Origin: Deuterostichococcus epilithicus
Taxonomy: Eukaryota; Chlorophyta; Trebouxiophyceae; Prasiolales; Stichococcaceae
Length of the DNA stretch: 64,000 nucleotides
Assembly: GCA_033439295.1 (NCBI GenBank)
Contig: JAVTLE010000005.1
Span: 2,468,501 to 2,532,500, forward strand
Direction: 5' to 3'
In this document: piece after piece, positions 1-64,000 of the stretch
Numbering within the stretch: the stretch's first letter is position 1
Layout of the letters: every line of letters starts with the position of its first letter
Program-made: the position numbers and the translations under genes
The notes under the pieces: generated by a model
The model's input: only the letters and a program-made list of their open reading frames with translations
Databases searched by the model: none
Told to the model about the DNA's origin: nothing

Positions 1-1159
1 GCGCCAGGGCCGACATGCAGTCGGTGGTACGCCCCGTGCCGCATCGTGCATCGATTTGACCGCTCGCTCGTTTGATGGCGATCCCTCTCAGGTGGAGCTG
101 GCGGCGGCGGCGCGGAGGGACACAGAGGCAGCCCTGGCAGCGGACCCCCAGTCCGACCTGGCGCACCACCTGATGGGGCGCTGGCACACCGAGATGGCGC
201 AGGTGCGCCGCCAGGGTTTTGGGGTCCCTCTGGCAAGCCGAGGCGCTGCACGGCCTTTGCTGCGACGACGTGCCATCCACCTGCCAGGGCACCCATCAAT
301 GCAATGGCAGCGTCCTCGCGGGCCGCCCGCACCGCGGTGACAACACCGTGCCGGCACACGCATGGACTTGACGGCCTGACAGCGGACGTGTCCTGTGCGG
401 CCCGCAGCTCAACTTCATGGTGCGGGCGCTCATCAAGGTGGTCTTCGGCGCGACGCTGCCGCCGGGCAGCCACGCGGAGGCGCTGGCGGCCTACGAGCGC
501 GCGGCCGACCTGGCGCCAGAACGCCTCATCCACCGGGTCGAGCTGGCGCGGGCGGCGCTGCGGCTGGGGCAGACCACGCGCGCCGCGCGGGAGCTGCAGG
601 TGCCTTGGGGCGCCGCTGCCGGACTTGTCTTGGCCCTGCATCTGCGTGCCTCCAGTCGGTGTCATCGAGAAGGGCAGGGGCCCCGGGGCATGGAGCTGGG
701 CGGTGCCACGCGGAGAGCTCCACTGTCGCCACCGACGAGAGCTCCACTGTCGCCGCCGACGAGCGACAATCCCCACACACATGGGGGATGGCTGAGCTCT
801 CGTGCGCTCGTCGAGCACAACTGCAGCCCACTTGCGCGGGTGCGGCGGCAAGCAAGGCGTGTGGCACTTGGTCCTTGGTTGAACTTGAGCAACATCAGCC
901 CGGCAAAGTCAGCTCGACCAGTCGCATGGTGCAGGTGGCAGTTGACCTGGAGGTGGAAGACATCAATGCGCATCTGACGCGCCTCGACGGCGTGGAGATG
1001 CTGGAGAAGCTGCGCCGCCAGGGCCGCCTTGCTGACGCGCTGCAGCCTGCCCTGCCCCTGGCCGAAGGGACGGCTGCGGGCAGCAGCGGTCTTGGCAGCC
1101 AGGCGGCGGCGGCTAAAAGCGGCGGCGACAGTGTGGCAGCGGGGAGCGGCACAGCATAG
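1..1159 (+). CDS. RMDN-like TPR protein, 3' part
   Basis: Partial gene entering from the left edge. Exons seen: 92-202, 408-599, 935-1159 (stop TAG); all three join in phase 0 across CAG/GTGCGC-type introns. The first ends in LAHHLMGRWHTEMAQ, which matches the HLMGxWxxxxA helix of regulator of microtubule dynamics (RMDN/FAM82) proteins. The second carries a TPR-like helix pair (EALAAYERAADLAPERLIHR). The third starts VAVDLEVEDINAHLTRLDG and ends in an Ala/Gly/Ser-rich tail. RMDN proteins are TPR-fold proteins linked to microtubules and mitochondria in animals; in algae the role is not established. The N-terminus is outside the window. A generic TPR protein is the alternative. Confidence 0.68.
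714..761. repeat. 24-bp tandem repeat, two copies
   Basis: Units 714-737 and 738-761 differ at one base. They lie in the second intron of the RMDN-like gene. Confidence 0.85.
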
Positions 1160-1573
1160 TCAGGAGGCTAGCACTGGCTGTCCGATGCTGCAGCTGCTGC
1201 GGCGGAGGACAGCCATGCTGCATGCAGGGCCGGTGCAGAGCAATGCGCCCAAGGAGCGGCGACAGCCTGCCTGCTGCTGATGCTGCGGTCGTCGCCAGCA
1301 GGCCGTTCTTATAGAGTCTCTTCCTTTGCACATGCAATGACGGCCGAGGGTTTAGGACTAGGGTTCAGGTTTCGGATTCTGCCCGCTGTTGATTCAGGCC
1401 ATATGACCAGCATATGACTGGTCGTTGGCTTGCAATCCTGGAGTAAATTGCTTGACGATATTGTGTGATGACGCTTACAGTGATGACAGCTTCTGGTATT
1501 TACTGTCAGTCTTAAATATCGACATCTTCCTCTGCGCGTCGTCCCCGCCTCCACCTCTTCTCTTCTCACTCCC
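1160..1573. other. Intergenic, convergent 3' ends
   Basis: This is the gap between the stops of the RMDN-like gene (+) and the FHA gene (-). It is less GC-rich than the genes and pyrimidine-rich near 1530-1570. I see no open frame with a recognisable product, so it is probably the two 3' UTRs. Confidence 0.6.
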
Positions 1574-2771
1574 CTACACATCCTCCAGCTGTTTCCGCAC
1601 TTCATCAGAGCCTCCGTTTGCCATGCTCTGTGCGAAGCAATGACCACACTCACTTGCGCCACTCATGCATGAGTGATATGAAAAAGCTGCATCATGGTGG
1701 ATGCTCGTGTCTGCAGCACCAGCCCAGAACATCTCACCATGCATTGCGACCTGGATAAGACCTACAACCCAGCCCCAGACTGAGGGTGAGCACTGAGGTC
1801 TCAACTTCTTTGAGGTCTCACCTTCATGAGCATCTCCATTGCAGGGCTAGCGCTGCCCACCTCCTCGAATTGCAGGGTATGCTGCTGCTCCTGGTCACCT
1901 GCACCGAGGAACGCCCTCTGAACAGCCGTGCGCAGCGGCTGGACTTGCAAGCACAGGCATCACCGGAACCCGGATTCCCACACGTGCAATATGAGGCCTA
2001 TGTCGAGACACCCAGACAAAAATCTTTTGCAAGCAGGTCAACTGGAATTCACTCGGGATCACTCACCGAATGCTAGCGCGGACCCAGGCGCCACCATGTA
2101 TGCGACGCCATGCCGCAAGCCCGTGCCATTCAGCCAGGTGTACGTCTCGCCCAGCAGATCGTCCTCATCGCCCGCCAGCGCCGTGCAGAAGACGCGTCCA
2201 CCCTTTCGCTCCAGCTTTGCGTGCTGCTGCTCCACTGCACAGGTTGTCAATGTGCAGCCATCAGGCCTGCATCGGACAATGTTGGCCATGTCCAGCAGGT
2301 GACAGAGCGGAGGTGCCACCCACAACACGTCGTATGCGACACACGCCTGTGCGTCAGCCAGAATCCACCTCACCCTGGCCTCCGGTCACCCTCAGGTCGG
2401 CGTCAGCAGCGCTGCCGACGATGAATACGTCCTGCAATGCCGGCAGCAAGGCGTCTGTCCAGTCTGGCGCCACACCGAGCCCGGACGACAGCGATGCATG
2501 CACTTGTGGGGATCCATACCTGTCCTACTGACACAGAGCTGCCGTCTGAATGTGCCAGGGTGACATCCTTGTCGCTGGCGGCCGCCGCATGCATGGGGTG
2601 CTGCCGGCAGGGCGCCGATCTTGACCAGCCGCTGAACGCTCTCTCGGCACGATCAGCGCCTGGTCTGCTGGGTCGTGTACGTCTACACGCCGTCTGCTGC
2701 CTATGTGCGGCAGGTGCAGTTGTGCAAATTCGCGCGACGGCGCCGGGAGGCTTCTGGATGCACGCTGACAT
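1574..2771 (-). CDS. FHA-domain protein, probably organellar
   Basis: Exons on the minus strand: 2771-2520, 2431-2374, 2234-2067, 1898-1822, 1627-1574 (stop TAG), giving 202 residues with consistent phases. The FHA fold is clear: VFIVGSAADADLRVTGGQ, then VEQQHAKLERKGGRVF (SxxH-type phosphothreonine loop region), then TWLNGTGLRHGVAY and SALAFG. FHA domains bind phosphothreonine peptides. The C-terminus ends SMANGGSDEVRKQLEDV. About 80 residues before the domain are Arg/Ala/Ser-rich and open to 2834, compatible with a plastid transit peptide. The ATG at 2771 is a guess; 2834 is the other in-frame ATG, and an upstream exon is possible. It is head-to-head with the GH3 gene. Confidence 0.83.
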
Positions 2772-3181
2772 CGCAGCGAAGCCTGCGTCAGGGGGCAGTG
2801 TTACGATTTTCACAAAGGTACACCTTGTGCACATTCAATGGGACGAAGCGAAGGGTGCGGTCAGATGCAAGATCGCTCCTGGCGAGCAATCATGTCGGAG
2901 CTTTCGCGGGAAATTCATGGCCAACCTGGCTACGCAATTGCCGGATGTCGGACAAGCAGCGGTCAAGCATTGCTTATGCTTGCAGATCAGATCAGGGTCG
3001 GTCTTCACTCCTGCACTGCTGGTTTGGCAATGGGCATGCTTTCGAGATTTTCGTGGCAATCCGGCACCTGACGCTCAACACCTCGCCGTGCCTTGAGTCG
3101 CTTTGAAGAACGAGAAGAGCAACGAGTGGCTCGCCTTGCGTTGTGGGACTGCATCCCCGGGTGGTGGCCTTCGCTGCAAAC
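2772..3181. promoter_or_regulatory. Divergent intergenic region, FHA / GH3
   Basis: About 410 bases separate the proposed starts of the FHA gene (-) and the GH3 gene (+). It should hold both promoters, possibly shared. I see no TATA box or repeat that I would defend. Its exact edges depend on the FHA start. Confidence 0.45.
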
Positions 3182-6100
3182 ATGCCCGAGCCATTCGACA
3201 CGATGCGCGGTGCAGCTTGTGTTGTTGGGGTATTGCTACTGCTGCAATTGGGTGCAGGTGCAGAACAACAAGTGATGATTTGTGTCAAGCGGCCTGTCTT
3301 CACATGTCTGTTGGGGTGGCTGACATCAACAGCAAACATCGGCAAGCGATTGTGGACTTCCGACACCGTCTCCGATCCCGCAGGATCCCCTACGGATGAC
3401 AATCATCATGTGGAGCATTTGCTGCGGCAGATGACACTCGACGAGAAGATCTCCCAGCTGTCCTCAACCAGTCCAGCAGTCGAGCGGCTGGGCATCGGCG
3501 CGTTCAACTGGTGGGCAGGTGTATCCCTCTCATCCTTTCCGCATCCGAGCGTGAGGCGCCCCTGCAGACATCAGTCGCAATACAGTAGCCATTTTGAAGC
3601 TGCATCATCATGACGGCTTGGTCGTGTATAGTTGTGCAGCGCACGGTTCAGCGAAGGCCGCACCCTTCCAACATTCAGCTCGTCTTCTCGCGCCTGATGC
3701 TGAGCCTCGAGTCTCGAGCCGCATCCTTGGCGTCAATGGCCGCATCGCGCATGGCTGCCACATTGTTTTCACGTTGCCGTACAGTCTTCGACACAAACGG
3801 CAGCGCACCAAGCACCAGCGCTGCTGAGACGCCCAGAAACACCCCTTTTCTACTGGCTACTTGCTGTGCCATGCCCATGGCTCCAGCACATGAATGGGGT
3901 CCTTCACGGCAACAGATCTTGTGCTGGTGACGCTCCCCAAGGCCACTATATTGGCTGCCGAGTTTTAAGTGTAAATCCAGCCTGCGGGATGAGCCGAGCC
4001 TTGCAAGAGCTATGCGATAGGAGGTGTCAGGGCTCAGAGGTATCGAGCAATCTACGAGTGCCCTGCAAGTGCCAGCCGGAGACCGAATGACAGCGAAAGA
4101 CACGTGCATTGCTTTCAGGGTTTACAACACAGGAAGCAGGAAGCAAGAAACCGTCAACCAATTTTGCAGCGGGACATTCAAAATTCTTATTTTTGCTTGT
4201 TTCGGTCGCAGAGTGCCTGCATGGGGCGAACGAGGACCTCATGGCGGAAGGAGGCACGATTTACCCGAGCCCGCTCGGCTTGGCCGCCACATGGCAAAAG
4301 TCGCTGCTGCTGAGAATTGGCGGACAGGCGCGTGTCAGCTGAAACAGTCCTTGCTTGGCCTGCCAATGGTGGTGCCAACGTGTTGCTAAGGAGATAGTGA
4401 GATTCTGCTGCTGCAGATTGCATCCGAGATGAGGGCAAAAAACAATGCTGAGATGCGCCGGTCAAACAGCAGCAGGTCTGTATAATGGCTTCATCCACAC
4501 AGCTTCTGACTATCAGTTGTCTGACCTTGTCAGAAATCACCGGTTGCTCTGTTGCCGGAAATGCCAACAGTTTCCTTTGTTGCCAGAAGTGCAGAGAAAT
4601 TGTGGCGCTGCCAGCGCCAACAGAAAGCTTCAGTTGAGCTGACGCCAATGGCGCTCTTGCTGCAGGATGCTGAACTGCTTCGATCCCAACATCAACATCG
4701 CCAGGGATCCCAGGTATATATTATTCAAGCTGCCTGCTTCAGTGGCCGCTCGCCTCAAAGGTACTATCGATACTGCCGGCGCCGCCCTGAAACTTGTGCC
4801 CATCTGTCGCTCAGGTGGGGCCGCATTCAGGAGACCTATGGCGAAGACCCGCACCTGACTGGGACGCTGGCGGCTCATTTCGTGCGGGGGCTGCAAGGGG
4901 GCGACAAGCGCTTTGTCAAGGTACGTGCATTGCTGCATTCCGGAAATGCTCCATATTCGTGGCGTTGATACCACCAACCAGTGCGCACATCACGTCACGT
5001 CACATCACACCAGATCAAGCTTGCGGTGCTGCACAACAGGTGGACGCGACCTGCAAGCACTTTGCAGCGTACAGCTTGGAGCAGGCGGACGGCACTTCCC
5101 GCTTCCGTTTTGATGCGCGCGTCTCACCCAGGTCGGCTCCTGCCTCTCCTTTCCTGCTGTGTGGGCGCGGCGCTTGTCATGGTTCGCTTGGTCAACAACG
5201 CAGACGAGCGCGAGGGGCCCTGAACGCCTGAAACGTCTGATTGTGCAGGGACGCTCACGAAACGTATTTGCCTGCATTCGAGGCGTGCGTCCGAGACGGC
5301 GGAGTGCAGTCAGTCATGTGCAGCTACAATGCGGTGCGGCATTGGCCGCCTTTGCACTGTGAATTGCTGCTAGAGTCATCACTGAGCATGCGGTTGGGGG
5401 CACAAGCTTCCACTTCAGGCATTCATGGCGCACAAAATTTTCCGCAAGGAAGGATGTCAACACCATTCAGCGTTTCGCATGACAGGGATTGAGGTTTGTT
5501 TCTTGGCAGGTGAATGGCGTGCCAGCCTGCGCGAATGCCCACCTCATCAATGAAACGCTGCGCAACAAGTGGGGCTTTGACGGCTTCGTTGTGAGCGATT
5601 GCGGTGCCGTGGAGGCTGCAGCTTGGGGCCACAGCTGGAGAGCGTGAGTCTTCCCCACTCAGCGCAGCATTCCTGCCTGTCAAGATTCCTATGCGTGCGT
5701 CTGCCCTGCGTCATCTTTCCCTTGGCATGAGCGAGCTCCTGGCCATGGACGTAGGTCGAACGCAGAGGCTGCGGCTGCCACTCTCAAAGCAGGCACAGAC
5801 ATGAGCTGCACAGGTGAGTTTCCCAGCCGGCATACCTCATTCACAGGTGCGCCATAACCGTCTGCGCTTGCTGGCGCCAACCGCCGTCTCAGATGCACAG
5901 TCTGCTCAACTGCCGCAGACTACTCGTATCTGAGGGAGGCACACGCCGCGGGACTCATCAGCGAGGCCGATATCGCGCGGGCGGCGCGGCGCGTGCTGAC
6001 GGCCCGCTCTCGGCTGGGCATGTTCGAACCGCCCGGCAGTGTGCCGTTTGCGGGAATCGGCGCCGACGTCATCGGCGCCTCCGAGCACAAGGCGGCTGCC

Positions 6101-8941
6101 GTCGAGGCGGTCGAGAAAGGTGCGGGCCTCCAGCGCCTTCATCCAGAGCTCTGGGCAGCTGCGTGCTGTCTCTGCATGCTGTCGCTGCCCAACGGTGAGA
6201 AGGCGAAGATTCGTTGACAGTTTCTTGCGGAGTCCAGGCTCGGTTTTGTTGAAGAACATTGCAAGCGGCAGCAAGCGCCAGATGCTGCCGTTGGACAAGC
6301 ACGCCAAGGAACGCGTTGTTGTTGCCGGGCCCATGGTGCGATTTTTCTTTGTTGATAAACAACGGCATCCTGCTGAAAGTCTGAGGACTGCTTATTCACG
6401 TCATTGCTTGGCATTGCTTCCTCCAACAAGCGTATCTGACGCGGATGGAGGTGGCTGATGTGCAGGCACACACCACAGAGTATTTGCTGGTAGGGAAGCT
6501 ACATTCGTCTGCAGGGTGGACTTCTGTCTGCAGGCTTCCTTGGGCAATGTTCTGATGGCACAGTGATCCACTGTGCTTCAGGGAAACTACTATGGGATAC
6601 CGGCTGGCAGCGTTATCACGCCTTTCACAGCCATCAAGGTGCGCGTCGCACGCCTGCCGCACCTGCGCCTTTCCGTCAAATTCCGCCAGATCTGGGGCCG
6701 CGCCCATCATGCTGCTTGTGCCCGAAATCGCATCTGCTGCACCGAGTCTGACGAAATCAGAGTCCTGCGCAGAACAAGGTAGACGGCGGCAGCGGCGGCA
6801 ACCTGGTCACGCACCACCCAGGGTCCCGCGTGTCCGGCTGGTTTGCCGGGGGCATCGACGAGACCATAGGTGCTGCTGCTGGCCTCGCCGGCTGCACCAT
6901 GCGAGTGCAGGCCCTCACCAGAATATCTCTGCAGGGGTGTCCTCACTCTTTGAGAGGCTGCATACAGTGGGTGACGATGTGCCATGCGAGGCGCGGCCGC
7001 AGCCTGGCTCGTGCTGTCTTGAGTGCATGACACAGTTGACATTCCTGGCAGGGACAGTGATGTCATATCCTGAATGGCAGGCTACTGTGGGGACGCCGAC
7101 GTATGCGTGCTGTGCCTCGGCACCAGCTCCATTGACGGCCACTCCGCTAACGACCCCCAGGGCCGCTACTCCATGTGGAGCCCCATCCAGGAGGTGCGTG
7201 CCGGCGTGCGGACTGCAGCAGCAGGCGCCGTGGGGCTGCTTTGCTGCGGCTGCGCTGTGATGACAGCTGACGCATCAAACAGGAAGTGCTGCTGTGTGTG
7301 CTACAGTAGGAAAGCGGGCTGCAATGAATCAACGATCCTTCATCTTTGTTTGTTCAGCCGCAGGGCGAGATGCTGGACCGCACCGACCTGCGGCTGCCGG
7401 GCGTGCAGGAGGACCTGGTCAAGGTCTGCTCCAGCGAGCCAAGTCTGTGTCAAACCAGTCTGTTTGCCAATGCTCCTGTCCGATGCACCGCAGCAGCACG
7501 CGTCAAGCAGTCGCAGCCATTTGCCCGGCATGAGGAAGCACCGCCTTCTGAGGTGACCCGCCATGAGAGGTTCACACGGGTGTGTGGATGCGCAGGGCGT
7601 GGCAAAATACACAGACGCGCACATCGTGGTCATCCTGATCCATGGCGGCCCGCTGGACATTTCGTGGTGCAGCCTCTTTTGCAGCGTAATAAAATTTCAA
7701 TATTTATTTCATTAAGAAGTTTTTCTCCGAGCGAATTGAGGCCCGAAGTACTTCCCTTTACTTTTCAGGCTGCAGCAGTCCGACCGCATTGGCGCCGTCC
7801 TGACCGCCTGGTACCCTGGCCAGGTGGGATGAGACTGTACATATATAAAACAAAATGAAGCCTTCAAGGCGCAGTGACTGCACAGCGAGCCTCTGGCCTG
7901 GGCCTGTGCTCAGCCTGTGCACCAGCTCGCCATGTGGCTTACTGAGGGAGTTGTTTGGCACTGACGCTGCCTGCTGGCCCTGCAGGGCGCGGCCGGCATC
8001 GCGAACCTGCTGTTTGGCGACGCCTCGTTCTCGGGGCGGCTGCCGGTGTCGTTCCCATTCAACAACTACACATCGCAGATCGCGATGTCCGACATGGACA
8101 TGTCGGACTGGCCTGGCCGCACCTATCGGTATGGCCACTATTGCATTGGGTCGAAGACCTCTTGCGGCAGACATGCATGGCGAGGTCTGCTTCATACCTA
8201 GCCATGCGCTGGGGCCTCATGTTGCGAGCCCTCAGGTCCATCCTCATCCACCCTGTCGTGCCGATGATGTGCAGATACCTCCGAGTGCCCGTGCTATACC
8301 CATTCGGGCATGGCCTATCGTACACAACGTTTCAGTACAGCCGATTGACCGCCGTTGCCGATGGGCGAGCGCCCATAGACGGCGCCCACGAGGTCGCTGT
8401 GCACGTCAAAAACACAGGCAGGCTCTTCGCGCTGGCCCGGTCTGCAGCGCATGATCCGCACACCAAATGCTGCTGAGATGAGAATTGCTCCGTCTGACCG
8501 AGCAGCCCTTGCCTCCTGTCGTGCTGAGCGCAGTGCTTCTTTGCAGGGAACGTCAGCTCTGACCATGTCGTCATGCTCTTTGTCCGACCCAGCAAATGTC
8601 CGGCAGCCGACAGACAGCCGGCGACACTGCCTCAAAAGTCCTTGAAACAGTACACAGTCCTTCACCTACGGCGCGGCCGGTCTGCGACAGTTAGGTTCAA
8701 CCTGTACCTGTCGGACCTGCAGCTGCACGGGATCGAAGGTGCGAGACCATGCTTCTGTTCCGGCAGACCGCTTGCTCAGCACCTGTAGCGGTGTTGCAAA
8801 TGCATCTGATGGTTTGTGGCTGACTTTGCATAGCGCTCACTCCTGCATGTGATCGTAGGTGCTGATGCTGCGTGTCAGTGGACGGCGGAGGTCGGAGGGC
8901 TTGAAGCAGTGTTGGAACTAAGAGCAACAGCAACATCTTGA
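3182..8941 (+). CDS. Secreted GH3 glycosidase, beta-xylosidase-like
   Basis: Twenty-two exons: 3182-3518, 4212-4327, 4417-4475, 4666-4713, 4815-4920, 5040-5131, 5249-5333, 5510-5643, 5755-5813, 5919-6119, 6238-6335, 6451-6489, 6582-6638, 6779-6869, 7081-7193, 7364-7423, 7596-7666, 7769-7823, 7986-8128, 8275-8417, 8547-8738, 8859-8941. They give 793 residues, normal for plant-type GH3. A hydrophobic signal peptide ([13 protein letters not shown]) sits near the N-terminus, so the enzyme is probably secreted or vacuolar; ATG 3203 is an equally good start. The barrel domain shows [18 protein letters not shown] and FVVSDCGAV, whose Asp (about residue 311) is the catalytic nucleophile position. The second domain shows [14 protein letters not shown] and WYPGQ; the C-terminal fibronectin-III-like domain shows [12 protein letters not shown] and VKNTGNVSSD. 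Substrate (xylan, arabinan or beta-glucan) cannot be fixed from sequence. Introns at 4328 and 8418 start with GC. Confidence 0.93.
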
Positions 8942-9503
8942 TTGTCAAAGCAGAGCGTCTGTTATGCTAGGTACATATTGGTCGGCATATGTTGCCGCTG
9001 CCCGGTGGATGAAATTGCAGGGAAGTTTCAAGTCCAACCAAAATTCCGTCTTCCTTGGCGGTGCAAAGCACAAGGCTGGAATCTGCAAGAAGGGTTGATG
9101 GGAACGATTGCGTCCTACTATGGAGGCCTGGCGGCAAACGGCGTGTCGCCATTGCCGCACAGAAACACCCGCCCTGGCTCAGTTCAAGGATCGGTTGATC
9201 ATCCAGGAGCAAAGCTGCAGACAAAAGAGTGCCATCAGCGGTGTCTCTTCCAAAGCAAGCACCGCCCAGGCGGAATTGCACAAGTGCCGCCGATTTTCCA
9301 TGCATCAGGTTTCGGAATTGTTGCCAGCCTGGATTTCGAGCGACCCACTTTGACCCACTTCTCCAACTACCGTCCTGCGCACCGACCAACCACCTTTCAT
9401 CTTGCGTAACGCTGCATCGATCAATCCTGATAGCATCGCACACATGGCAGCTTGGAACTCAAGTGCAGCGTTCTCTGGTCTGGTGATCTGAGGTAGCACC
9501 CAT
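8942..9503. other. Intergenic, nothing recognised
   Basis: This lies between the GH3 stop and the ubiquitin-like gene, both plus strand. It holds only short frames without spliceable continuation or family resemblance. It should contain the GH3 3' UTR and the next promoter. Confidence 0.55.
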
Positions 9504-10209
9504 ATGTCACCCAGTGGAGCGCAGCAGCTCGTCACCGTGAAATTTGTTTCAGGCGATGCAGACCTAATCCTGAGAGCAGACGACGGTACAGCTGCTTCTC
9601 TTATTGATCAGGTCCGCTGCCAGCTCCGCTCCCGACGGTATCATGGGCGCAAGCGTGCATGGTAGCTCAACAAACGATGCGACGAAGAAAGCTCCTCTGT
9701 GCCCCTGTCCGAAGCCCTCGAGTGTGACCGGCAGGTGCGTGGCGAGCGGCACTTTGCAGCAGAGCAGCGGTTGCGCCTCATCCATGGAGGGAACGAGCTG
9801 TTGGGCGACAGTCCGCTGCCGCCGAGACCTTGCGTGATACACTGCACCGTCACTAGCGTGCCACGCCCCGAGAGGCCGCCGCCACCAGTGGACTGGGTGC
9901 GTGCTGCCTGCCACGCCCTGCCTTAATTGCGGTGGACATGGTTTTTTCGACGTCTGCAACCATCGACGTCGGTACCAGTTGGTTTGATACCTGCAGTTGG
10001 ACGCCATCGGCCCACGCCGCCTCCTGAAGTATGCAGTCGGGGCCTTCCTGGTGTACGCGGACAGGTCGTGTCTGACCGGCCCGAGCAGCTGGTCGACCCT
10101 CGCGCTGTTGGCTGCGTTCAACGTGGTGTACCTGCTCGTCTGTTTCCCGCAGCTACTGGTGCGACTCCTGCCCCCTCGTGCTGCACGCTTAATGAGCGCG
10201 CAGGCTTGA
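9504..10209 (+). CDS. Ubiquitin-like membrane protein (TMUB/Dsc3-like)
   Basis: Three phase-0 exons, 9504-9611, 9735-9896 and 9997-10209 (TGA), encode 160 residues. The N-terminal part reads as a ubiquitin-like domain: VTVKFVSGDADLILRADDG (first beta hairpin), then RLRLIHGGNELL and CVIHCTVT, the last two typical of TMUB and DUF2407/Dsc3 proteins. Pro-rich linker PRPERPPPPVDW follows. The last exon gives two hydrophobic segments, about LLKYAVGAFLVYA and LALLAAFNVVYLLVCF, then a basic tail. In other organisms such proteins belong to membrane ubiquitin-ligase complexes of ER or Golgi; that role here is inference from architecture only. Confidence 0.8.
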
Positions 10210-11212
10210 TAAAATCATGACTGCAGTCGGTTCTGCGGGATCCTGCAGAGGCCCTCGGTGGTTTTACTGAGCCGCTGTTTTGTCACTAGCTGCGCACCTC
10301 ACTCCAATGTGTTGCCCGGGATCGCCTGTGAGCTTCACTTTCACGCCAGACGAGTATTGCACACTGAGCGGTCTTGGCTCGCTGCCGGGTGCGAGCGCTC
10401 AAGTCCTGCATGAATGTATGCAGGGCCTGATTCAGTGAGAGGCGCGAATCCTCAATGAGGCCCGGACGTCGTCAGGAAGTCATTGCGCAAGACCTGAAGG
10501 TGAGCCTGCCCTGGCGCGCTGCCAGTTTGACGAGCAGGAGTCAGCAGTTGAAGTGCCTGGCTGCGCATATTCTGTGCATGGACATGTCCACCAAGGCGGG
10601 CATCATGCCGTGATGCAGGACGGGGGGGCCTGTGCGTCACTCGCCGAAGACGTCCATCTGTGCAACTGCCGCCGCAGTGCCGCCGACATTATGTTTCAGA
10701 GTCAGCAATCAGGGAAGCTAGATCAGAAAGATTGAGCGAGACCCATCTAGACGGAGCTCTCACGATAAAAGGAAGGCTGAGGTGTACCAGCGTTTACCAT
10801 CTGTCACGCCCCATGCCCCTGCTGAGCACGGCATCATCCCGCCGCTGGGCTGCCTCATTACACACTGCTGCATCTTCAAGCAGAGCTGACACTGTCGTCC
10901 ACAGTCACATGCACGTGCTTGATACATACATTGCGTCACGTTGCAAATCAAGCAAGTCTTGCTTCGACAGCGTGATTTCCAGAGCGTGTCAATCGAACCC
11001 GATCCAGTAGCAGCCCAGGGACTTGCCAGGCCGGCTAAGACGCTCGATAGCAAGGAAAGCAGCTGAAGAGAGACCGATTTGCCGTCTGTTGACTATTTCA
11101 AGAATCGCGAGCCGGCAGTTTGGGGCGTCGATTGCTGTGCCGTCACCGCGCCGCGCGCTGTCTGGAGTACAGCTACCCGCTTGGGACTTGAGCCGCCGCG
11201 TAGCAGGCGAGT
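10210..11212. other. Intergenic, nothing recognised
   Basis: About 1 kb before the CDK gene. Short open frames occur on both strands but none has a motif or plausible splice partners. It presumably carries the CDKD promoter and 5' UTR. Confidence 0.5.
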
Positions 11213-14944
<3,732 letters not shown>

Positions 14945-15275
14945 CGGCATGTCTGCAGCGTGTGCAGTTGGTCCGGCGCTCAGCACCTCCGCCTGATGTG
15001 GCACGTGGGCCGTGGTTTGCAGGGCGCATTGCCTTGGGACAGTCTGGTGTTCCCTACTCCTTACGTCCTTGAGAATTTCGGAAACAATCGGTCGTACAGA
15101 ACAGCCAAGACAGCAGTGCTGCATCACAACTTGGATTGCGCTCGTTTCTGAGCGTGCTGGGGTTGTTGACAGCCGCGCTAGGTATGCGCGAACACGCTTG
15201 TTGGTCCAGCTTGCGTCCGCCAGTGGGCACTTGGCCGCCGCCGCGTCACCGCAACACCAGGGAGGCACCCCTTCG
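14945..15275. other. Intergenic, convergent 3' ends
   Basis: This short gap separates the CDKD stop (+) and the uL10c stop (-). Nothing recognisable is present; it is probably 3' UTR of both genes. Confidence 0.55.
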
Positions 15276-17770
15276 CTACGACTCTGCGGACGCCTCGGCC
15301 TTGGGGAAGACGTCGTCGACTAGGGCGTCCTTGTTGTCGTCGCCGTCCGCGAGCGCCTTGACGCCGTAGGCCAGCTTGGTGGGCACCTGCTTGATGCCCA
15401 CCGCCACCTTCGTCGGCACCTGCAGGGAACCAGGTGTTAGGGTCGTATATATCCGTAAGAACGCCAGGCTCCGGTCGGGCATCGGTATGGCGATGCACCA
15501 GGGTATGTGGATGCACCGCAACATGCGCGGAGGCCGCAGTCCAGCAAGCATAGGAGCAAGCAGCAAAGCTCTGCGCAGCAGTCCTTCTTCATCCAGGTGG
15601 CAAGCTGGGATGTCGTCAGCTCCCATCGTGCAGCGGGACATGCAGAGGCCGCTGCCTCCAGGGCGCCCCGGAGAAGGAGGAGGATGGGAAGGGGGATTGA
15701 AAGGGGGATTGAAAGGGAGGGGACTGCGGAGATAGAGGAGCGCTCGCCTGCTTGATGAGGCGCGCGATGGTGGCAATCAACTCCAGCTTGGTGGGCATCT
15801 TCTCCAGCCGGAGGACGCCCGCGTAGTCGAGTGCCTTGCCGTCCAGCACCGCGCCGCTGATGTCCGTCGGCTTCGCCTGCGCATGGGTCGCGCGGGGAGC
15901 AGGTCAGAAGGGGGGTGGGCAGCACCGCGCCGCTGATGTCCGTGGGCTTCGCCTGCACGCGGTGCGCACGGGAGGATGCAGGAGGGGGAATCGAAAGCCG
16001 TGCAGGCACTGGGGGCGCGGGCCGGTGCCATGCATGACGCGCCGCAGTCGGGGGCCGCCTCCCTTGACCCGACCTGCCCCGCTGACTGGGACAGCTGCTC
16101 GGCCCTGCTGCGCCCTGCCCAGCGATTGATCCTGATTCTGGTAGCGTTGCAGCGTCCGCCGGACCGATGCAGATCACAACATGCTGAACTTTCCATCCAT
16201 CTCGCAAACGACTGTCTTGCTCACCGCCGCACGCTGGTCCTTGGGTAGCTTCTCCTTGAGCTTCTTCTCGAACTCAATGTACGCCTTCACGCTGGCTGAC
16301 AGGTTCTCCTCGTCGACAAACACCCACGCGTTCTCCTCCTGTGCGGTCGGCACACACAGCTGCGTCAAAGCAAGGTGCGCAAAGGGGCGCAGAGGCGTGG
16401 CCAGCTGGTGGCAGCAGCAGCCGCGGCTGGTGCTCGGCAAGCGACGCCCAGCAACCATGCGCAGCCTCGCAGCTGTTTGGACAGTGCCCGCCAGGCCTGC
16501 CAGGCCAGTGCGCCAATTGCTGGCTGGCTGCGACCTCTGGCGCGTGCTCAGCTGGTGCCCACTTGCACAACTGCAAGCCGCATGTGCATGCTTTGCCAGC
16601 TGCCCTCGGGAAAGGGTGACAGCAAGAGGCCTGCCGGCGCTGCCAAGGCCCCAGCGCAGGCTGCGGCGGCGCCAGCCGGGCCGCTTCCGCTATCACTACC
16701 ACCGCATGCCGTCCTGCAACGGACATCTGGTTGTACATGTGCCGCACCCACCTGCAGGGCGGATTTGAGGGGGCTAAAACCCTCCACTTTGTCCGCCGCA
16801 ATCGCCATGAGCGTGTTTTTGCACACGATGACCTTCGACTGCTCCGGCAACGATCTCCTGAAGTCCTGAAACTCCTTCACCTGCAGTGCAGCACAGTCCA
16901 GCGTGAGTGCCGCCACAACAATAACAATGTTTGCAGTGGAAGCCGGTGCAATGCTCGGCCGCTGTGTCAGACGCGCGCCATGGCCTAAGCGACTCACGAC
17001 AGCCAGGTTACTTGACGTTGTTCATACCGACTTGCTCACCGAGATGTGTTTGTACCGCACGCCAAAGACGCAGGCGCTCGTCTCCAAGCTGGACACCAGC
17101 TTGTCGATTGTCTCCTCCTTCCGGGCACGCGAGAGCGCGCTGCGGACCTGCAAAGCGCAGTAGCTGCACGTGTTAAGACACCGGAGGTGCGGCCGCCACC
17201 ACTGCGCCGCAACCAAAACCGCTGCTGCAGCACCACGTGAGTCGGGGCGTGCACCCAAGTTACATGATTGCCGTGTTTGCCGCGCCCGCAGGCTGAACGG
17301 CCACTGCGGCCGACACTTCCGCGTCGTCAAACCATGCTTCTCCTCGTGCACGCTGCAAGCTGTGCGCTCCCGGCCCCCGCACCTGGAGGCTGTGCTGCGG
17401 CGCCCGCCGCTGCTGCAGGGCTGGTCGCCTGTGGAAGTGGTGGCACCCGCCCAGGCTGGAGCTGAAGCCGAGCTGCTGTGCTGCAGGCGCCGGGGCGCTC
17501 AGCCTGCAAGTCACGGCACAGGTGCTCGGGAGTTTCGACAGCAAGTGCTCACAGGGATGTTTGGCCACAACTTCTCTCACGAAGCCCGTACGGAGGGTCC
17601 TCCAGTCCAGATCATTGTACGTGCTGTTGGCACCAGCAGCAACAATGTCCAGGCCAGATCGAGCCAGCTGAGAGCTGGCCTGCACCACACCACGTCAAAG
17701 GCCGCCAGGATTGTGGGGCGTGCCTGCCGGAGCACCCGGCTGGCGGGGCAGTCATCGTCATGGCGCTCAT
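15276..17770 (-). CDS. rpl10: Plastid ribosomal protein uL10 (L10)
   Basis: Seven minus-strand exons: 17770-17724, 17503-17383, 17147-17040, 16880-16752, 16338-16225, 15876-15748, 15419-15276 (TAG); 263 residues. The first two exons encode a basic transit peptide (MSAMTMTAPPAGCSGR then RRPAL and RRAPQHSLQ), so the product goes to the plastid. The mature part shows VRSALSRARKEETIDKL, VFGVRYKHISVKEFQDFRRS, CKNTLMAIAADKVEGF, AWVFVDEE, KPTDISGAVLDGK and LEKMPTKLELIATIA, then two VPTK repeats typical of the plastid form. uL10 anchors the L7/L12 stalk on 23S rRNA. Introns starting at 15747 and 17723 have GC donors. The transit-peptide exons are less certain than the rest. Confidence 0.92.
15844..15956 (-). 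repeat. Duplicated acceptor plus exon start in uL10c
   Basis: A 37-base block at 15844-15880 recurs at 15920-15956 with one mismatch. The block contains the 3' splice site and the first codons (AKPTDISGAVL) of the sixth uL10c exon. The upstream copy lies in the intron and has no donor after it. Confidence 0.85.
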
Positions 17771-18012
17771 GCGGCAGTCCTCTGGACGTTGTAGGCTGCC
17801 TATGCGAGCTTCTGCGGCGCTGATCAATACGTGTACGCCTGGATCAGCGGCCTCTGTATGGTGGACTCTAGTGGTCACAGTGGCCGTTCCCTACAGTGCT
17901 GCCAGTAGGTTTTAGGCTGGGCCGCCTCAAAGTGTCGCACATGTGAGCGAGCTCACCCTTTCCCGAGGCCCCACCGTGCGGCGTGCGCGGCCATCGTGTC
18001 AGCTTCGTCATC
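17771..18012. promoter_or_regulatory. Bidirectional promoter region, uL10c / eL43
   Basis: Only 242 bases lie between the proposed uL10c start (-) and the eL43 start codon (+). Both genes encode ribosomal proteins, one for the plastid and one for the cytosol. The 5' UTRs must lie inside it, so a shared promoter is likely. Confidence 0.5.
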
Positions 18013-19091
<1,079 letters not shown>

Positions 19092-20324
19092 GCTGCCGGA
19101 TCTCTGAGGGTTGGAAGAGGATCGGGCCGACGGTGTATCGCGGATGCTTGCTGCAGCTGCACCCTGCCACCGTCCAGAGGCTCGTGGTCGCTGATGCTTG
19201 CGGCTGCGGGGTTGTGATGACATTCCAGCGGTCCACCGATGTTAATAGTCAGCAGCGCTGTCGAAGCTGGAAGAGTGCGGTGCTTCAAAAACACGCCGAT
19301 GCACGCACATCAGCAGAACATCCAGTTGATGCGCGCATGTGCACTACCTCCCTGAACTGCAAGCAGGTTCCCCGCGGATGTTTGAGGCCATTCTGTGGCA
19401 GACACACGGCCGGTACAGACCAAAGGATGACGCTCTGGGATGCTGCCTAACCGGACGGCATGCATGCTGTCATGGCGAGGTGCACCGTTTGTAGCTTCGG
19501 CTGCGAACTGCGCCTACACTGGCTACAGTCTGTATCCCAGCGAGACTCTCGTGGTATTTCACTAGATTGCCCCAGGTGGCGCGCTGTGGCGAGCATGATC
19601 GCCAGAGCCTGCTCTCGCACAGAACCGTTTGGCGTTGCATTCCGGAATCGTGCTGAATCCATCGGAATCCAGGTCTCCTACTTAGACTACAGCCGCAGGA
19701 AAGAACGCCTGAAGCCGGACGGTCGACGCACGCCTTGGTGATCTGGCAAGGTGCAGCACCCGGAATCCTGCTGAACGTGTGCAAGCTCACGTTCGACATG
19801 TCCACAAGCGCTACAGGGAGCACTGTGATCCCAGCCCAACTCTGTCTGCTGCAAAGAGGACCCCTGGAGGACCTACGGTACGGACGTCCGGTGATGCTGC
19901 TCACTGGTCGCGGTCCCGTGAGGTTTGACGCGCGTCGTAAGATGTTGTCCTTTGAGGCCATTTTTGTGTCCAGCGCTGGCTGCCTCGCAGTTTGGCCAGC
20001 GTCCGGAACGTCTCCCGGATGCAACCTGCTGTTGACGTCAGACCTTTGATCGGGCCCTGCCGTCGTCTCACTGTCTGTGTCCAGGAATGGCACACGCATG
20101 GCACTGAAGTATTGGTGCAAAATCTCTGCATGGGGGTATACATCAGCAATCACCTGCATGCGTGCTGGCTTCGCTTGCTGATCAGTACAACACAAAATGG
20201 GTTCACCTCACCTCCAGTCGACAGACCTCTGCAATCTTTCACAGAGGCCTGAGCCTGCAAGCGCGCTCTGTTGCCTGCAAGTGAAACACTTTACATTGCT
20301 GTCCCAGGCCCATCTGCCGCCACC
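19092..20324. other. Intergenic, no convincing gene
   Basis: About 1.2 kb before the first tandem membrane gene. The longest open frame (19470-20195, minus) lacks any family motif and has shadow-like composition. A possible tiny upstream coding exon of the membrane gene, ATGG at 20197-20200 followed by GT, lies here: phase would join it to 20308. Confidence 0.45.
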
Positions 20325-23300
20325 ATGGTGTGCCGCGAGCAGCTGGCGGCCGGCGCAAGGGTCGCCGGCATGGAGACCGTGCGAGCGTTTGGATCAGGTG
20401 CGAATGCCACACCACCTCGCAGCTCTGCCGCCGTGTGCCTCCATCTATTGTTTTGCTAGGAGCCCATGTGCATGTGCTGCTACAGCAAATGTGACTCCCT
20501 CATGCCGGCATAGCGCGGCAACATCCGGCGTTCATGGTCAGCACTGGACAGGCATCCCCGCCCACGATTGCAAGAGCTCACCGGGGGTGTGTGCCTGATA
20601 CAGGCTACTGGTTCGGGCCGCAGACGGGCAAGGAGGGCCCATGGGTGGCGCCGCTGTTCACCGCCGGGTTCCTCTTCTATCTGGCCATCCTTAACGTCCG
20701 CGCCGGAAAGTCGTCGCTGCTCCGGAGCCTCATCACAGCCTACATAGCGATCACTGGCATCGTCGAGGTGACAGCATCTTGTGGTTCGATGTCCGGACCT
20801 GAGCTATACTGCTGCATCGTCGTGCTGCCAGCTACGTCATGCTCACAGTGCCGCTGCTCACTGCAGCTCACCCGCTTCGTGTGGGACGTGAGCCGGTTTG
20901 CACTGGTTTGGGCGGCGCTGCACAACCTCGCAGAATGGGGCGTGATTGGCTTCACCGTCTTCAAGGCATGTTGTTTAATTCTCTTGATGGATCAGATGTG
21001 GTCGAACTGGCGCACTCCTGCTTGCATATGAGCGCTTGTGCGGCGGTCGGAGGCCGTCCAGGCCGCCACAAGGAAAGACAAGTTTAGGCGTGCTCTTAAA
21101 CCGCAGGCAGCGGAGGCGGACGCGCACTGGTGGCGCTCCCAGCTGTGGATCCTGCTTGTTTCCCAGGTGGGCCTTGTTGGTCGCTCCACATGATCAAGAA
21201 GTGATCAGCATACATTTGACAGTTTATCTGTGATTTGATGCCTTGTCAGCCCGAGTGAGGCTGGTGGGTTTGACACTGCCTCTCTCTTTGTTCCCAGTGG
21301 ATCCTGTTCGCACCCACGCTGACGGAGGGCGGCCTGGGCGAGCAGCTGGTCGGCCTCCTGTGCGATTGGCTGCTCATGATCGTGTGGGGCCGCCTGTACC
21401 TCAAGTCTGACCCCGCCAAAAGAAAATACATCCTCTTTGGCTTCCTTGCCTCGGTGAGCCAGTTTCTGAGCGTGGCTGAGCACACTCAAGGGGCTGATGT
21501 GCACACCCGGCTGCTGTCCAGACTGTTCCTCGGCATTGCATCATTATTATCTTATTCTTTTTCCTCACCGCCGGCTTGCGGAAAGTCGATGCTGGGCATT
21601 GCACGCCGCAGATTGGGCACATGCTGGAGATCCTTCCGCTTGTCTCTCTGCTCATCGGAGTCGTCAAGACGCCGTCAATCCCCGGTGAGCATATGCGCTG
21701 CAGGCACTGTTACTGTGCTGTCGCTGAGCTGCCCTGTCCTCGCGCAACCGACCGGAAACTCATATCTCAAGCCTGTGCGCCGTCCTACCCCAGTGAATCC
21801 ATCTGGCCGCAGGCTGCCTCCTCATTAGCTTCACCACGCCCATCACCTTCTATCTTTACCACCGGATGGTGGCCGGCTTTGATGCCTCCAATGACCCCGA
21901 CCTGGTCTCCTCCAGCGCCAAAGACGACCGCCCCGCGCAGGACCACTCCCTGCCCTGGCAGCAGGTCGCCAAGCTCATCGCCATCGCCTTCGGCCTCAGC
22001 TGCCTCACCCTGCTGGGCCCCGCCGCCGTCATCCCCACGTGCCCGACCTCAGGCATGGCGGTGCGTCGCTTGCGTGACGTTGCCCTCCTTTTCCGCATAT
22101 GCGATCTGAATGCAATAGTAGCGGTGTCGAGCAGTTTTGCCCCGCGTTTGCCAGCCAGGTATGATGATACGAATATACGATGACACAGTGATATGTCCGT
22201 TGCACGGTTCTGAGTCCCTCGCTCTGAAGACTGTATGTCTTGCGACATCACTCCAGGTGCCCCCTGGCGCCACGCTGCCGCACACTTCCCCCGCGCTGCC
22301 CGGCTTGCCGGCATTCACGGGCACCAGCAGTGGACTGCCCATCAGTGGCCAAGTTTCTCAAGCATCATACTCCCCTGGCGCTGCTCAGACCACCACAGGC
22401 AGGTCTTCGCCTGCCATAACTGCTGTCATCACGCCGCGGGTAGCCTGCACGCTTGACGTCGTGACGTGACATGCTTATGTGCTGGGCCTGCTTAATGCTG
22501 CTGGCAATCCATCACTACTCAACAAGCCAGATCTGCAACTGGCTTGCCACCGCCACAACCTGGTTGCGCTTGTGCCATGCAGGCAGCAACGAGTCGCTGT
22601 GCGCATCCAACACCAAACTCACGGGCACCACGACAGTCGTTGCCAAGCCCGGCCAGGGCATTGCCCTGCGCGACATGATCGCCACCATGCCAGGTGCGGC
22701 ACATGACTCTCAAGGGAAGTGCTGTGCAGGTGTCCCGAGGTCCGAAACGGGATTGCATCTGCCTCCGTGCGAGCCCTGCAGGAGCATTGGGTGGTGGATG
22801 AAGAACAGCTGAGTATCATATAGAGTCGGCGGCGGCCAGAAGCAAGCCAGCAGGCTGCAGGCGGAGTGACAAAACAAAGTACTTCCCTGCAGGCCCCATC
22901 CGCCAGGAGTACGGTAACCTCTATTATGAGGAGGCGTACGGCGGTGCCGATGGGCTGACTGTCAAGTTCTTCGAGTCCTGGTCCAGCATCCGCTCCCTGT
23001 ACAAGCACATCTACATGTCGCCCACCGTGCGGCGCGTGTTCTTCTCGGAGGCCTTCCGCAACATCGTGGCAAACCAGGTCCTGGAGGGACCCTTCCAGGT
23101 GATTGAATTCACTGCCGCAAGCCCTGCGTCTCTGACATGGCAACTGCATGTAGCCCATATCCACGGCAGTGTGGCAGCACCGACACCTTACTGCCGTTCT
23201 ACAGCCGCTCGCATGATGACTTGCGCTGTGGGCTGCGCCCCAGGCCTGCGCTGTCGCAGGCTTTGCTTTCCAGAGGGATTTTTGCCCGACCAGCCTGCTC

Positions 23301-24243
23301 CTGGCCGAGCTGCAGTTAGTTCATATGTCGTCCCGCAGGCGATGGTGCCGTGCTCGGAAGCGGAGAAGGAGTCGCAGCCGGTCACCATTCCCTTCTCCAC
23401 TGTCATCGACGCACCCGTGGAGTGCCTGTGGGCCAAGATCGACGCCTGGTCTACAGACTACTCCTGGGTCGAGGACTCACAGGTACCAACGCCCTGATCG
23501 AATGCTGGCATCGCAGCACGGTTAAGCTCCTTTCACACATGCTGTCTGAGCCGCCTGCCGCACCACTGTGATGGCGATTCGTCATGCGCGCGCGCAGGGC
23601 GTGACCGCGGTGACGCCGACGCTGCGCATCCTGCACTTCAAGTCTACCGACGTGCCGGTCATCCGGCAGACCGCCCCGCTGGCGGAGCCGGAGCAGCCCG
23701 CCGGCGGGCACCGCCTCATTTACTACATGCTCGGCGGTGAGTCCCCACATTGAAGCGTGCCTGTGGCTCTCGCAGTGGCTCACGTGACAGACACACATTC
23801 GCTTTGCTGGACAGCAGCGTCAGGGGCAGCATATAGGAGTTTCAAGGCTGCCGACACGAGGCTGCTCCGCTCCGTCTGTGCATCCCTTAAGTTTGTGCAG
23901 CAGGGAATTGCAGCGCCAAAGCGCCGCTGAATCGTCTGGCAAAGTCGGCCACCATCCTCTGCTCTTGATGAAGGATGCCCCGGAACATGCAGGTGCATTC
24001 ATGGACACGATCGGGGAGGTGTACAAGGGCGATCTGGCCATCATACCCTCCGCCACCGACCCGTCCAAAACGCTGCTCACCTACTCGTCCACCATCGTCG
24101 CGAAGGACCCTTCCTTCACCAAAGCGTACTATGACAGCGTGTACGACGACTTCACCCAGAATCGGATTCCGTTCCTGCAGCGCTGGGGCCGCGATGCGGG
24201 CGCCGCCTGCCACGCAGCCGCGCAGCAGCGCGCCACTTCGTGA
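20325..24243 (+). CDS. Multi-pass membrane protein with SRPBCC domain, copy 1
   Basis: Thirteen exons: 20325-20397, 20604-20767, 20867-20965, 21107-21166, 21298-21453, 21612-21684, 21813-22060, 22257-22398, 22583-22693, 22893-23098, 23339-23482, 23598-23736, 23993-24243 (TGA); 621 residues. The N-terminal half has about seven or eight hydrophobic helices, e.g. WVAPLFTAGFLFYLAILNV, ALVWAALHNLAEWGVIGF and FGFLASIGHMLEILPLVSLL. A Pro/Gly/Ser/Thr linker follows, then a conserved block (EEAYGGADGLTVKFFESW), then a soluble domain starting PVTIPFSTVIDAPVECLWAK and ending with a long helix (YDDFTQNRIPFLQRWGRD), the SRPBCC/polyketide-cyclase/START-like pattern that usually makes a hydrophobic ligand cavity. 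I do not recognise the membrane half or the full architecture. Ligand sensing or lipid handling is inference. An upstream coding exon is possible (see 19092-20324). GC donors at 20966 and 22399. Confidence 0.85.
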
Positions 24244-27049
24244 TCAGACTCAGTGCCGCGGGAAGTGGTCTTTGATGGCGCAGAGTTCCTTATGCGCACA
24301 CTGCAGAAGCTTAAGATTCGGTTTTGTGCCTTCGATGTATTGACATACATGTTTGATTTTTGTGGGAAAGTCGTGTTGGGTCGACTGGGATGTTGTGATT
24401 GCGCATCTGTATTCCAGATGACTTTGTGTGCACTTGAGTATTGAGTAGATTTACTTGAGCATCGCAACGGATGAAGACGCCGGGTTGAGGATTGTTGCAT
24501 TTTGAGAATCGCAATGAACAGCGCTACCGGTACATGCAGCGTGGTTTGATGCCGCTGCCTTCGCGGCGATGCATGCGATGGATGGTGCAGTGTGGTACGT
24601 GACATGCCAGAGCCTCAACAGCAGCATGCCAACGCGACGATACAAAACGATCTACCTTACAGTGGCGGCGGCAGCTTGAAGCCGCAGTTGGCGGGCATTG
24701 TGCAGCAAACTCGTCTGCCACAGCTCAGGCGTCAGATTTCTGATGCGCCTATGACTTACGGTCGTTCGTACAATCCTCACATTGGCGCGTGCACCTCCTC
24801 ATTCCGTCCAAAATATCGCAATTTTTCAGCCTCCGTCAAGTTGCATGCCGCGGCGCATATGGCAGCACATGTTGCATGCAGCAGAGCCAGTGGCAAGACC
24901 TGATGCCTGAACAGTCTGGGTCATCTCTTGCATCAGAATCAGCTATGTGAAGGCCTTCGTCACCTCTGATCTGTATCAGAAGTGGCCAGCACTCTTTCTG
25001 AAAGGCGTCTGCACCAGTGTAGGACTAATATTGCACCCACTGCTGCCATAGCGATGATGAATGATTAAGAACAGGGCGCCCAGCGGCGGTTTTGCGTGTG
25101 GTTGCATCAGGTGACCACGTTGGAAATATGCTCCATCACAGCAGCACTGCATCAACCTGCTGCTCTCCTTTTGTCTTCTTTTCTTTCCACAACACATCCC
25201 AGGTTCAGCGAAGCATGAGCAGTTTGGGGGAACAGCAATGAAGCTGAAATAGCGAGTGCGTTGGCAAGCGGCGAAGTGTTGTAGGTGATGAAGTCGACCC
25301 TCTAGGCCGTGGGTCCAAGAAGCTGGGTCCTCGCTGTGCGCGCAAGAGCTGGTATGCAGACCACTGACCATGAGCTTAAGCTATGTTATTTGTCGTCCAG
25401 TGCAACGGTGCTCAGCGCGCGGGGCGGCGGGACGACATCTTTGACCGGGAGTGCCGCTTCTACCCCGAGGCGAGTGGCAGGCCGGGCCAGCTCTTGGCCT
25501 AGCCCGCCGCCTCTGCGGCAAAGCTGTGTCTGTGGCCCCTTGATCATTGTGGGGTGGAGGGGCCCCGAGCCCACTGCCACGCACAAGGAAGGGGCAAGCC
25601 CCTGTACCCCCAGCGGACCGCACAGCCCGCAGAAGCGTGCGCCACAAGGGCACAAACGTCCAGTCCGTAATGCCCAATGCGAATCAAAGCCAGAACAAGA
25701 GCGCGTAAAATCACACCGCATGCAATGAAACCACGCCAGCCGCTGGGCGCCCGCCGATCGGAGGCCTGCCACAGCAGGCTGCTGAAACTGATAAAGGGCC
25801 CCTGGACGGCGGCTGAACCCCGCTACCGATCTGGGGCCACTCCCACCGCACAGAATTCCGACAGGACACTGAAGGATCGCGCTACGCCGCCCATTGCACC
25901 TGCAGAGCCAGCCGCAGCCCCGGCCGCGCAGCCTGCAGGTGTGCATGCTAGCTGCTGCCCATCCAGGATGCGGCGGGCCGAAAGCCTAATCGCCCATAGT
26001 CTATGGCGGACAGGGTTGCCCGGCACATCACGCAGGCGCCAGGAACTCCGCTCCGCCGCCACCGCTGACTACGCATGAGCCAGTCGTCCACCGTCCGCAT
26101 GCGCCGCCCCTGCTTGCGGCCGCTGCTAGCTGGTGCTGCTCCTTCCCATGCAGCGATGTCTGAGGTGATGTGCACATGATCATCACAAACACCCTCTTGT
26201 GGCGCTCGTACGGGAGAGAAGCTGCTTGCCACGTGGCACATGCTGTCACGAGAGCAGTGCCAGGTGCGATAAGATCCGGTCATGCCCGGAGTCGGGCATT
26301 TCCTTTGTTTAGTGTACACGTCCGCACACAGAGAGACTCTGAGGCTCATCGTGTCGAAGGGGGAAGACCGCGCAGACGGAGCCGCGTGCCGGAGTGCTGC
26401 CGGCGCCACCTCCTGAGAGTGTCAGGTGCCATCTGCGCTGATCTGCCCGCCAGATCCGCAGCAATGAAATGTTTTTAGGTTTGAATGTGAACAGTCCTGC
26501 GGATGCGCTCTGCAATGCGAACTACTCTGTCGATGCATCACGAAGTATCTAACGGCGTCCACTACGGGCGACAGTAGACCAGACCAGGTCAATGAGCACC
26601 TATCCGCAGGTCTAGAGGCATCTGTTGGTGCATCTGGGGCCTGCTCCGTGGGCAGACTATTCGCGCGGGCGGATCAACATCCGGGTTGTTCAGTTCTATC
26701 TGAGCAGCTTTTGTCTTCGCAATACTGGCGCCTGCATCGAGATGCAAGCTTCAGAATCTGCACGGATCAACTCATACTCTGCACGGATCGCCGGTTGGCT
26801 GGTCAGATTCATGTTGGCGGCCTGCAGTACCGTCTCTTGCCAGCTGGGGATCGAACCTTTTACAGGCTGCATCGTCCCGGGCAAATGTCTGGTACCAGAA
26901 CCGGGAGCAGCTGCAGAGGTCTGCATATGCAGACTCGTGCGCCGTCAGGCTGGAATGCTGGGTTCGATTTGATTTGGCCATGATCTGCTGTCCAACTTTC
27001 TAACCCCATTCACTCTCATGCCGCAGGCGCGCCTGCCATCCCAGCCACC
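24244..27049. other. 2.8-kb spacer between the tandem genes
   Basis: No gene was convincingly assembled. A stretch at 25395-25502 (+) follows an acceptor-like CAG and ends in TAG; it reads like an exon (RRDDIFDRECRFYPEASG) but I found no partners. Low-conviction frames occur at 24592-24903 (+) and 25386-25946 (-). Near 26955 an ATGCTGG before GT could be a short first exon for copy 2, joining in phase to 27027. Confidence 0.4.
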
Positions 27050-30000
27050 ATGGTGTGCCGCGAGCCGCCCGTTTCGGGCGCACGGACCTTTGGAATGGAA
27101 ACGATACGGGCTTTCGGGTCGGGTAGGCGCATCTGACGCTCACATGCAATCTTCATTCAGCAGACCCAAAAGTGGCTGGTGCCGGCGCGCACATAAAAGT
27201 TTTTTCTTTCGAGACTGTCTGGAACAGGAAAGTGCAGCTTAGAACTAAATCGCCGGGCATACATTCCCCACAGGCTATTGGTTTGGTCCCCAGACCGGCA
27301 GGGAGGGCCCATGGGTGGCGCCGCTGTTCACCGCCGGCGTCCTGTTCTACCTTGGTGAGCGTGCTGCAGCATGTGTTACGAGTCTCCGTTTTTCGCAGCT
27401 GTGGGACTTTAGACTCCGCCACTTCTGGCCAACACAGTCGATCATGTTGCGATGCAGCCATCCTCACTCATCGGGCTCGTAAGGCCGACTCAAGGGCACC
27501 GCTGCTGCGCAACTTGATCATCGCCTACATCACCATCACAGGCATCGTCGAGGTAAGCAGCCACAGTGGGACCCATCCTGGTGTGCATCTGCAGCATCTG
27601 GCACAGGCTGTGACGGCGTTCGCATGGGTGCATGAAGCTAACACGGTGTCTGCACATGTGCAGCTCACGCGCTTCGTCTGGGACGTGAGCCGCTTTGGTG
27701 AGGGTGTTCTCCATCCGGCTCTGCGCATCGTACAGCAGTTGATGCTCATTCCTGGCTAAGCAATCAGCTGTCAGTCTTACGCTCACCAAGAGCTTGTGCT
27801 TTTGTGCAGCGCTGGTCTGGGCGGCGCTGCACAACCTTGCTGAGTGGGGCGTCATTGGCTTCGCAGTCTTCCAGGCGCGCTCAGCATGCTGATGCTTTCG
27901 CTTGCTCATCTCACCCGTGCTGTCACATGGACGGCCTACTCCGTAGCTCTAAATTAAAGCACCTTGATTGATGCTCTAGCGTTGTGATGCAGACCACGGA
28001 GGCGGACCGCCACTGGTGGCGCTCCCAGCTGTGGATTTTGCTGGTTAGTCAGTGGGTGCTCTTTGCTCCCACTCTGTTCGAGAGCGGCCTGGGAGAGCAG
28101 ATCGTTGGATTACTGTGTGACTGGCTGCTGCTGTTCGTGTGGGGCCGCCTATACTTCACAGTCGACCCCGTCAAGAAGAAATACATCCTCTTTGGCTTCA
28201 TCGCCTCGGTGAGCAATTGTGTTGCGGTGCAGTGCGTCTTCTGGCCTGCGCTGTGTCTTGCAGGATGCATGCTGCAGCGATGCATTGAAACCCAAGTGAC
28301 TCAGCTCCCATGGTCAATCCTGTCTGAAGACCAACCACATGATTATTGCATGACAGATCGGCCACATGCTGGAGATCCTCCCGCTCGTCGCCCTCCTGAT
28401 TGGCCTGGTCCCCGCACCCTCGACACCAGGTAGCTGTCCTTGCGACTAAACGATGGCTTGCCGCGCATCGTCTGTGCTGCATGGCGCCAGCTGTCTGTCT
28501 GCATCCTCATCACGCAGCATGCTTGTGGCTGCGGACGCATCCAGCAACCCCCTTGCTGATCCATGCTGACGACGCCCGGCATTGCAGGCCTGTGCACCAG
28601 CGTCCTGCCAAGGAACAGCCAGAGTCGACCAGCTGTGCCACGCTGATGCCGCGTCGCCGTCATGTGGCGCCACCCTGTGCTTCCTTTACGACTCTCGGAA
28701 CTTTGCGCGCAGGCTGCATCCTGATCAGCTTCACCACGCCCATCACCTTTTGGTTCTACTCCCGTATGGTGGACGGCTTCGACGCCTCCGGGGATGACGA
28801 TCTGGTCTCCTCCAAGGCGGTGAACGGTCGCGCCGCCCAGAACCACGCCCTGCCCCTGAAGCAGGTCGCCAAGCTGGTCGCCATCGCTCTCGTGTGTGCC
28901 GCCGCCACCATCCTCGGCCCTGCCAAGCTCATCCCCGTCTGCCCTCCTAAGGACATGAAGGTGCGTCAGGCCTGCTGCGGTTCAGCAAGGTTGCCCGACC
29001 AGTCCGCTCATCCTCCTCCCTCGCCCGGCCCCCACCGGGCGCATGGAGCGTGGCAAACCCTCGCTTTGCTCTTCACACACGTTCGTTGCCTGCACGCCTC
29101 AGCAAGTGCCTGCAGCCGACCGGTGAGCCATCTCCGCGAGAGCGCACCGCATTCACACGTTGGCGACAGCAGGGGGCACACATGCTTGTGCTCCTGCAGG
29201 TGCCCCCCGGCGCTGTGCTGGCACACGATCTGCCCGCCACACCTGGGATGTCCCTCTACACCGGCACCAGCAGCGGGCTGCCAGTTAGCGGCAAGGTTCC
29301 TCAGACGTACATCGCCGCCGCAGGCAGTGCCGCCGGCGCATTTGCCACCGCAGGCATGTCATGCGCATGAATGCAAACTGGCAAGCACTTGGAAGCGCAC
29401 GCCTGTCTACTTCAGGCAGTATACTCTGCCCGTCCCTTGCACACCCTTGCTGTCTGAAACACCTTCTCTGAATGCCCTTTGTCAGGCAGCAACGAGTCCC
29501 TGTGCGCTTCCAACACCAAGCTGACGGGCACCACCACCGTTGTTGCCAAGCCTGGCCAGGGCGTTGCCTTGCGCGACATGATCGCCACCATGCCAGGTGC
29601 GCTGCTACAGCTGCGCAGTCAAAAGAGCGATGCGGTGTGGTATTGTGCCCTGCTTGTGCACCTCTGCAAACTCCACCTCAGGAGCACGCTGTCATCATCG
29701 CCCTTGTCAAATTATGCATGGACATCGTTCACGCGGCGGCACCTTATTCCAGGCGCAGTGAGAACCCCCAGCACGAGGCATGCAGCGCAATGCCTGCCAG
29801 ATGTTCGTTCACTGAACTGGTCACATAGGACCTCCATCACTATGCCGCCACGTAGGCCCCATCCGCCAGGAGGACGGCAACCTGTATTACGAGGAGGCAT
29901 ATGGCGGCGCCGATGGCCTGACCGTCAAGTTTTTCGAGTCATGGTCCAGCATCCGCTCCCTGTACAAGCACATTTACATGTCGCCCACTGTGCGGCGCGT

Positions 30001-31237
30001 GTTCTTCTCGGAGGCCTTCCGCAACCTTGTGGCCAACCAGGTCCTGGAGGGCCCATTCCAGGTGGGAAAGGCTACAGTTTTTCATTGCACTGGATTTTGC
30101 CCACATGCAGGCTGTGCGGGACAGCAAGCGGCATTGTTGAATTTGCACTGCGAGCACGAACAGCTCTGTTCAAGTCATCTGCGAACCGGCAATCCCTGCG
30201 GGTGCAAGCTTGCCGTGCTGCAGCTGCCGATGCAGTGCCCCGTAGGCAATCGTGCCGTCTCACCGCCGGCCTGGTGTCCCCCCGCAGGCGATGGTGCCGT
30301 GCTCGGAAGCGGAGAAGGAGGCGCAGCCGGTCACCATCCCCTTCTCCACCATCATTGACGCGCCAGTGGAGTGCCTCTGGGCGAAGATCGACGCCTGGTC
30401 CACGGACTACTCCTGGGTGCAGCACGCTCAGGTGCGCCGTTGGACCCAGCCACGGATTTGTTGACCGTCAGGTCGGACCGTCAGGTTGGACCCCATCAGC
30501 AGCACACATCCGAGTGGAATTTTTGCAGCACATGTAGTGCTGGGTGCTGGGAGTCCTTGCTGATGCTGATCGGCGTTGAGCGTGTGCAGGGCATCACGCC
30601 AGTGACGCCAACGCTGCGCATCCTTCACTTCAAGACCACCGATGTCCCCGTCATCCGGCAGACCGCCCCACTTCCAGAGCCCGAGCAGCCTGCCGGCGGC
30701 CATCGCCTCATCTACTACATGCTCGGTGGTGAGCGATATTGCTGGCTCATGGCAATTCTGCTGTTCTGGCCAGCTTCGCACGCAGTCCGACAGTTGCGCG
30801 TGAGCTGTACGTGGGAGCTGGAACTCAAGGCTGCAACTGCACTGGAGACCTCAGCGAGATCTGTGTGCACAGTCTTCAGGATGCCCTCTGGGACACCACC
30901 CTCAACAACGCTGCGCATGCCTTGCTCAGCAGCCCCACGCGCCCTGCTGACGTTGCCGTGCCTGCGCCCCACTGCAGGCGGTTTCCTGGACACCATCGGC
31001 GAAGTGTACCGCGGCGACCTCCGCATCAGGCCCTCCGCTGGCGACCCGTCAAAGACACTGTTCGAGTACTCTGCGACCATCGTGGCGAAGGACCCGTCGC
31101 TGACGACCGCATACTTCAATTCCGTGTTCAACGACTTCACGCAGAACAGGGTGCCCTTCCTCCAGAGCTGGGGCCGCGACGTCGGCGGCGGGGCCGCATG
31201 CAAGGCCACGCCTCCCCCCAAGGTGGCCACCCAATGA
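27050..31237 (+). CDS. Multi-pass membrane protein with SRPBCC domain, copy 2
   Basis: Fourteen exons: 27050-27122, 27274-27354, 27458-27552, 27664-27697, 27810-27874, 27993-28208, 28357-28429, 28713-28960, 29200-29353, 29486-29596, 29856-30061, 30288-30431, 30590-30728, 30978-31237 (TGA); 632 residues. It is a tandem paralogue of the gene at 20325, same strand and domain order: short N-terminus (MVCREPPVSGARTFGMETI), about seven or eight membrane helices, PGST-rich linker, then SRPBCC/START-like domain. The exon 29856-30061 matches its counterpart at 67 of 69 residues, so the paralogues are recent or strongly constrained. Two introns (27355-27457, 27698-27809) are absent from copy 1, and one copy-1 intron is absent here. 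GC donors at 27875 and 29354 match copy-1 positions. Function is unknown. Confidence 0.85.
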
Positions 31238-31523
31238 CTCGATGGAGCACTTCACAGTGCCAGACAATTCGAGCCAGCGAGGATGTGACAGCATTGGTGT
31301 CACGCAGTTTGCCGCGAAAGCGCAGCATTGTGCATGCGGTGTGATCATTTCGAAGCTTTTAAGTTTCATCAGCCTCCTTTATTTTATATCTTGTCAGCTG
31401 TTTGGCTGGCTTTTCGGTCGTGCAGTAGGTCACCAGCCCTGCAGCACTCGTTGTGAGTGGCGAGGGCGATGCACTGTAAACAGCATGGGCCTCACTTGAC
31501 ACGCGGCGCCCGCACCTCAGGCC

Positions 31524-33600
31524 ATGCCCACTCCGCCGCCGCCGACGCCGCCCGCCGCGGCGGCGCCCGCCACGGCCGCCTCCGAGTACTTCTACACCTT
31601 CATCCTGCCGGCAACTCGCCCGGCGACGCCCGACACGACCTCCCTGCTCGCCTACCTGCTCAGCCAGCAGGCGCCCTCCTCCGGTGAGTGGCTCGGCAGG
31701 GTGTTCATTCATTTGTAAAACCCTCAGTCAGCAACTGTGGTGATGAACCTGTGGCATTCAATGCCGCAAAGATGCACACATCTTTTGGCAGATGTGCACA
31801 CACTGCCACTTTGCAGTGGGCAGAGGTGCAATTTCGCAGATGCACCCCAAGGCTTCAAAGCAGAAGCTCACAGACGGCAGTCCGGGCGGCAGCTTGCCGC
31901 GAGAAATCCTCCAGGGAATGAGCATTGCATACCGGCTGTAACTTGCAGGCACGCCCCTCGAGGTGCTGTACGCCGCAAATGTCGGCAAGCGCAACTTCCC
32001 GGCAGCGCATGTGGCAGGCCCCGACATGAAGAAGGTGGAGCCACTGCACGCACGATCCTGCTGTTGCGCTGTGCATGCCTTCGGAATCTGCGCTCTCGCC
32101 CCTTCAGCATCCCACTGCCTCTGGCCTCTGGCATCTACAACTTCAGCTGCAGGCGTCAGTCGCCATGCAGAGCGACGGCAGCAGTTGAGCCCTGCACTTC
32201 AGCGCGCACAAGTCATGCGGTGCTCCAGCGCCCATTTGCAATTTAGATACAGCGCCCCTGATCCCGGATCCTCTGACATGCCTGCCGCAGGCCTGGGATG
32301 TGACCCTGGTCATCCGCTTCCCCGTGGGATCCACGGTGCGGCCCTCCGACATCGGCGCCGGCGTCGCGCTGGACAGCTACAAAGTGGAGGTCCGCTCAAA
32401 GCCGCTGCCGTCGCCGGAGATCGCCGCGACCTGCCCCGACGGACCCGCGCTCGAGCAGGTGCGTCCCACCTCCAGCATGCCGATGACCGTGCGCCGCTGC
32501 TGCAGTGCAGTGCGGCTATCAAAGCTGGGCCGTCAGTAGGTACTCATGTGGCCATCCCTTGAAACACTTGACGAGTCTCGAGAAACTCATGCAGGCCAAG
32601 GCCGCGGTCAAGCCGGAAGTCGACGCCATGTTTGGCAACTTTCACGCCTGGTACAAGATGGCCCAGGATGACCCGAACAACCCTGCACTTCCCGTGAGGC
32701 CCACAGTCGCGGTGCGCCCCCCTCACTGCACTGCAAGTGCATTCTCATCTGCCAGCGTGCACGCCCGGAGCTGACCGCCGCTGCACCGTCAGCCGCACCA
32801 TCTGTGAAACGAGCTGTGCTTGAGGATGCACGCCCTGCATGACGAGCCGCAGCATCGATTGCTCGACCGGAGATGAATGATGGTAATCTTTGCGCACGTG
32901 CAGATGAGTGGCATCAACCTGCTCCAGTACCGCTCGGGGGATCTGGGTGAGAGGTGCTACCAGCGCTACCTGCTGGAGGCTTACAATCTGATCCACCACT
33001 ACGGCGGCGGCCTGTATTATTTTGCCGAGGTTTTTTTTCTTTTTCATCCGACCGTTCACCGCAGCCTGTTCTGGTCTGCGGCACATGAGCTCCGTGCACA
33101 TTGCGCCCATTTTGATGCAAGCTGAATCATGCACGAGTAAGTATGAAGTTCTCAAATGCTGCGGCATCCGCGCCTGCTGCGCAGGTGGTCAAGGACGGCA
33201 CATCCTCTCCACAGTGGGACGAGATCGTCATCCCCTTGTACAACTCCGGCCACGTGAGTAAACTCTGGAGATCCAAGTACTTCGCAGTCAAGGGCTGCGA
33301 CCAAAGCCTCCCTCCGGCCATGCGCGGCATACTTATTCTGCTAGAATGTGGCACTGAAAGGCCCAAGTTAGTGCAGGTTCTGTTGATGCCAATTTTAAGG
33401 CAGGCGAGTCTCTGCTACTGTCACCATGACCATCCATGTGGATATGAAGGAGTCCTGGTTCTCCGCTTGCGCAGGTCTTCTTCCAAGTCGTATTCGACGA
33501 GAAGTACTACGGCATGCTACAGCTGCGCGACATCACGCTGACAGACCAGGCCAACATTGACGTTCTGGCGCTGCCCGGCACTGTCATGGCAATTCCATAG
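31524..33600 (+). CDS. Unknown conserved-looking protein, 277 residues
   Basis: Seven exons: 31524-31683, 31949-32034, 32291-32458, 32595-32693, 32904-33029, 33185-33253, 33475-33600 (TAG); all phases agree, 277 residues. I do not recognise a family. A Pro/Ala-rich start (PTPPPPTPPAAAAP) leads into FYTFILPATRPATPD, then TPLEVLYAANVGKRNF, AWDVTLVIRFPVGSTVRPSD, INLLQYRSGDLGERCYQRY, a segment SSPQWDEIVIPLYNSGHVFF, and a hydrophilic end. The SPQWDE stretch followed by beta-like segments weakly recalls a C2 domain, but the Ca-binding aspartates are not evident. No signal peptide or membrane helix is seen. The start of the fourth exon could also be placed a few codons earlier. It starts 286 bases after the second membrane gene. 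Confidence 0.72.
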
Positions 33601-34651
33601 GATTTTCTCGATGGAGGTCCACCACAGCAAGGCAAAGCACTACAGTCGATCGTTGGACCATCTGGCGGCAACCAGGGCCGCGCGGATACGCCGAGCCTGA
33701 ATACAAAATCCCGCTAGATGGCGAGGCGTCCTGTGACACTGGAAAAGCACGCATTGCGGCAGAAGGCATTTGCATACGTTCGTTGACACACGAAGTGCCC
33801 CTTTCTCTCGGATATTTTTCCTGCTCCTGAGGTCATGCCATGCTGTCAGGCCGCGAACGGCATTCACCTCGCTCTTTTTCAACCAAGATTAGTGAAGCTT
33901 ATGGAGATCCTGGCGTCATCAGCAGGTACTTTCACACCAGCAGCAACCAGCCTTGCCTTGGTTTGTTCATCCCTCCTCGGTCGCCGCTGCAATTTAGTTG
34001 AAAAGTTTGGGTGTAATAATATTAGACAGGCTTCTGGCACACGATGGATGCGCGCCACGACCATGAACGAAAATCCCGAATGAGCAAACCACAGAAGCAA
34101 AGCAGGCTAGGGTGGTGCGTGGCGCCGCTGGGAGACCCTGCGGGCTGGCCGCTGGGAATTTTCGCAGCGAGACCCGTGACTTCCTCTCCGCTCCAGCCTG
34201 ACGCGATGTGACATGATATCGCATAACACCAAGATCTCGGGAGGTGCAGGACCGCGGTGTTTGTCCGACTTTACACCTTGTATGGTCTGCCAGTCAGCTC
34301 AACACCATTGGCCTTGCCGATCGCCTCCGCCGTCGATTCTCGTTCACCGGGCCTTTCACGTTGCTGACCCGCAACTCAGACCCTGCGGGTTTCTGTCACG
34401 CGGGGGCCAAAGTCCCACAGGTGTTGGCCAAGGTATTGAAGCATGCTTCGTGCTGAATGATCACCTCACTGCAACACAATCATGCAGTGCACCACCCCAG
34501 TCGGGTGGTGGTCCACCCGGTTGGGGTGTAGTAGCTGCCGCACTCCTCCGCTGGTACGCCACGCTGTATACACGCTGTAGTTTGCGAGAAAAGAGACAGC
34601 CTGACATGTCTTGCAGGCCCATCTCAAGGTTGACGCTCGGTCTCCGGCACA
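33601..34651. other. Intergenic, nothing recognised
   Basis: About 1 kb between the unknown gene and the SYLF gene, both plus strand. Only short unsupported frames occur. GC content is lower than in the coding exons. Confidence 0.5.
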
Positions 34652-35986
34652 ATGTTGGACCTAGGCGCAGAGGCTGCCAAGGCAGTGACGACTCTGGAGC
34701 AGCTGACGAATGCGCCTCCGAGCGACGGAGGCAAGGAAGGATCTCACAACCTAGTGAGCACGCTTGAGTTGAACGGCAACGAGATCTCGGCAGCATCAGG
34801 TGATTCGCATGCAGCGCAGTAAGTCAGCACGCGCCAGCACTGCTATCCAGCAGCTTTTGGCCGATGCTAAATTGTGCAACCATCTGGGTGGTCTTCTGAC
34901 AGGTGTCGCCTTTTGCTTCTCGCGCAAGGCCGGCCTCGGCCTATCGGTACGCCCGCATGGTGCCATGCTACACTGCCCAGATACCTTTGTTGACATGCCT
35001 GTCTGGCCAAGCAAAATCTGCACCACAGCTGACACACAGACTCGTGAGCTCAGGCCTCGTACGGCACCGGATTCCTGCTCGCCAAGGTCAATGACAAGCC
35101 CGGATGGAGTGCCCCGCTCCCCTTCTCAGTCACCACCGGCGGCCTTGGATTCACGATCGGCTACAGCGAGGTATGCGCTCCTGGGTGCATGGCAGCTGAA
35201 CATTGCCTACCATCGTCCGCTTGGCTGTAGTGCGTTGCAGCCGTTTCACTGCATCGCAGAGACACACCTGACAAGCAATGCTGTCCATATATAGCCGTCA
35301 CACTATGGTCTGCCGCTGGTACAGGTGGACACTCTGGTGATCCTAGACTCGCCAGAAGCGGTGCAGGAGTTTCTCAAGACGCAGGCAAGTCTGCTGATGC
35401 ACCCTGCCATCATATTCCAACTGCTCTCCGGTTCGTGCTGCACCAGATGCTTCAAATCTGATTTCCCCCTCTGCCATCCCTGGACCCTGACAACTGGACT
35501 AAGCTGAGGTCAGTCCGGATGCGACAATCCCCTTATGTGCAACAGGTCAGCCTTGACAGCCACCTGAACCTCAGCGCTGGAAAGTATTCTGCGGACGCAT
35601 CAGAAACGGCACTGGACGTGCGGCACCCCGGCAACTCCTGGAAGCGCTTCTCCTACTCCGTGTCTCAGGGCTTGATGCTCGACGCCAGTTGGAACGGTGC
35701 GTGAGCACGACCGTCCGCTGTGCAGCTCTCAGGCCTGTTGGTGATGAAGTCAATATGCATCAGAGTCTCCCAGTCGATTTTGGTGCAGTGAAGCAAAGCA
35801 ACGACCCAATGCGTTGCAGGGGCGGGCATCTCGGTCAAGGACGAGGACCTGCACCAGCTGTATGGCCCGGACGTCACGCGGGAGGACGTCCTCTCTAGCA
35901 AGGTGGAGCCGCCGCAGGCCTTCGGGCCGCTGTACGCGTCGCTGAACCGCCTGTCGTTCTTCGCCGACAACGCGGCGGCGCCCTGA
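34652..35986 (+). CDS. SYLF-domain (Ysc84-like) lipid-binding protein
   Basis: Six exons: 34652-34799, 34903-34946, 35054-35170, 35325-35384, 35546-35696, 35820-35986 (TGA); 228 residues, the usual size of a single SYLF domain. Diagnostic stretches are GVAFCFSRKAGLGLSASYG, GFLLAKVNDKPGWSAP, GGLGFTIGYSEVDTLVIL, DSPEAVQEF, VSLDSHLNLSAGK, FSYSVSQGLMLDASWNGAG and LHQLYGPDVTREDVL. SYLF domains bind phosphoinositides and act in membrane and actin-related trafficking in yeast and animals; plant versions are poorly studied. No signal or membrane segment is present. The intron after 35384 begins GCAAGT, a canonical GC donor. The start ATG 34652 precedes a short helix-rich N-terminus. Confidence 0.92.
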
Positions 35987-36486
35987 AGATATGTTGGTGA
36001 AGTCGGATGTATCACGCGAAACAGCGCACGCGCGTGCCCGCATCATGCTGTCATCAATGGTTCTGTACTGTGTTCTGTACCTACTTGCAGCTGGAGTTCC
36101 CGAAAGCACGTTGCTAATCACGTCCGCAGACTGATTTAACGGATGTAGCTGCTGTGCATTGTTGAGCTGTTTGTCCATCTGGCGACCCATTGCAGTCAGT
36201 GAATTCAAGTGAACAATCACTTTGAGATGCAAAGAGAACGGATTGCGGATTGTGATTGCATCTTCACCCCTCACTCCCGCGCAATATTTCTGCCGGTCCA
36301 AGAGAGATTTATATGGTGGTTTGATTGGCGCACACTTCCGCTTACGACGCGTCCTGACAAGACTCATACGGTCACTCTGCTGTGCATCGAGTCAGCATCA
36401 TCACAGCTGCGAGCTCGTGATTCGGACCGAAGATCAGCCACAGCAGCCCTTGACTGCATCTAGGCTTCTCCTGCAGAGAATATGCG
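35987..36486. other. Intergenic, nothing recognised
   Basis: About 500 bases between the SYLF stop and the proposed coiled-coil gene start. It holds no supported frame and is relatively AT-rich. Confidence 0.5.
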
Positions 36487-37131
36487 ATGAGAAGATCTTT
36501 TGAGCTTCAGAGTGGCCAAGGACGATCCAAAGCGCCCGCGACAGGTGGCGATGAGCTACAGTCATTGGCGGCATCCTGGCTTGCTCCACGCTAGTGAGAA
36601 CTGGGAGCATCCCCCAACGGTGCCTATGCCAGCGCCCTTGTAAGATCTGACCCGGAAAGGTCCTATACGTGATGCTGGCTTCTTGCATGATGAAGGCGGC
36701 AGGTGGACTTCGAGGCATGGCAGAGGGACCGGGCGCAGGAACAGCAGCGCATCACAGAGCTGACGGCGCAGTGCCGGGCATGCGACATCAGGCTAGCGGA
36801 GATGAAGGAGCTGTGCGAAGCTGCGCAGGTGGGCGGCACAGCTGTGGCATAGCGCTGACCTGCTGCGGCATTTTCATATAGATGTGGCCACAGTCAGATC
36901 AATTCGCACACTTTATTATCGCATCCCATGTTCGCACAGACGGAGCTGGCCAATGCGGTGCAGAAGCAGCGGCAGCTGTCGGAGCAGGCGGCGAGCGCTG
37001 CCATGGATGGGGCAACGGCTGCAGCGCGGGCCCGCCGCAGCCGCGGCGAAGCGGACGGACAGGCTGCCATCAACAAGCAGCTCATGAAGAGGAAGCAGGA
37101 CATGGAGTGGCAGCTGATGGCTGCGCTGTAA
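36487..37131 (+). CDS. Small coiled-coil protein
   Basis: Proposed exons 36487-36544, 36599-36639, 36703-36828, 36940-37131 (TAA); 138 residues. The last two exons are well supported: FEAWQRDRAQEQQRITELTA and TELANAVQKQRQLSEQAASA form long charged heptad-like helices, ending INKQLMKRKQDMEWQLMAAL. The first two exons (MRRSFELQSGQGRSKAP, ELGASPNGAYASAL) are placed by phase only, and the acceptor of the second (GTGAG) is weak. No family is recognised; coiled-coil proteins of this size often serve cytoskeletal or basal-body complexes, but that is not shown here. An alternative donor at the stop codon (CT/GTAAGC) could extend the C-terminus. Confidence 0.55.
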
Positions 37132-37836
37132 GCGGCTGGCATGGTGCGCACCACTTTTCTAGTACCTGCCTCGTTGGCTGTGGGGCATGCATTGTAGGAT
37201 GTATGGACTGAAAATCCAACATGCAGGACTGACTCCTCCAGAAGGATGCTTGGCTGACGTGCCTGTGTCTCCACCCATGCAGCGGAAGAGGAATGGATCC
37301 GTCTGCACACCCCAACAGCTGCAGATGGCCACGCAGGATGAGATGCCTGACCTAGCGGTATGGGAACATTCAACGCCAAAGGCAGTGCCACAGCAACTAC
37401 TTCACAGAGTATTACAAATTAGGCTCTTACATCCTTGAGTGAGACAACTTCTTGTGCCTTCAAAGCAGGTGACCAACACGCCTTAAAAACTGCATGGTCC
37501 GTCGTGCTGGTGCCAACAAAAGCCCCGCCGCAAACCTAAGCGACACTGGCTCAGCACCGCGGCTGTATCTGGACACTGCAACCTACTCGGCACACTCGCA
37601 TACGCACTCACCCGCTTCGAGTGCAGGGCCGCCTGAAACATCGTCACAGGCCCAACACCCTGTATCCTTACGCTGGACTCAGCGGCTGGCACGAGCCTGC
37701 GCGACTCATCGCGCGCGAGCTCACCAACGAAACCACCTCCACACCTCCGCATCCGGAGCGCCGCCGCGACGGCGACCGCTCCCATGCCTGCCGCGTGATC
37801 GGGGCCTGACGAAGGGCTTCGAACAAGCGCGGCGCA
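37132..37836. other. Intergenic, convergent 3' ends
   Basis: About 700 bases between the coiled-coil gene (+) and TRAP-beta (-). An open stretch near 37281-37358 (+) resembles an exon, but its phase does not join the coiled-coil gene. Nothing else is recognised. Confidence 0.45.
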
Positions 37837-39348
37837 TCACTTCATCTTGGCGACATCGTCCAGAGCGCGCTGGTAGCGCCGCCGCTTCTGGCCCTCCGTC
37901 ACGGTGGTGTATGACCAGTGAGCGAGCGCCACCAAACCCACAGAGCCCGTCAGTGCCGCAAAGCGCGCCCAGTGGCCCACCGTCGTGAACAGCCCCAGCG
38001 TCAGGTACCGGCCCTGCAAGGTGCAACAGGAAGCAAAGATGCAGCTGTTGACAAGTCTCTATGTCAGGCACGACAAGTGGGCACGCCCTGATAGTATGGC
38101 TGGTCCATGCACGAAGCGCGTGGCCGCATCATGCTGCTCGAATGCCACAGCAAGTCGCCGATCCGAAGTGCCAGATGCGCTGGCACACGCAGGAGTTAGC
38201 AGGCGGCGCACCAGCTTCAGGAAGAAGCGGGTGTAGTTCTGGGCGTGCGACAACACCCTGAAGGTGCAGTCTGTCGAGTATACCACCTGCCAGAAACAGC
38301 CACAATGCACATCGGAGGGCATCGGGGTCGCTTGCCGAAATGCGAGCAGAACAACTTCTTGGTCATGCGCCTTGGAAGCGTTGCGGCGTTGTCCCTCGCC
38401 CCTTCCCAGCCCACCTGCTGCTCTGTGCTGGATGGCGAGTCCGGCTTGTACGTGACGGTCGCGGGCACGCTCTTGTGGACGCCAGCAGCCTGCATGCAAC
38501 GGCCAGCAACTGAGAACAACGCCGCGCGATTGCACGGATTGGGTTGGGGCACAGAAGAGATTCAGCATCAGGAAAGCCACAAGCACCTAACTTTGCGTAG
38601 GGGGCCCTGGATCTGAATCTCAGGCAACTTGTGGAGCAAGGCCTCTGCAGGCGCCCCCGCAGGGCGGCGTGCAGCTCACCTTGGGCGTCACCGAGTACGC
38701 GTGCCGCTCTGTCGCGCCGACCCCAATCCTGTCGAACTTAGCACTGGGCGCGCCGCTCAGCAGCTTGAAAGAGCTCTGCGGCGGCAGAATGTCCTGCAGG
38801 TCCACGCTGTACGCCGAGCTGCGGGCAGTATCGGAGCGGCGTCGGCTCCAGAGCACAGAAAAATACACAAGGCCGTACGAGGCTCCACACCGCCGTGATG
38901 GCCAATATGGTTGCGTGCAGCGCCGTGCATGAAGCCCGGCATGACGCCCGTTGCAGTTGCAGACATGGCGGCACATCATGGGACCCTGGATGTGAGCCAC
39001 CGGCGCAAGCACAGTCCATGCATGCTGCATGCGGCGCATGACTAGGCCTCTTGGCTGCCCGCAGACATCAACAGTTGGAAGCAGACTTCCATCGTCCATT
39101 ACATGTGAAATCCCGAACTGTGCCCACCTCGAGCCAGCGTTGTGGATGTCAATTACCACTGTCAGATTGCTGCCAACGACTACTTCCGGCTGCAGCGTGA
39201 ACTTGCGCACGATGAGGAAGGCCTTTTCTTCATCAGCGTATTCGTCCTCGTCTGCCGATGTGGCGCTGTCCTGACTGCGTGCTGGCGCTGCTATCGAGGC
39301 GAACAGTAGCAGCAGGGCCAGCGCAGCGCTGATCCGGCCGCCCCTCAT
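37837..39348 (-). CDS. SSR2: Translocon-associated protein beta (TRAP-beta/SSR2)
   Basis: Five minus-strand exons: 39348-39128, 38818-38680, 38489-38415, 38286-38212, 38013-37837 (TGA); 228 residues. An N-terminal signal peptide (ISAALALLLLFASIAAPARS) leads into a luminal beta-sandwich domain: FTLQPEVVVGSNLTVVIDIH, NAGSSSAYSVDLQD, AKFDRIGVGATERHAYSV and SVPATVTYKP. Then a stretch VVYSTDCTFRVLSHAQNYTR, one membrane helix (ARFAALTGSVGLVALAHW) and a short basic cytosolic tail (QKRRRYQRALDDVAKMK). TRAP-beta is part of the TRAP complex beside the Sec61 channel in the ER membrane and helps insertion of secretory proteins. The NLT sequon is a possible N-glycosylation site. It is divergent with the quinolinate synthase gene. 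Confidence 0.9.
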
Positions 39349-40073
39349 CTCGAGGGCTGCCTTCGGGAGGCCAGAGCAGCTGCAGAACGGTCGAGGATGA
39401 TGCAGTTCGTAAAGTTTCCTGGCGGCTCAGCCCACCTCCATGCTGCTGCACGCACCTGCAGACCCTTCTCCGTTTTGCCTCTCGCTGCGGAACCGCACGA
39501 TCCCCCGCGGGTTTTACAGCTCTGCCTAGCTGCCGTTCTCTGACGTGATGCTGGTGCTGGTCAATGTGTACACAGACGTTTCTGCACGCATCAAGCTTGC
39601 AGCTCGCACACTCCTGCGCCGCTGAGACTGCACTCATTTGCTGCAGCTCGCGCCGCTCCCAGGCCCTTTTCAGCAAGCTCCTGTTGGTCGCACACCGAAT
39701 AGCAGCCCGCGAACCGCAGCCACCACGGAAGCATCCAAGCGATGACAGTGGCACCCAAGCTGTGGCTCTGGTGAGCGCGGCGTCGTGCCGCTGCTCGCGC
39801 CCGCAATGCACCTGCCGCCTGTCAGCCAGTCACCCCCTGCAATGCATGCATGCTTCTGCTCCACCTGGACTGTCTTACGAATGGTGCTCACGACGTCGTT
39901 TGCGCAATCGCAGGAACAAGAAGTACCCGCAGCAGCAATTGAGCACCCGTGCTTGACTCCTTGCCACTCACGGGAGAGTGAGAGTGCGAGAGCGAGCGCG
40001 TGAAATATTTTGGTTTACAGTCAGCTCAGCAGTCTCAGATTCAGCATACAGGGGTCAGTCTAACTCGACCGAC
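39349..40073. promoter_or_regulatory. Divergent intergenic region, TRAP-beta / NadA
   Basis: This 725-base region separates two divergent starts and must hold both promoters and 5' UTRs. I see no defined regulatory motif and no supported gene in it. Confidence 0.4.
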
Positions 40074-43000
40074 ATGATGCTCGCATCACGATGTGTGCCG
40101 GCTGCTGCCAGCGTGCCACAGTCCCTTAAGGCGCCAAAATCGGCCATGCAGCCAGTTGGGCAGTCCCGCAGCCTGGCGCAGGGCCGTGTCGCTCGCCGTG
40201 CGACGCCCGCCAGGCTCGTCCTGGCCACTGCCGCCCCACAGGTGAGGACTGTGCGCTGGCTGACCAATTTCAATGTGCTGGCATGTCATCGATGGTTGAT
40301 ACAGGGTATTCATCCTTGCGGCAATAATCCCTGCGGCGCGCCTTGCACCTTTAAAGTGGAGACTTTAGCAGTGGAAAGGGGGTCATGCCAGTGTCAGGCG
40401 TTCCCGGGCACTGTCGATTCAGGGCACTGCGTGAGATGGTGTCACATTGCCGCGGTAGGTCGCTGCGCGCCCCAAGTCGGAGGCGCAGACCGCCAGCCTG
40501 CAGCTGGACGCGGCCATTGCGGAGTTTGCGGGCATCCCGGAACCGCAGGAGCGCCTGAAGCTGCTGCTGGAGTATGCCAAGCGGCTGGAGCCGCTGCCTG
40601 CGGGCGCCAAGACGGACGCCAACCGCGTCATGGGCTGCACTGCGCAGGTGGGACACGCCTTCTTGCTGCAGCCATGCCCATATCCCGGTTGTAACTTGGG
40701 TGGGTGTGGACGTTGCGTGGTCTTTCGCGTTGCATTGGTGTCCTGACCGGGTCAAAGGCTGGGCATCGAAGCAGTGCGGCATATCACAACAGAACTTGTT
40801 CGCATATGAATTGCACCCTTCTAGGTAGGGTCACCTTCTATATAGGGTCAGCAGGTTGCACTGCTTTGTTCTCTGCATTCTGGTCGACTTGTGGTCGACT
40901 TGTGCTCAATCTCTCTCAGCTGGATGCAGGCATGGATTGAGGCGCGTCTGGACGCTGACGGGTGTGTGCAGCTGGCGGCTGACAGCGACTCCGCGCTGAC
41001 GCGCGGTCTTGCCGCGATATTGGTGCACTCGCTGTCTGGCCTCATGCCGCAGGAGGTGCTCGCTGTGGATCCCGCCGCTCTTGCTGGCCTGGTGAGCAAC
41101 TCAGCTGCTGCTGCATCAGATTCGACTCGTCGCTTGTGGACATCTGCTGGCTGACCACCCGAGGTCTCAGAGAGCGTTGAGAGACTCTGCAGAGGCTTAG
41201 GGAGGCTTTCACATCCGGGGCGTGCATTTGTGTAGAGCATGGTTTGCGCCAGTAACTTGTTGAAGTCTTGGGCACGGCACAGCACATCAGGCCGCGACCA
41301 GTGCTGAGTGGGTCGACCGCGTGCGTCCAGGGGCTGGGGCCGTCGGTGCTGACGCCGTCGCGCGCCAACGGCTTTGCCAACATGCTGGAGGCGGTGCGCC
41401 GGCGCACGCGCATGCTCACCTCGGACCTGCCCACCTTCCCCTCCCTGCTGATCGACGCCGACGGCTACACCGCCCAGGTATGTGTCGGACAGACATGCGG
41501 AGTCTCTCTCTTGGTGTGGAGCAGTGTGTCAACAGCATTTTCAGGATGTATCCGTCGTTTTGCGCTCTCGTTTTGCGCTCATAGGATTGCGGGTGTGTGC
41601 ATGCAGACCTGTTCCGCACTGGCGAGGCAAGAGCCCTATTGGGATGGCGGCCCGTTGGTCCAGCGTCTGCTGAGACACCTGTGAAAGGCAACCCTGTAAG
41701 CTGTCATGCTGCAATTGCGTCGTGGATTGACGGTTCCTGCCTGCGTCCCTGCAGGGCGACTTTGCACGTGCCCAGGCAGAGTACCTGCAGCCAGACGCAG
41801 GGCAGGTGGACGCTTTGGTGAAGGTGCTGTCGACCAAGAAGATCGGCATCGTGGCCCATTTCTACATGGACCCGCAGGTACTAACTAGTCGAGCATCAAG
41901 CGGGTTGGGTTTACCATCTTGGCTGCAATTCGCCTGCTGCTGCTGCTGCTGCGGGGTCTGTGCAAGGGTCTCCTCAAGTCGCAAACCCTGGACAGCTGCG
42001 GCCACAGCACGACCTGGGCTTTGCAGTAGGGATGCAGCAGCCAGCCTGAGGCAGCGTCGTCAGGGAAGGTGTCCAAAGGACAGTCTTGATTTCATCGGCC
42101 CTCTGCGTCGCAACACAGGTACAGGGTGTGCTGTCGTCTGCGGCGGAGCGCTGGCCGCACATTCACATCTCCGACTCGCTGGTCATGGCGGATCGCGCGG
42201 TGGCGATGGCGGAGGCGGGCTGCAACGCCGTCGCGGTGCTGGGCGTCGACTTCATGTCTGAGAACGTGCGCGCCATCCTGGACGAGGCAGGCCACCGCGA
42301 AGTGCAGGTGGGCCGAGGTTTCCTTGCAGGTATGTCCTGGTTGGTCGCTGTGCGCATCAGCAGCTGCTCAGGAGCGGCTCAACCCAGAGGCTTTGGTGCC
42401 CACTGCGCTCGGATACTGACCCCGGTGCCGCATGCTGCGCTGTCACAGGTGTACCGCATGGCAGCCGAGGACATCGGCTGCTCGCTGGCGGAGGCGGCGG
42501 AGGCGAAGCCCTACGAGTCGTACCTGTCACAGGCGCAGGCCACGCCCCGCTCCCTGCACGTGGTGCGTGCCGCAGGCGCTTGTTCCGACCCCATCATCAT
42601 GCCGACCGGGACTCATTGAGTGGGGACCAACAGACGCCGCTCACCCGTGGATGGGGAGCCTGTGGCGTCTGAACACCGCATGTCTCACCGTGCCTGCAGT
42701 GTGCTCTCTGGTGCAGACGGCGCTGGACCCTGGTGGCCTCATGGCAGGCAGCTGTCTGACACAAACATAGTGCCGCAGGTGTACATCAACACATCGCTGC
42801 GGACCAAGGCGCACGCGCACCAGGCGGTGCCCACCATCACCTGCACTTCCTCCAATGTTGTGCAGACCGTGCTGCAGGCCTTCGCCCAGGTTCGCTCAGG
42901 CTCCATCCACTGGAGCTCTTGGAAGTTGTCAGGCGCATGTGTCATCGATGCTTGCGAGTTCTTGGTGTGCTTTCTATGTTCTGCATCCTGCATGAGCGCC

Positions 43001-45232
43001 CTACAGCGGCTGGTTCGGTTGTTCTGCTGCAGCCTGCAGTTGCATTCGCCAACTGCTAGCTCCACGTGCACTCACCTGACGTGCCGCCGCCGCTGCTTTT
43101 CCGCCAGGTGCCGGACATCTCGGTGTGGTACGGGCCAGACACATACATGGGCCAGAACCTGGCGGCGCTGTTCACCTCCCTGGCGCAGCTGCCTGATGAG
43201 GACGTCCGCGCCATCCACCCCGGTGCGTGCCTGCTCCCTCTCATGCTGCTGTGTTTCATGACAGGGCGGTGTGACCCAGCAACTGCTGCGGAGCTGCTAC
43301 CAGCAAACGAGCGCCTGGCAGGCGGCTTGCCGCCCACCCTCGCACACTGCCTTGGCATTGTGTGCCACCACGGCGAACGATGCTTTCGCCGTGTGTGCTT
43401 CAATCTCGTACGCTGCGCGTCAAGTGCAGAGGCGTGCGCATGTTTTCATCCTGCCCTGCTTTCCTGACTCCTGCGCGCGCCTTGTCCGTGCAGCCCACAC
43501 CCAGGCTTCGGTGCGCGCGCTGCTGCCGCGGCTGCACTACTTCCAGGAGGGGACCTGCATCGTGCACCACATCTTTGGCGGCCGCGTCACCGAGCTGGTC
43601 GCCGCTGCCTACTCGGACGCCTACCTGACCGCGCACTTCGAGGTGCCCCCTGCCCCATCCTCGTCCTGGCGCTTTGTGTGTGTCTTTGAAGACAGCCTTG
43701 AAGGCTCTCAAGACAGCCTCCAAGGCTTCGCAGACAGCCTCGAAAGCTCTTGCCTCATTCGAGCCTTAGACACGGTTGACCAAGAGTACGCAAGGCCGGA
43801 AGGAGCATCGTTCTGGTAGCCCCACTGCTGCCCGATGCCTGCAGGTGCCGGGTGAGATGTTCGAGCTGGCGATGGCGGCTCGGCGGGAGCGCGGCATGGG
43901 CGTTGTGGGCTCCACGCAAAATATCCTGGACTTTATCTCCGCCAAGCTGTCTGCCGCTCTGGAGCAGCCCTTTGGCGACAAGTGCGCGGCTCGCTTTGGG
44001 ACACGTCCCTGGTTTGAGTTCGACTGTGAGAGTCCGGAATGCTCTGTCATCGTGTCTGCGCAGGTCTATCTGCGCAGGTCTGCCCTTTTGTGCAACGCAG
44101 CTCATCGTCACCACAGCTGCTCCCGTCCTGCCCTCAGACTGAGCTGCACTCACAGCGTCCAAAGCTCTGCCGCAGTCACAGCAGAAGACTTCTCCTTGGA
44201 GCGCTATTCATGTGCTGTTGCGAATCGCCCTTCTGTTTTCTGCGTGCAGGCTGCAGTTCGTGCTTGGCACAGAGTCGGGCATGATTACCTCCATCGTGCG
44301 CAAGGTGCAGTCGCTGATTGGCGCCTCCGGCCGCCGGGACGTGACCGTCGAGATCGTGTTCCCTGTGTCAGGCGACGCCATCACCACCTCCGGGCAGGCA
44401 TCCGCCGATGGATCCGCCCCGACGCTGCCTGGCGGCCTGTCTGTCGTCCCCGGCGCCGCCAAGGGTGAGGCTTTGCCCAGCGCAAGGCTTTGCCCAGCGC
44501 ACACCGACATGGACTGAGACGCCTGCCGTGTCTTCAATGAGGGCGCACACCAGTTTCGGAGCCGGTGCTCTCCCGGCCCCTGTGGCAATTCAATCTCAGC
44601 AGGCTGGCACCCTCTGCATGGCGATGTCTTCTCCTTCCTGTCCTTTCACTTTGCATGAGCATTGCGACGTGCTTGTGCGTGCAGTCTCTGGCTCCTTCTG
44701 CAGTCATCTGACTGCACCTCGCCCTGCTCCCCACAACAGGCGAGGGCTGCTCCTCGGAGGGCGGCTGCGCGTCGTGCCCGTACATGAAGATGAACAGCCT
44801 GGACGCGCTGCGCGGCGTGTGCAACAAGGTGGGCTCGCCCGCCGGCGAGGCGCTGCTGACGGCCTTCCAGCCGCGCGCCTACAGTGAGACCGTCGGCGGC
44901 CGCACCATGGCACAGGTGCCGCCGCTTCAGACCCCCTCCTGTGCAACATGCCTACCTCCTTGGACCCTCGAGCTGTGAGCTCAGTCGGTTGCCGGCTGCT
45001 TGGCTGGCTGTGCAGAGGGCGTCAATGCTGGGGCGGGGCAGCTGCAGGCGCATCAACGTTGGGCGAGGTGCCGTCTTGGGCTGGGCGATACTTCCTGATT
45101 GCACACAGGTATACTTATGTGCTGATTGACATGCAGGCGGGCTGCGAGCCGATCCTGCACATGCGGCACTTCCAGAAGGCGGGCGCGCTGTCCGACCAGC
45201 TGGTGGAAGACATTGTCACCCGCAACACCTAG
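40074..45232 (+). CDS. QS: Plastid quinolinate synthase, SufE-NadA fusion
   Basis: Fourteen exons: 40074-40241, 40459-40647, 40930-41091, 41331-41477, 41755-41877, 42119-42307, 42449-42562, 42779-42889, 43108-43222, 43494-43642, 43845-43981, 44250-44464, 44740-44915, 45137-45232 (TAG); 696 residues. A Ser/Arg-rich transit peptide comes first. The SufE domain (LDAAIAEFAGIPEPQERLKL) carries its reactive cysteine in MGCTAQ and stimulates cysteine desulfurase. The NadA part condenses iminoaspartate with dihydroxyacetone phosphate to quinolinate, the first committed NAD precursor: IGIVAHFYMDPQ, HISDSLVMADRAV, VLGVDFMSENVRAIL, TCTSSNVVQ, WYGPDTYMGQNLA, LGTESGM and CSSEGGCASCPYMKMNSL with conserved cysteines for a 4Fe-4S cluster. 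This fusion is the plant-type enzyme. Start: second ATG 40077 is equally possible. Confidence 0.96.
43690..43752. repeat. Degenerate 21-bp tandem repeat, three copies
   Basis: Units begin at 43690, 43711 and 43732, each starting AGACAGCCT, inside an intron of the quinolinate synthase gene. Confidence 0.75.
44468..44501. repeat. 17-bp tandem repeat, two exact copies
   Basis: Units 44468-44484 and 44485-44501 are identical and lie just inside the intron following the quinolinate synthase exon that ends at 44464. Confidence 0.85.
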
Positions 45233-45583
45233 AACTATGGCGACATTGGGAGTGCTGAACGTCGACACACGTGGGAGTGGTGCACAGCAATCGGGAGTCA
45301 AGTTGATTAGGCTCAAGAGGACTGATTTCAGATGGCAGAGGCAGTGTCGTGTGAGAGTCGCTGCAGAGGATTCTTCAAGCGGTGGCGAGTCTTCATTGGC
45401 CTGTCAGATCCTTTGCAATCTAGTTCCGTGTCACCACCGAGATGCGTTCACGAGCAGTATCCACCCTCGCTCCCTTGCCCTCAACTTGTCACTCATGTGC
45501 CGCATCTCCCTCCCACATACATCCACACACGCCACTCTCCAAGTTGTAGTCCTCCCCTCCGCTAGTTCAATCTGCCACAGCCC
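45233..45583. other. Intergenic, convergent 3' ends
   Basis: The gap between the quinolinate synthase stop and the sterol reductase stop. It is C/T-rich at 45440-45550 on the plus strand. No gene is seen. Confidence 0.55.
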
Positions 45584-47864
45584 TCAGTATATCAGTGGCA
45601 CGATGCGATATTTCACCAGCGCAGTGTACCTGTCCCAGTCCTTGCCATATTTTAGCTGACAAGCGTGGCCGTCCCGCAGGTCCCGGTGCACTGCGGGGTG
45701 GAATATGCTCAGGTCGATGCCTCGAATTTCAAGTGCTGGCAGAGTACAAGCCTTCCTGCAAAGCGCCGCAGTGCAGCATGAACAGCGGTGATCACCTAGT
45801 AGTATGCCAAAGTAGATGACGTAAAAGTAGGGGATGACGCTCTGGAAGCCGCACGGCAGGCACCATGCCCATCTGCAATTGCACATTTCTTGACGGAGTC
45901 AATGTCACGCCGCTGCAATATGAAGTTCTCAACGTCTTTTCCCCCCGGGGTCTGGTCATCATGCTTGCTGCATGTCAAGCGCCGGATGGTCGTGTGCCTT
46001 GCATGAACAACTGCGGCAGAGGTACTCACGCCATGAGCCAGTCGCCAAAGTAGTTGATGTGGCGCGCGACGCCCCACCAGCCCGACGCCAGCAGCTGGCG
46101 CCCCCGCGCCGTCTTGATGGTCTTCAGGCCGGCCACCCTGGGGTGGTCCGGGTCCCGCCGGAACAGGTCCTTCTGCGAGTTGCTGCCGCGGAAGGTGAGG
46201 TACCCCGCCGCCTTGAGCGCCAAAATGCCCGCAATGGCCACCCAGGACAGCACCTGCGGAAGCACCAGTACAGGGTATAGGGCCGCTAGCAATGCAGAGT
46301 AGCCCCCCCACATGCAGTGGCCGAATCTGTCTGTTTATGAGACTGCAGGACATTGCCGCAAGGAATCAGGTGCCGTGCTGACCCGCCGTCCGGGAGCAGC
46401 ATGCGGCTCTGCGGGACTGCGCTGCCGGCACTGCTCGGCAAGGTCTACGATGCACCAAGCCGGAGAGCCTTCCCGGTCAAGCCTGCTGCAAGCCTGCCCG
46501 ACTCTGGATGCTGCAACGTGCAGAGCCTTCTCACCCACCTGATGGTCACATACAGAGGTCATGAAAGGTATCTGAGGGACCTTGGCGAAATCTCACCTGC
46601 GGGTGGTCTGCCAGGTACCGCGCCTGCAGCGTGTATATGAAGGGCACCCAGGTTAGGTCGCCGAAGACCAGCATGAAGCCGAAGCCGTCGGAGGTTATGT
46701 CCATGGTGGTCAGGATGGCGGGCTCGAACCACAGCGCGTCCACCACATACAGCAGCTGGAAGCCGACCACCAGCGCCATGGACACGCTGACGCTGCCCGT
46801 GGCCAAGTGCTGCGCCTGCAGCATGCCCAGGTTGAGCACGGCCCAGCCTGCGCGGCAGCAGGGACGGCGGTGCGCCTGAGTCGCCTGTCGAGATAGGGGA
46901 GCGCGGGGGGCTGGTGCGCCAGCACGTCGACACAGACTGGCCTTTGACGGCAGGGCCCGGTTGACAAAGCACCGCAACCGCAGACGACTGCAGCGACGGG
47001 TCGCCATATGAGGCAGCACCATCTGTAGTCTGCGATTCAAGGCGAGGCAGCCATGTGGGGATTGCATGCGAAAGCTCTCACCTATGAGGCCCGGGTACAG
47101 CTCACAGAACTCCTTCAGGTCGAAGGAGCCGATCCTCGGGTTCAGCTCCCGGCCCATGAAGAACTCATAGATGGGGTAGCTCCGGTCGCCTAGGCCGCCC
47201 CTGGGTCCGCCGCAGCAGGCGGCCAGCCGCTTGCGGCCGGAGAAAGACGACGCATACAGCGCCGCCGACAGTGCAAAGCTGAACACGGTGGACGCCGTGA
47301 GGAGTGGCACAAAGTTGGCGTGCGCCCAGGCCAGCTTGTCCGTGGTCGCGCCCAGCACCGCGGCGCAGGCCAGCGTCACGAGCAGGGTCTGTAAGCCTGC
47401 GTGCCAGCAGCCTCGGTTCGTTCACATTTTGTGGATACGCGCATGCTGCAATGCGGGGTCAGCGATGAGGCTTTAAAGCAGCAAGGACACCAGCTGACAT
47501 TAGGGTTGCGGGCCGCAGGTCTCTCGTGTAAAGTGCTGCCACAGGCCCCACCATTGAGTTTGTAGGTGAGCTGGGACCCGTCCGCCAGTTGGGTGCCCTG
47601 CCGCCGCTGCCCCGGCAGAAGCAGGTGCAGGCCGGCCTGGAAGGTCAACCAGCCAAGGTACACCCACGTCGCCTCCCAGGTGAAGAACCGAGTGCCGCTC
47701 GGCCAGCCGGGGACTTGCAGTGACGGCCGCAGCGCCACGCAGCCATCGGCGTTGCACGCCCATACCAGGCTGTAGCACACGATCGGCAGCCCGATCATGA
47801 TTGCAGTCGGGCCAAGGCGCGGCCCCCAGAATTCAAAGTGCCGCTCGGCCTTTGCGGGCGCCAT
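45584..47864 (-). CDS. ERG24: Delta(14)-sterol reductase
   Basis: Six minus-strand exons: 47864-47552, 47396-47082, 46847-46597, 46253-46030, 45872-45796, 45690-45584 (TGA); 428 residues, normal for the ERG4/ERG24 family. It is a multi-pass ER membrane enzyme that reduces the C14-C15 double bond with NADPH after CYP51 demethylation in sterol synthesis. Key signatures are HLLLPGQRRQGTQLADGSQL, EFFMGRELNPRIGSFDLKEF, the signature GWWGVARHINYFGDWLMAWA, CLPCGFQSVIPYFYVIYFG and the C-terminal KYGKDWDRYTALVKYRIVP. The AWAWCLPCGF context favours delta-14 over delta-7 (DHCR7) reductase, but that assignment needs a tree. Start: ATG 47864 begins MAPAKAERHFEFWGP; an in-frame ATG at 47912 would add 16 residues. 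Confidence 0.92.
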
Positions 47865-48367
47865 GGCGACAGGTGCGTTGCACGGGCCAGCGGCGGTGCA
47901 CCTCCTCCGCAAAGGCCGAGCCGAGATCCGCTGTATCAGACGATCGGCGGGCCCTCACAGAGTTCGACTTGTGCTCGGATTCATCAAGTCGATGAACAAG
48001 CTCAAAACCAAAGGCGACTTCTGGCTGTACGAGCGTTGCAACGTGTTGCCCAGCGCCCGGCGCCTGGGAAGTCGCTGGATCTGCCACCAGATATCGCAAG
48101 AGAAGCAGTCACAAGCACCGAATACTGCACTCAGACTGCAATGATGATTGGTGAGAAGTTGGTCGACCCAGGTCGCCGCTCAGTTGGGCTGCCGCCCTGT
48201 ACCAGCGTAGTCAGAGTCTCGTAATCAAGATAGAAGTCCCGAAGCGCCGGTAGTCCCGCACTGAGACTCAGCCACAAGAGGGGAACATCCACGCGAAGGT
48301 GCTCCTCTCCGCGCAGGATCCCTCTGCGTGTTAATACCAGCTGATCAGGCGCCTTCAGCCTTTCACA
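47865..48367. promoter_or_regulatory. Divergent intergenic region, sterol reductase / transketolase
   Basis: About 500 bases between divergent starts, expected to contain both promoters. No motif is singled out and no gene is supported. Confidence 0.4.
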
Positions 48368-51300
48368 ATGGCGCTCACGATGCATGCGTCGATCGGCGGC
48401 CTCAAGGCGGCGCAGGCAGCCCAACAGCAGCCGCTGTGCTCCAAGCACAGCCTGGTTGGCACGCCGCTGCAGTCCCGCCGCGCTGGCGCGCCCGCCAAGC
48501 AGGCGCAGCGCATCGTGACCACAGCCAGCGGCATCACCATCCCGCCCATCAAGAAGCTGGGCGAGCCGGAGATCGACGACGCTGTCAACGCTATCCGATT
48601 CCTGTCTATTGATGGCGTCAACGCGGCCAAGTCGGGCCACCCAGGCCTGCCCATGGGGTGCGTCCATCAGCACTGCCCGTAACAGTGCAACCCGCACCTC
48701 AGGCCCTGAGACAGTCCTGCTCTCAGGAATCTGATAGGGTTGGCACAGCTGGCTGGCTGCCAGGCCCACATGGCCTTCCCAATGCGTAGACGGCAGGTCT
48801 GCATGCGTGCGTTGGACTGGATGATGTACGGTGCTGTACGAGTCGCGCTGCGAGCCTGCAATGCCTGTAGGACTCTGCCATGCGCAGCCCATTGGCGCCC
48901 GCCGCGCGGCATGCGCATGCGCAGCATTTGACTTGCCATCCCTGTCGCGCATGCAGCTGCGCCCCGATGGCGTACGTCCTGTGGAAGGAGACCATGAAGC
49001 TGAACCCGAAGAACCCATACTGGTTCAACCGTGACCGCTTCGTGCTGTCCGCCGGCCACGGCTCCATGCTGCAGTACTCGCTGCTGTACCTCGCGGGCTT
49101 CGACTCCGTTGGGGTGCGCTGCCCAAACACCGACACTGTGTGTTGTCAGATCCAGGGCGACATTGTCCGCCTCGCCGGGGTCCCTGCGCCCGCCGCACGC
49201 ACGTGTATGCGGTCCGCTGCCGAAAGCCAATCTTCAGAGCAGTGCGCTGCAGTCCAGGCTGAGCTTTGCAACGCACTGCAGGTTGAGGACCTGAAACAGT
49301 TCCGCCAGTGGGAGAGCAGGACGCCCGGCCACCCTGAGAACTTCCTCACCCCCGGCGTGGAGGTCACCACCGGTGCGCATCATCAGTCATCATTGTGCGG
49401 TGCAGCCACACACAGCATCAAGTCCTGCACATCCTCTGTACTCCGAGCGTGAGGCAATGCATACAGCGCCCGTCTGATCCGGGCCTGCCATCTGCGACTC
49501 AGGCCCGCTGGGCCAGGGTGTCGGCAATGCCGTGGGCCTGGCGGCGGCGGAGGCGCACCTGGCGGCGCGCTTCAACAAGGACGACGCCAAGATCGTCGAC
49601 CACTACACCTACTGCATCATGGGCGATGGGTGCGCCGCACTGCCCTGCCACATGCATGAGCGCAGTCCTGCAGTATCGTCCGCTCTGGTCACCAACCCTT
49701 CAACCAACATGACCCACAGGCTTCGTCCTTGAAGCCATCTCAAGCCACCCCTGCCCCCCGATGGCTCAGGTGCTGATGGACTGGCCCCTGTTTGATGGAT
49801 CATCGCCTGTGCACGCCGCGCAGGTGCAACATGGAGGGCATTGCCAACGAGGCCGCCTCTCTGGCGGGTCACTGGGGCCTGGGCAAGCTCATCGCCTTTT
49901 ACGATGACAACCAGATCTCCATTGACGGCAACACCGAGATCTCCTTCACTGAGGACGTCTCCGCCCGCTACGAGGCCCTCGGCTGGCACGTGCAGCACAT
50001 CAAGGTGTGCAGTCCAATGGCAATTGTCTGCAGCATGCTTCTTTCGCGTAAAACTCCATACTGGTCGCTGGCGTTTTGGGCATGCGAAATGAAACGTGGG
50101 CCTCGCTTTCGAGCAGGCTTGTACGCGCTGTTCGCTCTTTGCTGCAGCATCCCACGACATGTCGGATGTCACTGTGCAGGACGGCAACACCGACATTGAC
50201 GGCATCCGCGAGGCCATTGCCAAGGCCAAGTCGGTCACCGACAAGCCTTCGCTCATCAAGGTGCTGCTCTTCTGCAGTGCTTTGGGGTGTACTTCATGAG
50301 AAGCTACACGCTGACACTTCTCGTCACATCTGCCTTAGCACGGCCGCAGTCTGCACATCGTGGTGCCCATGGTGAAGGCTGTGAACCCAAGCATTTCACA
50401 GCCGCCAGCAAGATGCATCTTCTGTAAGTTTTGACCAAAGCCCGGCCAAGAGCCACACCGTCAACGCCTGGCGCCGACACAGCTGGACAGCGTGACACCT
50501 CGCCCTTTTGTGCGCCCAGGTGACGACGCTGATCGGCTATGGCTCGCCCAACAAGGCGGGCACCCACGATGTGCACGGCGCCGCGCTGGGCGAGCCGGAG
50601 ACGGAGGAGACGCGCAACAACCTGGGCTGGAAGTACCCGCCCTTCGAGCTGCCCGACTCCGTCAAGGAGACCATGAGCCGCGTCGAGGAGGTTGGTGCAC
50701 CTCCTCATATGCGCGAGCCGGGACACCATGCTGCGCCGTCAGCCCTCCAGCTAATTGAGGCACCTGGGAAGCGCCGTCGGGGAGGGGCAGGCCGCAGCAC
50801 GCCTCGCCGCCGCACTGCCGTGGTCCTGCACTGCAGCTGTGGCATGGAAGCAGGCGCCTACGTGCGGCGAAGAGTTGGCCATCGCACTTCGCACAGGCTT
50901 GCACCCATCCGGTCTCTCAGCCCACCTGATCCTCGGCCTTCGCACAACACAGGGCGCCTCCCTGGAGAAGGAGTGGGAGGGCCAGCTGGCGGACTACGAG
51001 AAGAAGTACCCGGAGGAGGCTGCTGAGTTTAAGCAGCTGCTGACCAACGACCTGCCCGCCGACTGGGACGTCACGCTGCCCAGCTACACCCCCGAGGACA
51101 AGGTGTGCCCGCATTGCAGCAGCCCTCCCCCATGTTTCCCAGGGCATCCGGCGCTGATTTCTGCAGCGCGGGGTCGACCAGCGTTGTCACACATGGTTTC
51201 GCAGCCAGTGTCCTGCCGACTTCGGTGTGCCAGCGCTGCTATGAGGTCTCGACGCCGGTCTGTGCGGCCAGCCTGCAGCGGCATGTCAGGTGACTCAACA

Positions 51301-53557
51301 TCTCCTCAACATCTCCTCAACACCTCCTCAACATCTCCTGCCATCCTCTTTGCAGGCGCTGGCGACCCGCGCACACTCGCAGACGATGCTGAACGTGCTG
51401 CAGCCGACGCTGCCCGGCCTCATCGGCGGCTCCGCCGACTTGGCGCCCTCCAACCTGACCATCATGAAGGCGAGCTTTCTTTCAAATCAAAACTGTTCAG
51501 GATCTCCCTCGTTGCATCTGCTGGTCAGCTCATGGGCAGCACTTTCACGTAATCGTCAAGTAGTGGCCTTTCGGATTGTCCGCGCCCTTGCCCATCTCTG
51601 TGCATACGAGAATATAGTACACCCTCCTCAGTGCAGGCCGCAGCAGCTCTGTCCCTGACAAGTGTCCTGCTGCATCGCACAGGGCACAGGCGACTTCCAG
51701 AACCCAGCGTCAGGCATTGGCGGCTACGCCGAGCGCAACGTGCGCTTTGGCGTGCGCGAGCACGGCATGGGTGCCATCTGCAATGGCCTTGCGCTCCACA
51801 AGGTGCGCCGCCCTGCCACCGGACACTCCAGCGGCGCAGTCCTGTGCGCGTCTGGTCGCCAAAGGCTGGCGCTGTCGGCTGCCACCGGGGTGAGCTGGCG
51901 ACACAGGGGTGTGCTGGCGACATCACGTCGGGTCTGCAGGACGCCTCCACGGCCGCTGCATGATGGGAATGTCATTCAGTGAAGTTCGTGTTGCCTGTTG
52001 CAGAGCGGCTTGATCCCGTACTGCGCCACCTTCTACATCTTCACAGACTACATGCGCGGCGCAATGCGCATGTCCGCGCTGTCGGAGGCTGGCGTCATCT
52101 ACGTCATGACCCACGACTCCATCGGCCTGGGCGAGGACGGCCCCACCCACCAGGTGCGCCGTCCAATTTTTACATCCACTTGACTTGGTCCTGGAAGCGG
52201 GAGGCATACAGCATGCCGTTTGAGGACCGCCAAATGGCTCTTTCGTGAGATGCAATAACCTTCGCCACCTTGCAGCCGATCGAGCACCTGGCCAGCTTCC
52301 GCGCGATGCCCAACATCCTCATGATGCGTCCGGGTGACGGCACGGAGACCGCAGGCTGCTACAAGGCCGCCGTTCTGAACACCAAGGTGAGCCGCATGGA
52401 TTGCTATCCTCCGGAGTGGGCCTGGGTAGCATCGACGACCTCATGCATAGGTGGTGACGATCTTTACTGAGTTTGGCATCAGCAGTGCCCGCCTGGCTGC
52501 AGACAGCAGGAACCTTGGAATCGCGGCGTGAAGCCTGCGCTGTGTGCCGATGAAAGAGTCAAAAACGAATTTGAAAACTTACCCCGCAGGGCATCAACAA
52601 GGAGAACCGCGTCCGGCCCTCCATCCTGGCCCTGTCGCGGCAAAACCTGCCCAACCTGGCGGGCACCTCGATTGAGGGCGTCGCCAAGGGCGCCTACATC
52701 GTGCACGGCGGCGACGAGAAGCCCGATGCCATCGTCATCGCCACCGGTGCGCCGCAGTCTCCCTGTCCGTCCTCTGCTGCCACAGCCGGCCAGATGGGGG
52801 GTGCGCAGCAGCGTTGGTGGGATGCGCGATGCGGCCTTGTGCTGGACGCCGCCAGACACACGGCTCCACTGCGATCAGCGCTGTCGCAGCTAGCCAGCAA
52901 GACTGTCTGCATCCTGCGGCTACCCACTCCGCCAAGGCGTCCGCCACTTGCCCTGACCCCGTCCCGCAACCCCTTCCGGCGCAGGCTCGGAGCTGGCGTT
53001 TGCAGTGGAGGCGGCAGAGAAGCTGGAGCCGAAGAAGGTGCGGGTGGTGTCGATGCCCAGCTGGGAGCTGTTCGAGGAGCAGGATGACGCCTACAAGCAG
53101 TCCGTGCTGCCAAAGGACGTCACCGCGCGGGTGTCCATCGAGGTGCGCTTCTCAGTCTGGGCTGGAGTCGCAGCTTTGCAGGCGCCTTTGCGGCGTGTTG
53201 GGCTGCATGTGTGTTGCATGTTTTTGAATGTGCAAGTGCCAGATTCGATCCTGCAGCTCTGGGGACTGCCTGCAAGTCTGGCACGGACTCGGCCGTGCAT
53301 GCGGCGCCGTGCACGGCTCTGATGCTTGCGCCAATCAGGGTCAACTCTTTGGCTGCACACATCCTGCCCTCGACTGCATGATTTTGCACCTCGGCACACA
53401 GGCGGGCTCCACCTTCGGCTGGGAGAAGTGGGTCGGCCAGAACGGCATCTCCATCGGCGTCGACACCTTCGGCGCTTCTGCGCCTGGCCCGGTGCTTTAC
53501 AAGCAGTTCGGCATCACGGTCGAGGCCATTGTTGAGGCACTGGAGAAGCTCACATGA
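48368..53557 (+). CDS. TKT: Transketolase, plastid-targeted
   Basis: Fifteen exons: 48368-48657, 48957-49113, 49282-49372, 49503-49629, 49824-50004, 50180-50260, 50520-50690, 50953-51102, 51356-51469, 51683-51802, 52004-52153, 52276-52386, 52590-52746, 52985-53142, 53402-53557 (TGA); 737 residues. A transit peptide (rich in Ala, Gln, Ser, Arg) precedes [20 protein letters not shown]. Thiamine diphosphate-dependent transfer of two-carbon ketol units is its role, in the Calvin cycle and pentose phosphate pathway. Visible motifs: [41 protein letters not shown] (cofactor motif), [35 protein letters not shown] (catalytic Glu), [15 protein letters not shown] and RPGDGTET. All junctions agree in phase. 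The intron after 51469 has a GC donor. Confidence 0.97.
51295..51338. repeat. 11-bp minisatellite, four copies
   Basis: Four 11-bp units TCAACATCTCC (third unit with one change) run from 51295 to 51338 inside the transketolase intron, ending 17 bases before the 3' splice site and supplying its pyrimidine-rich tract. Confidence 0.88.
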
Positions 53558-54571
53558 GTGCAAGCTCACATGTGCGGGTCACACACGCCCTACCAGGCGC
53601 AGCAGTGACAGCAGGGGCTTAATAACCCCCAGGCTTTGCGCCCAGCCCTCAGCAGGCAGGCAATTCGGCCACCGCAGCTGTGCTGCGCCGCAGCCGCCCG
53701 GCCTAAACTGCCCAGCCAGCCCCTGACGTACTTGTTTGATGTCTCGTATCCACGAAGCACGCATGTGAAACCTGTCTCACCCGGACTAGTCGCGCTTTGT
53801 TTCCAAGCGTTGCAACGGAGCTGTTTGGCATTTGACCGGGGATGTGACCGACCGCGCGGCATCTTGCTTTAAATAATGAAGTAAAATTACAAAGGTCAAT
53901 AAGAACTAGGAATAAAAATTCCAAGATAAACGGATTGCAAAACAGACTTCCTGCACCTCCTGCACTTTCCTCAGCACCTCGCGTTCAGCCCCACCGCAGT
54001 TGATTTAAGCCCTGCAGCCACCGTCTAGCGCACCTGGGACACTTCCTGTCAGCCTGACCCTCGAGTCAGGTGCCTTTTCTGTTGTGTGCATGCTGCTTGG
54101 CCGATCCCGCCTGAGTGCAATCCACCCGGGTCGCAGATTGGTTCACGTTTTCGTAGTTGCGGGGACAGTAGCAGTTGTGATACAATAAGGGTGAACACCT
54201 GCCCCATGCGCTGCAACTTTCGCGCCCCTCGATCTTCAGATCTTTCGCAGGCGATGTGCAGCGGTTGTATGTTCGTTCTTATCGCGTCAAGAGCTGTTCC
54301 AAAAGCTTGTTGGATCCTCACTCTACTTCCCATCGCCTCAAACAACCACGACATGATAATGTCGCTGCAGCATGGTCATGTCGTTGGCAGACAATCTGCT
54401 TTCCAGCGCGTTCAGAGGACCCAGCACAGCCGCCACAGCTGTAGGAGAGCCCAACACCTCGGCTGCAGGGCATCGGCAGAGCCAGGTACAGATTGTCAGC
54501 ATCATGCAATGCGGCGCTGCCGTCGCGCGACTCGCCCTGGATTCATGATGCTATGGTGATCCGCAGGTCAC
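53558..54571. other. Intergenic, nothing firmly recognised
   Basis: About 1 kb after the transketolase stop. Around 53860-53940 it is A/T-rich. An ATG-led stretch at 54379-54486 (+) reads MSLADNLLSSAFRG but does not splice in phase into the following gene. No firm gene. Confidence 0.45.
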
Positions 54572-55034
54572 ATGGCCATTCACATCGGCGAGACGACTGT
54601 CAGCTTCCCGTTCAGTCGGGATCAGGCGCAGAAGCTGAGCGGCTCGGTGCAGGGCCTCCTGGAGACGTTTGCAGAAAAGCAAAAGGCAGAGCGGCCAAAG
54701 CGGTGGAGCATGATGGAGTATAGGCTCAAGGGTGAGAGGTTGCAAGGCTGCAGAGCGTTGACATTCAGGCACCTTGAGCGATGTGTCGCGCACAGTAGCA
54801 GTACATCTGGATCTTGCGAAGGCAGTCTTACAGCAAGAACTCTGGCATGCAGGCGACGTCGACGCAAAGGCGCTCCAATCCCTGGAGGTCTTTTGCAACC
54901 CGAACGCATACTCTACGGCTTTCGATGCCAAGGTCTTGATCACGCTGGCGACCGCGGAGGGGGTCAAGATTACGACCGAGGGGCGCCTCAGCGCATTGAA
55001 GCAAGATGTTGAAACCTTTCTGGAGGCGGCCTAG
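54572..55034 (+). CDS. Unknown 141-residue protein
   Basis: Two exons, 54572-54731 and 54769-55034 (TAG), joined across a 37-base intron with a GTGAGA donor; 141 residues. The short intron is unusual for this window but phase and translation agree. The protein starts MAIHIGETTVSFPFSRDQAQ, continues with a helical KLSGSVQGLLETFAEKQKAE, then LSDVSRTVAVHLDLAKAVLQ and ends LSALKQDVETFLEAA. I recognise no family, signal peptide or membrane segment; it looks like a small alpha/beta soluble protein. A stop codon precedes the ATG in frame, but the ATG lies only five bases after an acceptor-like GCAG, so a spliced upstream exon remains possible. It is convergent with the DODA gene, 140 bases away. Confidence 0.68.
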
Positions 55035-55174
55035 CGTTTCAGCGAGACTGATATCCTATTGTCGCTTGGCTAGAGACCTGAGACAGCACTCTGAACAGTG
55101 TGGTGAAACCCACTGAAATCTGGATCGACGTTGCATCGACCACTCCTTGGCTAGGCATCCAAGCGCCGTCCGAG

Positions 55175-56964
55175 TCAATCAAACCTGAAGCTGCTGATCT
55201 TGGCGCCCATCAGGTAATCTGAGAATATAGTGGACCCCTTGCCGTCCGGCGCGGCGCCGGCCGCGACGAACAAAGGCACCAGGTGCTCTTCCCGTGGGTG
55301 GCAGTGCCGCGCGTGCGGCGCGGACAGCCACGCTTCCAGCTTGGCCTCCCGCTCCGCCGGCGAGGCGGCCTCCACAGCGCTCCGGAGATAGACGTCGAAT
55401 TCTGTGGCAGACAGATGCTGACTCCGCTAGGTCACGAGCCGTCATGCGCACGATATCGGAGTCTCATCTGTATCCCAGTTCACGAATGCAGCAGAGGGAG
55501 CACAGAACTGCCAGAGCTGCCAGTGGCAGAGCCTTGGCCGGAGGCAACACCAACGGAAGCGCACCGCGAGCCCAGTCCGGGTTGCCGTCGCCGGTCAACA
55601 AGGCCCGCATCGAGTGGAAGCTCAGGCCTGCACAGCCAGCCAGCCGCATCAGCACCTTGTGCCTGGTTGTGAGGGAACACCTGGCCGTCAGTCAAGGGCG
55701 AGGGTCACCTGAGCCGATGATGAGCACGCCCTCATCCCGCAGCGGCGCCAGTGCCCTGCCCACCTCGATGTGCGCCTGCAGATGACAGCGATGCCAGCTG
55801 GGAATAGCCATGGTCACGGACGACTTCCGGCGCAGCGCAGGGGACCCGACTCGCAGGTTTGCAGCCGCACGCCGGCAATGCAGCTGCACGCCAGCAGGCG
55901 GCCAGTGCTCCGCCTCGGCGGCAGGCGCAGCAGCAAATTCGCAAATGCAGGCACATGCGCGATTCGACCCCACCTTGGGGTCCAGGCTGCTGATGAGGGA
56001 CATAGCGACGACCGGGACATCTGCATCTGCGTCCGGCATGAGCGCCAGAAGCGGCACAAAAACGCCGTGATCAAAGCCCCGCGACGCATCTGTCGCTGCC
56101 TCGATGCCGTGGTCCCTGCAGGGCAGCCAGTTTGCTCCAGGTTTTGCAGCTGAATCCTGGCGCGCTGTTACCTCAGGCGCCTGAAGGGTTTGCAATGGTT
56201 GACTCATGTTTCTCGGCAGCAAAGGAATGCCAAGCCAGCATCCGAGATTGCGGATGTCACGGTGGCAGCGGCGGCAAGTCGCACCTGCAGAGTGACACGA
56301 TCTTTTGTGCCAGCTCAGGGCTGCCGGGCGCTGGGTATTTGAATTCATATGCCTCCTGAAGCCCAGAGTGGAAAGGTCAGTGCTGCGTAGCTGCTCTGCA
56401 TCTGCTTGCATGCCCAGAATGGTGTCAGACCTCTTGTCGAGTCGTCGTTACCTTTGGAAAGTTGTAATAGTCGAACAGCAGCTCGCGTGGTCCCTGCCAT
56501 GACGTCACAGTCGGGCCCTTGTCCTGTGCATCAGCACAGCGGCGCACTTCGGAGCGGACCCAACGGCAGCAGACTTGCACCATGTTCATCACAAACGCGC
56601 GACATGTGCAGATGCATTGGCAGTGGATGCTTTCGTATGTTCCGCTCAGCAGATCGAGTCACTTACGCTCTCCCAGTGTGCAGACACGACGACCACCGCT
56701 TTTATGCGGTCCTTCAGCGTCTCTGCGATTTCTGCGCCACACCAACATGGCAGTCGGGTACCGATAATCTCCGCGAATACAAAACAACATAATCGCAAGA
56801 GTAGATCGGTTGACAGAATTTGACAACTGTTTATCAAGCGCACCTGTGCGCAGGTGCTTCCAATGTTCTATGAGGGAGGCGTGGCTGGGATCGCCGAGCA
56901 GTGGCATTGGACCACCTCCATGAGCGAGGAAGAAAGACGGCAGACGATCCGGGCTCGCAGCCAT
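55175..56964 (-). CDS. DODA-type extradiol ring-cleavage dioxygenase
   Basis: Eight minus-strand exons: 56964-56844, 56731-56667, 56523-56452, 56355-56285, 56115-55974, 55775-55709, 55627-55565, 55401-55175 (TGA); 275 residues, the family length. It belongs to class III (LigB/DODA) non-haem iron dioxygenases. Metal and active-site histidines are in SFFLAHGGGPMPLL, VVVVSAHWES and SRGFDHGVFVPLL, and GLSFHSMRAL near the end. Other marks are LLFDYYNFPKEAYEF, YPAPGSPELA and LAPLRDEGVLIIGSG. In plants DOPA 4,5-dioxygenase makes betalamic acid; bacterial and other plant relatives open other catechols (lignin-like or stress phenolics). The substrate here cannot be read from sequence. No transit or signal peptide is evident, so cytosolic location is likely. 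Confidence 0.93.
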
Positions 56965-57494
56965 CACCGCTGAAGATCCTGATGCATGGTAGCAAGAGGT
57001 TAGGCACAGCCTCCTGCATGTGTCTCTTGCATGCGGCATAGAGACAACAGCTCATAATATGCAACACCGGCGAGTAATGCCTGCCAATGAAGCGAATTCG
57101 AGCTGCCGCACTGCAGATGAATTCGCTTTTTCAGCTTGACGCAATGCAAACCGCCTTACCACGAGCACTGCGTGTTATGTGCCGTTCCGAAAGGTGCGAT
57201 GTCGGAGTCAGTCGCAACGGTACTTTTGTGAGCTGCAGCGCGCGCATCAGCAAGGCTTCCAATCCCAAAGCGATGATGCAAGGTGCTGACAGTCTGTGAC
57301 ATCGATGCATGAGCTTTAGAGGTCTGCACTCCGACAAACGCGCATTACGGAACCTGTTGGAACGTTACGAGTGGCTGGTAAAGACACAACGACTGCAGGC
57401 CCGGTACCCATCATACTGGTACTTACTGAAGCCCCGCTGTGGCCCAGGTGGCTCAAGCACGCTCTCGCACAGTGCCTACCCGACACAAATCGCC
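56965..57494. promoter_or_regulatory. Divergent intergenic region, DODA / HCF173-like
   Basis: About 530 bases between divergent starts. Small frames (for example 57087-57299) show no family features. It is expected to hold both promoters. Confidence 0.4.
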
Positions 57495-60400
57495 ATGTCA
57501 TCGGCTGTGCTGCTGCTGGGCAATTCCTGCCACGCGCTTCTGCGCCCCCCTCACGCGCTGAGGACAGTTGCACCTTTTCGACGGGCCAGACAACGTCGTG
57601 CTTCTGCAGTTCGCGCTGACCTGTCCGATTTGACCGAAGCCCCTGCCATCGTCGACTCTGTGCAGACCTCTGTACAGGCAAGCGCAGAGGGCTTGCAGCT
57701 GACCTCGCCGACCACTGCAGCAGGCATTGCAGCAGCTGGTGCGGCAACACACGCATGCATGCATGCCTTTCTGCACTTGCATTGTGGTGCCTCTGGTGCA
57801 CATTTCTTCCATCTCAGCTTCCATGTGCTCCTTTCATGTGCTCTACAATGCATGACGTACAGATTGCATCAAGGCGCATTCACCACAACGGTTTGCGTGT
57901 GCTCCAGGTGTCATCATCGGCGCGTTCGTTTGGGCGGTCACTCGGTCGCAGAAGGGCATGGGCAGCAGCGCCGGCAACGCATTGTCTTCTGCGGCGCAGC
58001 CAGACAAGCCGCAAAATGCCATCCTCGTTTTTGGCAGCACTGGCAAGCTTGGACGCATGGTCGTCAAAGAGGTGCTTCCTGCATGCAGCAGGCCTTACAC
58101 TTCGACTCTACTGAGTACGGCGGGCCATGCTGCAGCTTGTGCGGACGGTGTGCAAAAGCGAGGCTTGTGCAGTACACAACAGCGCTGCTGCGCTGCGGTT
58201 GTGTATTAGGACCATGCAACACCCCCCCCCAACCACACATAACCTAGGTGATGTCCAAAGTGCATGTAGATGACAGACTGCCATGCCTCGACCGCACACA
58301 GCTGTCAGCCATCTCAAGGAGATGAACTTACGGCAGCATGCAGCTGAGCTGTGTATTGGCTGCTGGAGATCACCTGCATCACTTTCCATACTTCTGCAGC
58401 TCGTTGGCGCTGGACGCACTGTGGTGGCAGCGGCGCGGAGCCAGGACAAGGCGGAGGTCTTTGCCGAGCTGGGCCTCGATGGAGCGCCCGGCAGGCTGTT
58501 CGTGAAGAATGGTGTGGACATCACAAATCCGGCCACGCTGACTGACGAGCTGCTGGAGGGCGTCACCCAGATCGTGTCGGCAGTCGGGCCAGTCTTCGGC
58601 CGCACGCCAGACGGCCAGATGGGGTGCGAACCTGTGAAGCCAGGTTCAGGGTTTGTGGCATTGTGTGTGCGACAGCGCCTGTGGGGCATCAGGACACATC
58701 GCGTTTAGAGCATGTCAGAATACCTTGAAGGGTGTGTGGGCAGTGTGTTTGCACGCGCCCCATGGCACTGCGACACCAAAACAAGGAAGTTGAGACGCTG
58801 AGTTGCTGCGTCTCATCAGCGTGGCGGCTCCATCGCACTTCGTCCTATATGGTCACAGCGCCAACCAGCGACCAGCACTCAAACGAGGCAGTGGTCAGGC
58901 GCATGATTTCAGGATGCGGCAGTGTGCATTGATGTGCTTTTCGTTGTGGAACAGGTACCTGGACAACATGACCAGCGAGCGGGTGGATGCGGAAGGTGTA
59001 TCAAATATCGCGGAGCTGGCGCAGCGCCTGCCCGCTCAGGCAACGGACACTCAGCAGATCCTGAGCATGTCCACCTCAGAAGACCTGCAGGTACCGCCCG
59101 GCCTCCGGCTCTGTGTGCGCCATCAATTGGAGTGTCTCTGCATTTCGGGCTGCTGTTGTCAGGGCTCCTGTACCCACTGACCACCTCCATTGGGAAGCTC
59201 TTCTGCTTTTGAGTCTGAGCTGCTGCATGCGACTGCATGGCATGCCGCGGCCTGGATCTGACAACTCTCAGTATCGATGCTGCCCACCGTGCCCGCAGCT
59301 GTGGAGGCAGCTGGACGACACCATTATGGGCGGCCAGAGCAGCAGCACGCTGGAGGCTAAGGGTGACAGCACTGGCGCCGTCTGGACCGGCGACCTGGTC
59401 GTGGTGCGAGCATTGCGGCAGCACGAGCACCGCAGATGTGTGCCAAACGCCTAGAATGCTGACAGTCACGAGGACATACAGCCTCTCTGGGATGTGCGCT
59501 TTCGGCTTGTCAATCAATGCTTAGAGCTTGCATTGAAACTCCACAGGAGGGCGGCGGCTTTTGCGGCGCCCGCACGGCCAGCAGGTGAGACAATGCGTCA
59601 CCTTTGGCATCCAAGTTCATTTGCCATGGTGAAGGTGAGGACAAGCCCAACCGATCATGTGTCAAATCTACAGTGTCTGATACCTACAGGGACTTGGATC
59701 TTGGCGGCTACGATGGCATCCAGCTGCGGATTCGTGGCGACGGCCAGACATACAAGCTGAACCTGAAGACGGTGCGATGCATGCCTTGCCACAGCAGCTC
59801 AGCATGAATAAATTCATGGCAATTCATTCACCGCGCCTGATGAGCAGCTGCAAGGCTGCGCTTGTCGAGGTGCAGCTGCAGCGGCGCATGTGCTGGGATC
59901 CGTGCGCATGTCTTGCATGACCGATGACACATGAATACATGAACCGCATGCTGCGTTTGCCTCACTCAAAGTATCGCACGCAGCAGGCGGACCAGGAGGA
60001 TGCTCCGGAGTCGACCTACCAGGCGCAGTTCGACACCGTGGCGGGCGAGTGGATGACGGTGTCGCTACCCTGGCACGAGTTTGTGCCTGTCAAGCGCGCA
60101 CAGGTGCGGCCCCGCCAGGTCAGGTGCCGCGGCTGCCTGGCACAGCCGCTCGGGCGTTGGCCGTGCATCGGCAGTGTGTCTGCTGCTCTTGCCGCGCTAC
60201 CACTGGCGTGGCGATGATGATGCATCACAGGCAGAATATCCGTGCAGGCAGTTGCAGCGTCTACACTCAAAACGTGCAGGCAGTTGCAGCCTCTACACTC
60301 AAGATATGACAAGTCGAGCCCGCAGCACCTGCGCAGCAACTTCTAGATTGGATACCCTGGGGACAGCAAAGTCGTGAAACGAACAACAGTCAGGCTACTG

Positions 60401-62565
60401 CCGGGGCTGAGTCAGCCGTTGTCCCCCTGCAGGTGGACCGCACGAAGCCGGCAGTGGACCCAACGGAGGTCCGCCAGTTCGGCCTTGTGCTCAGCCGCTT
60501 CGAGTTCAACGGCTATGCCAACCCCAACTACAGGTCCGTCAGTCCAAGCCAGGACACTGTGGCGGAAGTCCCTTCTGCAGCTGAACCACTTGTGGGCTGA
60601 GTCCCGGCTTTTATTTCGAGTTCGATGTTTGTGTCACCCCAATCACAGATCCTGCTTCAGGCGCCAAATTGTGTGTGTCAGGTGCCAGCCTGCAACCGCG
60701 CTGCAGGTAGAACGTGTGTTTCGAGTGTCGGCCTGTCTCCGCACACTGAATCCTGCATGGTCGACTTTCAAGTCGGACAGAGGACCCAGTGGCTGGCTTA
60801 GCCAGTCGAAGGCTGGAAGGCTGTGTGCTGCACCCAGTCAAAGGTGCTTCTGGAGGCCATGGCATGCAAGGCGGCAGGCCGAAAGGCATCGGCGCAACTC
60901 GCCTCGAAAGCGCCTACCCTTTGCGCAGACTTCGAACTGGCTTCCATGTGCATCAAACAGGCCTGGGCAGTTCAAGCTGGAGATCGACGGCGGCCTCAGC
61001 GCCTATTGCGCCGAGAAGCCAGCGGTGGTTATGGTGTCCACCGCCGCCGTCGAGCGCAACGCAGTCATCGGCGACGACGCGGCGGCGCGCAAGCAGGATA
61101 TCCCCATCGTTCAATTAAATCCTGGAGGTGTGCTGACCTTGCAATCGACTCTTTGGTGTGCCTCCAGTCAAGGCCGTCGTGCAGCTCCCGGCCTTGCAGA
61201 TGAGGGCATGCAGGCAAGACATCCAGCACTGCATTCAGGTCAGAAGGTGGCTGACACCCCGTCTTGGAAGCTGCGGAGCAGATGACGGGAGGCGGGACTT
61301 CCCCCGCAGGCGTGCTCAACCACAAGTACACCGGGGAGAGCGCGATGCGGGCTGCGGGGGTGCCGTATGCGGTGGTGCGCGCGACGGGGCTGACCAGCGA
61401 GGACGCGGACGCGGCCTTCCTGCTGGAGGCGCGGCAGGGGGACGCCATCAGCGGCAAGGTGTCCCGCGGCGAGGTGGCGCAGGTCGTGGCGGCGGCCGCC
61501 TGCTCCCCCGCCGCTGCAGGTGCGCACCTGCGAGCCACGTCCCGTGCGGGCTGGCTCGGGAACGGCATGCCCGGCGCTGGGACTGCGAGGCAGGACCGTG
61601 CGTTCCTGGGGCACACCGAGGGACCGCCGGACTGGATGAGCTTCGGGCACCGCTGTCCTGTCGCGGGCTCGGACGCGGGTGCCGTCTGCTTGTGTCCAGG
61701 CAAGACGTTCGAGGTGCGGCGGTCGGAGGCGGCGGACGCGCGCGGCAGGGAGATGACACCGCGCGCCTTCCAGCGAATGTTCCTGCAGCTGGCCCTGGAC
61801 CGGCACCGCCCGCGCGTCGGGCTGTGGCCGTTCCCCAAGGCTGTGCCGCCGCCGCCGCCACCCTCCGAGGAGCGCAAGCAGGCAAGGGGGAAACGAGGGC
61901 GGAGCAGCGTGTTGTTGCTCCAGCAGCGCTGCAGCGCACTGCAGAGGAGCAGTGCGGACCCGCATCGGGCTGATCATGCCCGGCTGCTGCTCCGCTGGTT
62001 CGCTGCAGACGAGATGGACACGCCGGCGTGCTGAGTGGCGGCCGCAGCTGGGTGTCCAGGCGCACTGTCCTGCCTGCACCGCAGGAGATTTTGAGCGACG
62101 ACAGGGTGCAGGGTGCGATCAAGGCGGGCCGCGGCGGGCGCGTGCGCTCGGAGCAGGAGACCAGCAGCGCCGGCAGCGTGACGGTGGCCTCCGACGGCCG
62201 CGCGCCGGCGTCTCCGGCGCCAGAGGCCGGTCGCGACAGCGGATCGGCGGCGGCGGCATCGACGCCGCACGAGGGCAAGGAGGGCGCTCAAGCCTGGATC
62301 AGCAGCTGGCGGCAGGTGACCGGGTCTCGTGATATCTTACGTGGAGGCATCAGTGCACTCTCTCAGAGTCATGGTCATGGAAGCGTGGTCCACCCGCTGA
62401 AGGCACCTATGTGTGGTCGGGTCGCAGCGGACGTCCGCCGGCGAAAGCGGACCAGAGGGTGGAGAGACGCAGGAGGGCGCGCCAGCAGGTGGGAATGGCT
62501 CAGGCAGCGGGCAGAGTGCGAGAGAATGGATTGGAAACTGGCGGGAGCGCCAGGGACAGAACTGA
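57495..62565 (+). CDS. HCF173-like SDR protein with CIA30 domain
   Basis: Fourteen exons: 57495-57738, 57908-58071, 58400-58623, 58955-59090, 59299-59403, 59547-59584, 59690-59771, 59987-60103, 60433-60533, 60961-61127, 61310-61519, 61700-61881, 62085-62315, 62428-62565 (TGA); 712 residues. An Arg/Ser-rich transit peptide and a hydrophobic segment (VIIGAFVWAVT) precede a Rossmann fold (ILVFGSTGKLGRMVVKE). A CIA30 domain is inserted in it: LWRQLDDTIMGGQSSSTLEA, GGGFCGARTAS, YDGIQLRIRGDG, GEWMTVSLPWHEFVPV and FGLVLSRFEFNG. The SDR part resumes at GVLNHKYTGESAMRAAGVPY and VVRATGL. This order is that of HCF173, a thylakoid-associated factor for psbA mRNA translation and stability, and its homologue; which one needs a tree. 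The C-terminal third is Pro/Gly/Ser-rich. GC donor at 61882. Confidence 0.9.
60241..60304. repeat. 32-bp tandem repeat, two copies
   Basis: Units 60241-60272 and 60273-60304 differ at two positions. They lie within an intron of the HCF173-like gene. Confidence 0.85.
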
Positions 62566-62793
62566 GATCGGAAACTTGTTTGAATTCCTGACTGCGAACA
62601 ACCATGATGCAAACAACTATTCTTGGAGAGAACGATGTGCCAGGTTCATTGTTGCAGTAGGTGTTGTTGTTGTGCTGTGAGTGCGGCAGCTTGCTGTACG
62701 AGGTGTATTGACTTTGAGGTGCCTTGCAACTTACTGACCATTAGAATTTTCATGCTGCTCCGAACATTGCAAAAGCAAGTTGCATTGTCCGAA

Positions 62794-63902
62794 TCAAAAT
62801 TGCTTTTTCCGCTTCCCTTTGCCAAAGGGCCACATCGTGGCCAGGAATGGCTTGGGCTTTGGATTGAGCCGCCGCACCGCGTCATGCGACCGATACCCGC
62901 TGCAAACACCACACAGACTGCTCGCTGATACATATCACCCTGTGCATTGCTGCAGAGCTTGATCGATATTACAACCCGTGCATATGCGCTTTGGGTGTCG
63001 AGCAGTGGCGGATCCCCTGCGGCAGGCGCCTGCTGCCTAGGGTCGCACCTGTGCCTGCGGTAGTACCACCACAGGGCGCAGTAGAAGGCGATGATGGCCA
63101 GGAACACAAACACAGCAAACACCCGGTAGCCCATGTGGTACACCTTCTCTGCCTGCAGCACCAGAAATATGGATGACGCAAGGCCGCATTGACACCAGGC
63201 GCGCTGCAGCACTTCCGCGCCTGCAGTCTTGCAAGCGAGCTTGCAGTGCATGATGGCGCAGCAACTCGATGTGGCTTCTTACAGCAGCTCCCCAGGCAGG
63301 GTGCGTCCAATGGCGCAGCGCACCTTCGTGATCTTGTGCAGCATCTGTCGGTGCGTGGCTTTGTGACATGTGTGCGCCTTGCACAGGCTGTTCATCATGT
63401 AGTCTGCGCAGCGGCACAAGAGAGGGTGTTTGAAGCATGGTGCCAGCACCTGACTGCAAGGGTCGTCGCAAACATGGTTGTTCACACGACTTGAAGACTG
63501 CAACAGGGTGCGCACCATGGAGTTTCCGCGCCTCCCTCCCCTGCTCTATCGGGAAGCAGGTGTTGGCTACCTCCTGTGGGCGAAGCTAAGCCACGTGCTG
63601 AGCGAAGTGCTGTCGCCAAGGCTGCATGCTGCGCAGAGGCTGCTGGGAGGCTGCTGAAGCAGTGCAGCAGTCATAGCCACAACATGTTCGCCCAAATGGT
63701 CACACCTCACACAGCCTGCGGTGCTTCTTCACAACGGCCTCGCGGCAGGGCGCGTTGGCGTCAAAGCCGTAGCCGACGTGGCCTGACACGAAGGCCGTGA
63801 AGAAGTCGCAGTGCAGCGCCGTGCACACGTCCGCCAGGCAGATGCTGTTAGGCTTCTGCATCATCGTGTAGCACACGAGGCAAACTTTGCGCAGCATGAA
63901 AT
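62794..63902 (-). CDS. Cys-rich single-pass membrane protein, 3' part
   Basis: Four minus-strand exons: 63902-63706, 63449-63324, 63152-63049, 62899-62794 (TGA); phases agree, and the gene continues beyond the right edge. The visible part is cysteine-rich and probably luminal or extracellular: KVCLVCYTMMQKPNSICLAD, VCTALHCDFF, APCREAVVKKHRRLCE, PCFKHPLLCRCADYMMNSLC and KAHTCHKATH. A membrane helix follows (VFAVFVFLAIIAFYCALWWY), then a basic cytosolic tail ending WPFGKGKRKKQF. I do not recognise the family. An alternative without the last splice would run to a stop at 62646, but the spliced tail looks far more protein-like. The first listed exon begins in phase with one base supplied from upstream. 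Confidence 0.72.
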
Positions 63903-64000
63903 CTGCAAGAGCACGATGTTGCGGCATTGCCTGTGACTGTGCTGCTGAAGGACTGCCATCATGCCTGCCCATGACATGCCGAGTGCAAAATGCTGTCGCG

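Follow-up and report, generated by a model that had tools for sequence, protein, structure and literature searches.

What kind of protein is encoded by two adjacent genes of the green alga Deuterostichococcus epilithicus in which predicted membrane helices precede a soluble C-terminal half, and what might such a protein do? Both genes lie in a 64,000-nucleotide stretch of contig JAVTLE010000005.1 (positions 2,468,501 to 2,532,500), hereafter called the window, to which all coordinates below refer.

A tandem pair of paralogous genes

The original prediction of a tandem plus-strand pair of about 620-630 residues was confirmed at the same coordinates. Gene A (20325..24243, plus strand) encodes 621 aa in 13 exons (20325-20397, 20604-20767, 20867-20965, 21107-21166, 21298-21453, 21612-21684, 21813-22060, 22257-22398, 22583-22693, 22893-23098, 23339-23482, 23598-23736 and 23993-24243), and gene B (27050..31237, plus strand) encodes 632 aa in 14 exons (27050-27122, 27274-27354, 27458-27552, 27664-27697, 27810-27874, 27993-28208, 28357-28429, 28713-28960, 29200-29353, 29486-29596, 29856-30061, 30288-30431, 30590-30728 and 30978-31237). 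Each spliced model forms a single open frame, from the ATG at 20325 to the stop at 24243 in A and from the ATG at 27050 to the stop at 31237 in B. The splice sites are predictions, set by hand at places where both copies agree, and all 25 introns are of the GT-AG or GC-AG type, four of them GC-AG. This establishes the gene structure of both copies, whose proteins are 79% identical. Along each protein, the parts run in the order membrane half, linker, ABM (antibiotic biosynthesis monooxygenase) domain and SRPBCC domain; the soluble half thus comprises two domains where one had been described. Of the earlier interpretation, the tandem arrangement, the membrane half with its linker, the SRPBCC-like domain at the C-terminus and purifying selection all hold; what it lacked was the ABM domain.

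A membrane half without a recognised family

Eight transmembrane segments are predicted by hydropathy in the membrane half of A (aa 1-286; 20325..22045, plus strand), and seven or eight, depending on the scale, in that of B (aa 1-290; 27050..28945, plus strand), in line with the number first proposed. On the octanol scale, the eight hydrophobic segments of A all fall inside residues 38-281, and the same eight recur in B at 37-288, together with a marginal ninth at 593-611; by Kyte-Doolittle, A has eight segments and B seven. When acidic residues and His were set neutral, extra segments appeared in the soluble half and B lost its eighth helix. Because shuffled versions of the whole proteins reach about ten octanol segments, the evidence for a membrane half lies in the clustering of the segments and in the agreement of two diverged copies rather than in the segment count, and we regard the predicted membrane half of A and B as supported. 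Polar residues within the hydrophobic segments are conserved in both copies (H98, E102, D155, H187 and E190 in A numbering). Lys/Arg counts of 12 versus 6 in A and 14 versus 8 in B, taken over loops whose limits were drawn by hand, weakly suggest that both soluble domains would face the outer or lumenal side.

Searches of this region gave nothing credible. The membrane half of B alone had no match in Pfam (E ≤ 10) or NCBIfam (E ≤ 5), and that of A, in full-length searches, drew DUF3040 (E 0.084), an ECF transporter (E 1.8) and one PHROG (E 0.22), with the matches in Pfam and PHROGs far under the cut-offs where cut-offs are given. A PDB search with the membrane half gave two antibodies (E 0.15 and 0.17). 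Residues 1-290 therefore appear to belong to no described membrane family among the libraries searched. A sterol-isomerase-like (EXPERA) bundle, suggested by an H-x3-E motif, and a microbial rhodopsin were both considered and dropped, as Pfam supports neither.

The low-complexity linker that had been described is present. It is rich in Pro, Ser, Thr, Gly and Ala in A (aa 287-345; 22046..22602, plus strand), has its counterpart at aa 291-353 of B (28946..29505, plus strand), and is the fastest-evolving long part of the pair (dN 0.35 between A and B).

An ABM domain between linker and C-terminus

The first soluble domain occupies aa 346-452 of A (22603..23362, plus strand; exons 9-11) and aa 354-460 of B (29506..30311, plus strand; exons 10-12). 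In a profile-profile comparison, the profile of both copies matched 88 ABM sequences at 97.3%, with a score of 60.4 where the highest of 100 shuffles reached 16.2. Eight of the 88 had been drawn by the A+B profile itself, and the result stands without them, at 96.4% for the other 80. Three of the five PDB profile matches were to 1y0h (Rv0793), 1x7v (PA3566) and 2bbe (SO0527), all of which we take to be ABM structures. The gathering cut-off of the Pfam ABM model (PF03992), 23.1, was missed by full-length B (16.0 bits, E 0.014) and by the separate pieces of B (15.4 bits, E 0.022) and A (12.9 bits, E 0.13), and full-length A had no ABM match in Pfam. A phage tail sheath model that matched full-length B at an equal E of 0.014 is regarded as chance. 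AlphaFold2 folded the ABM exon pair into strands followed by helices (mean pLDDT 67.6, best of five models); Foldseek found 196 matches to this model at E ≤ 10 and none at 0.001, and ABM names were absent from the best 50 of the 196. On the profile evidence, the domain of A and B is demonstrably homologous to ABM proteins, with one ABM unit found per chain.

The core of this domain is the near-invariant exon 10 of A (22893..23098, plus strand), in which 67 of 69 residues are as in exon 11 of B (29856-30061). The original prediction had this figure right; the exon belongs to the ABM domain, which went unmentioned there, and not to the SRPBCC domain.

A C-terminal SRPBCC-like domain

The last domain spans aa 453-606 of A (23363..24195, plus strand) and aa 461-616 of B (30312..31186, plus strand). 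Against the nearest SRPBCC subfamily (28 sequences), the profile of both copies scored 36.3 at 80.1%, the best of 200 shuffles reaching 21.9; this set was seeded by L156, itself a match of the A+B profile, a bias for which shuffling makes no correction, and two relatives (L179 and L184) had been dropped from the 30 for an internal stop. With the closest members removed, the comparison gave 71.5% and 35.8%, each above all of 100 shuffles. A general Polyketide_cyc2 set (27 sequences, after L134, L144 and L145 were dropped from the 30 fetched) matched at 9.2%, with a score of 21.9 and a best of 100 shuffles of 19.4. The only SRPBCC match in the PDB was 3p51 (E 0.046; best single stretch, i-E 2.4), found independently there, yet of the same subfamily as L156. 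Pfam Polyketide_cyc2 (PF10604) had no match in either full length or in either C-terminal piece, and a model folded from the last two exons of B, translated straight through the intron between them, was unusable (pLDDT 34.4). These comparisons support SRPBCC homology of the C-terminal domain, an assignment that we consider right and weaker than that of the ABM domain. The predicted SRPBCC-like domain was thus borne out, and the profile analysis of the C-terminal half brought to light the ABM domain as well; no credible full-length match to a known family appeared, and neither proposed fold was contradicted by the predictions made.

Constraint, copies and genomic surroundings

Both copies are under purifying selection, as their retention had suggested: dN/dS between A and B is about 0.2 overall (0.144/0.781) and lowest, at about 0.03, in the ABM domain (0.012/0.396). 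Part of the 67/69 identity is due to lower synonymous divergence in the ABM domain: differences occupy 17 of 59 four-fold sites there and 102 of 226 in the rest of the coding sequence (Fisher p = 0.026), a pattern that partial gene conversion would fit.

In a whole-genome protein search with B, all 26 matches listed at E ≤ 1 fell on genes A and B, and no third copy was found among the best candidates scored. Genome-wide Pfam scans with ABM, Polyketide_cyc2 and Polyketide_cyc were silent at both genes. Searches of full-length A and B against Pfam and PHROGs, and of the three pieces of B against NCBIfam, gave nothing credible over the full length. Pattern scans confirmed no relative in viral contigs (two of the three scans sharing the same two patterns) or among 77 pattern matches in prokaryote contigs. 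A search of 796 sampled bacterial genomes (398 + 199 + 199) with the A+B profile, scoring a few best candidates per genome at E ≤ 0.05 (the 398 and the first 199) or 0.01 (the second 199), found no full-length relative. It yielded 26 weak matches, 11 of them on the ABM stretch (4/11, 4/11 and 3/4 by set). All eight loci inspected among these 11 look like ABM proteins (three confirmed by Pfam), and of six inspected among the remaining 15, L156 is a true SRPBCC protein by Pfam and five look unrelated. Of 64 coding-like stretches outside A and B, 20 neighbouring ones were scanned with Pfam and the others read by eye. Ten of the 20 had a match, and these resemble genes of general metabolism, kinases, ribosomal proteins or TPR proteins; the scan of the 20 revealed neither a PKS nor a pathway gene.

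A proposed working and its rivals

The reading we put forward, tentatively and with well under even confidence, is that A and B are anchored in the membrane, dimerise through the ABM domain and serve a hydrophobic ligand as enzyme or carrier. The eight-helix bundle would take up or present the ligand—probably aromatic or isoprenoid, in the manner of a quinone or pigment—and the SRPBCC cavity would hold it. The ABM domain would bring two chains together (A-A, B-B or a mixed A-B dimer) and might also carry out an oxygenation or a ring closure; direction of transport and compartment are likewise inferred. The ABM class forms a barrel built from two units. According to the accessible part of PMC4835899, barrels of this superfamily arise either when units dimerise or through a duplication followed by fusion. 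ABM proteins and cyclases of bacterial aromatic polyketide pathways are described as acting together, also as fusions, in the accessible part of PMC6689052. In favour of an enzyme or carrier count the ABM and SRPBCC homology, this bacterial partnership, the single ABM unit per chain, the conserved polar residues in the hydrophobic segments and the lowest dN/dS in the ABM domain, as one would expect of copies that have to stay dimer-compatible. Against it count the lack of a nameable catalytic residue, a weakly suggested outer or lumenal placement that is unusual for both domain types, the Pfam cut-offs missed by both soluble domains, the missing ABM match of full-length A, the silent genome-wide scans, the 20 scanned neighbours without a recognised pathway gene, and the low ABM divergence, which could partly reflect gene conversion.

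We judge it unlikely that the proteins are membrane receptors whose SRPBCC domain, like that of PYR/PYL, would perceive some small hydrophobic ligand, with the ABM domain serving for dimerisation only. The nearest bacterial SRPBCC subfamily among those tested also matches PYR/PYL (L156 to PYR1 by phmmer, E 5e-6; PYR1 against the subfamily, 96.5%). However, PYR1 alone matched the algal domain at 0.3% (one sequence against two, hence of low power), the PYR/PYL gate and latch are absent from the aligned places, and no output domain, a kinase for instance, turned up. Improbable, too, is lipid transfer or tethering of the STARD3 type, in which a START-like domain fixed by the helices would carry lipid across to an adjacent membrane: the broad plan of membrane part, linker and C-terminal START-like domain is alike, but Pfam gives no MENTAL match, the ABM domain is left without a role and the weak topology signal places the soluble domains outside.

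Two further readings seem to us decidedly improbable. In one, a new eight-helix family, the ABM dimer would couple the paired SRPBCC pockets of paralogous chains in a lipid- or hormone-sensing algal receptor, one that would share its bacterial SRPBCC ancestry with the plant ABA receptors. The other, a membrane-anchored aromatic polyketide cyclase/aromatase of bacterial type with an ABM partner domain, has a precedent in the fusions BenH and SchA/CurD/WhiE protein 1 (accessible part of PMC6689052), but the order of domains in BenH is opposite, no PKS was found in the 20 stretches scanned of 64 outside the two genes, and neither A nor B passes the Polyketide_cyc or Polyketide_cyc2 cut-off. A membrane-bound IsdG-type oxygenase for heme or tetrapyrroles is very improbable: Chlamydomonas LFO1 is a heme-degrading green-algal ABM protein (accessible part of PMC5557675), but its Asn-Trp-His triad (N41, W100, H110), placed by the residue spacing given there and not by alignment, falls on T355, H414 and V424 when W405 of A is set as W91 and on A346, W405 and I415 when set as W100, thus failing in both registers, and of 88 bacterial ABM sequences, a set seeded by one protein, 86 carry the W-x8-H seen in A and B and none carries W-x8-W.

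Comparison with known systems

ABM and SRPBCC belong to types of domain known for dealing with greasy or aromatic small molecules. Both, and bacterial ABM-cyclase pairs, are already known; a multi-helix membrane part ahead of them was not found in the searches made. Titles and abstract openings in the open-licence PMC literature gave no account of a membrane-ABM-SRPBCC architecture, and no membrane-bound ABM-cyclase fusion was found in the literature searched. Should the soluble domains and the membrane bundle indeed be coupled, greasy metabolites would be handled at the membrane in a new way, and the pair would offer an entry into tracing the origin of SRPBCC ligand receptors.

STARD3 combines MENTAL and START with four membrane helices and no ABM domain. 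A and B resemble it in having helices ahead of a START-like domain, but differ in their ABM domain, helix number and want of a MENTAL match. Like SRPBCC proteins of the Polyketide_cyc2 kind, such as 3p51, their C-terminal domain begins with I-D-A-P-V-E-x-x-W and follows the same succession of strands as far as the last helix, but it falls under the Pfam cut-offs and has longer loops around the middle strands. This branch is also related to PYR/PYL; where those have the gate SGLPA and the latch HRL, A has ST-DV and TIG in the alignment. An HRL string sits in the strand preceding the latch place.

Among algae, Chlamydomonas LFO1 likewise has an ABM domain, but its mass is about 18 kDa, a transit peptide is predicted for it (accessible part of PMC5557675), and its triad is not kept by spacing in A or B; in the accessible parts of two other algal papers (PMC8320531 and PMC5139114), an ABM protein appears just as a listed or expressed gene. 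BenH and SchA/CurD/WhiE protein 1 join ABM and cyclase domains in one chain, as A and B do, with the ABM domain first in the SchA/CurD type and the order reversed in BenH; these proteins belong to bacterial biosynthetic clusters, and the accessible text mentions no membrane half. Compared with ABM proteins proper (PF03992; 1x7v, 1y0h and 2bbe), the domain of A and B stays under the Pfam cut-off, has lost the second conserved His, has seven added residues before the last helix and is part of a membrane protein, but it is co-linear with them over 72 residues and keeps P-x-R-x-E-x-G, Y and E-x-W-x8-H.

Structure and genomic context of the tandem genes

Genes A (20325-24243) and B (27050-31237) lie on the plus strand in a genome of 46.8 Mb and 21 contigs. 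Both predicted models were spliced by hand from exon pairs, identified in a comparison of one half of the region against the other, and each keeps an open frame from ATG to stop. The 13 exons of A encode 621 residues and the 14 of B encode 632—in keeping with the original prediction of some 620-630—and the proteins are 79% identical. A has 12 introns and B has 13; they share 11 positions, including two with GC-AG boundaries in each copy (A, 20966-21106 and 22399-22582; B, 27875-27992 and 29354-29485, at homologous positions on the plus strand). The three remaining positions (residue 132 in A only; residues 51 and 90, in A numbering, in B only) indicate intron gain or loss after duplication. 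Confidence in the modelled gene structure is high. No third copy was seen, as all 26 protein matches listed genome-wide at E ≤ 1, among the best candidates scored, fell on A or B. Short pieces of intron 4 of A (21180-21287) match two other contigs (G000:C10 and C1) at 81%, and are perhaps a dispersed repeat.

Neighbouring genes were called by Pfam on single exon-like stretches, yielding an ERG4/ERG24 sterol reductase (46032-47870, minus strand) and, on the plus strand, a transketolase (48961-49371), ribosomal protein L37ae (18148-18264) and a protein kinase (12072-12287). Plus-strand matches under the cut-off were to TPR (390-614), Ysc84 (35825-35983), the GH3 C-terminal domain (7971-8159) and CIA30 (59311-59406). 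Exons at 41346-45229 (plus) resemble quinolinate synthase by eye; two stretches tried in Pfam gave no match.

Domain composition of the soluble half

The domain order in A and B is membrane-linker-ABM-SRPBCC, where ABM denotes the antibiotic biosynthesis monooxygenase domain (PF03992). The original observation of the gene pair stands, and its interpretation was half right: the membrane half, linker and SRPBCC domain stand, and the ABM domain preceding the latter had been missed. In Pfam, full-length B matched ABM at E 0.014—under the cut-off and level with a chance match to a phage sheath model—and full-length A showed no ABM match; cut-out pieces scored E 0.022 (B) and 0.13 (A). A plain PDB search with the C-terminal half of B returned 1x7v (E 0.04), 1y0h (0.17), 3p51 (0.65) and one unrelated kinase, while a two-copy profile retrieved five sequences at E ≤ 10, namely 1y0h (0.023), 1x7v (0.025), 2bbe (1.6) and two unrelated ones; we take 1y0h, 1x7v and 2bbe to be ABM-type proteins. 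Profile-profile comparison of A plus B with 88 bacterial ABM sequences gave 97.3% (score 60.4, against a maximum of 16.2 in 100 shuffles), and 96.4% with the 80 left after removing those drawn with the A plus B profile; cross-controls of the ABM piece against SRPBCC sets reached at most 2%. The alignment conserves P-x-R-x-E-x-G, Y and E-x-W-x8-H. Five AlphaFold models were made of the ABM exon pair; the best (mean pLDDT 67.6) had two full strands, one short strand and three helices in the expected order, but a Foldseek search with this model gave no significant match (lowest E 0.66). We predict an ABM domain in A and B with high confidence.

For the C-terminal SRPBCC domain, predicted with moderate confidence, the two-copy profile had a single PDB match at E ≤ 10, 3p51 (E 0.046), composed of two co-linear stretches, the better having an i-E of 2.4 alone. 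Profile-profile comparison was weak with a general Polyketide_cyc2 set of 27 sequences (9.2%; score 21.9, against a maximum of 19.4 in 100 shuffles). With 28 sequences around L156—a bacterial Polyketide_cyc2 protein with PDB relatives including 3p51 and, more distantly, PYR1 and other PYL receptors—it reached 80.1% (score 36.3, against a maximum of 21.9 in 200 shuffles), and 71.5% and 35.8% when the nearest members were left out. PYR1, as a single sequence, did not match the algal domain directly (0.3%), which lacks the PYR/PYL gate and latch. Own-genome Pfam scans for ABM, Polyketide_cyc2 and Polyketide_cyc gave no signal at A or B, perhaps because divergent domains are cut by introns. Among bacteria, L156 relatives sit side by side as tandem pairs in 8 of the 32 matching genomes (G035, G054, G074, G130, G142, G178, G219 and G236; loci L174-L179, G074:C10 98806-99673 and G142:C33 493444-494316).

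Membrane half

On the octanol scale, A has eight segments between residues 38 and 281, and B has the same eight plus a marginal one within the C-terminal domain; Kyte-Doolittle counts are eight and seven. With neutral Asp, Glu and His, extra octanol segments appear in the soluble half and the eighth of B is lost. Since shuffled proteins yield about ten such segments, the membrane evidence lies in their clustering and in the agreement between two diverged copies. Polar residues within the segments are kept in both (H98, E102, D155, H187 and E190 in A). Lys and Arg are in excess in loops 1, 3, 5 and 7 over other loops (12 vs 6 in A; 14 vs 8 in B), weakly suggesting that the tail carrying the two soluble domains faces the outer or lumenal side. 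The membrane half had no credible family match in the libraries searched and may represent a new family.

Selection on the two copies

NG86 comparison of A with B gave a dN/dS of 0.144/0.781 for the whole protein, 0.167/0.824 for the membrane half, 0.347/0.965 for the linker, 0.012/0.396 for the ABM domain and 0.107/0.872 for the SRPBCC domain. The duplication is not recent, and purifying selection seems to act on both A and B, in line with the constraint that the original prediction had read from their retention. In the ABM domain, where the exon with 67 of 69 identical residues lies, synonymous divergence (22603-23362 in A; 29506-30311 in B) is about half that of the rest of the genes, with 17 of 59 four-fold sites differing versus 102 of 226 elsewhere (p = 0.026). 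This suggests that gene conversion or silent-site constraint adds to the identity; conversion between the tandem copies is perhaps the cause.

Comparison with known systems

No full-length relative was found among 796 bacterial genomes, nor any description of a membrane-ABM-SRPBCC architecture in the literature searched. Chlamydomonas LFO1 is an ABM protein, an IsdG heme oxygenase (PMC5557675), whose catalytic triad does not fit A and B, judging by residue spacing. Barrels of the ABM superfamily arise by dimerisation or duplication (PMC4835899); a single ABM unit was found in each of A and B, which makes dimerisation the expected route here. With low confidence, we propose that these proteins could act as membrane-anchored, ABM-dimerised handlers of a hydrophobic ligand. 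Bacterial fusions of ABM and polyketide cyclase domains include BenH and SchA/CurD-like proteins, and ABM proteins are proposed to be monooxygenases or helpers tuning cyclisation. In BenH the cyclase precedes ABM, the reverse of A and B, whereas SchA/CurD-like proteins have ABM in the leading position, as in the algal pair (PMC6689052 for the bacterial proteins).
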